A model generated the notes under the pieces. It was given only the letters and a program-made list of their open reading frames with translations, was not told the origin of the DNA and searched no databases. Below, one piece after another: positions 1-64,000 of a DNA stretch of 64,000 nucleotides (position 1 is the first letter of the stretch; every line of letters starts with the position of its first letter). The DNA is from Hyphomicrobium sp. (GTDB lineage Bacteria; Pseudomonadota; Alphaproteobacteria; Rhizobiales; Hyphomicrobiaceae): assembly GCA_030148425.1 (NCBI GenBank), contig JASBTM010000015.1, forward strand, positions 1-64,000, given 5' to 3'. The translations under genes and the position numbers were made by a program.

Positions 1-51
1 CCCGGTGTTTTCAGCAATTCCGGTTGCAGCAGACATGAGAATTGATCCGGA

Positions 52-1224
52 TCAGGTGTTGGACGCACGTCGCTCAGCGGGCGACGGCGCAGGCGTGAAT
101 TGGAAGGGCTCAGTCGCATTGCGACGACGCGGCAGGCCGGCACCGCTCATTGGTGTCGAGTCGCCTGGCGTGAAGGTGCGGTCGGCAGCTTCGCGGATCG
201 CATCTGCCACGGTGCAGACGCTGGCGACGTAGTTCTTGACCGAAGCCGAGCCATCGAGCTGCGAGACATTGTACTTGAGCGGCAGGATATTGCGGGCGCT
301 GGCGAGACCCATGCCACCCTTCGAGTCGATTGCCATCATCTCGCTCATGCACATCTTGCCGGGCTGAGCACACTGGTTGAGGATCAGCTTGTACAGATCG
401 GCATCGACGCTGTTGTAGAGCTTCACCGGCACCTTCTCGCTCGGCTTTTCGAGCTCGAGATAGACGTCGCGGCTCAGCTTGTCCTGGCTGCCCTTGGCCT
501 TGGCGATCCAGGCGTCGAAACCAGCCTGATCCACACCGTGGAAGGCGAAGCGCATGTTGGAGAAGCCGGCGCCCGAATAATTGGCCGAGAAGCCTTCATA
601 CTTGCCGGCCTTGTTGATGACGGCGTGCAGCTTTGTCTCCATGCCCGGCATCGCATAGATCTGGCCGGCCAGCGCGGGGATGTAGAACGAGTTCATCACC
701 GAAGTGGCCGTGATCTTGAAGCGGATCTGGCGATCCACCGGAGCAGCGAGTTCGTTGACCGCAGCCACGCCATATTCCGGATAGATAAACAGCCACTTCC
801 AGTCGAGCGCCACGACCTCGACGAGCAACGGGTCATTCAGCGTCGCGGCATTGCCGGGGCTGATGCGGTCGAGGCGGCGATACGGATCGAGCAGATGGGT
901 GCTGCTCCAGGTGATCGCACCGAGGCAGATGATGATCAGCAGCGGGATCGCCCAGATGACGAGCTCGAGATGGGTGGAGTGATCCCAGTCCGGCTCATAT
1001 TTCGCTTCGGTGTTCGCCTGTCGGTATTTCCAGGAGAAGAACACGATCAGGAACATCACCGGGATAATGATGAGCAGCATCAAAACCACGGAGACGACCA
1101 CGAGATCGCGCTGCTGCACTGCGATGTCACCCGCAGGATTCATCACGACGAAATTGCAGCCGCCAAGCAGGGCAACCAGTGGCAGCAAAAGGAGGATTCT
1201 CAGGCGGCTCAAGGTCTTACCCAT
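52..1224 (-). CDS. cyoA: Cytochrome o ubiquinol oxidase subunit II
   Basis: This is subunit II of a haem-copper quinol oxidase, which takes electrons from ubiquinol in the cytoplasmic membrane. The protein (390 aa) starts with a lipoprotein signal whose lipobox LLGGC places the lipidated Cys at residue 23. Two membrane helices follow (about residues 42-65 and 86-105), then a periplasmic cupredoxin domain that includes WKWLFIYPEYG. The start at 1224 was chosen because it places the signal peptide at the N-terminus; a longer frame runs to 1314 but lacks a plausible leader. cyoB, C and D should lie to the left of the window. The C-terminal tail is longer than in E. coli CyoA, as I expect for alphaproteobacterial forms. 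Confidence 0.93.
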   Translation of the reverse strand: MGKTLSRLRILLLLPLVALLGGCNFVVMNPAGDIAVQQRDLVVVSVVLMLLIIIPVMFLIVFFSWKYRQANTEAKYEPDWDHSTHLELVIWAIPLLIIICLGAITWSSTHLLDPYRRLDRISPGNAATLNDPLLVEVVALDWKWLFIYPEYGVAAVNELAAPVDRQIRFKITATSVMNSFYIPALAGQIYAMPGMETKLHAVINKAGKYEGFSANYSGAGFSNMRFAFHGVDQAGFDAWIAKAKGSQDKLSRDVYLELEKPSEKVPVKLYNSVDADLYKLILNQCAQPGKMCMSEMMAIDSKGGMGLASARNILPLKYNVSQLDGSASVKNYVASVCTVADAIREAADRTFTPGDSTPMSGAGLPRRRNATEPFQFTPAPSPAERRASNT

Positions 1225-1393
1225 TCGATGATGTCCGTTTGCGCGCACGGTTAGGCGCATTTGCTGCAGGGCAACATTGGACAATTTGTCCAATGGTTCG
1301 GAACTGCGCTTCACGACAAATCGTCAACTGGCCGGCATGCATTCTTGCGCCGAATTCAGTATACGCAACCTACGATACAAATGGATTGAAGAT

Positions 1394-2728
1394 ATGGCGC
1401 AAGCGCAATCGACGATGGAAGAGGATGCCCGTCGCCTGAACGCGGACAGCCACGGCCAGGTGAACCCGGGCGAGATCGCCATCGGGGTCATCATCGGGCG
1501 CACGTCGGAATTCTTCGACTTCTTCGTCTACGCGATCGCCTCGGTGCTGGTTTTCCCGAAACTGGTGTTTCCGAACCACGACCCGTTGACCGGCACACTC
1601 TATTCTTTCGCGATCTTTGCGCTGGCTTTCATTGCGCGCCCGATCGGTACGATGATCTTCACCGAGATCGATCGCCGCCAGGGCAAGGGCGCGAAGATGA
1701 CCATTGCGCTGTTCCTGCTCGGCGTCTCCACCGTCGCCATCGCCTTCCTGCCCGGTTATGAGACCATTGGCATCGCATCCGCTTGGTTGCTGGCCGCGGC
1801 CCGCATCGGCCAGGGCCTGTCCTGGGGCGGCACCTGGGATGGCCTTGCGTCGCTTCTCGCGCTGAACGCGCCGGAAGGCCGCAAGGGCTGGTACGCCATG
1901 ATCCCGCAGCTGGGCGCACCGATCGGCCTGATCGTCGCCTCCGCGCTGTTCGCCTTCTTCGTCGATACGCTCTCTGCTGAAGATTTCCTCGACTGGGGCT
2001 GGCGCTATCCGTTCTTCGTGGCCTTCGCCATCAACGTCGTCGCACTGTTCGCCCGTCTCCGCATGGTGGTGACGCCGGGCTATACCGAACTGTTCGAAAG
2101 CCGTGAGCTCGAGCCGTCGTCGGTGCCGGAGACCCTGGCACAGCAGGGCCGCACCATCGTCGTCGGCGCCTTCGCACCGCTCGCGTCTTTCGCTCTCTTT
2201 CACATGGTCACGGTGTTTCCGCTGTCCTGGGTGTTCCTGTTCACCCGTGAAACGCCCGGCCGCTTCCTCGTGATCGAATGCATCGGCGCCGTTGTCGGCA
2301 TCATCGCGATGCTGTTCTCGGGCTATATCGCGGACAAGGTCGGTCGCCGTACCCTGCTCGCCGGCTCGGCGATCGCGATCGCGGTGTTCTCGGGCTTCGC
2401 TCCTCAGATGCTCGATGGCGGCCTCGCTGGCGAACTCGCCTTCATGATCCTTGGCTTCATCTTGCTCGGCCTGTCGCTCGGCCAGTCCTCGGGTTCGGTC
2501 GCATCGAGCTTCCGCAAGCGCTATCGCTACACCGCCTCGGCGCTGACCACCGACCTTGCCTGGCTGTTCGGCGCCGGCTTCGCACCGCTGGTCGCACTCG
2601 TGATGTCGAGCCATTTCGGCCTGCCATCGTCGGGCATCTATCTGCTCTCGGGCGCGGTCTGCACGCTGCTGGCGATCTCGATCAACCGCCAGTTCGCCAG
2701 CCGCGACGCGGAAGCGGTTCAGCCTTAA
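1394..2728 (+). CDS. MFS transporter, metabolite:proton symporter type
   Basis: A 444-aa major facilitator protein with about twelve hydrophobic segments. It has the family signature of the metabolite:H+ symporters (EFFDFFVYAIAS in helix 1; RPIGTMIFTEIDRRQGK for the loop 2-3 motif; DKVGRRTLL for the second-half repeat of that motif). Substrate cannot be told from sequence. I chose the ATG at 1394 because the residues before it in the same frame look non-coding. It is transcribed divergently from cyoA across about 170 bp, and a strong hairpin terminator follows. Related transporters often sit next to cyoABCD in this bacterial order, which suggests a link with quinol oxidase expression; this is inference. 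Confidence 0.85.
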   Translation: MAQAQSTMEEDARRLNADSHGQVNPGEIAIGVIIGRTSEFFDFFVYAIASVLVFPKLVFPNHDPLTGTLYSFAIFALAFIARPIGTMIFTEIDRRQGKGAKMTIALFLLGVSTVAIAFLPGYETIGIASAWLLAAARIGQGLSWGGTWDGLASLLALNAPEGRKGWYAMIPQLGAPIGLIVASALFAFFVDTLSAEDFLDWGWRYPFFVAFAINVVALFARLRMVVTPGYTELFESRELEPSSVPETLAQQGRTIVVGAFAPLASFALFHMVTVFPLSWVFLFTRETPGRFLVIECIGAVVGIIAMLFSGYIADKVGRRTLLAGSAIAIAVFSGFAPQMLDGGLAGELAFMILGFILLGLSLGQSSGSVASSFRKRYRYTASALTTDLAWLFGAGFAPLVALVMSSHFGLPSSGIYLLSGAVCTLLAISINRQFASRDAEAVQP

Positions 2729-2752
2729 GCGCGGCAGAGCAAGCCAGATAAC

Positions 2753-2785
2753 AAAAAGGGCCCGGCAATCTGCCGGGCCCTTTTT
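2753..2785. terminator. Bidirectional intrinsic terminator
   Basis: A perfect 10-bp stem (GGGCCCGGCA with TGCCGGGCCC, 3-nt loop) is flanked by A5 on the left and T5 on the right, so it can end transcription of the MFS gene and of the convergent SDR gene. Confidence 0.9.
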
Positions 2786-2804
2786 CGTTTCTGGGTATGA
2801 GCGC

Positions 2805-3551
2805 TCAGGCGTTGGCGCCGCCATCCACCAGAAGGCCGGTGCCGGTGATCTGCCGCGCGGCAGGGCTTGCCAGGAAAGCAACCGCGGCTCCGATATCTTC
2901 CGGCTTGCCGTAATGGCCGAGCGCCGACAGCGCGCGCTGCGCGTCCGCGGTTTCGCCCTGGGCAGGGTTCATGTCGGTGTCGGTCGATCCGGGATGGACC
3001 AGATTGACGGTGATACCGCGCGGGCCAAGCTCGCGGGCCAGACCGCGGGTGAAGGACAGCAGCGCCGACTTTGACATCGAATAGACGGTGACGCCCGGAA
3101 ACGGCACGCGTTCGGCGAGGTTCGCTCCGATCGAGATGATGCGGCCGCCCTGTCCAAGCAACGGAATGGCGGCCTGCGAGGCCAGCACCACCGAGCGCAC
3201 ATTCACGTCGAGGATTGCATCGATATCCGCGAGGCTCATCTCGGCGACCGGACCACGGCGCGCGATGCCAGCATTGTTGACGAGGATGTCGAGGCCACCG
3301 AGCTTTGCGGCGGCCTCCTGCACCGAGGCTTTCACGGCAGCCGCGTCAGCGCTGTCGGCCTGGATCGCGAAGCCGCGCCGGCCCTTGGCCTCGATGGCCC
3401 GAACGACCTCGTTGGCTTTATCGGCCGAACGCTCGTAAGTGATCGCAACATCTGCACCTTTTTCGGCGAGCGTCAGTGCGATGGCGGCTCCGATGCCGCG
3501 TGATGCGCCGGTGACAAGGGCACGTTTTCCAGTCAGCTCACTCATGGTCAT
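2805..3551 (-). CDS. SDR family oxidoreductase
   Basis: A classical short-chain dehydrogenase/reductase (248 aa), NAD(P)-dependent, of the 3-oxoacyl-reductase-like group. Visible are the nucleotide-binding TGASRGIG near residues 14-21, the structural NNAG near residue 90, the catalytic YSMSK pair, the PGSTDTDMN loop and the C-terminal GTGLLVDGGANA. The ATG at 3551 has AGAAAG a few bases upstream; an in-frame ATG at 3545 is the alternative. It is divergent from the tetR start at 3627, and an operator-like palindrome abuts its start codon. SDR genes beside a divergent TetR regulator are commonly controlled by it, so the chimeric neighbour may still act on this promoter. Confidence 0.88.
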   Translation of the reverse strand: MTMSELTGKRALVTGASRGIGAAIALTLAEKGADVAITYERSADKANEVVRAIEAKGRRGFAIQADSADAAAVKASVQEAAAKLGGLDILVNNAGIARRGPVAEMSLADIDAILDVNVRSVVLASQAAIPLLGQGGRIISIGANLAERVPFPGVTVYSMSKSALLSFTRGLARELGPRGITVNLVHPGSTDTDMNPAQGETADAQRALSALGHYGKPEDIGAAVAFLASPAARQITGTGLLVDGGANA

Positions 3552-3554
3552 TTC

Positions 3555-3578
3555 TTTCTGTATTAAACGATACAGAAA
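3555..3578. promoter_or_regulatory. Probable TetR operator
   Basis: Perfect 9-bp inverted repeat, TTTCTGTAT and ATACAGAAA with a 6-nt spacer, lying 4 bp upstream of the SDR start codon. The half-site sequence AACGATACAGAAA recurs as AACGATGCAGAAT at about 3622-3634, over the start of the divergent tetR, which is the usual pattern for an autoregulating TetR repressor. Confidence 0.6.
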
Positions 3579-3626
3579 TGAACTAAGCGCGTTGCAGGCG
3601 CCCGTCAAGGGATTATATATCGAACG

Positions 3627-5279
3627 ATGCAGAATTCAGAAAAAGCCCCCGTCGCACCCAAGCCCGCCCGTGGCCGGCCTCGTGCCTTCGATCGAGACGC
3701 AGCCCTTTCGGCTGCGACTCATCTGTTCTGGCAGAAGGGCTATGCCGCGACGTCGATCTCCGATCTCACCGAGGCCATGGGCATCGGCTCGCCCAGCCTC
3801 TATGCGGCGTTTGGCTCGAAGGAGGCGCTCTATGGCGAGGCGCTGCGCTATTACGGCGAGAATTACGAAGCCATGGTGTGGAACGCGCTATCCATCACCG
3901 TAGTTATCGATCAATCGCTAGAGGCGCGATGGTCGATCCACAATGATCGTATCGATGCCATCGACAAGGACCCACCGACCGTACGTTACAAAGACGCCAA
4001 GCGGATGGGCACCAATCGCTTGGGACCGTATGCCGAACGACATCTCGGCTGGGGCCGAACCTCCGTCCTGACACGCATCGGCGAGGCTGGTGAGGGATAT
4101 AGCCTTCAACTGGCGGAAGCCGGCCGGGCGGCCCGCACAGCCTTCAAGGCCGGCGATCAAGGTATCTTCAAAAAAGCCGTCGACCGGGCAGAGGAGCTGA
4201 GCAAGCTATTCGCCGTGCCCGTCCGAGGGAAATTCACAGCCGAACTGGACGTTCAAGGGGTCAGCATCACCTCTGGCGGGATTGCATTGCATGACGGCAA
4301 CCTTCCACTCCGCCGACTTGGAACTGGGTCCTCTCGCCTTCTCGTGTCCGCGCTTCAGCACGACGCCGGCCCGCCTCATATCGCTATCGTCGACGAAATC
4401 GAACATGGTCTGGAACCGCATCGCGTCGCCCGGCTGCTCAAGTATCTGAAAACGCCCAAGGGCGGGGAAGGTGCCGTCCAGCCGCAGATGTTCGTGACGA
4501 CACACTCGCCAGTCGTCATCCGCGAGCTAACCGCCTCGGATATTTTTGCCGTTCGATCGTCAGCGGGTGTGACGACCGTGGCGTCAGTTTCGGGACTGGC
4601 CAGAGACCTCGACACGGCGCAGCGTCACCTTCGCGGAACGCCTGAGGCCTTCCTCGCGCGCAAGGTTCTTGTTGGCGAGGGGCGAACGGAACAGGGCCTT
4701 ATGCGCGGGCTAGATGGATGGTGGCATACTAGCGGCCGAGATTCGTTCGCATTGCAGGGAGCGGTCCCGATCGATGGCGGGGGCAAGGATAAGGCCCCAC
4801 TTATCGCCGAGCATCTTCGCGATCTTGGATACGAGGTCTGGCTTCTTCTGGACTCCGACCAGCCGCCAAACGCGGAGGCCTTGCGCAGAGCGACCGACAA
4901 AGGCGCGGCCTTCTGGCAATGGCCTGACAACTGCTCGACCGAGCAACGGCTGTTTCTCGACCTACCCTGGGCCGGAGTACGCGCACTGATTGCCCTCGCA
5001 ATCGAGTGCGTCGGACAGGACAGCGTCATCGCCGTCCTCGACAATGCCTTGAACGCCGCCGGCCTTCCGACCGTTTCCGCCGCCAAGCTGGGACCGGAGC
5101 GCGACACCGTGGATTTGCGTCAGCTGATTGGTAAGGTCGCGAACGACAAGAGTTGGTTCAAGGACATTTCACGCGGCGAAGGGTTGGCATCAGTTGTCGG
5201 CCCCCATTTGGCCAACGTGGCTGCAACTCCACTCGCCCAAGGGCTCGATGCCATGCGGACATGGATCGATGGCTCCTGA
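3627..5279 (+). CDS. TetR N-terminus fused in frame to a beheaded GajA (OLD-family nuclease)
   Basis: One open frame of 550 aa joins two unrelated parts. Residues 1 to about 88 are a TetR DNA-binding domain (RPRAFDRDAALSAATHLFW, then the SPSLYAAFGSKEAL recognition helix), matching the divergent SDR gene. From about 3885 the protein becomes an ABC-type ATPase plus Toprim nuclease of the OLD/GajA type: signature LGTGSSRLL near residue 232, Walker B IAIVDEIEHGLEPHR near 252, H-loop TTHSP near 290, Toprim EGRTE near 350 and LLDSDQ near 407. The GajA N-terminus with Walker A is absent, as is the TetR ligand domain. GajB follows with an 11-bp overlap. The fusion marks the chromosome-island boundary. 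It is probably inactive as an ATPase, but it could still bind the SDR operator. Confidence 0.75.
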   Translation: MQNSEKAPVAPKPARGRPRAFDRDAALSAATHLFWQKGYAATSISDLTEAMGIGSPSLYAAFGSKEALYGEALRYYGENYEAMVWNALSITVVIDQSLEARWSIHNDRIDAIDKDPPTVRYKDAKRMGTNRLGPYAERHLGWGRTSVLTRIGEAGEGYSLQLAEAGRAARTAFKAGDQGIFKKAVDRAEELSKLFAVPVRGKFTAELDVQGVSITSGGIALHDGNLPLRRLGTGSSRLLVSALQHDAGPPHIAIVDEIEHGLEPHRVARLLKYLKTPKGGEGAVQPQMFVTTHSPVVIRELTASDIFAVRSSAGVTTVASVSGLARDLDTAQRHLRGTPEAFLARKVLVGEGRTEQGLMRGLDGWWHTSGRDSFALQGAVPIDGGGKDKAPLIAEHLRDLGYEVWLLLDSDQPPNAEALRRATDKGAAFWQWPDNCSTEQRLFLDLPWAGVRALIALAIECVGQDSVIAVLDNALNAAGLPTVSAAKLGPERDTVDLRQLIGKVANDKSWFKDISRGEGLASVVGPHLANVAATPLAQGLDAMRTWIDGS

Positions 5280-6720
5280 GGTAGACGCAGATATTGCGCG
5301 ATTGGCGGCCGGCGTTCGACGGGGGAGCATCATTGCGGCCGCTGGCTGCGGGAAAACCGAGCAAATTGCCCGTGCGGTGGGCGTGTCCGAACATCGCCGG
5401 CTCATTCTTACGCACACGCATGCCGGCGTCGACGCGCTCACGCGACGCCTCAAGAAACTTCAAATTCCTAGCGGTAAGTATCGCATCGACACGATCGCCG
5501 GCTGGTGCCTCCGGTTTGCGGCTTCCTTTCCTCGGCGCTCCGGCATCCTTTCGACCGCCCCCAACTCCACGGCGGAGTGGGACGCAGTTTATGCCGCCGG
5601 AGCCTGCCTACTCGATAGTGGCGCCGTGGATGGGGTGATCAATTCTTCATATGGTGGCTGCTTCGTTGACGAGTACCAAGATTGCACCCTGCAGCAGCAC
5701 GATGTGATCCGACGGCTCGCCAATCATTTGCCGACGTGCGTTTTTGGCGACCCGCTTCAGGCCATCTTCGACTTCCGGGGCCAAACGCCGGTTAGCTGGG
5801 AGAAGGATGTCTTTCCAAACTTTGGACAAGCAGCCGAACTGGCAACTCCATGGCGATGGAAGAACGCCGGGAACGAGGATCTCGCCGAATGGCTTCGAGC
5901 CGTGCGGCTGGCGCTTCAGAAGGGCGAAATTCTTGATCTCAGCAATCGTCCAAGTTGCGTAACCTGGACCGCCTTGCCCGCCGATCCGCGCCATCAGCAG
6001 GCTACAGTAGTCCGGCAATGCCTCGAATCGATGCGCGATGACCTGCTTGGAAACCTCATAGTCATCGGCGACAGCACTAGCGAAAACCGTCGATCGGCGC
6101 TGGCGCAGAAGCTCGCACAGCAAGGGTTCGTCAATATCGAGGCGGTCGGCTGCAAGACGCTTTTCGCCACGGCCAGAGCCATTGATGGGTCGGTCGGACA
6201 AGCGCGTTTCAAGATGCTCCTGGCTTTCGCCGCCAAATGTATGATCGGGGCCGACAAGGCAGAACTCCAGCGCGCCGTTGACGCCCGCCAACAGGGCCGC
6301 CGCTTGGGCCAGGCTAAATTCGGCGATCTTTTGCAGCTCACCGATGCGATCATCCAGGACGGTGGCGATGACTCGATGCTCGCCTTCCTCCAGGCGCTGC
6401 GAGATCGGCCGGGCGTCCGCATCTACCGCCGCGAAATGTACTTTGCGATGCAATCGGCCCTCCAGACCACGACGAAGACCCAACCCCCGAGCCTCCACGC
6501 GTCGATCTGGGAGGTTCAAAATCGAAGTCGTCACGCCGGTCGCCGATTGGGAATCCGCAGTATTGGAAGCACGCTCTTGGTGAAAGGTTTGGAGTTCGAC
6601 CGAGCCATCGTGACATCAACCGACGCAATGAGCGGCAAGGATTTGTATGTAGCGCTCACGCGCGCGACGAAAACTATAAGAATTATATCGCCGAGCGTCC
6701 GCTTCACGCCTGCGGCGTAG
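5269..6720 (+). CDS. gajB: GajB-like UvrD/Rep-family helicase (Gabija)
   Basis: A 483-aa superfamily 1 helicase, close to the usual size of GajB. Motifs in order: Walker A AAGCGKTEQIA near residue 22, motif II FVDEYQDCT, motif III FGDPLQAIFDFRG, then C-terminal VKGLEFDRA (motif V) and YVALTRATKT (motif VI). In Gabija, GajB associates with GajA and senses nucleotide depletion or DNA ends during phage infection. The ATG at 5269 overlaps the 3' end of the gajA part by 11 bp, so the two were translated together before the 5' end of gajA was lost. The helicase itself looks intact. Without a working GajA it is likely an orphan. Confidence 0.8.
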   Translation: MAPEVDADIARLAAGVRRGSIIAAAGCGKTEQIARAVGVSEHRRLILTHTHAGVDALTRRLKKLQIPSGKYRIDTIAGWCLRFAASFPRRSGILSTAPNSTAEWDAVYAAGACLLDSGAVDGVINSSYGGCFVDEYQDCTLQQHDVIRRLANHLPTCVFGDPLQAIFDFRGQTPVSWEKDVFPNFGQAAELATPWRWKNAGNEDLAEWLRAVRLALQKGEILDLSNRPSCVTWTALPADPRHQQATVVRQCLESMRDDLLGNLIVIGDSTSENRRSALAQKLAQQGFVNIEAVGCKTLFATARAIDGSVGQARFKMLLAFAAKCMIGADKAELQRAVDARQQGRRLGQAKFGDLLQLTDAIIQDGGDDSMLAFLQALRDRPGVRIYRREMYFAMQSALQTTTKTQPPSLHASIWEVQNRSRHAGRRLGIRSIGSTLLVKGLEFDRAIVTSTDAMSGKDLYVALTRATKTIRIISPSVRFTPAA

Positions 6721-6819
6721 AGCGCGCTTCTCACTCAGAACAACAACTCGGTGGAAGCATTGCGCCAAGACAAATGGCAACACGTCCAACGAACATAGAA
6801 GGTCATTCTAGGAGGATTT

Positions 6820-7956
6820 ATGGCAACCACTGCTTACTCGCAACACTACGCTCGCGAGATCGACGTCGAGCAACTCGCATGGTTGCTGAGCGGAAGGCAG
6901 CCCATTGCCGCCGAGCAGGTTCCCGAAATAGATCCCAAATGGAGCGACTGGATTCGCTCGGACGTTCGATGTTCGTCGTGCGGCAGCACCGGCGCTCATG
7001 TCGTGCGTTCGGCTCGCGCCCGCGCAACGCAAAAGCTGATCAGGCAATCTCACTTCCGGTTCGTCGGGCAGGACGGCAACGACGCGCATCATCCTTTCTG
7101 TGAATTCTATGGCGAAGACGATGGCGTGCTCACCCAACCTGACGGGCTCGTGAATCTCGGGTCTGAGAAATCTGCAGAAACACGACTGATCAGAGAGCTT
7201 GTGTGCAAAGGTATCGAGCAGAAGCTATTCGATCAGTCGACGATCCGCGCCATGCGCCAATGGTTTTTCGAACTGAAAGCCTCTAGCCGCGTCCGGGTGA
7301 CGGTCACACCTGAGCAAATTGAATGGACCCGATGCCTACGGCGCCACTCGCATTATCAACGCTGGACCTTCCATCCTGCCCAAGCAGAAATGCCAGGCTT
7401 CGATTGGGCAGCCGCGGCAAAGTACCAATTCACAGAAGAGCACCTTGCCCTGTTTGAACTTCTCAGGGAGACGCCGGTCGAGCCGCCGCATTGGCGTCGG
7501 GCCCAGGAACTGGCCACGAAGCACAAGGATCAGGAGGTTTTCGACGTCAGTGCCTTGCGGCCGCACTACGACGCAGCGCTCACGCTCTGTGGTTTTGTCG
7601 CGAAGAACGCTGGCATCAAGTTCAGTCCGATCAATCCTGATTCCTACAGGTGGAAGGGACCGCCGATTCCACTCCTTGCCCTCTGCGCACTGTCGTTGTT
7701 TGTCTGCCGGTGGGATATGAACGCGGCAATCGCAACGTTTGCGAAGCTCTTGACGGCGCCGGCGCCGGCTGACCTGTCTCTTGGCAATGTCATCGGTCTA
7801 AACCCATTTCACGAATACACACCTTGGCGCCTAGTCCAGTTGTCAACCGATATTGCAGCGCGTGGCTTCGAAGGATACCACTATCCCGCCCAACTGATGG
7901 CGATAGAAGCGAAGCTGCGCGAGCAATACCGCCTATGGAAACTGCAGAATCCATAG
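6820..7956 (+). CDS. Unrecognised 378-aa protein with Cys/His cluster
   Basis: I do not recognise this family. The start is secure: TAGGAGG sits 5 bp before the ATG. The N-terminal third has a possible metal site, CSSCGSTGAH followed some 40 residues later by HHPFCEFYGE, resembling a zinc ribbon built from separated parts. The rest looks alpha-helical, with many aromatic residues and no clear membrane segment. It begins 100 bp after gajB on the same strand, inside a defence island, and its codon use is less GC-biased than the ICE backbone. A defence or DNA-binding role is only inferred from position. Confidence 0.7.
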   Translation: MATTAYSQHYAREIDVEQLAWLLSGRQPIAAEQVPEIDPKWSDWIRSDVRCSSCGSTGAHVVRSARARATQKLIRQSHFRFVGQDGNDAHHPFCEFYGEDDGVLTQPDGLVNLGSEKSAETRLIRELVCKGIEQKLFDQSTIRAMRQWFFELKASSRVRVTVTPEQIEWTRCLRRHSHYQRWTFHPAQAEMPGFDWAAAAKYQFTEEHLALFELLRETPVEPPHWRRAQELATKHKDQEVFDVSALRPHYDAALTLCGFVAKNAGIKFSPINPDSYRWKGPPIPLLALCALSLFVCRWDMNAAIATFAKLLTAPAPADLSLGNVIGLNPFHEYTPWRLVQLSTDIAARGFEGYHYPAQLMAIEAKLREQYRLWKLQNP

Positions 7957-7981
7957 GCACCCAGCCTGGCCCTACGATCGC

Positions 7982-8281
7982 CTACTGCAGAAGATTCAGA
8001 TCGAGCAGCGATTTCGCAAACCGCTCGATGAAGCGCCTTGCGTGGCGCATTCCATCGTCCAGTTCGGCCTCACTGATTTCGTGTGCTCGATGGATGATCC
8101 CGTCGCGTCGCCCGATTAGCAAACTCAGATTGTCCCGATGCGGCAATCTTTGAGGTGCCGTCAGGACGCCGATGCGCCGCGGCGCAGACTGGAGAGCGCC
8201 GAGCGCCTCGCGAGGGCCAAGCGTTTCGGTCCCGTTTTCCCGAAAAGCAGACAGCGCTAAATCGTCCCGAACCGGCGCATC
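7982..8281 (-). pseudogene. 3' part of an unknown gene, 5'-truncated
   Basis: An open frame of about 100 codons ends at 7984-7982 (TAG). It reads like genuine protein (for example LLIGRRDGIIHRAHEISE, then MRHARRFIERFAKSLLDL), but no start codon with a ribosome site is present and a stop lies just upstream. Its upstream end coincides with the truncated end of a dnaE2 remnant on the other strand, so two broken genes meet here. Family not recognised. Confidence 0.4.
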
Positions 8282-8566
8282 ATACTGTCAGCCGGCATGT
8301 TCGCCGTGCGCGGCCGCATCCAGCGCGAGGGCGAAGTCGTGCATCTCGTCGCCCAGCGCCTGACTGATCTCTCGGCGGACCTCGCCAGTGTCGGCGATCG
8401 CGACGCCGCATTCCCGCTGCCGCATGGACGCGGTGACGAATTCCACCATGGCTCGCCGACCCCCGATCCGCGCGGTCTGGCACCGAAGGGGCTGCGCACA
8501 CGCGACATCTACGTCCGCGATCTGCACATCGACTCGATCAAGGTGAAGACGCGGGATTTTCGATGA
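8261..8566 (+). pseudogene. dnaE2: 3' remnant of error-prone polymerase dnaE2
   Basis: The last roughly 100 codons of an ImuC/DnaE2-type polymerase: NRRIILSAG, GRIQREGEVVHLV, DEFHHGSPTPDPRGL and the terminal DLHIDSIKVKTRDFR are typical of its C-terminal OB-fold end in alphaproteobacteria. A stop codon (8258-8260) sits directly before the recognisable part, and the rest of the about 1,000-codon gene is missing. It cannot be functional. It marks an old insertion or deletion scar between defence cassettes. Confidence 0.8.
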
Positions 8567-8641
8567 TTTTTAACGATCGGCCTTGAAAGCGGCAAGCGAC
8601 CCCCTTAGGTTTCTCGTTAGTCAGATCTAATGAGAAGAGCT

Positions 8642-9100
8642 ATGGCGACGCTTATTGCAGAGATACCAGATCACAGTCTGAAGGGCGCGCTTGAGGCCTT
8701 GTCTCCGTACGTTAAGCCCGAAAATCTCAAGCTTTTCAGCCCGATTGCGGTCCCAAAGGACCAAGGTGACGACGAACTGGCGAAACTTGCACAAAAGGTC
8801 GTAGACGCAGTTCGTCCCAAACCCAGCCAGCCCCTGCGGAGAGAAGCGCTCCAAAAGCTTCTCAGTGGCCACGACACCTTCAGCAACCAAACCGGCCAAG
8901 CCGATCCCGCCCTCAGAAACGCCATGGGGGCGATTTCTAAAGCACTGAAAACCGTCTTCGCCCACGACCAAGCAGTCCGCCGCCTCGCAATCCCCAAGAA
9001 GACACACTTCCCCGATGGCGCTTATCGCGGAACCGTCTACATCCTCACGCCGCTCGGCGCCCGTGTTCGGGATCTGCTGAAGGCCGAGAACGCAATCTGA
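8642..9100 (+). CDS. Small protein, first gene of oxygenase/HEPN cassette
   Basis: A 152-aa protein that I do not recognise. It looks mostly helical; the C-terminal segment GTVYILTPLGARVRDLLKAE resembles the wing and last helix of a winged-helix DNA-binding domain, so a regulator is possible. The ATG at 8642 has AAGAG just upstream, while the earlier in-frame ATG at 8630 has none. The oxygenase gene starts 12 bp after its stop, and a further gene overlaps that one, so the three form one operon. Function is unknown. Confidence 0.6.
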   Translation: MATLIAEIPDHSLKGALEALSPYVKPENLKLFSPIAVPKDQGDDELAKLAQKVVDAVRPKPSQPLRREALQKLLSGHDTFSNQTGQADPALRNAMGAISKALKTVFAHDQAVRRLAIPKKTHFPDGAYRGTVYILTPLGARVRDLLKAENAI

Positions 9101-9112
9101 GGGACTGCAAAA

Positions 9113-9772
9113 GTGACAGCGTCCGATCTCAGAAGCAAAATTGCCGAAAACGGTTACTCCTTCATTCCACGGCATCGCTTGGGCATCGGTACTGTCGAAG
9201 TCGCCAGCGATTTTGGCGATCCGTTGACGCCCTGGGAAGGAGGCCTTGTTCAAACCCTGGTGCCTCGCGAGGACGCTGCTCCAAATACCTATAGCGGGAA
9301 CTTCGGCTTGGGCAGCTTTCCGTTCCATACCGATCTTGCACACTGGCGCCGGCCCCCGCGCTATCTGTTGCTGCGATGCCAAGTGGGATATGACGACGTC
9401 CCCACGCTGCTGTTTGACGGTCGCGCGCTCATCGATGCCGTTTCCCGCGACACTCTCACACGGGCAATCTTCAAACCGCGGCGTCCACGCGACGGCACCC
9501 TTGCGCTGCTTCACCTTTTCGAATCTGCGGATGGCGCCGACCTATTACGGTGGGATGAAATATTCCTTCGGCCAGCAAGCAGAATTGGCGACGCGGCCGA
9601 CACGCAGATCCGCGATTGGCTCGCTAAGAGCGTCCCATTGTCGATCGCGCTCGCCCATCCTGGCGATACTCTGATCATCGACAACTGGCGCATGTTGCAC
9701 GCTCGGTCTCCGATCCCACCCGGGCGCGAGGATCGTTCAATACAAAGGGTATATTTGGGGGCACTTAAATGA
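9113..9772 (+). CDS. TauD/TfdA-like Fe(II)/2-oxoglutarate oxygenase
   Basis: A 219-aa protein with the metal-binding facial triad of the TauD family: H72 and D74 in FPFHTDLAH, and H196 in NWRMLHARS, followed by Arg 208 or 212 in DRSIQRVYLG, which would bind the 2-oxoglutarate carboxylate. Members hydroxylate or demethylate small substrates; this one is shorter than taurine dioxygenase (about 280 aa). It starts with GTG 12 bp after the first gene of the cassette. Its stop overlaps the start of the HEPN gene (ATGA), so the two are translationally coupled. An oxygenase coupled to a HEPN protein inside a defence island is unusual. The substrate is unknown. Confidence 0.75.
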   Translation: MTASDLRSKIAENGYSFIPRHRLGIGTVEVASDFGDPLTPWEGGLVQTLVPREDAAPNTYSGNFGLGSFPFHTDLAHWRRPPRYLLLRCQVGYDDVPTLLFDGRALIDAVSRDTLTRAIFKPRRPRDGTLALLHLFESADGADLLRWDEIFLRPASRIGDAADTQIRDWLAKSVPLSIALAHPGDTLIIDNWRMLHARSPIPPGREDRSIQRVYLGALK

Positions 9773-10722
9773 AGAAGACTATCGAGCCGGGCGCAACACC
9801 GGCAACATATCATCCAGAAGCGCTATACGCGAAGGCCGAGCGCTACATTCAAAACATGGATGACTATGACAGCGATGAATGGGAATACGCGCTCTGGTCT
9901 AGCTTCTCCCTGGAATTCCTCGCTCGCGCAGCTTTGGCGAATGTCAGCCCAGCGCTGCTAGCTGAGGCCGATAAAAACGGATCAAATCTCCTGTTCGCGT
10001 TGGGGTTCGCTCCCTTCGAAGAGAGGTTCTCACCAAGATCCATTCCAATCAGTGAGGTGTTCAAGCGCCTTTCAGGCATCCTGCCGGAATTTACCAAGGA
10101 GCATGAGAGCTTCGGGGTCGTACATACCGGCAAGCGCAATGCCGAACTCCACTCCGGCGAACTGGCATTCGACGGCGTCAAGGGGTCGACTTGGCAGCCA
10201 CGTTTTTATCAGACTTGTGCGATCCTCCTGACATCAATGGGAGTGACGCTCCCAGAGTTCGTAGGTGAAGACGAAGCGGAGGTTGCAAAAAAGCTTATCG
10301 ACGCAGCCGACGACGAAAGCGCGAAGGCCGTAAAGGGCGATGTAGAGGCGCACAAAAAGGTCTGGAACGCCAAGCTCGATGACGACCGCTCGACGCTACA
10401 AACCCAGGCCGCAGTGTGGGCCACCCGTCAGAACGGCCACCGAGTCGACTGCCCATCGTGCGGCTCGGCGGCTCTTGTCCTGGGGGAGCCAGTTTCTGCT
10501 CCAACACAGAAGCTCGACGACGACGAAATCATCGAAACCCAAGAGTATCTTCCGACCCACTTCGAATGCGTCGCATGCGGTCTCAAGATCGCCGGTCTCT
10601 CAAGACTCGCTGTCGTGGGTCTCAGCGATCGCTACAAGAAAACCCAGACCTACGACGCGGCAGAATATTATGCGCCTGCCGACGATTGGTCCAACTATGA
10701 AGACGACAATAACGAACGCTGA
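9769..10722 (+). CDS. HEPN-like protein with C-terminal zinc ribbon
   Basis: A 317-aa protein. The N-terminal helical region carries R123-N-A-E-L-H128, which fits the R-x4-6-H active-site motif of HEPN ribonucleases, embedded in KRNAELHSGE after a helix-rich stretch (SFSLEFLARAALANVSP). The C-terminal part has two CxxC knuckles, at C228/C231 and C267/C270, forming a probable zinc ribbon, then an acidic tail. Its start overlaps the oxygenase stop by 4 bp. A plausible reading is an RNA-cleaving effector whose activity or target is linked to the oxygenase. That is inference; the HEPN call rests on the motif alone. Confidence 0.6.
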   Translation: MKKTIEPGATPATYHPEALYAKAERYIQNMDDYDSDEWEYALWSSFSLEFLARAALANVSPALLAEADKNGSNLLFALGFAPFEERFSPRSIPISEVFKRLSGILPEFTKEHESFGVVHTGKRNAELHSGELAFDGVKGSTWQPRFYQTCAILLTSMGVTLPEFVGEDEAEVAKKLIDAADDESAKAVKGDVEAHKKVWNAKLDDDRSTLQTQAAVWATRQNGHRVDCPSCGSAALVLGEPVSAPTQKLDDDEIIETQEYLPTHFECVACGLKIAGLSRLAVVGLSDRYKKTQTYDAAEYYAPADDWSNYEDDNNER

Positions 10723-10940
10723 TCGACAGCATCGCAAACACGTCCACGCGCGGCCATCGGCCGGGAAGCGATCGCAGCCGTCACCCGGTTCCTGTTCCTA
10801 ACGAAACGAGGCTTTGACCTGCACCTGCCGCCAGGTCTTCGCCTGTAAACTGCCTCCGCACGTCCGCGACTTCGTCGGTTACACCTTTGATCCCGAAATC
10901 CTCGACCTGTCTCGTCCCGATCCCGACTACGCGCTGTTCG

Positions 10941-11822
10941 TCAACTCTCCCAAAATTCCTTGAGCGCTGCCGTGAAGTCATCGAAGCTAGCCGTCGACCA
11001 GCAGACCGAGGAACCATCCCTTACGAGCCAATGGAGTTGGCTCGCGGTCGTCAACTTCGTCCGATCCGCGTTCACGACCCAATTGAAGCACTCGACGAAC
11101 ATATCCTGATAGCTGCCCACGAATTTGTCGTTCGGCACATTCGAAAGCATCCCCTCGATGAAGTATGAGGGCGCGATCTTGTCGGCGAGCAACCCCTTGC
11201 CGATCATCGTGTTGCGCATGTTCTTGAAGATCCGGACCACACGCTTGAAGTTCTGGTTCGTGGCCTGATGCTTTGCGGTGCAGTTGTCCGAGTGTTGCTT
11301 CGGAAAATTCTCGATCCGTGATCCGTTCACGTAAAACGCTACCCCGGAATGGTAGCCGTGAACGCCGGATTGATAGGAATAGTAACGCCGGAATTGCTGG
11401 CAGATGAGTATGTCCGCGTTGCGGCGACCATTATTTCCCGGAACATGCAGCGCCTTTCCGCCCGCAACGACACCGTTGTACAGTTGATTGATGTACCTCT
11501 CGGCATCGCCTTTGAACTCGTTATAACCGTATGCGGCATTTGCTGAAAAGACGCCCTTGAAGGCATCCTGTTCGGCTTGGCTCATCGCGGAAATATCGTA
11601 GTAGAACGCGCCATTGTGGCAGAGGACGACGTCCACGTCGCTGTCCGCCCACACGTTCGTATCGTTGCCGTAAGAGCCCTGCAGGTGAACTTCTATGTCC
11701 TTCACCGGATAGAAGGCCGACCCGTCGAGAAGATTCCCCCTAATTGAATTATAGGTGTCCGTGAACTGGCCCGTCTTGCCTTGCTGAGACCACGTCTCGA
11801 GTTGCGCTTCCGCGATCGCCAT
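10941..11822 (-). CDS. CBASS CD-NTase (cGAS/DncV-like nucleotidyltransferase)
   Basis: The second gene of a CBASS operon. It makes a cyclic oligonucleotide alarm signal on phage infection. The 293-aa protein has the nucleotidyltransferase core: G49-S50 and the metal-binding D62-V-D64 in SYGNDTNVWADSDVDVV, with a third acidic residue in RNADILICQQF. The ATG at 11822 has GGGGGGAATT before it. It begins 12 bp after the phospholipase gene and is certainly co-transcribed with it. No Cap2/Cap3, HORMA or TRIP13 genes are nearby, so this is a type I (two-gene) CBASS. I cannot assign the CD-NTase clade or the product nucleotide by eye. Confidence 0.88.
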   Translation of the reverse strand: MAIAEAQLETWSQQGKTGQFTDTYNSIRGNLLDGSAFYPVKDIEVHLQGSYGNDTNVWADSDVDVVLCHNGAFYYDISAMSQAEQDAFKGVFSANAAYGYNEFKGDAERYINQLYNGVVAGGKALHVPGNNGRRNADILICQQFRRYYSYQSGVHGYHSGVAFYVNGSRIENFPKQHSDNCTAKHQATNQNFKRVVRIFKNMRNTMIGKGLLADKIAPSYFIEGMLSNVPNDKFVGSYQDMFVECFNWVVNADRTKLTTASQLHWLVRDGSSVCWSTASFDDFTAALKEFWES

Positions 11823-11834
11823 AATTCCCCCCGT

Positions 11835-12776
11835 TTAAGCCAAATACGACTTCAGTTCCTCCTCCGCCTCGCGCGCGCAATCGCGCCCGCGCTGCCACAG
11901 CAAGCCAAGCTTTTCCAAATCGACTTCCAACATGTCCGTCGCCATCTCTGGCTGGGTATATCGGGCGTGAACCCGAACCGTCGCAACATCTCGAAACATC
12001 ACGCGCCGCAACTGATCCATCGACTGGGCGCTGATCTCCATCGTCTTTTGAAGGAAGACCATCGTCGGCAGCTTGCTTGCCCATTTTCGAACGCTCCAGG
12101 TCGGAAGCTTCGGTGACGGATATTCGCCAACGCCGATGCTCACCACGCGAACATCGCTCCTCGCGATCCCCAACGATTCAATCGCGTCAACGATTGCGTA
12201 GAGCGTAGGATTGTTCGCGACAAAACCGCCGTCCCGGACCTCGATCCTCTCACCTGCGGAGGTAGTTACAAATTTCTTCTCGAAGAATGGATACGCCGAG
12301 CACGACCCGATCACCGCGTCGGCGATCGTACAACCAAAGCCGGGCTCAAACGTCGCCTTGCCACGAAAAGCCTGACGCCGGTTCGTCTTGAAGATGATGG
12401 GACGCTCCTCCTTCCATCTCGTGCCAACAATGCCGATGTCCGTCTTGAAGGCGTCGAAACGCAGCTCCCGGAAAACATCTGCTGCGAGCGCATCGAGTGC
12501 CGCGGTCTTTTGGCTCGGGCGCCAAGCCGACATGACGGTCACCACATGCTTGCGGTAGAGCGCCTCAATTTCGTCCACCGATTTCCCAAGGCCTAGTAGC
12601 GCGGCGATGATGGAGCCAGTCGAAGTCCCGTAGATCAGGTCGAATTTCTCGCACAATCTACAACCCGCGAGCGCTTCAATCTCCTTCAGCGCGCCCAGTG
12701 TGTAGAAGCCCTTTGCGCCTCCGCCATCTAAGCTGAGCACCCGGAAAGTTTCTTTCTCGGTTGAAACGTCGCCCAC
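11835..12776 (-). CDS. capV: CBASS patatin-like phospholipase effector
   Basis: A 313-aa patatin-fold phospholipase that degrades membrane lipids when activated by the cyclic nucleotide made by the next gene, killing the infected cell. Motifs: oxyanion hole DGGGAKG near residue 18, nucleophile elbow GTSTG near 51, and the catalytic-dyad Asp in VRDGGFVANNP. It probably starts with GTG at 12776 and leads the operon, with the CD-NTase 12 bp behind. It is divergent from the ICE gene at 13054; about 270 bp between them holds both promoters and several hairpins. Confidence 0.88.
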   Translation of the reverse strand: MGDVSTEKETFRVLSLDGGGAKGFYTLGALKEIEALAGCRLCEKFDLIYGTSTGSIIAALLGLGKSVDEIEALYRKHVVTVMSAWRPSQKTAALDALAADVFRELRFDAFKTDIGIVGTRWKEERPIIFKTNRRQAFRGKATFEPGFGCTIADAVIGSCSAYPFFEKKFVTTSAGERIEVRDGGFVANNPTLYAIVDAIESLGIARSDVRVVSIGVGEYPSPKLPTWSVRKWASKLPTMVFLQKTMEISAQSMDQLRRVMFRDVATVRVHARYTQPEMATDMLEVDLEKLGLLWQRGRDCAREAEEELKSYLA

Positions 12777-12997
12777 CTGTTTTCCTTTGCGATCGCACTA
12801 ACTCTTCCAATACACGATTCTTCACTATCCGACTTGCTCGACATGAAACGTGCCCAGAGTAGGCATCTCTACTCCGGACTAGACCTTGAGGGGAAAGCCT
12901 TCCCCTGCGCCCGAGCCCGCTGGTCTCGACCGACCCCTTCTGCGGGGCGGCTGCCCCGCAACGCCCTGCTGAGAGTGAGAGAGTGGACTGATTTCCG

Positions 12998-13039
12998 TGA
13001 CGGGTTGAGGACTGGAGAAGAGGTCTCCGGCGCCCGTCA
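12998..13039 (+). ncRNA. Structured leader, family A copy 1
   Basis: Directly upstream of the DUF932 gene. An outer stem TGACGGG/CCCGTCA encloses an inner stem CTGGAG/CTCCGG; the Shine-Dalgarno GGAG follows the outer stem immediately. The architecture and the GACGGGTT start recur upstream of three further genes in this element (14.4, 18.1 and 18.7 kb). Confidence 0.5.
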
Positions 13040-13053
13040 TGGAGATTGTTCCC

Positions 13054-14250
13054 ATGTCCCAAGATTCAGTCCTCGACGCCCGCCGCGACACAAACGGCGG
13101 TTACAAGGTCGATGTCAGCCGGGGGGAGTGGATCGGCCGCGTCTCGTCGGAATGGTTCTCGCGTCCGGCCGACGAGCGCTATCTCTCCCTGTCGGAACTG
13201 GCCCACACGGTTCGCGACCGCACCGAACGAAGCCGGACGCGGGTGGTGGAAAGCGCGCTCATCCACGTCGAGGCGAACCGCAACGATTCGGAGCGGCTGG
13301 CGCTGATCCTGCCAGGCACCGATGCGTCAATCGCGCCGACGCACTGGTCCTTCGGCCAGCTCGCCAGCCTGGTCGGCGCACCAGCCGCCTATTTGCGACA
13401 GCTCCCGGCCGCGCTCGCCGCCATCAACCTGCAATACGGCCTGACCTCCAGTCGGGCCGAGCAGATCAAGACGCTGGAAACCGATACTGGCCGCGTCGAA
13501 CTGCGCGCCGTCACCGGCCCGGATTACGGCCGGATCTTCGACCACGAACTGGTCGAGGCGGTGCAGCGTATCGCGGGCAATGGCACGGGCGACACCCGCT
13601 GGAAGGTGCCGGGCGTGCTCGATTGGTCGACCGGCATCTACAATCCGCGGGTCGACATCACCAAGGATACGACCACGCTCTATGCCTCCGACCGCGACGT
13701 CTTCCTGTTCCTGGTCGACGACCTGAATCCGATCGAAGCTGGCCGCCTGCCTGACGGCTCGCCGGATCTCTATTTCCGCGGATTCTATTGTTGGAATTCC
13801 GAGGTTGGCGCCAAGACGCTCGGCATGGCGAGCTTCTATCTCCGGGCGGTCTGCCAGAATCGCAATTTGTGGGGCGTGGAGGATTTCGAGGAAATCACCA
13901 TCCGCCACTCCAAATATGCCGCCAACCGCTTCGCGCACGAGGCGGCCCCGGCGCTGCTGAACTTCGCGAATTCCTCACCCCTGCCGTTCGTCAACGGCAT
14001 CAGGGCCGCCCGCGAGCGGATCGTCGCCAGGACCGACGAAGACCGCACCGACTTCCTGCGTCGGCGCGGCTTCTCCAAGGCCGAGACTGGCAAGATCATC
14101 GACAGAGTGCTGGCCGAGGAAGGCCGCCCTCCGGAGTCCATCTTCGATTTCGTGCAGGGCATCACCGCCGTCGCGCGCGACAAGCCCCATCAGGACGCCC
14201 GCCTCGACATGGAGGGCAAGGCGAAGAAGCTGCTCGATCGAGCCGCCTGA
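13054..14250 (+). CDS. DUF932 family protein
   Basis: A 398-aa member of the DUF932 (phage/plasmid-like) family, common on rhizobial ICEs and plasmids; its biochemical role is unknown. Recognisable blocks include LRAVTGPDYGRIFDHELVE, the aromatic motif RGFYCWNSEVGAKTLG, CQNRNLWG, and a C-terminal helical part with FLRRRGFSKAETGKII. I placed the start at the ATG at 13054, which has GGAG at a suitable distance; an in-frame ATG at 13039 would put that Shine-Dalgarno inside the gene. It is the first gene of the rightward ICE backbone and has a structured leader. Confidence 0.8.
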   Translation: MSQDSVLDARRDTNGGYKVDVSRGEWIGRVSSEWFSRPADERYLSLSELAHTVRDRTERSRTRVVESALIHVEANRNDSERLALILPGTDASIAPTHWSFGQLASLVGAPAAYLRQLPAALAAINLQYGLTSSRAEQIKTLETDTGRVELRAVTGPDYGRIFDHELVEAVQRIAGNGTGDTRWKVPGVLDWSTGIYNPRVDITKDTTTLYASDRDVFLFLVDDLNPIEAGRLPDGSPDLYFRGFYCWNSEVGAKTLGMASFYLRAVCQNRNLWGVEDFEEITIRHSKYAANRFAHEAAPALLNFANSSPLPFVNGIRAARERIVARTDEDRTDFLRRRGFSKAETGKIIDRVLAEEGRPPESIFDFVQGITAVARDKPHQDARLDMEGKAKKLLDRAA

Positions 14251-14366
14251 TTTCCGCGAAGCCGGGGATGCGGTTTTCCGTATCTCCGGCTTTGCGCTTC
14301 CGTGCCTTTCTGGTTCGCCGGTCCGTTGCGCTGCCCCCTTTAGAGGAAGAGGGCGGCGCTTCGCTT

Positions 14367-14413
14367 CGTGACGGGTTGGAGGTTGAGAGAGAGTCTCTCG
14401 GCCGCCCGTCGCG
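14367..14413 (+). ncRNA. Structured leader, family A copy 2
   Basis: Outer stem CGTGACGGG with CCCGTCGCG (9 bp, one wobble) around an inner stem GAGAGA/TCTCTC (8 bp with wobbles). Compared with copy 1, the inner stem has a different sequence but keeps pairing. GGAG follows at once and the ParB-like gene starts 13 bp later. Confidence 0.5.
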
Positions 14414-14425
14414 GAGTAAATCCCG

Positions 14426-16570
14426 ATGGCTACTGCCGTTCAGAAGATCATCCTGTCGTCCTCGCGCGACATCCCCTTCAACAAGCTGGTGCTCAGCCAG
14501 TCCAACGTCCGGCGCGTGAAGGCCGGCGTCTCGATCGAGGACCTTGCGGCCTCGATCGCTCGTCGCGGCCTGATCCAGAGTCTCAGCGTCTTTCCCGTCG
14601 TTGACGCCGAGGGCGTGGAGACCGGCATGTTCGAGGTGCCCGCCGGCGGTCGCCGCTTCCGGGCGCTCGAACTGCTGGTGAAGCAGAAGCGTCTCGCCAA
14701 GATCGCTCCAGTGCCCTGCGTGGTCCGTGATCGCGATGGCGCCATCCTCCCCGAAGAGGTGTCGCTGGCCGAGAATATCGAGCGCGCGCCGCTCCATCCG
14801 CTCGATCAGTTCCGCGCCTTCCACGACATGCTGACCAAAGGCATGACCGAGGAGGAGATCGCTGCGGCTTTCTTCGTCCCCGTCAACGTGGTCAAGCAGC
14901 GGCTGCGCCTCGCAGCCGTCTCGCCCGTCCTCCACGAGGTCTATGCCGACGACGGCATGACGCTGGAGCAGCTCATGGCCTTCACCGTCTCCGAAGACCA
15001 CGAGCGTCAGACCCAGGTCTGGGACGCGATCAAGGACGCCTGGTCGAAGGAGCCCTATCAGATCCGGCGCATGCTGACCGAGACCACGGTGCGCGCCTCC
15101 GACAAGCGTGCCGTCTTCCTCGGCCTCGAAGCCTATGAGGCGGCTGGCGGCATCGTCATGCGCGACCTGTTCCAGGCCGACGATGGCGGCTGGCTGCAGG
15201 ACGTCGGGCTTCTCGATCGCCTCGTCGCCGAGAAGCTGAAGGCCGAGGCTGAGGTGATCGCCGCCGAGGGTTGGAAGTGGATCGAGGTCGCGGTCAGTTT
15301 CCCCTACGACGCCGTGCGCGGTCTGCAGGAAATCTCCGGCACGCCGATCGATCTATCGGCGGAGGAACAGGCGACCATCGAGGCGCTCACCGCCGAGCAG
15401 GCCAGGCTCGAAGCGGAATATCAGGACGCCGACGAACTGCCCGATGAGGTCGACGAGCGCATGGGCGAGATCGAGACGGCTCTGGCCGCGTTCGACGATC
15501 GCCCCGAGCACTTCGATCCGGCCGACATCGCCATCGCCGGCGTCTTTGTCAGCATCGACGCCGACGGATCGCTTTCGGTCGATCGCGGCTTCGTCCGGCC
15601 CGAGGATGTGCCTCAGGTCCGGACCGATGGTGAGGAAGGATCGGAGACCGATACCGAATCCGCCGGCACCGCGAGCCCCTCGGTGCAACGCGCTGTCATC
15701 ACTATCGGCGGCCGGCCTGTCGAACCGGAGGAGGACGATGATGACGACAGCATCAAACCGTTGCCCGAACGCCTCGTCGTCGAGCTGACCGCCTACCGCA
15801 CCCTCGCGCTGCGCAACGCGGTGGCTGAAAACCCGCACATCGCCATGACGGCGCTTCTCCACAAACTCGTCTCGGACAACTTCATGACCCGCATGTACAC
15901 GGGCGCTATGGAGGCCGGGGTGAAGCACATCTTCTTCCCCGTTCAGGACGAGGCGCTGAAGGACAGCCCCTCCGCGCGGGCCGTGCAGGAGCGTCACGAC
16001 GCCTGGGCCACTGACATCCCGAAGGACGACGACGCCCTGTGGGATTGGCTCGCCGGTCTCGACGATGCCAGCCGTATGGCGCTGCTGGCACATTGCGTCA
16101 GCTATGGGGTCAACGCGCTCTATGAGCGGCCGAACCCGCACAGCGCTGGCGGCGTGTCGCAGCACACGCTCGACATGAGGCTCGCGCAGGCCGACCGGCT
16201 GACGCGGACGACCGGGCTCGACATAGTGGAGGCTGGTTGGCGCCCGACCTTCGGCAACTACCTCAACCGTGTCACCAAGCCGCGCATCCTCCAAGCCGTC
16301 CGCGAAGGCGCCGGCGAGCGAGCGGCCGAGCTTATCGGTCATCTGAAAAAGGGCGACATGGCCAAGGAGGCCGAGCGTCTCCTGGCCGATAGCGGTTGGC
16401 TGCCTGAGCCGCTTCGGCTTGCTGGCGTTGACGGCGATTCTGCAGCGGGCGCGGACGGCGGCAGCGAAGCCGAGGGGGCCGAGCTGCCCGACTTCCTCAG
16501 CGCCGACGACGACTCGGAATCGCCGGCCGATGGCGAGGATGACGACCGTCACCTCGTAGCCGCCGAATGA
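14426..16570 (+). CDS. ParB/Srx-domain protein, ICE-type (long form)
   Basis: A 714-aa protein whose N-terminal 200 residues form a ParB/sulfiredoxin-fold nuclease-like domain: NVRRVKAGVSIEDLAASI, the PAGGRRFRAL box, SLAENIERAPLHPLDQ, and a KorB-like HTH (TEEEIAAAFFVPVNVVKQRL). The remainder is specific to this mobile-element family and includes acidic low-complexity stretches (EPEEDDDDDS; the C-terminal acidic tail). It may act in ICE stabilisation or as a regulator; classical partition is less likely because a separate ParA block lies at 37.5 kb. A structured leader precedes it, and the frame is continuous to the stop at 16570. Confidence 0.8.
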   Translation: MATAVQKIILSSSRDIPFNKLVLSQSNVRRVKAGVSIEDLAASIARRGLIQSLSVFPVVDAEGVETGMFEVPAGGRRFRALELLVKQKRLAKIAPVPCVVRDRDGAILPEEVSLAENIERAPLHPLDQFRAFHDMLTKGMTEEEIAAAFFVPVNVVKQRLRLAAVSPVLHEVYADDGMTLEQLMAFTVSEDHERQTQVWDAIKDAWSKEPYQIRRMLTETTVRASDKRAVFLGLEAYEAAGGIVMRDLFQADDGGWLQDVGLLDRLVAEKLKAEAEVIAAEGWKWIEVAVSFPYDAVRGLQEISGTPIDLSAEEQATIEALTAEQARLEAEYQDADELPDEVDERMGEIETALAAFDDRPEHFDPADIAIAGVFVSIDADGSLSVDRGFVRPEDVPQVRTDGEEGSETDTESAGTASPSVQRAVITIGGRPVEPEEDDDDDSIKPLPERLVVELTAYRTLALRNAVAENPHIAMTALLHKLVSDNFMTRMYTGAMEAGVKHIFFPVQDEALKDSPSARAVQERHDAWATDIPKDDDALWDWLAGLDDASRMALLAHCVSYGVNALYERPNPHSAGGVSQHTLDMRLAQADRLTRTTGLDIVEAGWRPTFGNYLNRVTKPRILQAVREGAGERAAELIGHLKKGDMAKEAERLLADSGWLPEPLRLAGVDGDSAAGADGGSEAEGAELPDFLSADDDSESPADGEDDDRHLVAAE

Positions 16571-16630
16571 GTGGCTCGCGGGGCGGCTTCGGCCGCTCCG
16601 CACCTCTCCCCCAATCGAAGGAGCGTTCAC

Positions 16631-16852
16631 ATGGTGCAATTCAGCCCCGCGCCGATCCGGCGTGTCGTCTTCCAGTATTTCGTGCCGGTCCACGTCGAGG
16701 TCGAGGATGGCCTCGTTTCCCGCGTGACCGTCATCGACGAGACGCCTGTCCGCAACCCCACCGTGGCCGACCGCGATCCCGAATACCTCACCCAGGCCGC
16801 GGCGGCTGCCGACGACGGCCAATCGTGGCCGTCATGGCAATTCGGCTACTAG
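16631..16852 (+). CDS. Small conserved ICE protein, 73 aa
   Basis: A 73-aa protein of unknown function (PIRRVVFQYFVPVHVEVEDG, C-terminus SWPSWQFGY). AAGGAG precedes the ATG at 16631. A 10-bp hairpin with a short loop (about 16587-16610) lies between it and the ParB-like gene. A terminator follows it. Confidence 0.65.
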   Translation: MVQFSPAPIRRVVFQYFVPVHVEVEDGLVSRVTVIDETPVRNPTVADRDPEYLTQAAAAADDGQSWPSWQFGY

Positions 16853-16881
16853 CCCCTCTCAACCACGATCCCGATCCACCC

Positions 16882-16908
16882 GAGCCCGGCCCAGCGTCGG
16901 GCTCTTTT
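16882..16908 (+). terminator. Intrinsic terminator
   Basis: Stem GAGCCCG/CGGGCTC with a 9-nt loop followed by CTTTT. It ends the ParB-like/small-protein unit. Confidence 0.75.
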
Positions 16909-16925
16909 CGTTTCAGGAGCCCGAC

Positions 16926-17327
16926 ATGCCCGATTTTCTCACCCGCTTCTCCTGCCTGCTCGACGTCGGCTCAGTCGCCAATGTCGCGCGGGCCTTCGAC
17001 ATCTACACCGCGCTGATGGCCGAGAACGGTCGCGAGGATCCGCCCGCCGAGCCGTTCCTGCTCTCGCTGACGCCCGAGCATGGCGCCACGCGACTTTGGC
17101 TTCGCGACCCCGGGACCGCCGATCCGCAGTTGCTGATCACCTTCGTCACCCGCTGCGCGGAGACGTTCGGGCTCACCGGCACCTGGGGCTTTCAGTGGGC
17201 CGGCGTCGCCTCGGAACCTGTCGTCGACGGTTTCTCCGGCGGCGCCCATCTGCTCGATCTCTCCACAGGCCACACGATCGAATGGATGAGCACGGGCCGC
17301 TGGCTCGCCGAAAGAGGTGCGCGATGA
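16926..17327 (+). CDS. Conserved ICE protein, 133 aa
   Basis: A 133-aa soluble protein, function not recognised. It reads as well-behaved coding sequence (FLLSLTPEHGATRLWLRDPG; HTIEWMSTGRWL). CAGGAG precedes the ATG. Its stop overlaps the start of the next gene (ATGA), indicating coupled translation. Confidence 0.65.
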   Translation: MPDFLTRFSCLLDVGSVANVARAFDIYTALMAENGREDPPAEPFLLSLTPEHGATRLWLRDPGTADPQLLITFVTRCAETFGLTGTWGFQWAGVASEPVVDGFSGGAHLLDLSTGHTIEWMSTGRWLAERGAR

Positions 17328-17557
17328 TCCCCGACCATGCGCGAGCCAATTTCCAAACCCTGCTGCGCGCCGCGGAAAGCGGCGATCTGGCGCTGATGGA
17401 ATGCACGGACGCCGCGACCGGCGAGCCGCGCTATGTCATCTGTGCGGTCGGCCGTGACGGTGGCGACTATATGTTCACGCCGTTCGGCCATCTGGCAGAT
17501 GGCAATCCTTACGACGCCTACCTTCCGCCCAATACGGGTGGCGAAATAGCTGCCTGA
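17324..17557 (+). CDS. Small ICE protein, 77 aa (DUF6117-like)
   Basis: A 77-aa protein, MIPDHARANFQTLLRAA at the N-terminus and ending in FTPFGHLADGNPYDAYLPP. It is reminiscent of the DUF6117 family of small rhizobial mobile-element proteins; that name is from memory and uncertain. It overlaps the preceding gene by 4 bp and faces a convergent broken gene that ends 3 bp downstream. Confidence 0.6.
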   Translation: MIPDHARANFQTLLRAAESGDLALMECTDAATGEPRYVICAVGRDGGDYMFTPFGHLADGNPYDAYLPPNTGGEIAA

Positions 17558-17560
17558 ATT

Positions 17561-17919
17561 CTACCAGACGGCCACTTCCCATTGACCGTTGACGCGCGCG
17601 AAGCCGACCGGTCGGTTCTGGGGCGTGGCGTTCGCCCGGGTCACATCCATCGTGAGCTGCGTCATGCACGTCACGCCGGGTCCAACACCGCCCGGCGAGC
17701 AATCACCGAGCTTGAGTGTCGCATTTGCGAGCGACGTCCCCGTGAAGGGGCGATGGCGGCGGACGGCTGCGATGGCCTCTTCTTCCGTCGGCTGAGCCAC
17801 GCCCGCGACCGCAGCGGCCGATGCGTCGCCCGGTGCGATCACCGGGCGGAGCGCAAAGCCCGCCCCGAAGCCCACAACGAGGCAGCCCGCGGCACGATGC
17901 CGATCACACTTCCCTTCAT
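17561..17919 (-). pseudogene. Frameshifted membrane-anchored small protein
   Basis: A ribosome site AAGGAG precedes an ATG at 17919 that opens MKGSVIGIV, the start of a signal anchor. Its continuation, GCLVVGFGAGFALRPVIAPG, lies in another frame, so about two extra bases near 17888-17892 break the gene. The downstream part (to the stop at 17561) is a plausible periplasmic domain with a Cys pair (LGDCSPGGVGPGVTCMTQL). Either a recent mutation or a sequence error. Function unknown. Confidence 0.5.
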
Positions 17920-18083
17920 CACCGTCTCCTTCCGGAACCTCACTTGGTCGGGCGGACATGCGTCCCCGATCGCCAGGGTCGCCGTCCGCCATGTGTTAGA
18001 TGAAGGAGTGTAGTGGCGCGCGGCCCGCTTCGGAAGGCCGCGCGATCAGGCGTTCATGCGGCGCGTCAGAGCGAGAGGTTTGC

Positions 18084-18146
18084 CGGGACGGGTTCGAGCC
18101 GGCCCGGTCGAGAGAGAGCGCCGCCGGTTCGTCCCGATCCGCTCTC
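18084..18146 (+). ncRNA. Structured leader, family A copy 3
   Basis: Outer stem CGGGACG/CGTCCCG (18084-18090, 18130-18136) and inner stem AGCCGGC/GCCGGTT with a purine-rich loop containing GAGAGAGAGCG. GAGAGCG of the loop (18114-18120) is complementary to CGCTCTC (18140-18146), which lies next to the Shine-Dalgarno of the ArdB-like gene, so a pseudoknot covering the ribosome site is possible. Confidence 0.5.
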
Positions 18147-18158
18147 CGGAGAACCCCC

Positions 18159-18596
18159 ATGCCCGACACCAACCCCAGCACTGACGATTCCGCGGCGCGC
18201 GCCGTGGCAATCGTACCGGAGGGTCGCCGGATGGGCTTCCTGCCGCTGCTCTTCGGCCGTGAGCACGTCCTGGTGGCGGAGATGACCGTCTATCACCTGA
18301 TGGGACGCCTGAGCCCGCTCGATTATCGTGGCGGTCTCTGGGACTTCTATGAGCGCGGCGGGAGGCCGCTCTACCTCGCGCCGACCTCTAAGCCCCGCTT
18401 TCAGATCGTCTGCGACACTAACGGCTATGAGGGCGAGGTATCGGCCGACGCCGCGGGCATCATCGCGACGCTGTTCGCCTTCTCCCATCTCTCCTTCAAA
18501 TATCCGATCGACGCGATGTCGGAAGGATATGGCCGCCTCTACGACTACGCCGCGGACCATCTGGAAGCCGCCGAGATCTTCCAGGCGATCGACTGA
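18159..18596 (+). CDS. ArdB/KlcA-type antirestriction protein
   Basis: A 145-aa protein matching the ArdB/KlcA family (LPLLFGREHVLVAEMTVYHL, the GGLWDFYERGGRPLYLAP block, ADAAGIIATLFAFSHL). These proteins blunt type I restriction of incoming DNA during conjugation. I chose the ATG at 18159 because the frame upstream overlaps the structured leader. A strong terminator follows. Its presence on the same ICE that carries anti-phage systems fits protection of the element on arrival in a new host. Confidence 0.8.
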   Translation: MPDTNPSTDDSAARAVAIVPEGRRMGFLPLLFGREHVLVAEMTVYHLMGRLSPLDYRGGLWDFYERGGRPLYLAPTSKPRFQIVCDTNGYEGEVSADAAGIIATLFAFSHLSFKYPIDAMSEGYGRLYDYAADHLEAAEIFQAID

Positions 18597-18615
18597 AATT
18601 TGCCCTCTCCCTCAG

Positions 18616-18644
18616 CGCCCGGCCTCACGGTCGGGCGTTTTTTT
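18616..18644 (+). terminator. Intrinsic terminator
   Basis: Stem CGCCCG/CGGGCG with a 10-nt loop, then T7. It ends the ardB-like transcript 20 bp after the stop codon, so the next leader must have its own promoter or read-through. Confidence 0.85.
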
Positions 18645-18674
18645 ATGTCGGCTGATCAGAGGAAGAGGACGGCC

Positions 18675-18736
18675 GGGACGGGTCGAGTCCGGGCGGTTGA
18701 GAGAGAGCGCCGTCCGGGTTTGTCCCTTCCGCTCTC
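18675..18736 (+). ncRNA. Structured leader, family A copy 4
   Basis: Outer stem GGGAC/GTCCC, inner stem CCGGGCGG/CCGTCCGG (8 bp with one wobble), loop TTGAGAGAGAGCG. Loop GAGAGCG (18703-18709) can pair with CGCTCTC (18730-18736) just before the ribosome site of the helicase gene. Topology is the same as copy 3 although the inner stem differs in sequence. Confidence 0.55.
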
Positions 18737-18997
18737 CCGAGGTTCCTCCATGAACATTCTGTCTCCCGTGGCCCTTCCGGCCGCGCCCGTCACCCCCGCG
18801 TCCTCGATCCTCAACGTAGCGCTACAGCTTCTCGATCATCTAGAGCGCGGCCAGCGTATCGACGCCGCGATCCTCCGTGCAGCGATGGAAGAAGCCTTCG
18901 GCGCATCCGACACCAGCGGCGCCTGGAACTGGAAGGCCGCCTATGAGGCGTGCGAGGTCGCGACAGTCCTCTTCCTGCGCAAATACGGAAAGGCGCT

Positions 18998-19026
18998 TTT
19001 CCGTAAGGCCGCGTCTCCGGCTTCAC
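18998..19026. repeat. Dispersed palindromic repeat within coding sequence, copy 1
   Basis: Core TTTCCGTAAGGCCG followed by TCCGGCTTCAC. The same pattern occurs inside the trbG signal region (52489-52517), and shorter relatives lie at 14251-14273 and 14275-14296. Both coding copies yield the peptide FRKA..PAS. Confidence 0.4.
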
Positions 19027-21290
19027 GGCTTTCCGCTCTCGCGAAGATCGCCGAACTCCTGCCGACGCATACGCGGCGCTCGGAAGAATCGCAGGCGCTC
19101 CAGCAGTTCTCGACGCCGGCGCCGCTCGGTCTCGCCGCCGTGGCGGCCGCCTCCATTGCTGCTGGCGACATCGTGCTGGAGCCGTCTGCTGGCACGGGTC
19201 TTCTCGCCATCCTGGCCGAGATATCAGGCGGAACGCTCCTCCTCAACGAGCTGGCCGAGACCCGAGCTGATCTGCTCGCTGCGCTGTTTCCGGCTGTCGC
19301 CGTCATGCGCTTCGACGCTGCCCAGATCAATGATCATCTCGCGACTGGATCCGTCCCCTCCGTCGTGCTGATGAATCCGCCATTCTCTGCCATGGCAAAC
19401 GTCACCGGCCGCGTGGCCGATACAGTCTATCGCCATGTCGCTTCCGCGCTGGCCCGGCTCTCCGATGGCGGGCGGCTGGTGGCGATCACTGGTGCCAACT
19501 TCAGCCCCGACCATCCGGCTTGGGCTGCGGCCTTCATCCGGCTTCAGGAGCGTGGCCGCGTCGTCTTCACAGCGGCTGTGGACGGCTCGGTCTATGCCAA
19601 GCACGGCACGACCATCGACACCCGGCTGACAGTCATCGACAAGCTGCCGGCCGACGATCAGGCTACGTTTCCCCCTTCGCCAGGCACCGCGCCCGACGTC
19701 GCCACGCTGCTCGGCTGGATCGAGGCGCAAGTTCCACCGCGCCAGACTGCGGCCCTCCCGCCAGCGGCGGCCCTGGCACCCGCCGCGACGCCCCGGACCG
19801 TTCGCGGATATCTCGCGCGCACCACTGCTGCACGTCCCGCCACGCCCGCGTCCATCGAGCCCGAAGGCGTCGAACTCGCCTATGAAACCGTGGACTGGAC
19901 GCCCGCCGAAGACGGCCGGATCACCGATGCAATTTATGAAGAATACCGATTGCAGGCGATCCTTATTCCCGGGGCGCAGGCCCATCCGACCAAGCTGGTG
20001 CAATCCGTGGCGATGGCCTCGGTCGCGCCGCCGAAGCCCAGCTATCGGCCCCGGCTGCCCGCCAACATCGTCCCAGATGGTCTTCTTTCCGATGCTCAGC
20101 TCGAAACCGTCATCTACGCCGGCGAGGCGCATTCCGACTTCCTCGCGGGATCATGGACGCTCGATGAGGCCTTCGACGTCGTCTCGGCCGCGCCCGACGA
20201 TGCGCCGAACGCCGTGCGCTTCCGCCGGGGCTTCATGCTTGGCGACGGCACCGGCGCTGGCAAGGGTCGCCAGTCGGCTGGCATCATCCTCGACAACTGG
20301 ATGCAGGGCCGCCACAAGGCGGTGTGGATCTCCAAATCCGACAAGCTGCTGGAGGATGCCCAGCGCGACTGGTCCGCCCTCGGCATGGAGCGGCTGCTGG
20401 TCACGCCGCTGTCGCGCTTCCCGCAGGGCAAGGACATCACGCTCTCGGAAGCCGTCCTATTTACCACCTATGCCACGCTACGGTCCGACGATCGCGGCGA
20501 GAAGCTTTCCCGCGTCAAGCAGATCGTCGAATGGTTGGGCTCCGACTTCGATGGAGTGATCATTTTCGACGAGAGCCACGCCATGCAGAACGCCGCTGGT
20601 GGAAAGGGCGAACGCGGCGACGTCGCCGCCTCGCAGCAGGGCCGTGCGGGCCTCCGGCTCCAGCACGCCCTGCCGAACGCGCGTGTCGTCTATGTCTCAG
20701 CGACCGGCGCGACCACCGTCCACAATCTCGCCTACGCCCAGCGCCTCGGTCTCTGGGGCGGCGAGGACTTCCCGTTTTCGACCCGCGCCGAATTCGTCGA
20801 GGCGATCGAGGACGGCGGCGTGGCGGCGATGGAGGTGCTGGCCCGCGACCTGCGCTCGCTCGGGCTCTACACGGCCCGGTCGCTCTCCTACGACGGCGTC
20901 GAATACGAACTGGTCGAGCACCAGCTCACCCCCGAGCAGACCGGCATCTACGACGCCTATGCCGGCGCCTTCGCTGTCATCCATAACAATCTCGACGCGG
21001 CGATGCAGGCCGCCAACATCACCGGCGACGGCGGCACGCTGAACCGCCAGGCCAAGTCCGCGGCGCGCTCAGCCTTCGAATCCGCCAAGCAGCGGTTCTT
21101 CGGCCATCTGCTGACCTCGATGAAGACGCCAACCCTGATCCGCTCGATCGAGCAGGACCTGATCGACGGCCATGCCGCCGTGATCCAGATCGTGTCGACC
21201 GGCGAAGCCCTGATGGAGCGCCGCCTGGCGGAAATCCCCACCGAGGAATGGAACGACGTCCGGGTGGACATCACTCCGCGCGAATACGTC

Positions 21291-21310
21291 TTATCCGGAG
21301 TTCCGGATAA
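21291..21310. repeat. 20-bp palindrome at left junction of the RIT insertion
   Basis: TTATCCGGA and TCCGGATAA separated by GT. It lies between the interrupted helicase gene and the outer tip of the left inverted repeat, and has no counterpart at the right junction. Confidence 0.7.
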
Positions 21311-21311
21311 C

Positions 21312-21472
21312 ACATAATATGCCGCGTCGGCGTTATGCTGAGTTCGGGGTTTCAAGGTATTGTTCTTCTGATTCATTTTCGGGTTTCCGCTTTGGATAAT
21401 CATGATGCCTCTGCTCTCAACCGCAGAAGGACATCCCCTCATGAACTCCCCCTCGAACTCTCCGCTCGGCGG
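21312..21472. repeat. Left terminal inverted repeat of RIT element
   Basis: 161 bp, matching the reverse complement of 27444-27604 except at 21314 and near 21352. It contains an inert copy of the first codons of the large recombinase gene (MNSPSNSPLGG) reading towards the cargo gene. Confidence 0.92.
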
Positions 21473-21491
21473 TCATGCCAACCTTCTTACG

Positions 21492-21536
21492 CCAGTCTCT
21501 TCCGCGCATTATGCTGGGCGGGACGGAAGAGACTGG
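21492..21536 (+). promoter_or_regulatory. 13-bp perfect hairpin before cargo gene
   Basis: CCAGTCTCTTCCG and CGGAAGAGACTGG are separated by 19 nt, just upstream of the GTG start at 21550. It may be an operator, an attenuating RNA hairpin, or a recombinase site internal to the inverted repeat. Confidence 0.55.
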
Positions 21537-21549
21537 GTGGAAATCACGA

Positions 21550-23991
21550 GTGACCGACAAGAGCGATATTGAGGCGAACCTGGCGCGGGTTCGAGCGCGC
21601 CTGGCCGATCTGGATGCCGAGCGGCGTGAGCTTCAGCGCGAGATGGAGGCACTTGAGGTTCGTCTCGTTGCAGAGCCCGTGCCAACTGTGAAACAGCCCT
21701 CCTTCGAGAACGCCCCCGTCACGAATGCCTCGCCGTCGCACGAAAAGGTTGATCTGTTCCGCCGCCTGTTCACCGGTCGGCCTGACGTATTCCCGGTGCG
21801 ATGGGAAAACAGGAAGACCGGTCGCTCAGGATATTCGCCTGCTTGTGCCAACGAATGGGTGAAGGGCATATGCGGCAAGCCGAAGGTCAAATGTGGCGAA
21901 TGCCCCCATCAGAAGTTCATCCCGCTGGACGAAAGCGCCATTGAAAAACACCTGCGCGGTGATGATGGCCGAAGCGGAGATTTTGTCGCCGGCGTCTATC
22001 CGCTGCTATCGGGTGATACGTGCTGGTTCCTGGCGGCGGATTTTGACAAGGCATCCTGGGCGGAAGACGCCAATGCGCTGCTCGAAACCTGTCGGGCAAA
22101 GGGAGTCCCTGCAGCGCTGGAACGATCGAGGTCTGGGAACGGCGGTCATATCTGGATCTTCTTCTCCGAACCGGTAGCCGCCCGTCTGGCACGCCAGCTT
22201 GGGTCGGTTCTGATCACGGAAACGATGGAACGGCGGCCGGAAATCGGCTTTGCTTCCTATGACCGGCTGTTTCCAAACCAGGATATCATGCCGCTTGGCG
22301 GCTTCGGAAACCTGATCGCACTGCCGCTCCAGAGCACTGCGCGCAAGGCTGGCAACAGCGTCTTTGTGGACGCGGGCATGCGGCCATATGACGATCAGTG
22401 GGCCTATTTGTCCTCTCTGCCGAGATTGTCGGCGGCAGCGGTGACCAAGCTCGTCGAAGCCGCCGAGCTTTCCGGGCGGGTGCTGGGCGTGCGCATGCCG
22501 GTGGATGACGAACAGGCAGACGAACCCTGGAAGATGTCTCCGTCACGTCGCAGCACGGCGCGCCGCCTCGATGTTCCCGTTCCACCGACCATCAAGGTGA
22601 CGCTCGCAGACCAGGTCTATATCGACCGTTCGGAGCTGCCTTCGGCCATGATTGCCCAACTGGTGCGGTTGGCCGCGTTCCAGAACCCTGAATTCTATCG
22701 CGCGCAGGCGATGCGACTGCCGACATTCGGCAAGCCGCGAATTGTGTCCTGTGCCGAACTGCATCCCCGACACGTCGCCCTGCCGCGCGGCAGCTTCGAC
22801 GAAGCGATCGGATTCCTGTCCGATCACGGTGCGACAGCCGATCTGGACGATTTGCGCGAAGACGGAACCCGCTTGCCGGCGACGGTCCGCTTCCGTGGCG
22901 AACTTCGCCAGCCGCAATCGCGAGCGTTTGACGCATTGGCCGAACACGATACCGGCGTGCTTGCCGCCACGACCGCATTCGGCAAGACGGTCGTGGCCTC
23001 GGCGCTGATCGCACATCGTGGCCGCGGTACGCTGGTTCTGGTTCACCGTCGCGAACTCCTTAGCCAATGGGTTGAGCGCCTTCGGTCCTTTCTGCAGATC
23101 GACCCGAAGCAGATCGGCACCATTGGCGCCGGAAAGCGCAAACCCACCGGTGTGATCGACGTGGCGCTGATCCAGAGCCTGGTTCGCAAGGGCGAAGTTG
23201 ACGATATCGTTGCCGATTACGGCCATCTTGTCGTTGATGAGTGCCATCACCTGTCCGCTGCAAGCTTTGAGCTTGTCGCCCGCAGATCGAAGGCGCGCTA
23301 TGTCACGGGATTGTCGGCAACGGTCGCCCGAAAAGACGGGCATCACCCGATCATCTTCATGCAATGCGGTCCGGTGCGCCATCAAGTGAGTGCCAAATCA
23401 CAGGCCGCAGAAAGCGGCATTCACCATCGGGCGCGGGAACGTCACACGAGATTTAGATTGCCGGAGGCCCTCGCCATGGCCGAACGCCCGTCCATGCCCG
23501 CGATCTATGCCGCTTTGGCGGAGGACGAAGCCCGAAACGATCTGATCTTCAATGACGTGCTGAAATCGCTTGAGGCCAAACGCTCACCGATCGTACTGAC
23601 TGAGCGGAAGGATCACCTTGAGTATCTCAAGCAGCGGTTCTCCCGATTTGCGAAGAACATTGTCGTACTCCGTGGCGGCATGTCCGCAAAGGACCGGAAG
23701 GCCGCGCATGCGGCGCTGAATGTCGATGACGATGAGGAACGGCTGATCCTCGCGACAGGGCGCTATATCGGCGAGGGCTTTGATGACGCCCGGCTCGATG
23801 CCCTGTTCCTGACCATGCCGATCGCCTGGAAAGGCACGTTGGCGCAATATGTCGGCAGGTTGCATCGGCGGCACGACGAAAAGAAAGACGTGCTGGTGGT
23901 TGACTATGTCGACAGTTCGGTCCCGGTCCTTGCCAAGATGGCCGCCAAACGAAGAACCGGTTATCGGGCGCTCGGCTATGTGATGGAATAG
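21550..23991 (+). CDS. TOTE-type archaeo-eukaryotic primase fused to SF2 helicase
   Basis: An 813-aa protein. A coiled-coil start (about residues 5-40) leads to a Cys cluster (CANEWVKGIC, then KCGECPHQKF), then a primase-polymerase catalytic domain with the hhhDhD motif WFLAADFDKASW near residue 164 and SGNGGHIWIFF. This matches the AEP domain named after TOTE conflict systems. The C-terminal half is an SF2 helicase: Walker A TTAFGKT near 474-480, VDECHH near 563, TGLSATVARKDG, and VGRLHRRH. I prefer the GTG at 21550 because a long hairpin would fall inside the gene if the ATG at 21475 were used. It ends 39 bp from the convergent recombinase genes. It may help replicate or repair the element during transposition, or serve in defence. 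Confidence 0.8.
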   Translation: MTDKSDIEANLARVRARLADLDAERRELQREMEALEVRLVAEPVPTVKQPSFENAPVTNASPSHEKVDLFRRLFTGRPDVFPVRWENRKTGRSGYSPACANEWVKGICGKPKVKCGECPHQKFIPLDESAIEKHLRGDDGRSGDFVAGVYPLLSGDTCWFLAADFDKASWAEDANALLETCRAKGVPAALERSRSGNGGHIWIFFSEPVAARLARQLGSVLITETMERRPEIGFASYDRLFPNQDIMPLGGFGNLIALPLQSTARKAGNSVFVDAGMRPYDDQWAYLSSLPRLSAAAVTKLVEAAELSGRVLGVRMPVDDEQADEPWKMSPSRRSTARRLDVPVPPTIKVTLADQVYIDRSELPSAMIAQLVRLAAFQNPEFYRAQAMRLPTFGKPRIVSCAELHPRHVALPRGSFDEAIGFLSDHGATADLDDLREDGTRLPATVRFRGELRQPQSRAFDALAEHDTGVLAATTAFGKTVVASALIAHRGRGTLVLVHRRELLSQWVERLRSFLQIDPKQIGTIGAGKRKPTGVIDVALIQSLVRKGEVDDIVADYGHLVVDECHHLSAASFELVARRSKARYVTGLSATVARKDGHHPIIFMQCGPVRHQVSAKSQAAESGIHHRARERHTRFRLPEALAMAERPSMPAIYAALAEDEARNDLIFNDVLKSLEAKRSPIVLTERKDHLEYLKQRFSRFAKNIVVLRGGMSAKDRKAAHAALNVDDDEERLILATGRYIGEGFDDARLDALFLTMPIAWKGTLAQYVGRLHRRHDEKKDVLVVDYVDSSVPVLAKMAAKRRTGYRALGYVME

Positions 23992-24013
23992 CGCCCCGCC
24001 GAAAGCGGGACGC
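23991..24013. terminator. Hairpin between convergent genes
   Basis: GCGCCCCGC and GCGGGACGC around a 5-nt loop, with one mismatch and no T-run. It probably separates transcription of the cargo gene from the recombinase operon. Confidence 0.4.
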
Positions 24014-24030
24014 CAATTCTGCCCGATCAG

Positions 24031-25035
24031 TCAGGATCTCTGTGTGGCGACGGCCAATATCTGCATCAGCTTGTCCGAGGGTTCCCGGAACTTGCCGGGT
24101 TTGATCAGCGGAGCATGATGCGCATCCAGAAGCGCGAGCTTCTCGGTCGGATTCGCGCGCAGATATATCTCCGTCGTCTGGATGCTGGCATGACCGAGCC
24201 AGAGCGCGACCTTGCGGATATCGCCCGTGGCCTGAAGCGTATGCATGGCGCAGCTGTGCCGCAACACATGCGGGGTGACGCGCTTTGCGGCGATCGACGG
24301 GGCCGAGCGTTCTGCTGTCGCCACATGCTGCCTGAGCCTGTAGGCGAACCCGTCCCGCGTCATCTGACGGCCATCACGGTTCAGGAACAGTTCAGGCCCC
24401 ACATTGCTTAGGCGGACGGCCAGCCAAGCGCGAATGGTAGACTGGGTCTCTTTCCAGAGAGGCAGGATGCGCTCGCGTCGCCCCTTGCCCAGAATCCGCA
24501 CGCTGGAAAACGACCCCTCGGGAAAGTCATTCATCCGCACCGCGAGCAACTCGGAGGCCCTCAACCCTGCTGCGTAGGCCAGATGCAGCATGGCCCGGTC
24601 CCGCAATCCACCTGGCGTGTGGCGGTTCGGTGCCGCAAGCAAGGCTCGGACTTCTTCCTTGGTGAGATAGTCGATCAGCTTGGCTTCTGTCCGCTTGATC
24701 GGCATGGCCCGGATCATCATCGCCTGCTCAAGGCATACCGCGTGCCGGTGCTCGACGAAGCGGAAGAACGATTTGATCGCCGCCAGTCGCGCGTTGCGAG
24801 ACCGGACTGAATTGGCACGCCCTTCTTCGATGTGTTCGAGGAACGCCCTGACCATCTGAACGTCGAGGTCCTCGATGGCAAGTTCGGAAGGGGTTCGCTT
24901 GAGCCGCCCGGCGGCGAAACGCAATAGGAGGGTGAATGCATGGGCATAGGCCGCGATGGTATGTCGGCTTGCTCCGCATTCGCCCGGGAGGTGGGTTTGC
25001 AGGAAGGCTGAAAGGTCGGGAGCGAGCGGGGTCAT
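24031..25035 (-). CDS. RIT recombinase, third gene (tyrosine recombinase)
   Basis: A 334-aa site-specific tyrosine recombinase, last of the trio. An N-terminal SAM-like core-binding domain is followed by the catalytic domain with Arg in YAAGLRASELL, Lys in LGKGRRERILP, HVLRHSCAM (H-x-x-R), the GHASIQTTEIYL box with the second His and the nucleophile Tyr. All catalytic residues are present. Its start overlaps the end of the middle recombinase by 4 bp (ATGA). In RIT elements the three enzymes are thought to act together, because their order and overlaps are conserved. Confidence 0.88.
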   Translation of the reverse strand: MTPLAPDLSAFLQTHLPGECGASRHTIAAYAHAFTLLLRFAAGRLKRTPSELAIEDLDVQMVRAFLEHIEEGRANSVRSRNARLAAIKSFFRFVEHRHAVCLEQAMMIRAMPIKRTEAKLIDYLTKEEVRALLAAPNRHTPGGLRDRAMLHLAYAAGLRASELLAVRMNDFPEGSFSSVRILGKGRRERILPLWKETQSTIRAWLAVRLSNVGPELFLNRDGRQMTRDGFAYRLRQHVATAERSAPSIAAKRVTPHVLRHSCAMHTLQATGDIRKVALWLGHASIQTTEIYLRANPTEKLALLDAHHAPLIKPGKFREPSDKLMQILAVATQRS

Positions 25036-25970
25036 GCCACACCTCCGATCCAGGTCTCTTCGGCAGTCGACGCGATTATCTTCAGCAGGACCGGCGTGGC
25101 CTCAAGATACCAGTAGGTATTGGCGATATCGACATGGCCGAGATGGCCGAGATAGGTGCTCAGAGCCTTCATGTGCCGCAAGACCGCCTGTGGATCGGTC
25201 CCGCAAGCTTCGAGAGACCGCACCGCGAATGTATGGCGCAGATCGTGCACACGGGGGCCAGGACCTGTCGGGTTGCGATAGCCGAGCTTGCGCACGATCT
25301 GAACAAAGACCACGTAAACCCTGGTCGCCGTCGGGGCACGGCCATGGCCCAGAACGAAGAGGTCATCACTCGCATTGCGCATGCTGTTGCGGGCATCGAG
25401 ATACCGGTCCAGAGCGGCGCGGGTTGAAGGATGTATCGGCACGAGGCGGCTTTTGCCGAACTTGCCTTTGCGGATCATGAGACCGTCCTCTGTCAGGTCA
25501 TCGCGCTGCAGGGACAAGGCTTCCGAAATCCGCAAGCCTGTCGAAGCAAGCAGCCCGAACAGGTTGTGGTATGTCAGCGGGCTGATCGGCGTCAGACCGG
25601 GCACCAGAAGCGCTTCCTGCATGATCCGACTGATCTGGTCCCGCCTCAGAATATGCGGGGCGGGTCGCCGTCGTCGTGAACGGCCCAGCAGGCCCATCGC
25701 CGGAATCTCGTGCTGCGCATCTTCCGCATGCAGGAACACCGCGAGCGCGCGAGCGCGATCAAACCGGGCCTGCGCGGCATCCGGCGTCGATGCGCCACCG
25801 GCCCATTCCAGTATCAGCGCGGCCGTCACGTGCGTGATGGATCGTTCTGCGGTAAAATCCGCAAAAGCGTGCAGGGATGTCTCCTGCGCGGCAAACTTCA
25901 TTCCGAGGGCGCGGTTGAGACGGACGAAGCGGTCGACATGGTGATGCATCATGATGCACACCCCGGCCAT
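25032..25970 (-). CDS. RIT recombinase, second gene (tyrosine recombinase)
   Basis: A 312-aa tyrosine recombinase. Catalytic residues: Arg in LASTGLRISEALSL, Lys in RKGKFGKSRLVPI, VHDLRHTFAVRSL, and GHLGHVDIANTYWYL with the nucleophile Tyr. The N-terminal DNA-binding domain is shorter than in its neighbours. It overlaps the first gene by 22 bp and the third by 4 bp, so all three are translated from one message. Confidence 0.88.
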   Translation of the reverse strand: MAGVCIMMHHHVDRFVRLNRALGMKFAAQETSLHAFADFTAERSITHVTAALILEWAGGASTPDAAQARFDRARALAVFLHAEDAQHEIPAMGLLGRSRRRRPAPHILRRDQISRIMQEALLVPGLTPISPLTYHNLFGLLASTGLRISEALSLQRDDLTEDGLMIRKGKFGKSRLVPIHPSTRAALDRYLDARNSMRNASDDLFVLGHGRAPTATRVYVVFVQIVRKLGYRNPTGPGPRVHDLRHTFAVRSLEACGTDPQAVLRHMKALSTYLGHLGHVDIANTYWYLEATPVLLKIIASTAEETWIGGVA

Positions 25971-27475
25971 GGCTGAGCCACGTCTGCCAGCATCTCCACA
26001 TCTACCTTCGCATAGATCGATGTCGTATCGCGCGAGGTGTGGCGCAGCGCGACACCGATCTGGTCGAGATCCGCACCGCCGCGCAACCAGGCCGACGCCA
26101 GTGAATGGCGAAATACATGTGAGCCGGTCGGCAAGCCAGCGAAGCCGCCCCGGTTAAGTACACGGGAAACGATCCCGGCGATCTCGGCGGCGGATCGCAG
26201 CGGGGTGAAAGGGGCCTGGGTTCGGAGAAAAACCCTGTCCGTGGCGACCACCGGACGCGCATTCTCGATATAGGCCAGCAGCGCATCGCCTGCATCCTGC
26301 GGCAGGGGCATCAAGACACCCCGTCTGTCCTTGCCATGCAATCGCAACCGGCTCGCGCGCCAGTCGATGTCGGACAGGCGCAGCTGCCAGATATCTCCCG
26401 CGCGCAGGGCCAGCCGGGCGAGGAGGAGAAGAATAGCGCGGTCCCGTATCTCGACCGGCGTATCGGTGCGACAGGAGGCTATGATCTCTTCGATCTTTGC
26501 GGTGGGTATGGTGCGCGGGACGGTCGAAAGCCTGCGACGAACAGCGGGTGGCACCGCATGGAGGAGCGACGGGGCGCATTCACCTTGAATGATGGTGAAG
26601 CGCAGGAAGGAGCGCAGCACGGTGACCGTCATGCGCACGGATGATCGGGAGCGCTCTTCGCCCTGATCCAGAACGATCGACCGGATTGCCGCCGCGTCGT
26701 AATCCTTCTGGGCTGCCACAAGGCGATCCAGCCAGCGGCCCGCTTCGTTCACATAGCGCCGCACGGTCTCGGACGTTACCCCACGTTCGCGGCGTAGCCA
26801 TTCCGAGAACTCGGTCAGGCGCGGATCGCAGGCGGTGACACAGTCAGGCGCTGCGGGCGGGATCAAACTCTGCTCCCGCAGGAACCGGACAAAAGCACGA
26901 GCGCCACGACGACGATCCCTGGTGCCGGAACCTTCGACCCGTTTGCCGTGCTTGGTCTTGATCCCGCAGCGACAATCATGATGTGCGAATTGGTCGCCAA
27001 TGGCATCGTCGATCCCGTGGGCCGGAACACGCATCTGCAGCGCCCATTCCGCGAAATGGCGGGCCTGGCTCAGTCGCATCGAATAAGTCACTTCGCTGTA
27101 ACGGGCGGCGCTGAGCTTCCCGGCATAGGCCTGCAGATATTGCCCGAGCCGTGCGACATCATCGGCAATCATGACCACCCCGGAATCTTCCAGATATCGA
27201 AGAAACCGGCGCGTGTCGGCCGCATACACGGGGCACTTCAACTGGGTAGGGCTGTAGCGGTCGCAGCGGCAGCGATGGCGCAAGAACCGATCAACGGCCG
27301 ATGCGTCGAGGTCTCTGATCGGGATCTTCCGCGCGCGTGCCCACTTCAGGAAATGCCGGGCGGCGCTCAGCGCGCCCGCCGAAAGTCGGGGATTGTCCGC
27401 GCAATAGGTGCGGACGAGAGTGCGGTCGTCGGCTTCGAGATGGCCGCCGAGCGGAGAGTTCGAGGGGGAGTTCAT
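25949..27475 (-). CDS. RIT recombinase, first gene (large tyrosine recombinase)
   Basis: A 508-aa tyrosine recombinase with an extended N-terminal half that contains two Cys-rich knots (HRCRCDRYSPTQLKCPVY and HHDCRCGIKTKHGK), absent from the other two and possibly metal-binding. The catalytic domain holds Arg in LLARLALRAGDIWQL, Lys in HGKDRRGVLMPLP, HVFRHSLASAWL, and HTSRDTTSIYAKV. The ATG at 27475 lies inside the right inverted repeat, so the repeat supplies its promoter and first codons. It is the promoter-proximal gene of the trio. Confidence 0.88.
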   Translation of the reverse strand: MNSPSNSPLGGHLEADDRTLVRTYCADNPRLSAGALSAARHFLKWARARKIPIRDLDASAVDRFLRHRCRCDRYSPTQLKCPVYAADTRRFLRYLEDSGVVMIADDVARLGQYLQAYAGKLSAARYSEVTYSMRLSQARHFAEWALQMRVPAHGIDDAIGDQFAHHDCRCGIKTKHGKRVEGSGTRDRRRGARAFVRFLREQSLIPPAAPDCVTACDPRLTEFSEWLRRERGVTSETVRRYVNEAGRWLDRLVAAQKDYDAAAIRSIVLDQGEERSRSSVRMTVTVLRSFLRFTIIQGECAPSLLHAVPPAVRRRLSTVPRTIPTAKIEEIIASCRTDTPVEIRDRAILLLLARLALRAGDIWQLRLSDIDWRASRLRLHGKDRRGVLMPLPQDAGDALLAYIENARPVVATDRVFLRTQAPFTPLRSAAEIAGIVSRVLNRGGFAGLPTGSHVFRHSLASAWLRGGADLDQIGVALRHTSRDTTSIYAKVDVEMLADVAQPWPGCAS

Positions 27476-27604
27476 GAGGGGATGTCCTTCTGCGGTTGAG
27501 AGCAGAGGCATCATGATTATCCAAAGCGGAAACCCGAAAATGAATCAGAAGAACAACACCTTGAAACCCCGAACTCAGCATAACGCCGACGCGGCATATT
27601 ACGT
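27444..27604. repeat. Right terminal inverted repeat of RIT element
   Basis: 161 bp, the inverted partner of 21312-21472. On its plus strand it provides an ATG (27540) in frame with the resumed helicase gene; on its minus strand it holds the start of the large recombinase. Confidence 0.92.
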
Positions 27605-29393
27605 TCTGGATTACCTCGCCCATTCCTTTCCGGTGCAGCTCTACGAGCCGTTCACCGACAGCGAGGGCAATCTGTCGTCGCGACCGGTGTTTCGCGACGG
27701 CCAGCCGGTCGAGAGCCGTGACGCTGTTGCCCGTCGAGACCGTTTGATCGAGAGGCTCGCTTCGCTGCCACCGGTCCCCGGCGCGCTCGACCAGATTGTC
27801 CAGCGCTTCGGAACCGATGTCGTAGCGGAGGTGACGGGACGTTCGCGGCGCATTGTTCGCAAGACCAGTCCCGGCGGCATTGACCGCCTCGCCGTGGAGA
27901 ACCGTGCCGTCTCGGCCAATCTGGCCGAGACCCAAGCGTTCATGGACGATCAAAAACGCATCCTGATCTTCTCCGACGCCGGCGGCACCGGGCGCAGCTA
28001 CCATGCTGACCTGTCGGCGCGGAACCAGCGACTGCGCGTCCACTACCTGCTGGAGCCGGGGTGGAAGGCCGACGCCGCCATTCAGGGCCTGGGCCGCACC
28101 AACCGGACTAACCAGGCGCAGCCGCCGCTGTTCCGGCCAATCTCGACCGACGTGAAGGCGGAAAAGCGCTTCCTCTCGACCATCGCCCGCCGCCTCGACA
28201 CCCTGGGCGCGATCACGCGCGGCCAGCGCCAGACCGGCGGCCAGGGCTTGTTCCGGCCCGAAGACAATCTGGAAAGCCACTACGCCCGCGACGCCCTGCG
28301 GCAACTCTACCTGCTGCTGGTGCGCGGCAAGGTCGACGGCTGCTCGCTCCAGATGTTCGAGGATGCCACCGGCCTCTCGCTGATGGATTCCACCGGCATC
28401 AAGGACGAACTGCCGCCGATCACCACCTTTCTCAACCGGCTGCTTGCGCTGACCATCGAACTTCAGGGCGTCCTGTTCACGGCGTTCGAGCGGCTGCTGA
28501 ACGCCAAGATCGAAGGCGCTATCGCTTCCGGCAGCTACGACGTCGGGCTGGAGACGCTGCAGGCCGAGAGCTTCATCGTCACCGACCGCCGAACGATCCA
28601 CGTTCATCCTGGCACCGGGGCCGAGGCCCGGCTGCTGACCATCAACCAGCGCCAGCGCAACCGTCCCGTGACGCTGGCCGAGGCGCTCGACCATCTCGAT
28701 GACGCAGGCGCGAAGCTGCTGGTCAACGAGCGTTCGGGCCGCGCCGCCGTGCAGATACCAACCACCAGCATCATGCTGGACGATGGCGAGATCGAACGGC
28801 GCGTGCGGCTGATCCGGCCCATGGAGGCGCACAACATCCCCATCAAGATGATGGACGAGACCCATTGGGTCGACGCGGATCGGGCTGGCTTCACAGCGGC
28901 CTGGAATGCCGAGGCCGCCGAGGTGCCGGAATATGCCGATAGCACCATCCATGTCGTCAGCGGGCTCTTGCTGCCGATCTGGAAGCGGCTGCCGAACGAG
29001 TCGACGCGGGTCTATCGACTCCAGACAGATGACGGCGAGCGCATCGTTGGCCGCCGCGTCTCCCCGGCATGGGTGGCCGGCGCGCTCGCGGCTGGCACGT
29101 CAACCCTGACGCCCGACTACGCGTTCATGGCGCTGATGGACGGCAAGACCATCCTCGATCTGACCGAGGGTCTCCAGCTTCGCCGCGTCCGGGTCATGGG
29201 CGCCAACCGCATCGAACTGTCGGGCTTCACCGACGCCATGCGCGATCGCCTGCGGGCATATGGCCTATTCCACGAAATCATCTCGTGGAAGCTGCGAATG
29301 TTTGTGCCGACCGATACGACCGGGGCGACCATCCTCGCCAAGGTGCTGGAGCGCTATCCCGTCGAGCGTATCGGCGAGCGGGAGGCGGCGTGA
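27540..29393 (+). pseudogene. 3' part of strawberry-notch helicase gene
   Basis: This is the rest of the gene interrupted at 21.3 kb: family sequence resumes at DYLAHSFPVQLYEPF and holds the second helicase lobe (FSDAGGTGRSYHADLSA; the arginine-finger region IQGLGRTNRTNQAQPP) and the long C-terminal domain. The inverted repeat contributes an in-frame ATG at 27540 and some 21 codons, so a 617-aa C-terminal protein might still be made, though no good Shine-Dalgarno is visible. The stop overlaps the start of the next gene (TGATG). A restored helicase would need both halves in trans or precise excision of the insertion. Confidence 0.75.
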
Positions 29394-30439
29394 TGGCACG
29401 GCAGGACGCCTCCGAACTGGCAATCCGTCTCGGCCGGCAGGCCGAGGCGGTGTGCCGCCACTACCTCTCTGCCGGTCATCGGGAGGGCCGCTATTGGCTG
29501 GTCGGCGATGTGCGCAACACGCCCGGCCGCTCGATGTTCGTGCGGCTAAAGGGCGGCGAAACCGGCAAGGGCACCGCCGGCAAATGGACCGACGCCGCCA
29601 CCGGCGAGCATGGCGATCTCCTCGACGTCATCCGCGAGAGCTGCGGCCTGGTCGACTTCAAGGACGTCGCCGATGAGGCGCGCGCCTTCCTGTCGATGCC
29701 GCATCCCGAGCCGGACCGCCGGCATGATGGCGAACGCAAAGCACCAGCGCCGATCGGATCGCCGGAAGCAGCGCGGCGGCTCGTCGGGATGTCGCAGCCG
29801 ATTTTGGGCACTGTCGTGGAAACGTATCTACGGAACCGTGCGATTACGGCTTTGCACGGAACCGGAAGCCTGCGTTTTCATCCCAGGTGCTATTATCGGC
29901 CCGACGAGTATTCCCCGACGGAGACCTGGCCGGCGATGATCGCATCGGTCACCGATCTCGCCGAGCATCAGACCGGCGCGCATCGCACCTGGCTCGCCCC
30001 TGACGGCTCGGACAAGGCCCCGATCGACACACCGAGACGGGCGATGGGCGACCTCCTGGGACACGCCGTTCGCTTCGGTGTGGCGGGCGAAGTGATGGCG
30101 GCGGGCGAAGGCATAGAGACGATGCTGTCGCTCAGAATGGCGCTGCCCACTATGCCGATGGCGGCGGCGCTCTCGGCGGCGCATCTCTCGGCCATCCTGT
30201 TCCCCGACACGCTGCGCCGGCTCTACATCGCCCGCGACAATGATCCGGCCGGCGACGGTGCGATGACGACCTTGATCGAACGGGCGAACGCCGCCGGGAT
30301 CGAGGCGGTCGTGGTGTCTCCGCGCCTGGGCGACTTCAACGAGGATCTCCGCCTGGCTGGTCTGGACAGCCTCCGGGCAGCGGCCCGGGTGCAGATCGCG
30401 CCCCAGGACGTCGCACGCTTCATGGCGCTGGCGGCATAG
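29393..30439 (+). CDS. Toprim-domain protein (ICE primase-like)
   Basis: A 348-aa protein of the plasmid/ICE Toprim family (DUF7146/Toprim_3 type). An N-terminal region (YWLVGDVRNTPGRSMFVRL; WTDAATGEHGDLLDVI) resembles the CHC-zinc-finger-replacing domain of phage primases. The Toprim core has the Glu in MAAGEGIETMLSL and the DxD-like pair in YIARDNDPAGDGAM. It may prime DNA synthesis after conjugative entry. The ATG at 29393 overlaps the stop of the helicase gene, showing that the two belonged to one operon before the insertion. Confidence 0.75.
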   Translation: MARQDASELAIRLGRQAEAVCRHYLSAGHREGRYWLVGDVRNTPGRSMFVRLKGGETGKGTAGKWTDAATGEHGDLLDVIRESCGLVDFKDVADEARAFLSMPHPEPDRRHDGERKAPAPIGSPEAARRLVGMSQPILGTVVETYLRNRAITALHGTGSLRFHPRCYYRPDEYSPTETWPAMIASVTDLAEHQTGAHRTWLAPDGSDKAPIDTPRRAMGDLLGHAVRFGVAGEVMAAGEGIETMLSLRMALPTMPMAAALSAAHLSAILFPDTLRRLYIARDNDPAGDGAMTTLIERANAAGIEAVVVSPRLGDFNEDLRLAGLDSLRAAARVQIAPQDVARFMALAA

Positions 30440-30752
30440 GCCGACAGGAGAATGCAGACGGCGGGAGCGCCGTCGTCGGCGTCGCTCGGATGATCTTGAT
30501 GTCGGAGAGAACCGCGCCCCGGCCTTCGAGAGGGCGATCGGCCAGCAAACGGCCTGGACCCGCAATGCCTGCGGCGGACTATTTTCCGGCGGCCCTGCGG
30601 GCCTTTCCATCGCGAGGCAAAATAGCCCGCCTTCGTCATCCTCCGCTGTGCTCCGGCCCTCCGCCTCGCTGCGGGTGCAGGTCCGGCCCGCCCGCCGGCT
30701 TTCGTCGCCATGAAGGCCGCGAGGGTCGCGGTCGAACCGACGGAGCATCCCG
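30440..30752. other. Leader region without a gene, 313 bp
   Basis: No convincing coding sequence. It holds a direct GC-rich hairpin set and the family B leader at 30579-30625. The last 40 bp share TCGCCATGAAGGCCGC with the region before the DUF736 gene at 33.9 kb. Confidence 0.5.
30579..30625 (+). ncRNA. Structured leader, family B copy 1
   Basis: CTATTTT and AAAATAG (7 bp) enclose 33 nt that include GGCCC/GGGCC and TTCCATCGCGAGGC. The same layout, with different but still complementary outer arms, occurs at 33767-33814. It lies about 130 bp upstream of the DUF2493 gene. Confidence 0.5.
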
Positions 30753-31688
30753 ATGAGCGAGCACGACGACTACGAACCGCACCACGCCTCTTCACCCACC
30801 GACCATGTCCTCAGCGAACTCCAGCTTTACGGCTACCGTCCCTTCACGGATGAACCCGATCCCCGACCGCTTCCGGAAGGCGACCATGTCGCCGGCGCCA
30901 TCGCCGACATCTTTGACGCCCTGATCGTCACCCTTGAGGACACCCGCCTCGAGCCCGACCTCGACGATCTCCTCTGGTCGACGGTCAACGTCTTCCACCG
31001 AGCCACCGACCGGATCGAGCGCGAGCTGGACGACAACGAGCAGGCGCAGCGCCGCGGCCAGCGCGAACAGGACGGCAGCGAAGTGAAGGCCGTCGAGCTG
31101 GAACGCCTGACGGCCGAGGGCCAGACCATGATCGAACGCCGCAACGCCTTCGAGCTGATGCGCGACCAGGCCGCCGAGCACTACGAGCGCCACACCGGAT
31201 CGAACTGGCGACCGCGCAGCGGATCGATGGTCAACCACCGCAACCTGACCTCGGCGATGATCGACAGCCGCGACTTCCTCGCCGCCAAGAAGCGCGCCGA
31301 CAATCAGGTGCTACTACCTGCCGGTGCAAAGATCGCCTTTACCGGTGGGCTCGACTTCAACGATCACCACCTGATCTGGGCCAAGCTCGATCAGGTCCAC
31401 GCCAAGCACCCCGACATGGTGCTGCTGCACGGCAAGTCGCCGAAGGGCGCCGAGAAGATCGCGGCCAAATGGGCCGACGCCCGCAAGGTGCCGCAGGTCG
31501 GCTTCGCCCCCGACTGGACGAAACACGCCAAGGCCGCACCGTTCAAGCGCAACGATCAGATGCTGGACGTCCTGCCGATCGGGGTCATCGTCTTCCCTGG
31601 CACCGGCATTCAGGACAATCTCGCCGACAAGGCGAGGAAGCTCGGCATCCCGCTGTTCGACTTCCGCCCGAAGGGAGGTGGCGCGTGA
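30753..31688 (+). CDS. DUF2493 domain protein
   Basis: A 311-aa protein with a C-terminal Rossmann-like domain of the DUF2493/SLOG superfamily (KIAFTGGLDFNDHHLIWAKL; VLLHGKSPKGAEKIAAKWA; VIVFPGTGIQDNLADKARK), a fold used for binding nucleotides or nucleotide-derived ligands. The N-terminal half is charged and helical. It is common on alphaproteobacterial conjugative elements, with no established role. CGGAG precedes the ATG at 30753. Confidence 0.75.
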   Translation: MSEHDDYEPHHASSPTDHVLSELQLYGYRPFTDEPDPRPLPEGDHVAGAIADIFDALIVTLEDTRLEPDLDDLLWSTVNVFHRATDRIERELDDNEQAQRRGQREQDGSEVKAVELERLTAEGQTMIERRNAFELMRDQAAEHYERHTGSNWRPRSGSMVNHRNLTSAMIDSRDFLAAKKRADNQVLLPAGAKIAFTGGLDFNDHHLIWAKLDQVHAKHPDMVLLHGKSPKGAEKIAAKWADARKVPQVGFAPDWTKHAKAAPFKRNDQMLDVLPIGVIVFPGTGIQDNLADKARKLGIPLFDFRPKGGGA

Positions 31689-31698
31689 GCGCTGCCTC

Positions 31699-32265
31699 TC
31701 ACAGCATCTCGGGTCGAAACAGCGATCTGCGGCTGATGACCTTGCCGGACACCACGAACACGCCATCGCCGGTGTAATGCAGCGTCTCGGGATGCTTTGG
31801 CGACGTGGCGACATGCACCTTCACCACCTCGAAGATGAAGAAATTGTACTTGTCGACCAGCGCGTCGTCGTGAAGGCGGCATTCGAAGCTGGCATGGCAT
31901 TCGCCGATCAACGGCGCATCGACCTTGCTCGCCTCTTGCCGCGTGAGATTGAACTTGGCGAACTTGTCGATCTCGGCCCCCGACGTGTTGCCGATCCCCA
32001 CCACGGTATCGGTCAGCGCCGTCGTCGGCAGGTTCACCACGCATTCCCGGCTTTCGCGGATCATGTGGTGGCTGTGATTGCCGCCGGAGATCATCAGGCC
32101 GACCAGAGACGGCGAGAATTCCAGGATCGTGTGCCAACCGAGCGTCATGATGTTGGTCGCGCCCTGCCACTTTGATGACACCAGCACGATCGGACCGGGC
32201 TCCAGATAGCGCCGCACCTGGCTGACGGGGAAGTCGGTCTTCTCAGGCACCTTCGGCATGGGCAT
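31699..32265 (-). CDS. Flavin reductase / FMN-binding split-barrel protein
   Basis: A 188-aa protein of the flavin-reductase family (VLVSSKWQGATNIMTLGWHTILEFSPSLVG; IRESRECVVNLPT; DAPLIGECHASFECRL). These enzymes reduce FMN for partner monooxygenases or handle small flavin-linked reactions. It is the only leftward gene in this part of the backbone and ends 10 bp after the convergent DUF2493 gene. The start could be 32265 or 32259; the latter has better spacing from GAAGAG. A cargo gene, or an old chromosomal capture. Confidence 0.8.
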   Translation of the reverse strand: MPMPKVPEKTDFPVSQVRRYLEPGPIVLVSSKWQGATNIMTLGWHTILEFSPSLVGLMISGGNHSHHMIRESRECVVNLPTTALTDTVVGIGNTSGAEIDKFAKFNLTRQEASKVDAPLIGECHASFECRLHDDALVDKYNFFIFEVVKVHVATSPKHPETLHYTGDGVFVVSGKVISRRSLFRPEML

Positions 32266-32595
32266 TCTCTTCGACAACTGCGCTTTGCATGATCATACCC
32301 GGCCATGTCGGCAGCATCACGACCGGCAGCATGGCGGCGATGCTTTGGCGCGAAAGCATTGAACGGGCGTTTCCATGGTGGCCCCGGTCATGGCGGAAAA
32401 CCATCCCCCGCTTCCAATGCGCTGATCCTTGGTCCAGCCGCTGGCCTGACGCCATCAACCCGTAAAGGGTCGGACTACGCAAAGCGTGCCGCCGCTCCGG
32501 CTTCGCCTGCGCGGTGATCGCGGCCATCGGCCGGACACATCGGGCGCCTGTCGCGCGGGAGATGGTCTCCCGCCTCCAAGACAGGAGCCGGTCAG
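32266..32595. other. Intergenic region, 330 bp
   Basis: Divergent promoter region between the flavin reductase gene and a 55-aa gene. I see no coding sequence; the right end holds a strong hairpin over the next ribosome site. Confidence 0.5.
32547..32585 (+). promoter_or_regulatory. Hairpin masking the ribosome site of the 55-aa gene
   Basis: Perfect inner stem GCGGGAGA/TCTCCCGC with a TGG loop. An outer pairing CCTGTC/GACAGG takes in the Shine-Dalgarno sequence (GACAGGAG). The layout recalls the family A leaders. Confidence 0.45.
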
Positions 32596-32763
32596 ATGTC
32601 CCTCAATCAAGCTCACGCCTTCGCCTTCAGCCTCGCTACCAGCCTCATGGTCACCATCGTCATCTTCCAGGCCGGCGACGGCACCATGGGCGTCATGCCG
32701 GCCGGCGAATATGACGGCGAACTCGCCGCCATCGTTCACGAGATCGATCCCTTCGCCCGCTGA
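32596..32763 (+). CDS. Small protein, 55 aa
   Basis: ATG at 32596 preceded by CAGGAG. The 55-aa product has one hydrophobic helix (HAFAFSLATSLMVTIVIF) and an acidic tail ending IVHEIDPFAR, so it could be a small membrane protein. Not recognised; typical of short ORFs conserved among such elements. Confidence 0.5.
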   Translation: MSLNQAHAFAFSLATSLMVTIVIFQAGDGTMGVMPAGEYDGELAAIVHEIDPFAR

Positions 32764-32907
32764 CCGCGGGCAAGGCGTCGCGACTGCAAGCGGGAATCCT
32801 ACGGGATTTCCGCTCCCGTCCCGCCTTCTCTTCGGCTATACTGGCAACGCGCCGTGGTGGTGGTGGAGGCGCGACCGTCAGACCTCTATCTCACGGAGAA
32901 CACCACC

Positions 32908-33348
32908 ATGGTTTTCATCGGCATCCTCTCCAGCATCGTGGCGATCGGCGCCCTGTGCTGGCTTCTATTCACACTGGCTGTCTTCGCGCTTCCGTTCTTC
33001 GCGGGCGTCAGTGCCGGGACTTGGGCCTTCCAGACCGGCGCCGGTTGGCTCGGGGCAATCCTCGTCGGCCTCGCCGCCGCCGCACTGACGCTCGGCCTCG
33101 GGCAGTTCCTGCTCGCCTTCATCCGTCCGCTCTGGATACGGCTCGCGATCGCACTCGCTTTCGTCGCGCCTGCGGCGCTCGCCGGCTACCATGCGACACA
33201 TGGCATCGTGAAACACACCATGCCCTCCGACACCTGGCAGATCATCTTCTCCGTCATCGGCGCAGTCGCCGTTGGTGTCACGGCGCTGATTCGGGTGACA
33301 GCAATGGCCGCGCCCGGGCCAACCGGGCAGAACGTCGCGCGCGCCTGA
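32908..33348 (+). CDS. Small membrane protein, 146 aa
   Basis: A 146-aa protein with four likely membrane helices (starting IGILSSIVAIGALCWLLF, a Gly/Ala-rich helix LGAILVGLAAAALTLGLG, and two more towards the C-terminus). No family recognised. CGGAG precedes the ATG at 32908. Confidence 0.65.
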   Translation: MVFIGILSSIVAIGALCWLLFTLAVFALPFFAGVSAGTWAFQTGAGWLGAILVGLAAAALTLGLGQFLLAFIRPLWIRLAIALAFVAPAALAGYHATHGIVKHTMPSDTWQIIFSVIGAVAVGVTALIRVTAMAAPGPTGQNVARA

Positions 33349-33928
33349 CATCGTTGCCGGCGGCGGCAGGACGGTGGGTTGATGTCTTACGTGTCGCGCT
33401 CTTCGTCGGCAGGGTCGTTCGCAATCGCGTTGATCGGATCAACGGCTAACCCAACTGACGCGCCATGCCCTCGGTGACGGTGGTGGGGGCAATGCCCTGA
33501 CGGCGCGCCCAACGACGGTGCGAGTGCTGAGAGGGGGCGATCGCGTGGGCGACGGGCAGGAGCCGGCGGAACGGAGCGTCCGCCGGAGCTGGTTTGAACC
33601 GCGGTGTCAGGCGTCGTCACGGTCCATCGGTCCGGGGCGGTCGCCGCGTTCTCCTGTGATGCCGTCTCTGTCAGGTCGACCGCTCCAAAACGGCCTCTTC
33701 AATGGGCTGATCTGGCCGAAGGTCGGCTGCGCCTCGATCGCCTATGCCGCAACAGCGGCGTCGAAACTTTCTTCCCCTGCCGGCTGCGCCGTCATTCCTC
33801 GCGAGCCAAGAAAGCCCCTCCTTTGCTGTCAGGCCCCTGCGGGGTGCGCCGTCAATCGCCTCCGGCCTGTCGATCGCCATCGAGGCCGCAATGGTGCGGG
33901 CTCGGAACAGAGTTCAAGGAGAACTACC
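33349..33928. other. Long non-coding stretch before DUF736, 580 bp
   Basis: Open frames occur on both strands but their predicted proteins are Arg/Pro-rich and unlike real proteins. Visible structure: a perfect hairpin CCGGCGGA/TCCGCCGG at 33563-33586, the family B leader at 33767-33814, and a segment shared with the leader at 30.7 kb. Confidence 0.5.
33767..33814 (+). ncRNA. Structured leader, family B copy 2
   Basis: Outer arms CTTTCTT/AAGAAAG enclose 34 nt with ATTCCTCGCGAGCC. Relative to copy 1 both arms have changed together, keeping the pairing. About 115 bp upstream of the DUF736 gene. Confidence 0.5.
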
Positions 33929-34258
33929 ATGGCGACCATCGGCACCTTCAAGAAGACCGGCAACAACGAGTACACCGGCGAAATCGTCACCCTCAGCCTG
34001 CAGACCAAGAACGTCCGCATCGTCTCCGAGGCCCGCGCTACCGGAGAGAACGCCCCCAGCCACCGCGTCTTCGTCGGCCGCGCCGAGATCGGCGCCGCCT
34101 GGTCCAAGACCTCCAACGAGGGGCGCGCCTATCTGGGCCTGAAGCTCGACGATCCCAGCTTCAATGCCCCGATCTACGCCAACCTCTTCGACGACGAGGA
34201 AGGCGAAGGCTTCAGCCTCATCTGGTCCCGCCCTAGCGGCCGCCGCAACGGCGAGTAA
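33929..34258 (+). CDS. DUF736 family protein
   Basis: A 109-aa DUF736 protein (MATIGTFKKTGNNEYTGEIV; GRAEIGAAWSKTSNEGRAYL; ending with a KLDDPSFNAPIYANLF block). DUF736 proteins occur almost only on alphaproteobacterial plasmids and ICEs; function unknown, possibly a beta-rich DNA-associated protein. AAGGAG lies 9 bp before the ATG. A second member is encoded at 39.5 kb next to the transfer genes. Confidence 0.85.
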   Translation: MATIGTFKKTGNNEYTGEIVTLSLQTKNVRIVSEARATGENAPSHRVFVGRAEIGAAWSKTSNEGRAYLGLKLDDPSFNAPIYANLFDDEEGEGFSLIWSRPSGRRNGE

Positions 34259-34270
34259 GGCCAGCGCGAC

Positions 34271-34297
34271 GCCCCGCCCGGACAATCCGGGCGGGGC
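34271..34297. terminator. GC-rich hairpin after DUF736
   Basis: GCCCCGCCCGG and CCGGGCGGGGC (11 bp) with a 5-nt loop, but no T-run. Probable transcript end or insulator between the backbone genes and the transfer-control module. Confidence 0.55.
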
Positions 34298-34447
34298 CAA
34301 ACGCCTGACGGTGGAACGAATCACCTCTGGTTCTGGACACCGGAATCGCGCCCGCTAAAGCCAGAACCGCTGGTCTTTTCCAGTAAGAACGACTATTATA
34401 GCCGTAGTTCTGGCGTACGCGTAGGTCCGAGTGGGAGGTGATCATGC

Positions 34448-34690
34448 ATGATCACCGCCCGACAATCACGGGCCGCACGCGCGTTGCTCGGCTGGACACA
34501 GGAGACGCTCGCTGACAAGGCCCGGGTATCACTGACCGCGTTGAAGCGCCTTGAATCCGACAGCGGGCTCGAGGTGTATGAATCAACACGCGATCAGGTC
34601 CGTCGAGCCTTTGAAGGCGGTGGCATCGTCCTGCTCAACTCCGGCCAAAGCGTGGGAGTGATGCTGGTTGGTGACAAGGACAACCCTTGA
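34448..34690 (+). CDS. XRE-family regulator, QseC-like
   Basis: An 80-aa single-domain HTH protein (RQSRAARALLGWTQETLADKARVSLTALKRLES). GGAGGTG precedes the ATG at 34448. The upstream region carries AGAAC/GTTCT half-sites around 34360-34410, likely its own operator. By position (just before a QseM-like gene and an fseA-like gene) and size it corresponds to QseC of the Mesorhizobium symbiosis ICE, which sets a bistable switch on qseM. In that ICE, as I recall, the two genes are divergent; here they point the same way. Confidence 0.7.
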   Translation: MITARQSRAARALLGWTQETLADKARVSLTALKRLESDSGLEVYESTRDQVRRAFEGGGIVLLNSGQSVGVMLVGDKDNP

Positions 34691-34816
34691 CGACTTTTTC
34701 GGGCGAACCCGCCCGACCATCCTGATTTTGCGTCAAACCGCGGCGGTGTGGCGCGGGATATCATTACGGTTAACAAACTGCTCCAAATTGGATACGAATG
34801 ACTCGTGGGGCTCATT

Positions 34817-35080
34817 GTGACCAACGCAGAATATCTGGACGAACCGCCGCTCGGCGCGGCGCTCACCGCCTATGACCAGGCGCATCTGAAGCTGTACCTG
34901 AGGCTGCTCGACGCCGAGGCGGACGGTGCGACCTGGGAGGAAGTCGTCGAGCTTCTCTTCGGCCTCGATCCCGCAGCGGACCCCAACCGTGCAGCGAAAA
35001 TTCATGCCGCCCACCTCGCTCGCGCGAAATGGATGACCGAGAACGGCTTTTGCGAGCTTCTCGGCCCCCGCCTCCATTGA
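34817..35080 (+). CDS. QseM-like small DUF2285-type antiactivator candidate
   Basis: An 87-aa protein starting with GTG (NAEYLDEPPLGAALTAYDQA, ending with AKWMTENGFCELL). Proteins of this kind sit upstream of the DUF6499/DUF2285 gene on rhizobial ICEs. In the Mesorhizobium ICE the equivalent, QseM, binds and blocks the excision activator FseA and the quorum-sensing regulator TraR. That assignment rests on position and general character, not on alignment. Confidence 0.6.
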   Translation: MTNAEYLDEPPLGAALTAYDQAHLKLYLRLLDAEADGATWEEVVELLFGLDPAADPNRAAKIHAAHLARAKWMTENGFCELLGPRLH

Positions 35081-35199
35081 GGTGATGCAGAACCTGCATC
35101 ACGTTGATCCGACTTCGTTCTTCCCACGCCACGCTCAACTTGGGATCGTAACCGCTGCTTGACTCGCGTTGCGTCATAATTTCGCGGAGGCGGTGGAGG

Positions 35200-35959
35200 A
35201 TGTCCGAAGATGAAAGTTGGCGGTCTGAGACCGCCTACAACTATATCGACAATCTAACTCCGGGTGACCTTGCCTGGGAATTTCTGCGCCGAAACCCCGA
35301 CTACCGGAAAGCCTATCGGGAGCTTGTGTCCAGCGGCCGACTCTCACTCGAAACGGCCGAAGAATTTGCGAACCTATGGGGGTTGCGATTTCGGCGCCGA
35401 CCCGCTCATCGCGGCTCATGCCCAGCAGATTTTTTGGACCCCTCAAGTCGATCCGTCGGCAATAATGTTCGCCGCAGGTCCGCGCCCTGAAGGGTTTTCC
35501 ATCACTGCCGACGAGTTACGCCTCCGTACCATATTCCAGCACGACCCTGCTCATCTCAGGCTCGATATCCGCGGCGAGCAGTATGACGTCACGCTCGCAG
35601 ACCCGCAGGACGAGAACCCGCTCGCGGCGATGGTCATGTTCGATGACCTCACACCGGATCGACAGACCGCGCTGACCCGGTTCTGGAGCGCGATCAAAGG
35701 CAAGCGCGTCCCGAACGACCCTCGAATGACGCCGCAACGCCGCGAGCGCGCGCGCCAAATGCTGCGTGCGGTCGATGGACGTCGTGCCGGCGCGACATAT
35801 CGATCGATCGGGCAGGTTCTGTTCCCTGGTCATAAAATCGACGCCGCCTCCTGGGCCGGGGACGCGCTGCGCGAAATCACGATCCGGCTGGCGCGCGACG
35901 GCGTGAAACTCGTTGAAGGCGGCTACCGCTCCCTCCTGCGCCGACCCCGCCGATCATAG
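35200..35959 (+). CDS. fseA: FseA-like excision activator, made by +1 frameshift
   Basis: Two overlapping frames together encode one 252-aa protein. The first frame (from ATG 35200) gives the DUF6499 part (SWRSETAYNYIDNLTPGDLAWEFLRRN and on to NLWGLRF). Family sequence then continues in the +1 frame as GADPLIAAHAQQIFW and the DUF2285 domain (LTPDRQTALTRFWSAIKGK; ATYRSIGQVLFPG) to 35959. The switch occurs at TTTC (35389-35392). Without it the first frame ends at 35490. This matches the programmed frameshift that creates FseA, the activator of the excisionase gene, in the Mesorhizobium symbiosis ICE. The excisionase-like gene lies just downstream, as expected. Confidence 0.75.
35389..35392 (+). 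promoter_or_regulatory. Probable +1 ribosomal frameshift site
   Basis: The zero frame reads CGA-TTT-CGG. The Phe tRNA on UUU can slip forward one base onto UUC, which it pairs with perfectly, giving in-frame GGC-GCC of the second half. Confidence 0.65.
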
Positions 35960-36097
35960 CCCGCCATCGACCGCCTGCGGCGTGTCGAAACTAGATTCCT
36001 ATCTCCGACATCGTCCGACCCACCGCCTTCACGCCACCGTGCTCTCGAACCGCCGCCTGACGGCAGCGGCCCCCGATGAGACCACGGAGGCTCGACA

Positions 36098-36379
36098 ATG
36101 GCCGATACGACCGCCGGCATCCCGCCACGCTACCTGCGCACGCAGGAGGCCGCTCGCTTCCTCGGACTGTCCGAGCGCACACTGGAGAAGCACCGCACCT
36201 ACGGCACCGGCCCGTCTTACAGGAAGCTCGGCGGCCGAGTCGTCTACGCCATAGAGGATCTCCAGACGTGGGCCGATCGCGGCCTCGTCAATTCGACCTC
36301 TGATCCGCGCGGCACGGTGCTCCCCGCCAAGCGGCAGGAGCCGTCGGATCGCCGCTTCGCCGGCCGCCAGCCGCGCTGA
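36098..36379 (+). CDS. AlpA/RdfS-type excisionase
   Basis: A 93-aa winged-helix DNA-binding protein of the AlpA/MerR-like excisionase group (YLRTQEAARFLGLSERTLEKHRTYGTGP; YRKLGGRVVYAIEDLQTWA). Such proteins steer the ICE integrase towards excision; in the Mesorhizobium ICE the counterpart RdfS also switches on transfer genes. ACGGAGG precedes the ATG. It lies between the fseA-like gene and repA; no integrase is found in the window, so its partner must lie elsewhere in the element. Confidence 0.8.
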   Translation: MADTTAGIPPRYLRTQEAARFLGLSERTLEKHRTYGTGPSYRKLGGRVVYAIEDLQTWADRGLVNSTSDPRGTVLPAKRQEPSDRRFAGRQPR

Positions 36380-36390
36380 GACGACACGCC

Positions 36391-37278
36391 ATGTCGTCCC
36401 GTCACACACAGCACGACGAGCGTGCGCAGCTCGATCTGTTCCGGGCGCTGCCCGGCGATCTCGCGCCGCGCGACGCGCAGGACCTCATGGCCTATCCGTT
36501 CTTCTCGCTTGCCAAGTCGAAGCGCCTGACGCCGATCGACTTCAAGGCGGGTTCGGTGAAAATCCGTGTCGAAGCCGTGCCCGAGCACGGCATGGCGACG
36601 ATCTGGGACGCGGACGTTCTGATCTGGGCGGCCTCGCAAATCGTCGAGGCCCGTGACGTCGGCCTGCGCCCGTCACGCCTGATGGCGACCACGCCTTACG
36701 AGATTCTGAACTTCATTGGACGCGGTGTCTCGCTGCGCGATTACGACCGGCTTAAGGCCGCGCTCGACCGCCTCCAGTCCACCACCATAGCGACCTCAAT
36801 CCGCCAGCCGACCGAGCGGCGGATGCACCGCTTCTCCTGGATCAACGAATGGAAGGAGCGAGCCGATCACCGCGGCCGCCCGCTCGGGCTCGAACTGATC
36901 GTACCCGACTGGTTCTACGCGGCTGTCCTCGATGATGCGCTCGTCCTCACGATCGACCGCAACTATTTCAGGCTGACCGGCGGCCTGGAGCGCTGGCTCT
37001 ACCGCCTCGTGCGCAAGCATGGCGGCAAGCAGGAATACGGCTGGAGCTTCGACTTTCCGCATCTGCACGCGAAGTCCGGCAGTCTCTCGCCGCTCAAGCA
37101 TTTCGCCTACGACCTGCGCGACATCGTCCGCCGCCAGCCGCTGCCGGGCTATCGGCTGACCATCGAGCAGTGCCTCGGCGGCCCCGAAATCCTGTCCTTC
37201 GTACCCACCGATCCCGACGCGCTCGGCATCCCGCGCCGCCGTCGCCGCTCGACAACTCGACCTGGGGATAAGCTGTGA
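36391..37278 (+). CDS. Replication initiator protein RepA-like
   Basis: A 295-aa plasmid-type initiator (RepA/DUF1612-like winged-helix initiator). Recognisable: MAYPFFSLAKSKRLTPIDF, the GRGVSLRDYDRLKAALDRL block, and the second winged-helix region FRLTGGLERWLYRLVRKHGG. It starts 11 bp after the excisionase gene, and three iterons follow its stop codon. This suggests that the excised ICE circle can replicate on its own, a feature known for several ICEs. Confidence 0.8.
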   Translation: MSSRHTQHDERAQLDLFRALPGDLAPRDAQDLMAYPFFSLAKSKRLTPIDFKAGSVKIRVEAVPEHGMATIWDADVLIWAASQIVEARDVGLRPSRLMATTPYEILNFIGRGVSLRDYDRLKAALDRLQSTTIATSIRQPTERRMHRFSWINEWKERADHRGRPLGLELIVPDWFYAAVLDDALVLTIDRNYFRLTGGLERWLYRLVRKHGGKQEYGWSFDFPHLHAKSGSLSPLKHFAYDLRDIVRRQPLPGYRLTIEQCLGGPEILSFVPTDPDALGIPRRRRRSTTRPGDKL

Positions 37279-37285
37279 ATCATCT

Positions 37286-37350
37286 CGTGCTATCAGGGAC
37301 CGGCGCTATCGTGCCATCGGGGACCGGACTCTCGTGCTATCGGGGACCGG
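37286..37350 (+). repeat. Three iterons, probable replication origin
   Basis: Three 18-bp direct repeats of CGTGCYATCRGGGACCGG start at 37286, 37310 and 37333 (spacing 24 and 23 bp, about two helical turns). They lie in the gap between repA and parA, followed by an AT-richer stretch (37390-37440), as in iteron origins. Confidence 0.75.
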
Positions 37351-37486
37351 AATCGTCGATTCATCGCGCTGAATCAGCAGCTTGCGAGCACCGTAACTTA
37401 TCTAACCTAGATTCCTACGGAATCTTTCTAACGCAAACGCGTTTTTCGACCGCTGTGGACGAGTCCCCGATCGCCGGGAGACCGTC

Positions 37487-38125
37487 ATGATCGTCGCGTT
37501 CCTCAACCAGAAGGGCGGCGTCGGAAAGACGACGCTCGCCCTCCACCTAGCCGGTGAATGGGCTCGGCACGGGCAGCGCGTCACGCTGATCGACGCCGAC
37601 CCACAGGGATCGGCGCTCGACTGGTCACAGCAGCGCGGCCGGGAGGGATTGGAGCGGCTGTTCGGTGTTGTTGGCCTGGCCCGCGACACGCTCCACCGCG
37701 AAGCGCCGGAGCTGGCGCGCGACGTCGATCATGTCGTCATCGACGGACCGCCGCGTGTCGCCGGTCTGATGCGTTCGGCGCTGCTCGCCGCCGATCTTGT
37801 GCTGATCCCGGTGCAGCCTTCGCCGCTTGATGGCTGGGCGTCGGCCGAGATGCTGACGCTACTCGGCGAAGCGCGGATTTACCGGCCGGAACTCAAGGCG
37901 CGGTTCGTGCTGAATCGATGCGCAGCCCGCACGGTGCTTGCCAGAGAAACCGCCGAGACGCTCGCCGACCACGACCCGCCGCCACTCCTGACCACCATCG
38001 GTCAGCGCATCGCTTTCGCCGATGTCGTGCAGACCGGACGGCTCGCAGCCGAACAGGACGATACATCGCCCGCCGCGCGCGAGATCGCCGCGCTCGCTGC
38101 CGAAGTCACGAGGATCGGGGCATGA
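37487..38125 (+). CDS. parA: ParA-family partition ATPase
   Basis: A 212-aa small ParA/MinD-type ATPase that drives segregation of the element. The deviant Walker A FLNQKGGVGKTTLALHLA lies at residues 5-22; Walker A' is LIDADPQGSALDW; Walker B is HVVIDGPPRV. It is of the short type lacking an N-terminal HTH. Its stop overlaps the start of a small RHH protein (ATGA), its likely centromere-binding partner. It lies immediately after the iterons. Confidence 0.9.
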   Translation: MIVAFLNQKGGVGKTTLALHLAGEWARHGQRVTLIDADPQGSALDWSQQRGREGLERLFGVVGLARDTLHREAPELARDVDHVVIDGPPRVAGLMRSALLAADLVLIPVQPSPLDGWASAEMLTLLGEARIYRPELKARFVLNRCAARTVLARETAETLADHDPPPLLTTIGQRIAFADVVQTGRLAAEQDDTSPAAREIAALAAEVTRIGA

Positions 38126-38376
38126 GCGAGCAGTCCTCGAAACGCCGCTTCGCGTCCCGCCCTGCCGATCCGGAAAGCTGGATCAAGGCGCCGGACCGTC
38201 CGTCGCCGCGCGCGGAGGCCGCCGCCGATTTCACCGCCAGGCTGACGATCGACGTCACCGCCGACATGCGCGGCCGGATCAAGATCGCCGCCTTCCAGCG
38301 CGGGCAGACCGTCGCCGACATGCTGCGCGCCCTGTTCGAGCGCGAGTTCCCGACCAGCGAAGGAGAGCCACGATGA
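38122..38376 (+). CDS. Ribbon-helix-helix partition partner
   Basis: An 84-aa protein with an unstructured N-terminus and a C-terminal RHH fold (RLTIDVTADMRGRIKIAAFQ, then RGQTVADMLRALFEREF). Small RHH proteins coupled to ParA act as centromere-binding proteins (ParG type). It overlaps parA and the next gene by 4 bp each. Confidence 0.75.
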   Translation: MSEQSSKRRFASRPADPESWIKAPDRPSPRAEAAADFTARLTIDVTADMRGRIKIAAFQRGQTVADMLRALFEREFPTSEGEPR

Positions 38377-38891
38377 TCGGTGTCGCCGATCCGTCGCTGC
38401 GCAGCGGCTTGCCGCCCGCGCTCGCGGCCGATGCTCTGACCCATGTCGAGTTGACGTGGGTCGAGAAGAAGATCGAATTCTGGATCAGGTTCGGTCGCGA
38501 GACCGCCGAACAGATTCTCGACCGCCGCCAGCGCGTCGTGTCGTTCGCGCCGGACAGCGTTTTCGCCTTCGTTCGCTGGACCTCCAACGACTACGGCACC
38601 GCACTTTCTCGGCTCGACATCGTGCGCGCCGTCGGTGCGGGCGAGCGCTGCCAGACCCTGCCATTCGTGCGCCCCGGCGGCGACATCCTTTTGCGCGCCG
38701 ATGGCTGGCCGAAGGTCGAGCGCGTCCTCCAGCTCATTGATGCCATCGAGGCGCGGGGCATCGGTGCGATCGACGTTTCGCCCGATCACTGGCGGCACGT
38801 CCACAACCGTCTGGCGGTCGGTGAAGCACCGCGCGCCTACGACGCACAGCAGCATCGCGCCTTCCTCCTGCGCCGGAGGATCATGCCATGA
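38373..38891 (+). CDS. DUF2840 family protein
   Basis: A 172-aa protein of DUF2840 (LTWVEKKIEFWIRFGRETAEQILDRR; the RVVSFAPDSVFAFVRWTSNDYG block). It is always found between parA and traF on elements of this type; role unknown. Overlaps both neighbours by 4 bp. Confidence 0.8.
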   Translation: MIGVADPSLRSGLPPALAADALTHVELTWVEKKIEFWIRFGRETAEQILDRRQRVVSFAPDSVFAFVRWTSNDYGTALSRLDIVRAVGAGERCQTLPFVRPGGDILLRADGWPKVERVLQLIDAIEARGIGAIDVSPDHWRHVHNRLAVGEAPRAYDAQQHRAFLLRRRIMP

Positions 38892-39433
38892 GCCGCTTTG
38901 GATACGTCATGACGACGTACTTCGCAGTGATGCTGATGGGCATCCTGTCGATCGTGTCGTTCGCGCCGAAGCTCATCTGGAATGCCTCCGCGAGCACGCC
39001 GATCGGCCTCTATGCGATCAGCGCCAGCGACGGATTGGAAGCAACCGACCTCGTCGCCGTAGCGGCGCCGGAGCCAATCGCCACGTTCCTTGCCGATGGC
39101 GGATATCTGCCGCGCGGCGTGCCGCTGCTGAAGCGAGTCGCGGGCTTGCCCGGTCAACGTGTGTGCCGAACCGGCCACACGATCACCGTCGATGGCCAGG
39201 CCATCGGCGATGCGCTCGACCGCGACCGGCGGGGCCGCGAACTCCCGATCTGGCAGGGATGCCGCGTCATCGCCGACGACGAACTGTTCCTGATGAACTG
39301 GCAGGTCCGCGACAGTCTCGACGGGCGTTACTTCGGCCCGCTCCCCGCCAGCTCGGTCATCGGCCGGGCCACCCCCCTCTACACTGACGAGGACGGCGAT
39401 GACCGCTTCGTCTGGCGCGCGCCGACGCGGTGA
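38888..39433 (+). CDS. traF: Conjugative transfer signal peptidase TraF
   Basis: A 181-aa S26-family serine peptidase that matures and cyclises the TrbC pilin in P-type systems. One N-terminal membrane helix, the substrate/catalytic Ser in ASTPIGLYAI, Lys in GVPLLKRVAGLPG, and a DDELFLMNWQVRDSLDGRYFG block. It overlaps the DUF2840 gene by 4 bp. Its pilin substrate TrbC is encoded at 46.2 kb. Confidence 0.88.
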   Translation: MSRFGYVMTTYFAVMLMGILSIVSFAPKLIWNASASTPIGLYAISASDGLEATDLVAVAAPEPIATFLADGGYLPRGVPLLKRVAGLPGQRVCRTGHTITVDGQAIGDALDRDRRGRELPIWQGCRVIADDELFLMNWQVRDSLDGRYFGPLPASSVIGRATPLYTDEDGDDRFVWRAPTR

Positions 39434-39479
39434 CGGCACGCCCATGACCTTAGCCACCGCAATATGAAGGAGACGCCCC

Positions 39480-39827
39480 ATGTCCGTTATCGGTCAATTC
39501 ACGCGCGAAAATGACGGCTTCATCGGCCACCTGATGACGCTGTCATTGCACCAGGACATCATCATCGTTCCGGCTGAACCGTCCGATGCCGAGAACGCGC
39601 CGGACTTCCGTGTCCATGTTCTCGACAGCATGAACAACGAAACCGGCGCGGAGATCGGTGCAGGGTGGAAGCGCACCGGCGAGAAGGCCGGCGACTACGT
39701 TTCGCTGCAGATCGATGATCCGACCTTCGGTCATCCGATCCGCGCCAACCTCTTCCAATCCGCCGACGACAAGTCCGCCTGGGGCTTGCACTGGAACCGG
39801 CCGCCCAAGCGCGCAGAGCGGGACTGA
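39480..39827 (+). CDS. DUF736 family protein, second copy
   Basis: A 115-aa DUF736 protein (GQFTRENDGFIGHLMTLSL; IGAGWKRTGEKAGDYVSLQ; DDPTFGHPIRANLFQ). It is a diverged paralogue of the product at 33.9 kb, sitting among transfer genes instead. AAGGAG precedes the ATG. Confidence 0.85.
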   Translation: MSVIGQFTRENDGFIGHLMTLSLHQDIIIVPAEPSDAENAPDFRVHVLDSMNNETGAEIGAGWKRTGEKAGDYVSLQIDDPTFGHPIRANLFQSADDKSAWGLHWNRPPKRAERD

Positions 39828-39830
39828 ACG

Positions 39831-40592
39831 ATGTCGGTCCCGCTCCCCAAAGCTGTCGCCGGGTGGTCAAACACCGCCCGGCGCACAGCCCTCCTTCTCC
39901 TTTCCGGCCTTCTGCTTTCCGCGCCGCTTTGCGCCACCGCGAATGCGCAGACCGTGTCGGCCGAGCGCCCCTCTCGTGCCGATTCCTACGCCACATTCAT
40001 CACCGAGGCCGCGCAACGGTTCGGCGTTCCCGAGCACTGGATACGCGCCGTCATGCGCGTCGAAAGCGCTGGCGACGTGCGAGCGATCTCGTCAGCCGGC
40101 GCGATGGGACTGATGCAGATCATGCCCGCCACATGGACCGATCTGCGCGCCCGTCACCGGCTCGGCGCGAATCCCTACGATCCACGCGACAACATTCTGG
40201 CGGGCGCGGCTTATCTCCGCGAGATGCACGACCGCTATGGTTCGCCGGGATTTCTCGCAGCCTACAATGCTGGTCCCGGCCGCTACGAAGAGTATCTCGC
40301 CGGCCGTCCGTTGCCCGCCGAAACGCGCGCCTATGTCGCCGCGCTGGCACCTATTATCGGCGGCGGAGATGCCCTTGCTCCCGTCACGGTCGCGGCGGCC
40401 GATCCCAACGCCTGGACACGCTCGCCGCTGTTCATCGTGCAGTCCGAGCGCACCGCCACCGCTGTTCCGACGGCCGGCGATCGCACTTCCAATGACACTC
40501 CCGCTGCAACTCCGGTGCGCGATGCCACAGCCATCGCTCCACAATCCGGAGGCCTCTTCGTGGCTAGAAACGGCGATGGAGGGCCGCGATGA
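39831..40592 (+). CDS. VirB1-like lytic transglycosylase
   Basis: A 253-aa periplasmic muramidase that opens peptidoglycan for the transfer channel. A signal peptide (ALLLLSGLLLSAPLCATANAQ) precedes an SLT domain: catalytic Glu in RAVMRVESAGD, AISSAGAMGLMQIMPATW, LAAYNAGPGRYEEYL. A Thr/Ala-rich tail follows. It starts 3 bp after the DUF736 gene. Confidence 0.88.
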   Translation: MSVPLPKAVAGWSNTARRTALLLLSGLLLSAPLCATANAQTVSAERPSRADSYATFITEAAQRFGVPEHWIRAVMRVESAGDVRAISSAGAMGLMQIMPATWTDLRARHRLGANPYDPRDNILAGAAYLREMHDRYGSPGFLAAYNAGPGRYEEYLAGRPLPAETRAYVAALAPIIGGGDALAPVTVAAADPNAWTRSPLFIVQSERTATAVPTAGDRTSNDTPAATPVRDATAIAPQSGGLFVARNGDGGPR

Positions 40593-40663
40593 CGGTGTTC
40601 GCAGCATTTCGTGGAATAGCGTGCTCTGGCGGAAGGATGGCGGTCCGAGGAGGAGGAGCAGGC

Positions 40664-40825
40664 AACACAACCGCACGATGGCGAGATAAAAGCGCGCGAG
40701 GTGCGGCTTGGTGCGGTCGTGTGTTTTCAGGGGCTTATGGCGCATCTGCGCGAGGTGCGCCTGATCGGCGCAGCCTGCGCAATTGCCATTTCGCCAAGGA
40801 TTTTCGCGCGTTTGCGCGATGTGCG
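40664..40825. other. Candidate origin of transfer (oriT)
   Basis: In the gene-free 244 bp before the relaxase there is an inverted repeat ACACAACCGCAC (40665-40676) / GTGCGGTCGTGT (40711-40722) with one mismatch, and three direct copies of GCGCGAKGTGCG at 40694, 40748 and 40814. The position directly upstream of the relaxase gene is the usual place for oriT in this family. Confidence 0.5.
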
Positions 40826-40836
40826 GGGCCTCGGCG

Positions 40837-42576
40837 ATGAGCGGCGAGGACGATTTCCGCATCCGGCCAGGCCGCATCCGCTCGACCCGAGCGCAGCAGG
40901 CGCGGCCCTTCATCGCCCAGGCGCTCGCCGCCGCCCAGCGGGCCGGCGGCAGCGTCTCGCGCTCCGGCAAGATCAGCTCGGGCAACCGCTCGCGGTTCGG
41001 GCGCGGGCAGCGCGCGACCGTTCAGGCCAACCGGCTACTCACCAGCCGATCGCGCAACACCATCATCAAGACGCGCGTCGTCCGTCATAGCGCGCGGGCC
41101 GCGCCGCTTTCCGCCCACCTCAGCTACCTGCGGCGCGAGGGTGTCACCCGGGATGGGGAGAAGGCGCGGCTGTTCGGTCCCGAGACCGAGGACGCCGATC
41201 CCAAGGCCTTCGCCGAGCGGACCCAGGATGATCGGCATCATTTCCGGTTCATCGTCTCGCCCGAGGACGCGACGGAGATGTCCGACCTCAAGACCTATGC
41301 CCGCGACCTGATGGGGCAGATGGAGAAAGACCTCGGCACGAAGCTCGACTGGGTCGGTGTCGATCACTGGAACACGGATAATCCGCACGTCCACATCATC
41401 CTGCGCGGGCGCACCGATGACGGCCAGGACCTCGTCATCTCGCGCGACTACATCAAGGAAGGCATGCGCGCTCGCGCGCAGGATCTCGTCACCCAAGAGC
41501 TGGGGCCGCGCACCGATCACGAGATCCGCCGCAATCTCGAACGCCAGATCGAGTCGGAGCGCTGGACCAACCTCGACCGCCAGCTTGCGCGGGACAGCTA
41601 CCGCACCGGCGTCGTCGATCTTGCCCCGCACCCCGACCGCCAGCCGGACGAATTCCATGCGATGAAGGTCGGCCGGCTGCGGAAGCTGGAAACGCTTGGC
41701 CTCGCCGATCAGGTCGGTCCCGGCCAATGGGTCGTATCGGAGAACGCCGAGGCGACGCTGCGCGAGCTGGGCGAGCGTGGCGACATCATCAAACGCATTC
41801 ATCGCGGCCTGACGGAACGCGGTATCGAGCGCGGCGCCGCCAGCTACGTGCTGGCCGGCGAGAGCCTCAACGATCCCGTCGTCGGCCGGCTGGTCGATCG
41901 TGGTCTCGACGATGAGCTGAAGGGCACGGCCTATGCCATCGTCGATGCCACGGACGGACGAACCCATCACATCAAGTTGCCCGACCTCGACGCGGCCGGC
42001 GATAGCGCGCCGGGCTCGATCGTCGAGCTGCGCAAATTCGACGACGCGCAGGGACGCAGACGGGTCGCGCTCGCCGTCCGCTCCGATCTCGACATCGAGA
42101 GGCAAGTCCATGCCACCGGCGCCACCTGGCTCGACCGGCAAGCGATCGCCCGCGATCCCGTTCCGCTCGGCGGCGGCGGCTTCGGCGCTGAGGTTCGCCA
42201 GGCGATGGACAGGCGGGCCGACCATCTCGTCGGCCAAGGCCTTGCCGAGCGGCAGACGCGCGGCGTCAGCTTCTCGCCCGGGCTGATCGACACGCTACGG
42301 CAGCGCGAGGTCGACGCCCTCGGCGAGAAGCTCGCCGCCGAGACCGGCCGACAATTCTCGAAGGCCGCAACGGGCGAGTATGTGGCGGGGACCTATCGCC
42401 AGCGCTTTGCGCTCGCGTCTGGCCGCTTCGCCATGATCGACGACGGCCTCGGCTTCCAGCTCGTGCCCTGGTCGCCGTCCCTCGAACGTCAGATCGGCCA
42501 GCACGTCTCCGGCGTGTCGCGCGGCGCGGGTGGCGTCGACTGGAGCTTCGGCCGCAACCGCGGGCTCGGCATGTAG
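40837..42576 (+). CDS. rlxS: VirD2/RlxS-type relaxase
   Basis: A 579-aa MOB-P-type relaxase (DUF3363 family) that nicks oriT and pilots the DNA strand. The metal-binding His pair lies in HWNTDNPHVHIILRG; upstream are HHFRFIVSPEDA and the N-terminal basic RSRFGRGQRATVQANR; the C-terminal half is the DUF3363 region. The candidate nucleophile Tyr is in HLSYLRREG. The ATG at 40837 follows the candidate oriT. Coupling protein TraG comes next. Confidence 0.85.
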   Translation: MSGEDDFRIRPGRIRSTRAQQARPFIAQALAAAQRAGGSVSRSGKISSGNRSRFGRGQRATVQANRLLTSRSRNTIIKTRVVRHSARAAPLSAHLSYLRREGVTRDGEKARLFGPETEDADPKAFAERTQDDRHHFRFIVSPEDATEMSDLKTYARDLMGQMEKDLGTKLDWVGVDHWNTDNPHVHIILRGRTDDGQDLVISRDYIKEGMRARAQDLVTQELGPRTDHEIRRNLERQIESERWTNLDRQLARDSYRTGVVDLAPHPDRQPDEFHAMKVGRLRKLETLGLADQVGPGQWVVSENAEATLRELGERGDIIKRIHRGLTERGIERGAASYVLAGESLNDPVVGRLVDRGLDDELKGTAYAIVDATDGRTHHIKLPDLDAAGDSAPGSIVELRKFDDAQGRRRVALAVRSDLDIERQVHATGATWLDRQAIARDPVPLGGGGFGAEVRQAMDRRADHLVGQGLAERQTRGVSFSPGLIDTLRQREVDALGEKLAAETGRQFSKAATGEYVAGTYRQRFALASGRFAMIDDGLGFQLVPWSPSLERQIGQHVSGVSRGAGGVDWSFGRNRGLGM

Positions 42577-42601
42577 CCCAATCAAGAAAGGAGTGCCCGC
42601 C

Positions 42602-44587
42602 ATGTCGGCGACCAAAATCCTCTGGGGCCAGATCCTCACCGTCTTCCTGATCGTGCTCATGACGACCTGGGCAGCGACGCAGTGGACGGCCTATCGGCTC
42701 GGCTTCCAGCCACAGCTCGGACTTCCGTGGTTCGAACTGGCTGGCTGGCCGATCTACTATCCGCCCGCCTTCTTCTGGTGGTGGTATTTCTACGATGCCT
42801 ATGCCCCACCGATCTTCATCGAGGGCGCCTATATCGCCGCGTCCGGCGGCTTCATCTCCATCGCCGTCGCGATCGGCATGTCCGTCTGGCGGGCGCGCGA
42901 AGCCAAGAACGCCGAGACCTTCGGCTCCGCCCGATGGGCCGCTGCTCGCGAAGTGAGTGCCGCCGGCCTGCTGGGCGCGGATGGCGTCATCCTGGGAAAG
43001 TTCGAGCGCGACTATCTCCGCCATGACGGTCCCGAGCATGTGCTGTGCTTTGCGCCAACCCGGTCCGGCAAGGGTGTCGGCCTGGTCGTGCCATCACTGC
43101 TGACCTGGCCGGGTTCCGCCATCGTCCACGACATCAAGGGGGAGAACTGGACGCTGACGGCAGGCTTTCGATCCCGGCACGGCCGCGTGCTGCTGTTCGA
43201 TCCTACCAACGCGAAGTCGGCCGCCTACAATCCTCTGCTCGAAGTCCGCCGCGGCGAGTGGGAGGTTAGAGACGTCCAGAACATCGCCGACATTTTGGTC
43301 GACCCGGAAGGCTCGCTCGAGAAAAGGAACCACTGGGAAAAAACCAGCCACGCGCTGCTGGTCGGCGCCATCCTGCACGTCCTCTACGCCGAGGCCGACA
43401 AGACCCTGGCTGGCGTCGCCGCCTTCCTCTCCGACCCGAAGCGGCCGATCGACTCGACGCTCGCCGCCATGATGAGGACCGCCCATCTCGGCGAGGCTGG
43501 CCCGCATCCGGTAATCGCTAGCGCGGCCCGCGAGTTGCTGAACAAATCCGACAACGAGCGATCGGGCGTGCTGTCCACCGCGATGTCGTTCCTCGGCCTC
43601 TATCGCGATCCCGTCGTCGCCGAAGTCACACGCCGCTGCGACTGGCGCATCACCGACATAGTCGGCGGCAAGCATCCGACGACGCTCTATCTCGTCGTGC
43701 CGCCGTCGGACATCAACCGCACCAAGCCGCTGATCCGTCTGATCCTCAATCAGATCGGCCGGCGGCTCACGGAGGATCTGAACGCGAAGGGCAACCGCCA
43801 CCGGCTTCTCCTGATGCTCGACGAATTCCCGGCCCTCGGCCGCCTCGACTTCTTTGAGAGCGCGCTTGCCTTCATGGCCGGCTACGGCCTCAAAGCCTTC
43901 CTCATCGCCCAGTCGCTGAACCAGATCGAGAAGGCCTACGGGCCGAACAACTCGATCCTCGACAACTGCCATGTCCGCGTCAGCTTCGCGACCAATGACG
44001 AGCGGACCGCCAAGCGTGTCTCCGACGCGCTCGGCACCGCGACCGAGATGCGCGCGATGAAGAACTATGCCGGTCATCGCCTGTCGCCCTGGCTCGGTCA
44101 CATGATGGTCTCGCGCTCGGAGACAGCCCGGCAACTGATGACGCCCGGCGAGATCATGCAGCTCCCGCCGTCCGACGAAATCGTCATGGTCGCCGGCACC
44201 CCGCCGATCCGCGCGAAGAAGGCGCGATACTATGAGGATCGCCGGTTTCAGGAACGCATCCTGCCACCGCCGAACCTCGTGAAACCGGCAACGGCTCGGC
44301 CGGACGACTGGAGCACGCTGCCACTTCCCGCGACGCCTGCGGTCGCGATGGCCACCAGCGGCGACGGATCGGAGGACGAGGATACGACCGACTCCGAGCG
44401 CCGGCACCAGCCGGAGCTAAGTCGCTCAAAACCCGTTGAGCCTAAGCAACCCATCGAAAACGAGTTCGAGATCGATCCTCGCGACGACGCCGATGAGGAC
44501 GCCGCACGTCTCTCGCGCATGAACCAGACGATGCGCCAGGTGGCGCGGCAGGCGTCGCTTGATCCCGGCGACGGCATCGATCTTTAG
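42602..44587 (+). CDS. traG: Type IV coupling protein TraG/VirD4
   Basis: A 661-aa coupling ATPase that connects the relaxosome to the trb channel. Two N-terminal membrane regions, Walker A PTRSGKGVGLVVPSL, Walker B LLLMLDEFPALGRL, and family blocks HDIKGENWTLTAGFR and FLIAQSLNQIEKAYG. The acidic, Ser-rich C-terminus is typical. AAGGAG precedes the ATG at 42602; the small CopG-like gene follows after 8 bp. Confidence 0.92.
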   Translation: MSATKILWGQILTVFLIVLMTTWAATQWTAYRLGFQPQLGLPWFELAGWPIYYPPAFFWWWYFYDAYAPPIFIEGAYIAASGGFISIAVAIGMSVWRAREAKNAETFGSARWAAAREVSAAGLLGADGVILGKFERDYLRHDGPEHVLCFAPTRSGKGVGLVVPSLLTWPGSAIVHDIKGENWTLTAGFRSRHGRVLLFDPTNAKSAAYNPLLEVRRGEWEVRDVQNIADILVDPEGSLEKRNHWEKTSHALLVGAILHVLYAEADKTLAGVAAFLSDPKRPIDSTLAAMMRTAHLGEAGPHPVIASAARELLNKSDNERSGVLSTAMSFLGLYRDPVVAEVTRRCDWRITDIVGGKHPTTLYLVVPPSDINRTKPLIRLILNQIGRRLTEDLNAKGNRHRLLLMLDEFPALGRLDFFESALAFMAGYGLKAFLIAQSLNQIEKAYGPNNSILDNCHVRVSFATNDERTAKRVSDALGTATEMRAMKNYAGHRLSPWLGHMMVSRSETARQLMTPGEIMQLPPSDEIVMVAGTPPIRAKKARYYEDRRFQERILPPPNLVKPATARPDDWSTLPLPATPAVAMATSGDGSEDEDTTDSERRHQPELSRSKPVEPKQPIENEFEIDPRDDADEDAARLSRMNQTMRQVARQASLDPGDGIDL

Positions 44588-44595
44588 GAGGCACA

Positions 44596-45030
44596 ATGGC
44601 GAAGCCCCCCAAAAAGCAGCGCCTGTCTGTATATCTCGAACCGGAGGTCATGAAGGCGCTCGCCGCGCACGCGGGCCGTCGTGATCAATCCCTCTCGCTG
44701 ATCGCGGAAGCCGGCATCGCCTCCTTCCTGTCGCCTGATGCTGCCGAACGGCAGGAGGCTGCGACGACGAAGCGGCTCGACCAGATCGACCGGCGAATGG
44801 CGCGGATGGAGCGCGATCTCGGAATCAGCGTCGAAACGCTGGCCGTGTTCATCCGCTTCTGGCTGACGACAAACCCGCCGCTGCCGGAGCCCGCACAGGC
44901 TGCGGCGCGCTCGAAAGCAGGCGAGCGCTACGAGGCGTTCGTCACCGCCCTCGGCCGGCGACTCGCTCACGGGCCGAAGCTTCGCCAGGAGATTTCGGAA
45001 GACATCGCGCCCGCGCGCGACACGGACTAA
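44596..45030 (+). CDS. CopG/RHH-type small transfer protein
   Basis: A 144-aa protein with an N-terminal RHH-like DNA-binding motif (KKQRLSVYLEPEVMKALAAH) and a helical remainder. Genes of this type between traG and trbB are regarded as CopG-family regulators or accessory relaxosome proteins. TAGGAGG precedes the ATG. The 170 bp after it presumably hold the trb promoter. Confidence 0.75.
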   Translation: MAKPPKKQRLSVYLEPEVMKALAAHAGRRDQSLSLIAEAGIASFLSPDAAERQEAATTKRLDQIDRRMARMERDLGISVETLAVFIRFWLTTNPPLPEPAQAAARSKAGERYEAFVTALGRRLAHGPKLRQEISEDIAPARDTD

Positions 45031-45199
45031 TCACGACCGCGCCTACCACAAGTATTCCTGCGTTCCGCCGTTTCCCTGTATTTGTACGCCACAGTACGAC
45101 GACCACAGCACGGTTGTTGTCAGGCCCTAATTTCTGCCTCTTCTACTCATCCCCGATCCAGGGCCGCATGTCGCGGTCCCGCAAGAGAACGGGGACGAC

Positions 45200-46183
45200 G
45201 TGGCGGCAACTCAACAGAAATCGGAAGCGCTCCTTCGCGGTGCCCGCATGCTGCGCACGGCCCTCGGGCCGGCGATCGCCCGCTTTCTGGAAGATCCCGC
45301 GATCGTCGAGGTGATGCTCAATCCCGATGGGCGGCTCTGGGTCGACCGGCTTTCCGAAGGGCTTTCCGATACGGGTGAGCTGCTGTCGCCTTCAGACGGC
45401 GAGCGGATCATCCGTCTCGTCGCCCATCATGTCGGCGCCGAGGTTCATCCCGGAGCCCCGCGTGTGTCGGCCGAGCTTCCCGAGACGGGGGAAAGATTCG
45501 AGGGGCTGCTGCCCCCCGTGGTGTCAGCGCCAGCCTTCGCAATCCGCAAGCCCGCTGTCGCCGTGTTCACTCTCGACGATTATGTCGCCGCCGGCATCAT
45601 GGCCGCAGGTCAGGCCGAGACGCTGCGCCAGGCCGTCGCCGACCGCCGTAACATCCTCGTTGCCGGCGGCACATCCACCGGCAAGACGACCCTCACCAAC
45701 GCGCTGCTGGCCGAAGTCGCGAAGACCTCCGACCGCGTCGTGCTCATCGAGGACACGCGCGAACTGCAATGCGCCGCGCCCAATCTTGTCGCCATGCGGA
45801 CGAAGGATGGCATCGCCTCACTTTCCGATCTCGTCCGCTCTTCGCTTCGCCTCCGCCCAGACCGCATCCCGATCGGCGAGGTGCGCGGGGCCGAGGCGCT
45901 CGATCTGCTGAAAGCCTGGGGCACCGGCCACCCCGGTGGAGTCGGCACCATCCACGCCGGCACCGCCATCGGCGCGCTTCGTCGCATGGAGCAGCTAATC
46001 CAGGAAGCAGTCGTCACCGTCCCGCGCGCGCTGATCGCGGAGACGATTGATCTCATCGCCGTGCTGTCCGGCCGTGGCGCATCGCGCCACCTCGCCGAAC
46101 TCGCCCGCATCGAGGGGCTCGGCCCCGGCGGCGACTACCGCGTCACCCCCGCAACCCAGCCCCTTACAGGAGACCCGTCATGA
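45200..46183 (+). CDS. trbB: Conjugal transfer ATPase TrbB
   Basis: A 327-aa VirB11-like hexameric secretion ATPase. Walker A LVAGGTSTGKTTLTNALL, Asp box VVLIEDTRELQC, His box GVGTIHAGTAIGALRR. It begins the trb operon with a GTG at 45200 and overlaps trbC by 4 bp. Confidence 0.92.
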   Translation: MAATQQKSEALLRGARMLRTALGPAIARFLEDPAIVEVMLNPDGRLWVDRLSEGLSDTGELLSPSDGERIIRLVAHHVGAEVHPGAPRVSAELPETGERFEGLLPPVVSAPAFAIRKPAVAVFTLDDYVAAGIMAAGQAETLRQAVADRRNILVAGGTSTGKTTLTNALLAEVAKTSDRVVLIEDTRELQCAAPNLVAMRTKDGIASLSDLVRSSLRLRPDRIPIGEVRGAEALDLLKAWGTGHPGGVGTIHAGTAIGALRRMEQLIQEAVVTVPRALIAETIDLIAVLSGRGASRHLAELARIEGLGPGGDYRVTPATQPLTGDPS

Positions 46184-46512
46184 TTAAGCACGCCCGGCGC
46201 ATCCGCCGGCATATCGCTACGGCGGTGTCCGTCGCCTTCGTCTCGCTGGCGATGGCGCCCGCCGCGCACGCGTCCGGTTCCTCCATGCCCTGGGAAGCAC
46301 CGCTGCAATCCATCCTCGAGTCGATCGAGGGGCCGGTCGCCAAGATCATCGCGGTGATGATCATCATCATCACCGGCCTGACGCTGGCCTTCGGCGACAC
46401 TTCCGGCGGTGCCCGCAAGCTGATCCAGATCGTCTTCGGCCTGTCGATCGCCTTCGCCGCGTCCAGCTTCTTCCTGTCGTTCTTCTCGTTCGGCGGCGGG
46501 GCGCTCGTCTGA
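46180..46512 (+). CDS. trbC: Conjugal pilin TrbC
   Basis: A 110-aa pilin precursor: long signal peptide ending AAHASG, then two hydrophobic helices (IIAVMIIIITGLTLAFG and IVFGLSIAFAASSFFLSFF). TraF at 38.9 kb is the likely maturation peptidase. It overlaps trbB by 4 bp and trbD by 1 bp. Confidence 0.9.
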   Translation: MIKHARRIRRHIATAVSVAFVSLAMAPAAHASGSSMPWEAPLQSILESIEGPVAKIIAVMIIIITGLTLAFGDTSGGARKLIQIVFGLSIAFAASSFFLSFFSFGGGALV

Positions 46513-46793
46513 TGGCCAACGGCGCGGATCATCATGGCGAGCTGGCAGGCTTCTCAGTCCCGGTCCATCGGGCGCTGACCGAGCACATCCTGCTCGGCGG
46601 CGCGCCGCGCTCGCTCGCCATCCTCAACGGCACGCTGGCGGCAGCGCTCGGCCTCGGCCTGCGCCTCTGGCTGGTCGGTCTCGGCCTCTGGGCTCTCGGC
46701 CACTTCGCGGCCGTCTGGGCAGCCAAGCGCGATCCGCAGTTCGTCGATGTCGTGCGCAAGCATCTGCGCATCCCCGGCCACCTGTCGGTTTGA
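46512..46793 (+). CDS. trbD: Conjugal transfer protein TrbD
   Basis: A 93-aa VirB3-like inner-membrane protein (VPVHRALTEHILLGGAPR, hydrophobic middle, ending RKHLRIPGHLSV). Between trbC and trbE, as in all operons of this type. Confidence 0.9.
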   Translation: MANGADHHGELAGFSVPVHRALTEHILLGGAPRSLAILNGTLAAALGLGLRLWLVGLGLWALGHFAAVWAAKRDPQFVDVVRKHLRIPGHLSV

Positions 46794-46805
46794 GGAGGAA
46801 CGACG

Positions 46806-49262
46806 ATGATGAACCTTGCCGAATATCGCAACCGCAATACCCGGCTCGCTGACTTCCTGCCCTGGGTCGCGCTGGTCGGCGAAGGGATCGTGCTGAACAA
46901 GGACGGGAGCCTGCAGCGCACGGCACGCTTCCGCGGCCCGGACCTCGACAGCGCCGTACCGGCCGAGCTGGTCGCCGTCGCCGGCCGGCTCAACAACGCG
47001 TTTCGCCGCCTCGGCTCTGGTTGGGCGATCTTCGTCGAGGCGCAGCGCCATGGCGCCGCCACCTATCCGGCAAGCATGTTCGCCGACAGCGCCTCCGCCC
47101 TGGTCGACGCCGAACGCAAAGCCGATTTCGAGGAAGCCGGCGCGCATTTTGAGTCCAGCTACTTCCTCACCTTCCTCTATCTGCCGCCGGCCGAGGACGC
47201 CGCGCGCGCTGAGACCTGGCTCTACGAGGGCCGCGATCACGCGGGCGTCGACGCCCACGAGATCCTGCGCGGCTTCGCTGACCGCACCGACCGCATCCTC
47301 CAGCTCATCGACGCCTTCATGCCGGAATGCGCCTGGCTCGATGACGGCGAGACCCTGACCTATCTGCACTCGACGGTTTCGACGAAGCGGCACCGCGTCC
47401 GCGTGCCCGAGACGCCGATGTATCTCGACGCGCTGCTCGCCGATCAGCCGTTGACCGGCGGGCTCGAACCCCGGCTCGGCAACGCACATGTCCGCATCCT
47501 CACCATTGTCGGCTTCCCGACCGCGACCACGCCCGGCATCCTCGATGAGCTGAACCGGCTGGCCTTTCCCTATCGCTGGTCAACACGCGCCGTCCTGCTC
47601 GACAAGACCGACGCCACCAAGCTGCTGACGAAGATCAGGCGTCAGTGGTTCGCCAAGCGCAAGTCGATCGCCGCCATCCTCAAGGAGGTGATGACCAACG
47701 AGGCCTCTGCGCTGGTCGATACCGATGCGGCCAACAAGGCCGCCGACGCCGACATGGCGTTGCAGGAGCTGGGCGCTGACTATGCGGGCCAGGCCTATGT
47801 GACGGCGACTATCACCGTCTGGGACAATGACCCCCGCATCGCCGCAGAGAAGCTTCGGTTGGTCGAGAAGGTCATCCAGGGCCGTGACTTCACCGCCATG
47901 CCGGAGACGATCAACGCGGTTGATGCGTGGTTCGGCTCACTGCCCGGCCATGTCTACGCCAATGTCCGCCAACCTCCCATCAGCACATTGAATCTCGCTC
48001 ACATGATCCCGCTGTCGGCGGTGTGGGCGGGACCGGAACGGGACGAGCACTTCGATGCACCCCCACTGCTCTACGGCAGAACCGAGGGCTCGACCCCGTT
48101 CCGGCTTTCCATCCATGTCGGCGATGTCGGCCATACGCTGATCGTCGGCCCGACCGGCGCTGGCAAGTCAGTTCTCCTAGCGCTCATGGCGCTGCAGTTC
48201 CGGCGCTATCCGCAGTCTCAGGTTTTCGCCTTCGACTTCGGCGGATCGATCCGCGCCGCCGCGCTCGCCATGCGCGGCGACTGGCATGATCTCGGCGGCG
48301 GCCTGACCGAAGGCGCCGACGACAGCGTGTCCCTTCAGCCGCTCGCCCGCATCGACGACGTCGCCGAGCGCGCCTGGGCCGCGGACTGGCTGCTCGCGAT
48401 CCTTGGGCGTGAGAGCGTGCCCGTTACGCCCGAGGTCAAGGAGCATCTCTGGTCATCGCTGACGTCCTTGGCCTCAGCGCCGATCACCGAGCGCACACTG
48501 ACAGGCCTCTCGGTCCTCCTCCAGTCGAACGACCTGAAGCAGGCGTTGCGGCCATACTGCGTGGGCGGTCCCTATGGTCGACTGCTCGACGCCGAGGCCG
48601 AACATCTCGGCGAAGCCAACGTCCAGGCCTTCGAGACCGAAGGCCTGATCGGCACCGGCGCGGCTGCCGCTGTGCTTGCCTATCTCTTCCATCGCATCGA
48701 GGACCGCCTCGACGGTCGGCCGACGCTCCTCATCGTCGACGAAGGATGGCTCGCCCTCGACGATGAGGGCTTCGCCGGTCAGCTCCGCGAATGGCTGAAG
48801 ACACTGCGCAAGAAGAACGCCAGCGTCATCTTCGCCACCCAATCGCTCTCCGATATCGACGCCTCAGCGATCGCGCCGGCCATCATCGAGAGCTGCCAGA
48901 CGCGCATCCTGCTCCCCAACGAACGCGCGATCGAGCCGCAGATCACCGCGATCTATCGCCGCTTCGGGCTGAACGATCGCCAGATCGAGATCCTCGCGCG
49001 GGCAATGCCCAAACGCGATTACTACTGCCAGTCGCGGCGCGGCAACCGGCTGTTCGAACTGGGCCTGTCGGACGTCGCGCTGGCGCTTTGCGCCGCGTCG
49101 TCGAAGCAGCACCAGGCGCTCATCGCCGAGGTTCACGCCCGCAGTGGCACAGACGGCTTCCTCGCCGACTGGCTCGGCGAGAACCGGCTCGGTTGGGCCG
49201 CAGACCTCATCGCAGACCTTACCAACGTCACCCCCCAAATTGATCCGGAGGCACGCCCATGA
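46806..49262 (+). CDS. trbE: Conjugal transfer ATPase TrbE
   Basis: An 818-aa VirB4-like ATPase powering channel assembly. Walker A GPTGAGKSVLLALMALQF, Walker B LLIVDEGWLALDDEGF, IFATQSLSDIDAS, and an N-terminal TrbE/VirB4 domain (NTRLADFLPWVALVGEGIV). Full length. The start follows GAGGAG at 46793-46798; the end overlaps trbJ by 4 bp. Confidence 0.93.
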   Translation: MMNLAEYRNRNTRLADFLPWVALVGEGIVLNKDGSLQRTARFRGPDLDSAVPAELVAVAGRLNNAFRRLGSGWAIFVEAQRHGAATYPASMFADSASALVDAERKADFEEAGAHFESSYFLTFLYLPPAEDAARAETWLYEGRDHAGVDAHEILRGFADRTDRILQLIDAFMPECAWLDDGETLTYLHSTVSTKRHRVRVPETPMYLDALLADQPLTGGLEPRLGNAHVRILTIVGFPTATTPGILDELNRLAFPYRWSTRAVLLDKTDATKLLTKIRRQWFAKRKSIAAILKEVMTNEASALVDTDAANKAADADMALQELGADYAGQAYVTATITVWDNDPRIAAEKLRLVEKVIQGRDFTAMPETINAVDAWFGSLPGHVYANVRQPPISTLNLAHMIPLSAVWAGPERDEHFDAPPLLYGRTEGSTPFRLSIHVGDVGHTLIVGPTGAGKSVLLALMALQFRRYPQSQVFAFDFGGSIRAAALAMRGDWHDLGGGLTEGADDSVSLQPLARIDDVAERAWAADWLLAILGRESVPVTPEVKEHLWSSLTSLASAPITERTLTGLSVLLQSNDLKQALRPYCVGGPYGRLLDAEAEHLGEANVQAFETEGLIGTGAAAAVLAYLFHRIEDRLDGRPTLLIVDEGWLALDDEGFAGQLREWLKTLRKKNASVIFATQSLSDIDASAIAPAIIESCQTRILLPNERAIEPQITAIYRRFGLNDRQIEILARAMPKRDYYCQSRRGNRLFELGLSDVALALCAASSKQHQALIAEVHARSGTDGFLADWLGENRLGWAADLIADLTNVTPQIDPEARP

Positions 49263-50029
49263 CCCGTTCCGTTCGCTCCCGCTCGCGCGCGCTGCGCATG
49301 ACGGCCGCAATGCTTGCCGCGCCGATCGCGCTGTCGCCAGTCTTCGCGCCGCCCGCGGCCGCGCAGTGGATCGTCTACGATCCAACAAACTATGCGCAGA
49401 ACGTCCTGACGGCGGCGCGCACGCTCCAGCAGGTCAATCAGCAGATCACCCAGCTTCAGAATGAAGCCACCATGCTGATCAACCAGGCCCGCAATCTGGC
49501 GAGCCTGCCATATTCATCGCTCCAGCAGCTTCAGCAGTCGGTACAGCGCACCCAACAGCTCCTGCAACAGGCGCAGGGCATCGCCTATGACGTCCAACGC
49601 ATCGACCAGGCCTTCACATCGACCTACGGCAACGCCTCGATGTCGGCCTCCGACCAAGCGCTCGTGGCGCAGGCGCGGGAGCGCTGGCAGAACACGGTTG
49701 GCGGCCTGCAGGATGCGATGCGCGTTCAGGCTGGCGTCGTCGGCAACATCGATACCAACCGTGCCGAGATGTCGTCACTGGTCGGCCAGAGTCAGGGCGC
49801 AACCGGCGCTTTGCAGGCAACGCAAGCGGGCAATCAGCTCCTGGCGCTTCAAACCCAGCAGCTCGCCGACCTTACCGCGGTTGTCGCCGCCAATGGTCGC
49901 GCACAGAGCCTGTCCGAGGCCGAGCGCGCCGCCGCGGCCGAACAGGGTCGCGAGCAGCGCCGCCGATTCCTGACGCCGGGCAGCGGCTACCAGCCCGGCA
50001 ACGCCCGCATGTTCCCGAACGGCAACTGA
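49259..50029 (+). CDS. trbJ: P-type conjugal transfer protein TrbJ
   Basis: A 256-aa VirB5-like periplasmic protein: signal peptide cleaved after AAAAQ, WIVYDPTNYAQNVLTA, then long Gln-rich coiled coils (QQVNQQITQLQNEATMLI). It sits at the pilus tip or aids pilin assembly. Confidence 0.92.
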   Translation: MTRSVRSRSRALRMTAAMLAAPIALSPVFAPPAAAQWIVYDPTNYAQNVLTAARTLQQVNQQITQLQNEATMLINQARNLASLPYSSLQQLQQSVQRTQQLLQQAQGIAYDVQRIDQAFTSTYGNASMSASDQALVAQARERWQNTVGGLQDAMRVQAGVVGNIDTNRAEMSSLVGQSQGATGALQATQAGNQLLALQTQQLADLTAVVAANGRAQSLSEAERAAAAEQGREQRRRFLTPGSGYQPGNARMFPNGN

Positions 50030-50039
50030 GGGCGCGGCC

Positions 50040-50429
50040 ATGGACGGCAAGATGCTCGCACGGCTCGGCGCTGTGGTGTTCGTGGCCGTCGCGATCACTG
50101 CGACCGCGATCGAGATGAACCGGAAAGAGGAAGTGCGGGAGGCGTGGCCGTCCGGCCGGACCACCCAAGCGCAGGGCGATCCGTTGCGCGACGAACTGAT
50201 CCGCTGCCAGGTGCTCGGCGAAGCGGGGCCGCGCGATCCGGCGTGCCTGCGGGCCTGGGCCGAAAACCGCAACCGCTTCCTCGCGCCCGGCGCGCGACCT
50301 ACCGAGCGCTTGCCGGACATCCCGCCAGCGCCGCGAAACACTCTCATACCCCAATCGGACCGCACCGATCAGCCGGCCTTCGAGCCCGCCGCACCGATCG
50401 CGCCGCCGCAGTTCGACGAGGCGAGATAA
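50040..50429 (+). CDS. TrbK-like entry-exclusion candidate
   Basis: A 129-aa protein with one N-terminal membrane helix (ARLGAVVFVAVAITATAIEM) and a soluble part with a Cys pair (RCQVLGEAGPRDPACLRAW). This is the putative entry-exclusion protein that replaces TrbK in alphaproteobacterial trb operons. Ten bp after trbJ. Confidence 0.75.
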   Translation: MDGKMLARLGAVVFVAVAITATAIEMNRKEEVREAWPSGRTTQAQGDPLRDELIRCQVLGEAGPRDPACLRAWAENRNRFLAPGARPTERLPDIPPAPRNTLIPQSDRTDQPAFEPAAPIAPPQFDEAR

Positions 50430-50433
50430 GATC

Positions 50434-51798
50434 ATGGGCGGCACCGGCGTCATTGACCATTTTCTTGAGGTCTTCACCCGCTACATCGACAGCGGATTCG
50501 GGCTACTCAGCGGCGAAGTCGCCTTCATCGCCACCACCCTGATCGTCATCGACGTGACGCTGGCGGCGCTGTTCTGGAGCTGGGGCGCCGACGACGACAT
50601 CATGGCCCGCCTGGTGAAGAAGACGCTGTTCGTCGGCGTGTTCGCCTACATCATCGGTAATTGGAACAACCTCGCCCGGATCATTTTCGAGAGCTTCGCC
50701 GGCCTCGGCCTGAAGGCTAGCGGCACCGGGTTCACCACGGCCGACCTCTTGCGCCCTGGCAAGGTCGCTCAGACCGGGCTCGACGCCGGACGGCCGCTGC
50801 TCGATTCCATCTCCAGCCTCATGGGCTACTGGTCGTTCTTCGAGAACTTCATCCAGATCGCCTGCATGTTCCTGGCCTGGGCGCTGGTGCTGCTCGCTTT
50901 TTTCATCCTCGCCATCCAGCTCTTCGTCACGCTCATCGAGTTCAAGCTGACGACGCTCGCCGGCTTCGTGCTGATCCCGTTCGGCCTGTTCGGCAAGTCG
51001 GCCTTCATGGCCGAACGCGTGCTCGGCAACGTCATCTCCTCCGGCATCAAGGTGCTGGTGCTGGCCGTCATCATCGGCATCGGCTCGACGCTCTTCTCCG
51101 AGTTTACGTCCGGCTTCGGTGGCCAGAATCCCTCGATCGATGAAGCCATGGCGATCGTGCTCGCCGCGCTGTCGCTGCTCGGCCTCGGCATCTTCGGTCC
51201 CGGTATCGCCAGCGGCATCGTTTCCGGTGGCCCGCAGCTCAGCGCCGGCGCTGCGGTCGGCACCGGCTTGGCCGCAGGCGGCATGGTGGCCCTCGGTGCT
51301 GGCGCCGTCGGCGCCGCTGCATCCGGGGGAGCGGCCTTGGCTGGCGGTGCGGCCGCTGCCGCCCGCGGCGGTGCTGCGGTCGCAGGCGGCGCATCCACCG
51401 CATACAGCCTTGGCGCCGCCGGACAGTCTGGTGCGGCCGGCGTCGCTTCCGGGCTTGGCGGCGTTGCCCGCGCTGGCGGCAGCGCCGCCGTCTCGCCGCT
51501 CCGCAGGGCGGCATCGCGCGCCGCCGAAAGCATGAAGTCCAGCTTCAATGCTGGCGGCAAAGCCGCCTTCGAGGCGACGGGCGGAACATCCACGATGGGC
51601 TCGATCGGGGGAGATGCCGCCGGTGACGGCGCCGCTTCCGCAGGTTCCGCGAGCGCCGGAGGCCCGCCCGCCTGGGCGCAGCGGATGCGCCGCTCACAAC
51701 ACATGACCCATGCCGCTCAGGCCACAGCCCACGCCGTCCGTTCCGGCGACGCCCATGGCGGCGGCTCCTCCGTCAATCTCTCCGAAGGGGACCGCTGA
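50434..51798 (+). CDS. trbL: P-type conjugal transfer protein TrbL
   Basis: A 454-aa VirB6-like inner-membrane channel protein. Five to six helices occupy residues 25-270 (for example FIATTLIVIDVTLAALFW). The C-terminal third is a Gly/Ala/Ser-rich low-complexity tail ending SSVNLSEGDR. Its stop overlaps the trbF start. Confidence 0.92.
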   Translation: MGGTGVIDHFLEVFTRYIDSGFGLLSGEVAFIATTLIVIDVTLAALFWSWGADDDIMARLVKKTLFVGVFAYIIGNWNNLARIIFESFAGLGLKASGTGFTTADLLRPGKVAQTGLDAGRPLLDSISSLMGYWSFFENFIQIACMFLAWALVLLAFFILAIQLFVTLIEFKLTTLAGFVLIPFGLFGKSAFMAERVLGNVISSGIKVLVLAVIIGIGSTLFSEFTSGFGGQNPSIDEAMAIVLAALSLLGLGIFGPGIASGIVSGGPQLSAGAAVGTGLAAGGMVALGAGAVGAAASGGAALAGGAAAAARGGAAVAGGASTAYSLGAAGQSGAAGVASGLGGVARAGGSAAVSPLRRAASRAAESMKSSFNAGGKAAFEATGGTSTMGSIGGDAAGDGAASAGSASAGGPPAWAQRMRRSQHMTHAAQATAHAVRSGDAHGGGSSVNLSEGDR

Positions 51799-52481
51799 TG
51801 TTCAAACGACCCTCCACCCATTACGGCAAGGCTCTCGAGCCGGAGACGCCCTATCAGCGCGCCGCCCAGGTCTGGGATGAGCGCATCGGCGCCTCGCGCG
51901 TGCAGGCCAAAAACTGGCGCCTGATGGCGTTTGGCTCGCTGATCCTCTCGGCCGGGTTCGCTACCGCGCTCGTCGTGCAGTCTGCCCGGGGAACGATCGT
52001 ACCGTGGGTAGTTCAGGTCGATCGCCTTGGACAGGCTCAGGCCGTTGCGCCCGCCGAGGCGGACTATCGTCCCACCGATCCACAGATCGCCTTCCACCTG
52101 GCGCGTTTCATCGAGCAGGTCCGGAGCATTCCCGCCGATGCGATCATCGTGCGCCAGAACTGGTTGCGGGCCTACGACTTCACGACCGATCGCGGAGCCA
52201 TGGCGCTCAATGATTATGCCCGGTCCAACGACCCGTTCACGCGGGTCGGCCGCCAGCAGGTCGCCGTCGACGTCTCCAGCGTCATCCGTGCCTCGCCGGA
52301 CAGCTTCCGTGTCGCCTGGGTCGAGCGTCGCTACGAGAACGGCCAGCTCGCCGACACCACGCGCTGGACCGCGATCCTGACGATCGTGGTGCAGGTCCCC
52401 CGCAATGCCGACCGGCTCAGGGCGAACCCGCTCGGCATCTACGTCAACGCCATCAACTGGTCACGGGAGCTTGGGCAATGA
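51798..52481 (+). CDS. trbF: Conjugal transfer protein TrbF
   Basis: A 227-aa VirB8-like assembly factor: one membrane helix (MAFGSLILSAGFATALVV), then a periplasmic NTF2-like domain (FTTDRGAMALNDYARSNDPF; WVERRYENG). Overlaps trbG by 4 bp. Confidence 0.92.
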   Translation: MFKRPSTHYGKALEPETPYQRAAQVWDERIGASRVQAKNWRLMAFGSLILSAGFATALVVQSARGTIVPWVVQVDRLGQAQAVAPAEADYRPTDPQIAFHLARFIEQVRSIPADAIIVRQNWLRAYDFTTDRGAMALNDYARSNDPFTRVGRQQVAVDVSSVIRASPDSFRVAWVERRYENGQLADTTRWTAILTIVVQVPRNADRLRANPLGIYVNAINWSRELGQ

Positions 52482-53527
52482 AGCCGTCTTTCCGTAAAGC
52501 CGGAAATCCGGCTTCACACACGCACGTACTCCCGGCTCTCCGTCGAGCCGCAGTCCCCTTTGTCCTGTTGGCGACGACTGCGCTCGCCGGCTGCGCGACC
52601 ACCAATCCGCCGCCGGAAATCTCCTACGACAATGCGGCTCCCGCCGTGCAGACGGTCGACCCACCTGCGCCGGTCACCGTGGTCGAACTGCCCCGACCGC
52701 TACCGCTGCCTGGCCAATTGCAGCGTGTGGAGGAGACGCGGCGTGCCCCGGAGCCTTCTAATCCGACCGCTCGCGTCAACCAGGCAAACGAGGCGGCACG
52801 AGTCCAGCCGGTGCGCGACGGCTTCATTAACTCGATGCAGGTCTACCCGTGGACTCAAGGGGCGCTTTATCAAGTCTATACCGCCGTCGGGCAGATCACC
52901 GACATCGCGCTCCAACCCGGGGAGCAGCTTGTCGGCGCAGGCCCGGTGGCCGCCGGCGACACAGTGCGCTGGATCATCGGCGACACCGAGAGCGGATCAG
53001 GCGCAACGCGCCAGATCCACATCCTCGTGAAGCCCACCCGCGCCGACCTGATGACCAACCTCGTCATCAACACCAATATGCGCACCTATCACATGGAACT
53101 GCGCTCGACAGAGCGCACCTATATGGCGTCGGTCTCGTGGCAGTATCCGCAGGACCAGCTCATCGCGCTGCGTCGGCAGAACGCCGAGGCGCAGGCGGCC
53201 CAGCCGGTGGCGAGCGGCGTCGATCTCGCGAACGTCAACTTCCGCTATGCGATCGAGGGCGACCGTGCGCCGTGGCGGCCTCTGCGCGCCTTCGACGACG
53301 GTCGCCAGGTCTTCATCGAGTTTCCGCGCGGCATCGGTCAGGGCGAGATGCCGCCACTCTTCGTCGTCGGCCCCGAGGGCAACACCTCTGAGCTCGTGAA
53401 CTATCGCGTTCGCGGCCACCACATGATCGTTGATCGTCTGTTCGCGGCTGCCGAACTTCGCTTCGGCTCCGGCCGCGAGCAGAAGCGCGTCAGGATCGTC
53501 CGCACAGACGGGAGGCCGACCTCGTGA
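52478..53527 (+). CDS. trbG: P-type conjugal transfer protein TrbG
   Basis: A 349-aa VirB9-like outer-membrane-complex protein with a lipoprotein-like leader (VLLATTALAGCATT). The typical blocks are TAVGQITDIALQPGEQL, WIIGDTESGSG and the C-terminal RPLRAFDDGRQVFIEFP. The region before the hydrophobic leader is lengthened by a palindromic repeat (52489-52517) that encodes FRKAGNPAS. It overlaps trbI by 4 bp. Confidence 0.9.
   Translation: MKPSFRKAGNPASHTHVLPALRRAAVPFVLLATTALAGCATTNPPPEISYDNAAPAVQTVDPPAPVTVVELPRPLPLPGQLQRVEETRRAPEPSNPTARVNQANEAARVQPVRDGFINSMQVYPWTQGALYQVYTAVGQITDIALQPGEQLVGAGPVAAGDTVRWIIGDTESGSGATRQIHILVKPTRADLMTNLVINTNMRTYHMELRSTERTYMASVSWQYPQDQLIALRRQNAEAQAAQPVASGVDLANVNFRYAIEGDRAPWRPLRAFDDGRQVFIEFPRGIGQGEMPPLFVVGPEGNTSELVNYRVRGHHMIVDRLFAAAELRFGSGREQKRVRIVRTDGRPTS
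52489..52517. repeat. Dispersed palindromic repeat within coding sequence, copy 2
   Basis: Contains the 18-bp palindrome AAGCCGGA-AA-TCCGGCTT, preceded by TTTCCGT and followed by CAC, resembling 18998-19026. It is inserted near the 5' end of trbG without breaking the frame. Confidence 0.45.
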
Positions 53528-54744
53528 GCGAGAACCCGCCCCGGATTGAGGAAGTGCCGGACGACGATGCGCAGCCCCTGACCGGCGAGCCGGTCGGGCC
53601 TGCGCCGATGCGACTGCGGGCCGAACCGCCCCGCGTCACCCGGTTGTCGCGGAAGGTTCTCGCCGGCCTCGGTCTTGTCGCCAGCGTCGGGCTCGGAGGT
53701 GCGCTGATCTACGCGCTTCAGACCCGCGACGCCGGTCGGCCGAACGACGAACTCTATTCGACCGAGAACCGCTCGACCGCTGACGGACTGGCCGGCCTGC
53801 CGCGAGATTACAGTGGCGTGCCACAGCTCGGTCCCCCTCTTCCCGGTGACCTCGGCCGGCCGATCCTTAGTACCCAGGATCGCGGACAGCCGGTGCCCAC
53901 ACCCGGGACGGCCACGCCCAATCCCGGCATCAGCCCGGAAGAGCAGCGCCGCCTTCAGGAAATCGAGACCGCGCGCACCAGCCGTCTCTTCTCCGGATCG
54001 GAAAGCCGGGGCACACCCGCTGCTGCGGGAGCTGCCCCAGCGCTCGCGCCGGCGCCGGATTTGGCGAGCATTGGCCTCGCTCCGCCGCCCGCCACGCCCT
54101 CGGCGCAGGACCGGCAGAACGCGTTTCTGAACGCCGCGGCCGATCGCAGGACGGTTGCGCCCGATCGCGTCGCTGCGCCAGTATCGCCGAACGTCCTTCA
54201 GGCGGGAGCAGTGATATCCGCGGCGCTGATCACCGGCATCCGATCCGATCTACCCGGCCAGATCACCGCGCAGGTCACCGAAAACATCTACGACAGCCCA
54301 ACCGGCCGTATCTTGCTTGTGCCGCAAGGCACTCGTGTGGTCGGGCAGTACGACAACAACGTGCAGTTCGGCCAGAGCCGAGTCCTGCTCGTCTGGACTC
54401 GGCTCGTCTTCCCGAACGGGCGCTCGATCGTTCTCGAGCGCCAGCCTGGTGCTGACGCTGAAGGGTTCGCCGGGCTTCAGGATGGCGTCGATTACCATTG
54501 GTGGGATCTGGCCAAGGCTGCGGGATTGTCGACACTGCTGAGCGTCGGCGCCGAACTCGCGGTCGACAACGACGATCGGCTCGTTCAGGCGATCCGGAAC
54601 GGTGGGCAGGACACCATCAACGACGCAGGGCAGCAGATTGTGAGGCGTCAGCTCAACGTCGCGCCCACGATCACTATTCGGCCCGGATTTCCCGTGCGCG
54701 TTATCGTGACGCGAGACTTGGTACTGGAGCCATATGGAGGGTGA
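53524..54744 (+). CDS. trbI: Conjugal transfer protein TrbI
   Basis: A 406-aa VirB10-like protein that links the inner and outer membranes: one helix near residues 40-62, a Pro-rich periplasmic part, and the C-terminal beta-barrel domain (TAQVTENIYDSPTGRILLVPQG; RPGFPVRVIVTRDLVLEPY). Last structural gene of the trb operon; overlaps the next gene by 1 bp. Confidence 0.92.
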   Translation: MSENPPRIEEVPDDDAQPLTGEPVGPAPMRLRAEPPRVTRLSRKVLAGLGLVASVGLGGALIYALQTRDAGRPNDELYSTENRSTADGLAGLPRDYSGVPQLGPPLPGDLGRPILSTQDRGQPVPTPGTATPNPGISPEEQRRLQEIETARTSRLFSGSESRGTPAAAGAAPALAPAPDLASIGLAPPPATPSAQDRQNAFLNAAADRRTVAPDRVAAPVSPNVLQAGAVISAALITGIRSDLPGQITAQVTENIYDSPTGRILLVPQGTRVVGQYDNNVQFGQSRVLLVWTRLVFPNGRSIVLERQPGADAEGFAGLQDGVDYHWWDLAKAAGLSTLLSVGAELAVDNDDRLVQAIRNGGQDTINDAGQQIVRRQLNVAPTITIRPGFPVRVIVTRDLVLEPYGG

Positions 54745-54983
54745 TGATGTCGAAGCTTAAGCTAGGCCCCATCGCGGACGACAAGCCGCTTAAGGTACAG
54801 GTCGAGCTACCTGCAGCTCTCCACCAGGACCTTGTTGACTACGCCCACCTATTGGGCCGAGAGCAAGGTCAGTCCGCTGTTGACCCAGCTCGGTTAATCG
54901 TCCCGATGTTACAACGGTTCATCGCGACAGACCGTGGCTTCGCCAAAGCCAGGCGAACGTTGACGCCGGGGAGCGCCGATTAA
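54744..54983 (+). CDS. DUF2274 family protein
   Basis: A 79-aa protein (MSKLKLGPIADDKPLKVQVEL; HQDLVDYAHLLGRE) that regularly follows trbI in these operons. It resembles a small RHH-type DNA-binding protein and may regulate transfer. The 3' end overlaps the convergent LysR gene by 4 bp. Confidence 0.85.
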   Translation: MMSKLKLGPIADDKPLKVQVELPAALHQDLVDYAHLLGREQGQSAVDPARLIVPMLQRFIATDRGFAKARRTLTPGSAD

Positions 54984-55876
54984 TCCGTGGTCCCCGCTCT
55001 AGAGGGGGTGTCGAAACACTTCAGCAGCAGCGGCAGAGTCGGGTTCTCGTTGTCACTGGAAGAAATTATAGCGGCCGTCGGCGCCTGCGCCGATGGGAGC
55101 GGGATCAACGCGATATCCGGCCGGTAGATCACGCTGGTGATGGTCAAGCCGAAGCCCTGTTCGACCATCGTCAGCAGGGTTTCTCGGCTGACTTGTTGGA
55201 TCGAGAGTTGAACCGCTCCGTCTCCGGCGCCCACCATGCGCCGGAGTATGCCAGCGAGCTCACGCCCAGCGCCATCCGAGCGAACGAGGAAGACTTCGTC
55301 ACAAATGTCCTCCCACGACAGCTCTGGCCGTGCTGCCAACTCGTGAAGCGGGGACAATGCTACGAACAGATCTGGTTCGCAGAGACGTCGAACTTGGAAC
55401 TGAGGACTTTTGCTCGCACTCAGGCTGATTGCTGCGTCCAGTAATCCGCGCTTCACCCCCAAAGAGTTTTCTTCTGAAGTGCCTTCCTCAAGCTTTACCT
55501 CGATCGTCGGATGTCGATTTCTGAATGCCGCGAGAATGTCGATGATCGGGCACGCCGGAAACGCTTCGAGCATTCCAAACCTCACTAGCCCGGTCTTGAG
55601 CTTTCGTGCGGAGCGGATCTCCGTTGCGGCGTTACGAAGGTAGCGCGCTCCCACCACCGCTTGTTGAAGGAAGCGCTCACCTTCTGGAGTCAGCCCTGCC
55701 CCCGCTCGCGTACGCTTGAAGAGAGAAAAGCCAAGCTGGCGCTCAAACAGCTGCACACGTCGGCTGACGGTGGATTGCGATATCGATAGGCGCTCCGCCG
55801 CTCGGCGGAAGCTGCCGGCCTCGGCGACCTGAACGGCGTACTTCAGGTATCGGAGATCAAGAGTCAGGTCGGGCAT
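54980..55876 (-). CDS. LysR-family transcriptional regulator
   Basis: A 298-aa LTTR: N-terminal winged HTH (LRYLKYAVQVAEAGSFRRAAERLSISQSTVS) followed by the co-inducer domain. A LysR gene convergent with the DUF2274 gene is common at the end of these trb operons, so it may belong to the ICE backbone and not to the following stress genes. Target and ligand unknown. Confidence 0.85.
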   Translation of the reverse strand: MPDLTLDLRYLKYAVQVAEAGSFRRAAERLSISQSTVSRRVQLFERQLGFSLFKRTRAGAGLTPEGERFLQQAVVGARYLRNAATEIRSARKLKTGLVRFGMLEAFPACPIIDILAAFRNRHPTIEVKLEEGTSEENSLGVKRGLLDAAISLSASKSPQFQVRRLCEPDLFVALSPLHELAARPELSWEDICDEVFLVRSDGAGRELAGILRRMVGAGDGAVQLSIQQVSRETLLTMVEQGFGLTITSVIYRPDIALIPLPSAQAPTAAIISSSDNENPTLPLLLKCFDTPSRAGTTD

Positions 55877-56105
55877 GAGACCCGTCCGATCATACCGGCG
55901 GTCTCATCGGCGAACCGCCTGCGCCCGGTGAGCGGCACCCATGCACGTCCACTTTCATCGAGCCCACCCCCGCTAGCGCCTGGGGAACGAGCACGTCCGT
56001 TGATCTCAGATGTGGAATCCGAGCTGAGCCCCTCAATGAGCATGACCATGTCCGAATCTGTCATAGATGCATGCGGCGGTCATACATTTTCACACGCTTG
56101 AAGTC

Positions 56106-56120
56106 TATGCGCGAAGCATA
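56106..56120. promoter_or_regulatory. TATGC/GCATA operator at first MarR gene
   Basis: TATGC-GCGAA-GCATA, 13 bp before the MarR start codon. The same arms recur at 58.7 and 63.27 kb. Confidence 0.5.
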
Positions 56121-56132
56121 TATTCTTGCGGT

Positions 56133-56666
56133 ATGGAGCCTGAGGTCGCCAAGTACCATTTAGGTGCACTCGCGTTGGCGGTTGCAGACAGCATCGCCAG
56201 TGTCTCGGCCTCGTTTTCACCAAGCGGCCGGGGGACCGCCGTGATGGTGTTACTCAGCATGGAGCCCGGACTGCCGATCAGCGTTTTGGCTACCTCGATC
56301 GGGCTTTCTCATGCCGGGACGGTGCGATTGATCGATAGGCTCGAGCGCGGACAGTTGGTGGAACGACGAAGACAAATCACCGACAGGCGGGCGCGCTTCA
56401 TTCACCTCACCAATTCGGGGAAGAAGATAACGGAAGCCTTGCTCAAGGCACGGGAGCAGGTGATCTCCGAATGTGTTTCGCCCCTGTCGCCCAATGACCT
56501 CGACATTCTAGGCATGCTGTCGGAGCGGCTCCTTGTGGCAAACGGCTTCGACAAAGATGGCTCGGTCAGCCTTTGCCATCTGTGCGGCTACAGCAGGATC
56601 GCGCCTTCCCGTGGTAAAGCTAAGCCGGGGCGCTCGCCACGCTGGAACGTCGCATCAGAAGGCTGA
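56133..56666 (+). CDS. MarR-type regulator with Cys-x2-Cys
   Basis: A 177-aa winged-helix regulator of the MarR family (LPISVLATSIGLSHAGTVRLIDRLERGQLVERRR, then DRRARFIHLTNSGKK). The C-terminal part has CHLC in VSLCHLCGYSRIAP, a likely redox- or metal-sensing pair. I chose the ATG at 56133 because the operator palindrome lies just upstream. The YeeE/YedE gene starts 26 bp after its stop and is probably co-transcribed. A paralogue is encoded at 59.3 kb. Confidence 0.8.
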   Translation: MEPEVAKYHLGALALAVADSIASVSASFSPSGRGTAVMVLLSMEPGLPISVLATSIGLSHAGTVRLIDRLERGQLVERRRQITDRRARFIHLTNSGKKITEALLKAREQVISECVSPLSPNDLDILGMLSERLLVANGFDKDGSVSLCHLCGYSRIAPSRGKAKPGRSPRWNVASEG

Positions 56667-56692
56667 CGATATGATCAGGCAGGCTTGATATA

Positions 56693-57652
56693 ATGGGATC
56701 GTTTGCGCTCGAACTTCTTCTATGCGTACTTGCCTTCGGGTTCGGATATGCGGCGAACCAAGGCGGAACCTGTTTAGTGGTGGCCGCTCATGAGTTACAC
56801 AGAAGACAGCCGCCGAAAATGTTCGTCGGATTTCTCGCAGCGTCGGCAGCGGCAGGCCTGGTTGCGGTCCCGATAGTCTGGACGGGAACACTGGGCGCAA
56901 CACTCGCACCCTCGACTAGCATCAATTTCCTACCGCTCATCGGCGCCATCGCCTTCGGCCTCGGCGCACTCATTAATGACACATGCCTGCTCGGATCGCT
57001 GGCGCGGCTTGGGGATGGGGAGATGCGACTTCTAGCTCTACCCTTGGGATTGGCGATTGGTATCTTGGCTGCCAACCATGGCAGGTTCGGCTACGATTCA
57101 ACATGGCCAAGCTTAATCTCCAAACCGAGCGCAACAGGCCTCGTTACTCTCCTAGCCTTCCTAGTTGTGCTCGTGCTGGCACTCGTTTTCGTTTCCACGA
57201 AGAGCGTTCTGCGAACAAAGCCGGGTTGGTCGTTCGGCGCTTCGATGATTGGACTCGGTATCACTGGCGGACTTCTATATGCACTCTCGCCGGCCTGGAC
57301 CTTCGCAGACGTGATTCAACGCGCCCTTCCTCTCAGAATGTCGCCGGCCGGCGAGGTCGCGCTCACTGCGGTGATCTCTTCGATCGCAGGCGCCCTTACC
57401 GCCTCCTTTCGCCAAGGAAATCTGCGTCTCCAACTGCCGACAGCCAATGGCATTCTGCGATCTGTCGTCGGCGGCACATTGATGGGTATCGGAATAGCGC
57501 TCATACCCGGCGGGAATGATGGGTTGATCCTCGCAGCGGTTCCGACTCTTTCACCTGGTGGGATAGTCGCCTACCTTCTGATGACGACGACAATCGTCTT
57601 CGGATTTGCAGCGCGTGGTAAGTTATTCCGGCGCTGCCTTTCACGGCCATGA
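56693..57652 (+). CDS. YeeE/YedE-family (thiosulfate/sulfur) transporter
   Basis: A 319-aa integral membrane protein with the duplicated motif of the YeeE/YedE family: GYAANQGGTCLVVAA in the first half, GALINDTCLLGSLARLGDGE before the middle, and IALIPGGNDGLIL in the second. Conserved Cys residues relay thiosulfate or related sulfur species in characterised members. The pairing with a Cys-containing MarR regulator suggests sulfur-species import or export under stress. Confidence 0.8.
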   Translation: MGSFALELLLCVLAFGFGYAANQGGTCLVVAAHELHRRQPPKMFVGFLAASAAAGLVAVPIVWTGTLGATLAPSTSINFLPLIGAIAFGLGALINDTCLLGSLARLGDGEMRLLALPLGLAIGILAANHGRFGYDSTWPSLISKPSATGLVTLLAFLVVLVLALVFVSTKSVLRTKPGWSFGASMIGLGITGGLLYALSPAWTFADVIQRALPLRMSPAGEVALTAVISSIAGALTASFRQGNLRLQLPTANGILRSVVGGTLMGIGIALIPGGNDGLILAAVPTLSPGGIVAYLLMTTTIVFGFAARGKLFRRCLSRP

Positions 57653-57690
57653 TAAGGGCAACAGAGGACTTGCCCTCCTGACATGAGCAT

Positions 57691-58133
57691 TTATCCCGAC
57701 CGGGAATATCGGCTGACTAGCTCGTATGCCTTTGCAGGCCCTTGGACCATGATGACCACTTCAAAGGCCGCCGGCCCCAGAATCCTGTAGGTTGCATGGT
57801 AGGTGTCGTCTCCGCAGGCATAGACGCCACTCGCTTCCAACCCGGTATCCGTCCGCGAGAAACTCACGCTGAGGAACTGCGTCCCGATATGAGGTCCGTC
57901 TGCGAACTCGACGACAACACTGTCCTCGCTCAGCGATAGCGATACTGTCGGCACGCGGAGAATACTCTGCCATCTGCCAGTGTGAGAATGCTGCTCTCTC
58001 GATAAGCGAGCGCGCCTTCGCCGAAACGGGCGAAGACCGCGTCGCCATGCAGCTGAGCGCCTCCGGGCTCGATATCGCGACGGAGCATCCATGCCCCGCG
58101 GAGGTTCTGCAGGATTTGCACGCCCGCCGTCAC
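57691..58133 (-). pseudogene. DUF6314-like gene, frameshifted
   Basis: Two frames share one family sequence: LQNLRGAWMLRRDIEPGG...FSACRQYRYR stops at a TGA near 57940, and the remainder (SEDSVVVEFADGPH; YACGDDTYHATYRI) continues in the -1 frame to 57691. The break is at a tandem TATCGCTATCGC. One missing base would restore it, so a mutation or a sequence error. It lies directly behind the RclC-like gene, on the same strand. Confidence 0.55.
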
Positions 58134-58146
58134 GAGAGGACCACAG

Positions 58147-58635
58147 TCACGAGGGCGCAAGCGCCCCTCTGTGGCGGACCGAAGCACGCAGCAGCACGAG
58201 GGACGCCGCTAGCAGAACTGCGTCCTTCAGTAGAAACTGCCCTGGTGCAGCCGAAATCGCAGGAAAGCCGCCGGCAGTCTGCTCCGCGACACCTGGAGTG
58301 GTGATGAAAAAGGTCAGCGTGATCAGATATGTCGCCGCTGACATCAGTGCGCCGAGCGCAGAGAAGAGTGGACGAAATGCACCAAGGATCAGAACGAGAC
58401 CGGTCGATAACTCGATAACGCCGATGAAATAGCTTTGCCCCTGCATCCCGAACATGCCCAGCCAATTCATGATCGGGCTGTGTTCGATAAACGGGGCGAT
58501 ACCATAGGCCTCGTACGCTGTGAACTTCATCGCGCCGAACCACAGAAATACGATCACGAGAGCCCATCTAAGCAGGCCAAGATCCCTCCGACCGTGCTCG
58601 GGGACAAGAAATTCATAACGGTCGAAAATGCTCAT
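58147..58635 (-). CDS. RclC-like DUF417 membrane protein
   Basis: A 162-aa inner-membrane protein of the DUF417/YkgB family (DLGLLRWALVIVFLWFGAMKFTAYEAYGI; ELSTGLVLILGAFRPL), four helices. E. coli RclC, of the reactive-chlorine resistance operon, belongs here. A perfect 9-bp palindrome, probably a MarR operator, lies 70 bp upstream of its start. The match supports a reactive-chlorine or related oxidant response for this region. Confidence 0.82.
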   Translation of the reverse strand: MSIFDRYEFLVPEHGRRDLGLLRWALVIVFLWFGAMKFTAYEAYGIAPFIEHSPIMNWLGMFGMQGQSYFIGVIELSTGLVLILGAFRPLFSALGALMSAATYLITLTFFITTPGVAEQTAGGFPAISAAPGQFLLKDAVLLAASLVLLRASVRHRGALAPS

Positions 58636-58706
58636 CTAAAATTCCTCAACAGTGGTCCCGTGGGAACGTCACGAACGTCGTCTACGTGCTTCGGGCAGGC
58701 GTTGCA

Positions 58707-58727
58707 GTATATGCGCGACGCATATAC
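58707..58727. promoter_or_regulatory. Perfect MarR-type operator
   Basis: 9-bp arms GTATATGCG and CGCATATAC with a 3-nt spacer, upstream of the RclC-like gene. It is the best copy of the motif in this region. Confidence 0.65.
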
Positions 58728-58899
58728 TAATAAGCGAGATATGTCGAGCGGCTGGCTCGCGCTTCGCTGCCTCACGAAGCCATCCTCATCGGCGATGCCT
58801 TTACCCAGCAAACGCGCGACCTTGCGGGATTTTGACTTGATGGGGCTGGCGCTCCGGGTGGGCCTATAGCCCGTTGGCAAACGTCCAGCCTGTACGGAT

Positions 58900-59068
58900 G
58901 GACGCGGCCCTCGACGAGATAACCATGCCGACCGAAATCGTAGCAGCGATCGCCGCAATCCCCGACGTCGTGGAGCACGGACTGTTCCTCAATGGGATTG
59001 ATACAATCGTGATCGCGCGCGGTGACACGATGGAAGTGCGACGCCGGGGGCAAGCGAGGTCTCGCTGA
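58900..59068 (+). pseudogene. rpiA: Remnant of ribose-5-phosphate isomerase A
   Basis: The frame encodes ITMPTEIVAAIAAIPDVVEHGLF and IDTIVIARGDTMEV, the C-terminal signature of RpiA (IPGVVEHGLF in normal enzymes). Only about 50 codons are left, with no catalytic part. Confidence 0.6.
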
Positions 59069-59339
59069 TCTGCACCTGCGCGGCCTGGATGACAGCGCTG
59101 ACGCGGAGTGATTCTCAGGCGCGACCTACGGCGATTCCGAGCGAAAAGGCTTGCCCTATAGCCGCCAGGTATCAACGGTTCCGCGGCCTTAGCGAGCCGG
59201 ACCCGTTTTTTTCGGCGCGCTCGATCAGTCGAAATCCTCCGAAACCCTTTTAAAACAGGACATTTTCCACAAGCCGCGCGGCGGAAGAGGACCACGGTAT
59301 GGCTTGCTGTCTATGCTCCGCGCACATATAGATGTGGCA

Positions 59340-59879
59340 ATGGATGGACCTCGAGATCGAAACATTTTCGGGGCGTTCGCACTCATGATCAGCGACGACA
59401 TCGTTCGCGCTAGTTCATCGCGGGCGCCGGAAGCTGGACCCGCCGCCTCAGCGCTGGCGTTGCTCGCGCACAAGCCCGGGCTCTCGATCCGTATGCTTGC
59501 GATCGGGGTGGGCCTTTCACATGCTGGAACTGTTCGCCTGGTGGATAGATTGGTAAGCGAGGGATTGATCGAGCGTAGGGAGCATTCGACAGACGGGCGC
59601 GCGCGATCCCTCTATCTTACTCCAACTGGCAAGGTCGCGAGCGACGAGGTCCTGGCCTCGCGCGATCAAGTGATTGCCGAAGGGCTATCGATCCTTAATC
59701 CAGACGAACTGAAAACCTTATCGGACATCGCTGAACGCGTTCTCCGAAATCGCTTGGAAAACCTCGAGCAGTCATACCGCATCTGCCGCTTGTGCTGCTA
59801 CGAGGGCTGCACGAACTGCCCCGTCGATGCCGAATTGCATGAGCGAGGTGTGGACCGCGAGAAGAACGACGACGCGTAG
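59340..59879 (+). CDS. MarR-type regulator with Cys-rich tail
   Basis: A 179-aa MarR regulator, paralogous to the one at 56.1 kb (LSIRMLAIGVGLSHAGTVRLVDRL; DGRARSLYLTPTGK). The C-terminal ICRLCCYEGCTNCPVD has five Cys in 14 residues, suggesting an Fe-S cluster, zinc or thiol switch. A degenerate TATG...CATATA palindrome overlaps the region just before the start. The start could be 59304 or 59340; I prefer the latter because the palindrome would otherwise be in the gene. Confidence 0.75.
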   Translation: MDGPRDRNIFGAFALMISDDIVRASSSRAPEAGPAASALALLAHKPGLSIRMLAIGVGLSHAGTVRLVDRLVSEGLIERREHSTDGRARSLYLTPTGKVASDEVLASRDQVIAEGLSILNPDELKTLSDIAERVLRNRLENLEQSYRICRLCCYEGCTNCPVDAELHERGVDREKNDDA

Positions 59880-60275
59880 GAGACTCGCAATTGCGGCAGC
59901 TCAACGCTGCTCAGATGGCGGGGCTTCATAATGCCAGCGAGCCTACCATCAGCCGCATTCTTTTGGCTACGCGTCAAGCCGGCCGATCGGGCATGGCGGT
60001 CTCATTCTAATATGTCGGTGATCGCCCCACTTTTAGCCGCTCAGTTGATCGGAACGCGGTTTCGGAAGCGGCCGTTCAAACCACTCGCTGCATTCCCATT
60101 TCTCTATGTCCGATAGGTAGTTTCGGGGAAAAGCAGTCGGGAACAGGTTTCGGGAACGCATGCTCCGGCAGGAGCGCAGCGCGCGTCCCAAGCGCGTTTT
60201 CCCGGTAGAGCTTCCCAATCGGCAAAGTGCGGGCCACCTCAGACTGCGAACGCGAAAAACCGCCTGGCTGGTCAC
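59880..60275. other. Intergenic region, about 400 bp
   Basis: I see no supportable gene. Short frames exist on both strands but read as low-quality protein. Probable decayed DNA between the MarR gene and the convergent reductase operon. Confidence 0.4.
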
Positions 60276-61304
60276 TCAAGGCAGGGTAACGACGATTTTC
60301 GCTGCGGATACACCCGCCTTCAGGGCTTCCAAGGCAGCCTGGAGCATTTCAAGGCCCTGGCCCACGACCTTCGCCGGAGGGGCGGGGACGAACGTGCGCG
60401 CCGCGAGAGCCTGCGGCAGGAATTCGCGGTAGATCATTGGACCAACCTCGTCATCCTTGAGGCTCGTCCCGGAGATGTGCGTCGCCTCGACTCCAAATGG
60501 ACGCTCGTCGGGCGGGGCCAGCGTCGCTGCCACGCGGCGCGAGCCCTCGCATCTCGCAATGACGGCAAAACAGTCTTTCATGTGACCGGTCGCGTGAAGC
60601 GTTCCAGCGAGACTGCGCCCGCGCATTGCCTCAATCACGTCTTCCACGATGGCTGGACTCGAGTGGTCAAGAACCTCGCTTGCACCCAGCTCCTTCAACA
60701 GGCCGGCGTTGCGCGCCGAAGCGGTGGCGACGCACCTGTAGCCCGACGCCACCGCGAGCTGGATGGCGTTGCAGCCAACGCTCGACGATCCACCCCAGAC
60801 CAGAACGACCTCTGGACGCGCGGTCGGCGAGTGTAACGGTGGCGCGAGAGCCAACTGTGTCCTTCCGTAGAGCCCGCTTGCGGCGGTGCCAAGGCCAAGC
60901 GGGAGGACTGCCGCATCAGCGAAGGCCATGTTGTTGGGGATCGGCGCCGCCATGTGGTCCAGCACGATCGTGTGGTGCTGGAACGCACCCTGCGCAGGTT
61001 GATTTACGGTTGTCCCGACCGCCTGTCCGATGACTCGATCGCCGACCTTGAACCGCTCGACCGCGCCACCGACCGCCGCGACCTCACCGGAGACGTCGCT
61101 GCCGAGAATCGCGGGATAGTCGAGCCATGGCAAAAGCGCGACGTCCTGCAGAATCCAGTCGAGTGGGTTGATCGCGATGGCCGCGTTGCGGATCAATATC
61201 TCGTTCGCCGCCAGATGCGGCAGAGCGGTGACACCGATCCTCAGTGGCTGCCTCGGCGCTTTCTGCCAGGCGGCCTGATTAGTCACGGTTTCGGTCATCA
61301 TCAA
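60276..61304 (-). CDS. Zinc-less MDR alcohol dehydrogenase / quinone reductase-like
   Basis: A 342-aa medium-chain reductase: N-terminal GroES-like domain ([31 protein letters not shown]), Rossmann part with [16 protein letters not shown]. The zinc ligands of true alcohol dehydrogenases are missing, which fits the quinone oxidoreductase/enoyl reductase branch. Third gene of a leftward run with the hydrolase-OsmC gene and msrA; its start overlaps the msrA end by 26 bp. Likely detoxifies electrophilic carbonyls or quinones. Confidence 0.8.
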
Positions 61305-61863
61305 CTCTTTTTGTCAAGTATACAGCTGGGCGTTCGTCTGAGCGGTCCAACCGCCAGGTCGGGCGCACGAAGTGGCAGCTATAGCCCCCAGGATAGCGCA
61401 CCAGGTATTCTTGGTGCTCTGGCTCCGCCTCCCAAAAGGGTTCTTCTGGGTTGATCTCCGACACGACCGGGCCAGGCCAGCTTCCTGATGCCTCGATTTC
61501 CGCGATGGTTGTGAGGGCGACTTCCTTCTGCACTTCGGTGGTGTAGAAAATCGCCGATCGATAGCTCGGACCGACATCGCTGCCTTGTTGCTCGTAGGTC
61601 GTGGGGTCATGGATCTGGAAGAAGAGTTCCAAGAGCGAGCGATAGGCGAGAACGGAAGGGTCGAAGGTCACTTCCACTGCTTCCGCATGGCCGTAATGTC
61701 TCGCGTAGGTCGGATCAGGCATTTCTCCGCCTGTGTAACCGACACGCGTCGAAATGACTCCCCTGGCTCGGCGCAGCAAATCCTCCATGCCCCAGAAGCA
61801 GCCGCCTGCTAGAATTGCTCGCTCTGTCGCGGCCGCCCTATTGCCGGTAGGCGATTGGCTCAC
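61279..61863 (-). CDS. msrA: Peptide methionine sulfoxide reductase MsrA
   Basis: A 194-aa enzyme that repairs oxidised Met residues. The catalytic GCFWG is near residue 24-28, with [13 protein letters not shown] and [19 protein letters not shown] following. I chose the GTG at 61863 because GGAGG lies at the right distance. It sits between the hydrolase-OsmC gene and the reductase in one leftward transcript. Confidence 0.9.
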
Positions 61864-61895
61864 AGTCCGTTCGCCCTCCTCCGTGTGCGCCACGG

Positions 61896-63128
61896 TCAAG
61901 CCAGCCTCGCGGGATCCGCAGCCTGACTGGCGCTCAAGAGCTCGGTCTGCACGTCCGAACCCCGGATGAGACTCAGATCGACGGGACATCGATCAGCGAT
62001 CGCGAGGATCCGAGCGCGCTGATCATCACTCAGCGGCCCATCGAGGACAATGGTGCGGGTGAACCGGTCGGGTGGCATCATGTCCGGCACCTTCTCGTGC
62101 TGCACGGTCGTGCTCGCCCGTTCGAGCGGAAAGCCCTTGCGGTTCGCATAGAGACGCATCGTCATCACCGTGCAGGCTGCGAGGCCGGCAGATACGAGTT
62201 CGTAGGGAGATAGTCCGGTCCCGAGGCCACCGACCGATGCTGGCTCGTCGGCGAACAGAGTGTGCTCGCCGCTGCGGACCTTGAGCTGGAACGTCCCTGC
62301 AAGAGTTTCGGTGGCGACGACGCCCTCCGCAACCTCGACCTGCGGAAGATCCGCGCTGAGTGGTGGGAGAAAGCGGCTCGCCCAAACCGCCACCATGGCC
62401 GCGGCGTAGTTCGCGTCCGCGACGTCGGTGAGAAGGTGATCCGCGTTGTCGAGCGAGATGAAGCTTTTAGGGTGCCTGGACGCGACGAAGATGCGCGACG
62501 CGTGGTCGATGCCGACCACCTGATCCAGCGGAGAGTGCATGACCAGCACCGGCCGTCGCAGGGAGGCAATGGCCTTCTCGACGTCGATCCCCTCAACCGC
62601 CTCAAGGAACCCTCGGCGAATGAGGAAGGGCCTACCGGCAATCTCCACCGAGGCCTCGCCCTCGCTCGCGATGGTGTCCAGATCATTCGGTCCGAAGAGG
62701 CGCAAGATATGCTGAAGGTCGGCCGGCGCACCAATCGTCGCTACCGCCGCAATATCAGGCATGTCGGCGGCGGCTACGATCGCAGCGGTGCCACCCAGGC
62801 TGTGCCCGACGAGGAGGGACGGTGACATGCCCGCCGCCGCCATCGCCTTTGCGGCGGCCCGAAGGTCCTCGACGTCCGACGCGAAGTTCACAGGTTCTCC
62901 CGTCCCACCGCCGATCCCGGTCCCGGCGAAATCGAACCTCAAGACCCCGATGCCCGCACGCGACAGCGCGCGCGAGATGTGAACAGCGGCGCGACTGTCT
63001 TTCCCGCACGTGAAGCAGTGGGCGAAGATCGCCCAGCCCCGCGGCGTCCCTTCCGGCGGTTCGAGGTGCCCGGACAGCGGAGAGCCAGCCCCACTGACAA
63101 ACGTAAATGATCTTCCTGCCATGTCCAT
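61896..63128 (-). CDS. Alpha/beta-hydrolase fused to OsmC domain
   Basis: A 410-aa fusion. The N-terminal hydrolase has the elbow [10 protein letters not shown] near residue 107 and a late His in DNADHLLTD. The C-terminal OsmC/Ohr-like part ([38 protein letters not shown]) has the peroxidase Cys residues. Such fusions are thought to reduce organic hydroperoxides or process acylated substrates. GGAGG lies 4 bp before the ATG. First gene of the leftward operon; its promoter region holds two MarR-like palindromes. Confidence 0.85.
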
Positions 63129-63228
63129 CAAACCTCCAGCACGCGGCTTGGCGGTTGCGCTCTCAGAACCTTCGACGGAGCTGAGCGGAGCGCACCGCCA
63201 ACCGGTAATCGTCATCTCAGGCTATCAT

Positions 63229-63249
63229 TTATATGTCTGGCGCATATAG
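63229..63249. promoter_or_regulatory. MarR-type operator copy
   Basis: TATATG and CATATA arms (63230-63235, 63243-63248) in the 21-bp layout of the motif at 58707, in the promoter region of the hydrolase-OsmC gene. Confidence 0.45.
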
Positions 63250-63271
63250 ACAAGCCCCTATATCATGATTA

Positions 63272-63286
63272 TATGCGCCAAGCATA
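63272..63286. promoter_or_regulatory. TATGC/GCATA operator copy
   Basis: TATGC-GCCAA-GCATA, same arms and spacing as at 56106. It lies upstream of the divergent LysR gene, which makes a start at 63273 unlikely. Confidence 0.5.
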
Positions 63287-63356
63287 CTTCTGCGACCTGC
63301 TTTCCAAAGGCGGTCTCACGGAAGAGGTATCAGTCAGGCGCGTGGGCCAAAGGACT

Positions 63357-64000
63357 ATGGAACTCAATCAAGTCAGCTATTTCATCAACTTGGCCGAGAC
63401 GCTGAATTTCACAGCGGCCGCTCGCTTGAGCGGTGTGTCACAGCCAAGTCTGACCCGCGCGATCCGCCGCTTGGAAGATGAGCTTGGCGGGCCGCTGATC
63501 TATCGCGACGGGAAGAACAGCCGCCTGACTGGCCTTGGCCATGACGTCGAGGCAGAATTCCGGCGCATGGTGGTCGCGATGAAGAGCGTTCGCAATCACT
63601 CGGAGCACTGGGCGATGGGGGGCACCGCGTGCTGGATGTCGCCGTCGCGCCCACCGTCGGACCAAAGGAATTTACGGCATTCTTCGAGAGCGCATTGGCG
63701 GAGATGCCATCCATCGAAATTAAGCTGCACTCGCTCCAGTCGAACGAGGACACATCGGAGGTGCTTTCAGGAAAATACCACGCGTGCATCATGCCGCGTG
63801 AAACAAGACCGGAACGCAAGCTGGATGTGCATCCTCTATTTCGGGAGCGCTTCGTGCTCGGCTGTTCTGCAAACCATCCCTTGGCGGCCAACGAGATCGT
63901 GCGCGGCGAAGACCTGCTCGAGTTTCCATTCGTCGATCGCCTGAAATGCGAGTTTCGCGATCGGATCCTCGATCACTTCGCGCGACGGGACTTGCTCATG
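63357..64000 (+). pseudogene. LysR-family regulator, frameshifted and cut by window end
   Basis: The ATG at 63357 opens an LTTR HTH (ELNQVSYFINLAETLNFTAAARLSGVSQPS). Near 63616-63621 a run of six G moves the family sequence into another frame (HRVLDVAVAPTVGPKEF; FVLGCSANHPLAANEIV), which stays open to the window end at 64000. A slippage in the G tract, real or from sequencing, is the simplest explanation. It is divergent from the hydrolase-OsmC operon and probably its regulator. Confidence 0.65.

Follow-up and report, generated by a model that had tools for sequence, protein, structure and literature searches.

Does a primase-helicase gene that lies between the ends of a RIT element belong to that element, and if so, does it help the element to move or travel with it as cargo? 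The question is raised by positions 21312 to 27604 of a 64,000-nucleotide stretch of Hyphomicrobium sp. DNA, called the window here. Our best explanation is that a RIT-type element inserted at a fixed codon of strawberry-notch-type helicase genes carries a TOTE-type primase-helicase as stable cargo, likely for defence, and that it would pass through a predicted circle with a palindromic joint, able to insert either way round. For this reading as a whole we put the probability at roughly 0.55.

Architecture of the element

The element is 6293 bp long, with four genes between its repeats, a recombinase trio and the primase-helicase. The features are as follows, in order along the window:

18600..21290, + strand: N part of the target gene, a strawberry-notch-type helicase (PF13872, 405 bits); its ORF continues through the palindrome and repeat to a stop at 21317
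21291..21310, no strand: 20-bp near-palindrome TTATCCGGAGTTCCGGATAA, putative circle-joint spacer; a similar palindrome lies at other insertions
21312..21472, + strand: left terminal inverted repeat, containing a copy of the ritA start region; 159/161 positions match the other arm
21402..21572, + strand: candidate leader ORF, beginning in the repeat, its first 24 residues as in RitA
21475..23991, + strand: primase-helicase, with an AEP-TOTE domain at residues 90-325 and an SF2 helicase at about 476-800 (profile matches)
24031..25035, - strand: RitC-like tyrosine recombinase, 334 aa (PF00589, 116 bits; catalytic residues conserved)
25032..25970, - strand: RitB-like tyrosine recombinase, 312 aa (PF00589, 62 bits)
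25949..27514, - strand: RitA-like tyrosine recombinase, 521 aa, starting within the right repeat (PF00589, 82 bits)
27444..27604, - strand: right terminal inverted repeat (repeat comparison)
27598..29393, + strand: C part of the target gene (PF13871, 331 bits), with YVLDYLAHSF read on from the junction; intact homologues are known

Repeat and profile comparison bear out the preliminary description, which had placed the trio and the primase-helicase between 161-bp repeats identical at 159 positions, with the primase (plus strand) reading from the opposite end to the trio (minus strand). The mismatches between the arms fall at 21314 and 21359, extension of the arms to 165 bp gives three, and a repeat of 161 bp cannot have arisen by chance. 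The recombinase ORFs overlap by 4 bp (24031-25035 with 25032-25970) and 22 bp (25032-25970 with 25949-27514), and the R, K, HxxR and Y positions of all three enzymes are 95-100% conserved in 58-60 trios. The near-palindrome adjoining the left repeat matches at 9/10 pairs, only nine 20-mers in the whole window have at most one mismatched pair, and it is probably part of the element.

The primase-helicase scores 328 bits against AEP-TOTE (PF22548; cut-off 27), with further matches to ResIII (73.5 bits), DEAD (39.6) and Helicase_C (23.6). Its true start is probably GTG 21550 (residue 26) rather than ATG 21475, since the annotated start of the D. shibae homologue coincides with that GTG, stop codons stand opposite residues 8, 16 and 23 in three relatives, and the candidate leader ORF overlaps it. 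Expression may run from the copy of the ritA start region that the repeat opposite to ritA contains.

The element recurs as a unit

We found that the four genes and their ends form one recurring unit, inserted at an identical codon wherever it occupies a related gene, in either orientation. Among the plasmid records found through a RitA search (RitA at least 60% identical), the primase is also present and convergent with the trio in 17/17, representing nine organisms, and gene order, orientation and spacing are alike in these records and in the class-A loci. In 16 genomes, the distance between two such ends is 6.10-6.34 kb in 9/9 same-contig pairs. Because the package recurs across plasmids and class-A loci, we reject the idea that a primase gene landed by chance inside a single RIT copy. 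That idea accords with the primase being mostly absent from more distant RITs, but we give it next to no credence.

Genome G055, from a different family of the order, has a copy that is 99.78% identical over 6293 bp and lies in the opposite orientation, with flanks only 78-80% identical. Near-identical copies in different genomes, with unlike flanks and opposite orientation, point to a mobile RIT and support horizontal movement of the whole unit, that is trio, primase and ends. The package is spread over alphaproteobacterial plasmids and genomes, with many copies on plasmids; a search of viral contigs for class-A element ends found none. Recurrence, fixed position, common ends and movement as a unit together support the earlier proposal of a RIT element with a TOTE primase-helicase as cargo.

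A fixed codon and a one-sided palindrome

The window element interrupts a strawberry-notch-type helicase gene, and in 23 complete insertions in such genes the insertion codon is one and the same, with 11 elements in one orientation and 12 in the other. The 20-bp palindrome is always N-sided with respect to the target, in 23/23 of these insertions, and on the C side in 0/23. DUF736, a second target gene, follows the same one-side rule (C side 9/9, N side 0/11). Four organisms have the element on two plasmids of one strain, which likewise points to mobility, and orientation is opposite in 4/4 such same-strain pairs; Dinoroseobacter shibae DFL 12, for instance, has it on pDSHI01 and pDSHI03. That the palindrome was already in the target beforehand can be ruled out, because the joined target peptide is one ungapped match to plasmid genes in the 25 records listed. 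The long repeats of two other loci (L038 and L024) are wholly or mostly copies of DUF736 and target genes, and were rejected as element repeats on that ground.

We propose that RitA, RitB and RitC would join both repeats around the palindrome to give one symmetric circle joint, that this joint would recombine with the target at a TAYGT core, and that the palindrome would thereby be left on one fixed target side. Insertion could take place either way round because the predicted joint is palindromic. A search of 16 genomes for the circle joint found none.

Cargo or part of the transposition machinery

An alternative, which we hold to be improbable, makes the primase-helicase a working part of movement, in which the three recombinases would exchange a single strand, with the primase priming copy-strand synthesis in a copy-out intermediate. 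The primase is constant in the clade and seems to use the start region of ritA as well, and the related strand-biased circularizing elements are argued to move by copy-out (SEs; PMC10214605), but a sister trio at the same target codon (L166) is without the primase, which is present in only 1/5 sister trios retrieved and missing from the other 4/5. Moreover, in a second RIT clade, which targets DUF736, the slot of the primase is taken by chromate transporters or by a hydrolase (L106 and L174); this clade also contradicts the statement in the preliminary description that RIT elements hold nothing but the trio. Some decayed trios still have an intact primase next to them, adjoining ritC remnants at five loci (L015, L019, L162, L163 and L165), and primase-only units lie between repeats at three (L032, L044 and L046); both observations appear to favour cargo. 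The low median dN/dS of the primase (0.094) accords with stable cargo. In the 15-trio clade, most rows of which were found via the primase, the primase is almost as constant as the recombinases, which also fits a helper.

Homologous trios consistently lacking the primase, or primases outside the repeats in relatives, had been named beforehand as signs of a chance insertion. The first is not seen among close trios: the primase is present in 17/17 plasmid records found through RitA, and is absent from two truncated class-A copies in one genome (L190 and L191). More distant RITs mostly lack it. As for the second, 56/80 primase loci have no whole trio in the examined stretch; at part of these the primase lies between element ends or adjoins ritC remnants. 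Because sister trios are mostly without the primase and other genes occupy its slot, cargo is favoured over a transposition helper, and a requirement for the primase in all RIT movement is disfavoured by the same sister trios.

A likely role in defence

The recurrence of the package across alphaproteobacterial plasmids and genomes suggests that the primase is likely a defence gene travelling as stable cargo; judged from sequence, defence is favoured and a part in replicative copying disfavoured. By homology the primase-helicase may act on foreign DNA. The PADLOC PrimPol model matches it at 297 bits, the NCBIfam PrimPol_Msp model gives 80.3 bits, under its cut-off of 200, and the AEP catalytic region is related to PDB 7nqd (E 2e-10). 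Among the 15 listed of 1071 matches in phage records, the helicase part alone was matched.

Cargo with another function, such as repair or replication restart of the host plasmid, seems to us doubtful. The helicase part is similar to repair helicases of the XPB and RadD types, the primase is under purifying selection and the plasmid-borne copies would suit such a role; the AEP part, however, falls in a family named after conflict systems, the matched PrimPol model is one for defence, and the Thermus analogue is reported to have no damage phenotype (PMC7693054).

Returning to defence cargo, the family of the target suggests a plasmid anti-restriction gene with a DarB-like role. A speculative extension, which we think unlikely, is that RITs with palindromic joints knock out this conserved methylase/strawberry-notch helicase gene and install a DNA-defence primase-helicase instead. 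If true, the shield gene of a conjugative plasmid would be the landing pad of a weapon, a gene swap in plasmid conflict.

To our knowledge, RIT elements have hitherto been described as bare recombinase trios. A literature search, with the main RIT papers of 2009 and 2013 outside its reach, brought up no description of a RIT element that carries cargo, and searches on TOTE with archaeo-eukaryotic primase and on D. shibae plasmids returned nothing. In the RIT lineage described here the cargo enzyme is constant and conserved, the landing codon is fixed, and the insertion footprint predicts that the circle joint is symmetric. Three questions thereby become testable: how a single reaction is divided among three recombinases, whether RITs bring useful genes with them, and which function TOTE-type primases have when they are not part of a TOTE system.

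Comparison with known systems

Similar to the RITs of the Cupriavidus pHG1/CH34 type, the window element has tyrosine-recombinase genes that lie side by side with overlaps, ordered ritA-ritB-ritC, conserved catalytic residues in all three products, and terminal inverted repeats plus a palindrome at one of the two ends. All three genes align with their pHG1 counterparts (identity 36% for RitB and 41% for RitC), and the trio is of the RIT kind, with overlaps of 22 and 4 bp against a published 4 to 8 bp. Unlike those RITs it is 6.3 kb rather than about 3.5 kb long, has repeats of 161 bp rather than about 34 bp and a RitA of 521 aa, and contains the primase-helicase as a fourth gene. Since RITs with other cargo exist, we regard "about 3.5 kb, trio only" as a descriptive rather than a defining trait.

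With SEs, GInts and Tn554 it shares several cooperating tyrosine recombinases, target specificity and junctions marked by a short core of bases from donor and target; SEs are reported from Gammaproteobacteria. Their own fourth gene, of the srap/ginD/tnpC kind, is absent from the window element, where the primase-helicase alone accompanies the trio between the repeats.

The primase shares its AEP-TOTE domain family with the TOTE (TPR, OB, TBP, Effector) conflict systems, but its partners are recombinases, and no TPR, OB or TBP gene lies within the repeats, which speaks against the defence reading. CRISPR-associated PrimPol and the Thermus ICETh2 primase-polymerase have a related AEP catalytic region, and on the mobile element ICETh2 a helicase likewise accompanies the Ppol, whose loss is reported to have left the element unaffected and to have raised DNA uptake (PMC7693054). 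The window enzyme differs from both in that its helicase is fused and its carrier is a recombinase trio, and by homology and analogy with these systems its role may be one in defence.

Association of the primase-helicase with the recombinase trio

We found that the convergent primase-helicase is a regular partner of the RIT recombinase trio, as the preliminary description had proposed, and the window sequence bears out where it had placed the primase-helicase, the three recombinase ORFs and the inverted repeats (159/161 positions identical). Among 17 plasmid records from 9 organisms with RitA at ≥60% identity (six from Dinoroseobacter shibae), the primase adjoins the trio convergently in all 17, including a Frigidibacter record (L208) whose element genes are broken into pieces. 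Once 6 near-duplicates had been removed, 54 trios were placed in a tree, whose outer rows have long branches; loci with broken ritB or ritC, among them L012, L190 and L191, were excluded. A 15-row clade (100/100) has a convergent primase in every row; this clade was mostly found through the primase, so that the unbiased count is the 17/17 found through RitA. Primase scoring covered the rows of the tree other than 15 on cut contigs. Homologous trios without the primase, which the preliminary description had held would speak against the partnership, are thus absent among close plasmid relatives and present among sister trios: among the five nearest other plasmid trios examined (L166 Methylocystis, L167 Sphingobium, L168 Paraburkholderia, L171 and L172 Rhizobium), a primase is present in L171 alone, where it is convergent, within 95-bp repeats and in another target. 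In 6 rows of a separate 11-row clade, inserted in DUF736 where the target was read, the primase lies upstream of the trio and on its strand; 2 rows have no primase and 3 are cut. The pHG1 RITs are without primase.

A genome scan with the primase confirmed at least 545 places, and of the best 80, 17 have a convergent trio, whole or partial, nearby (13 of them with both repeats detected), 7 have a trio farther away on the primase strand, and 56, some of them cut by contig ends, show no whole trio within the examined stretch. Many relatives thus have the primase without a whole trio, but in some of them it lies between element ends, and L015, L019, L038 and L039 show trio remnants. In a quick tree of 99 primase rows (no bootstrap) the primases of window-type (class A) elements group together with trio-free primases. 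Surveys found the primase in 8 and a RitB match in 12 of 297 genomes of the order, with RitB matches above 60% only in the window's genome and in one from another family (G055), both with primase; across the class (318 genomes) the counts are 5 for the primase and 8 for a RitB match, each including the window's genome. The element end motif occurs in 15 of 16 genomes examined, 14 of the 16 having been reached through primase loci, and here the same-contig convergent end pairs are spaced 6.10-6.34 kb in 9/9, none being of trio-only length.

Over 6293 bp the window element and the G055 copy share 99.78% identity; the two are oppositely oriented, and their flanks are 78-80% identical. In strains of Dinoroseobacter, Pukyongiella, Sagittula and Gemmobacter, two plasmids each carry a copy, and the members of all four pairs (L169/L170, L201/L202, L203/L204 and L206/L207) face opposite ways relative to the target gene. 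One paper names D. shibae DFL 12 as a carrier of two identical RIT copies, likely the two found here, and gives RIT length as about 3.5 kb; the words helicase, primase, cargo and passenger are absent from its main text (PMC3414803).

Target gene and insertion junctions

The gene split by the window element is a strawberry-notch-type helicase, whose homologues are annotated as methyltransferase/helicase or strawberry notch protein and which may have an anti-restriction role. A 154-aa peptide joined across the insertion site has matches in 495 plasmid records. In 482 of these a single place covers 80% or more of the peptide, and among the matches listed 25/25 align over its full length in one piece; intact target genes are therefore common. 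The window's target gene lies within a conjugative element, as judged from the conjugation genes, and an ORF elsewhere in the window is possibly another defense gene:

42530-54744, + strand, TraG coupling protein, TrbE/VirB4-type, TrbL and TrbI genes
3627-5279, + strand, ORF with a TetR-type HTH, an ATPase domain (AAA_21) and a weak match to OLD-like TOPRIM

The window's genome (G000) holds a second element end, which interrupts a further gene of the target type at the corresponding codon; no second primase or RitB turned up in this assembly:

contig C9 19218-19387, left end, 85% similar (L006), cut by contig end

On a Sphingobium plasmid (L167) one target gene carries two different RITs at two sites, 6739-10437 and 10786-14585.

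In a survey of 35 loci, 23 have one element end in each half of the target gene. A TTATCC-GGATAA-type palindrome, mismatched in some, is present on the flank with the N-terminal part (N side) in 23/23 and on the C side in 0/23; the element runs in the direction of the gene in 11 and in the reverse direction in 12. The palindrome is present at all three loci readable only on the N side (L006, L190, L191) and absent from all three readable only on the C side (L018, L020, L027), five loci showing no class-A junction in the target. At the remaining locus, L024, C halves without palindrome flank a whole element, and in the same genome (G622) two truncated class-A trios without primase lie beside N halves (L190, L191), a layout likely reflecting rearrangement between element copies.

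DUF736 insertions follow the same rule, with the palindrome on one fixed side of the target: here the C side, in 9/9 junctions that could be read (2 mismatches in one of them), and the N side in 0/11, sides being assigned from matches or, in part, flank resemblance. Four ends have no readable side (L043 left, L046 both, L079 right) and the right end of L047 is cut; the end pattern is unmatched in L041, L042, L044, L056 and L175, the junctions of L175, read separately, fitting the rule. The simplest account is a circle joint in which repeat, spacer and repeat together form a single extended palindrome containing two TAYGT cores, and the target would decide which core recombines; a search for such a joint in 16 genomes found 0/16.

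RITs of the DUF736 clade bring along two complete DUF736 copies in inverted orientation, within repeats of 628-752 bp that are 99-100% identical, as if to replace the gene broken by insertion:

L106, 6942-7624 and 10873-11555
L174, 3490-4241 and 7601-8352
L175, 4549-5228 and 8626-9306
L079, 10424-11051 and 14341-14968

Cargo or helper

The view that RIT elements carry only the trio is contradicted by other genes that occupy the slot next to the left end in two DUF736-clade elements, which counts for the primase being cargo:

L106 5204-6861, regulator-like LysR-type HTH gene and two chromate-transporter genes
L174 2621-3505, alpha/beta hydrolase gene

L166, at the same target codon within 98-bp repeats and without primase, points the same way, as do intact primases beside ritC remnants (L015, L019, L162, L163, L165) and primase-only units of 2.70-2.77 kb between inverted repeats, without recombinase, which would need a trio in trans to move:

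L032 7816-10582
L044 2575-5276
L046 7858-10609

The constancy of the class-A primase, close to that of the recombinases, counts against cargo; the two truncated trios that lack it (L190, L191) belong to a single genome whose third copy is rearranged. By simple counting over 14 elements, median dN/dS is 0.094 for the primase, 0.087 for RitC, 0.128 for RitB and 0.170 for RitA, figures partly saturated at a median dS of 0.7-1.2.

The primase-helicase and known systems

In profile search the window protein combines AEP-TOTE (328 bits) and SF2 helicase domains. Its helicase part matches XPB-type helicases, and the nearest solved structure to its primase part is 7nqd (E 2e-10), which we take to be a CRISPR-associated PrimPol. 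D189/D191, H225, G503-K504-T505 and D588-E-C-H-H592, presumably the catalytic and Walker motifs, are invariant in an alignment of 99 rows (87 different). Upstream of the probable start, a GTG at residue 26 of the window ORF, stops lie opposite residue 23 in L013, 8 in L018 and 16 in L020; the L076 primase has a frameshift near residue 724.

Our literature search of open PMC papers found no report of RIT elements with cargo or primase. Judged by its kin, the primase-helicase may have a defense role: it matches the PADLOC PrimPol defense model, its kin include the TOTE conflict systems (PMC12458937), and loss of the related Ppol of Thermus ICETh2 is reported to have left the element unaffected and raised DNA uptake by transformation (PMC7693054).
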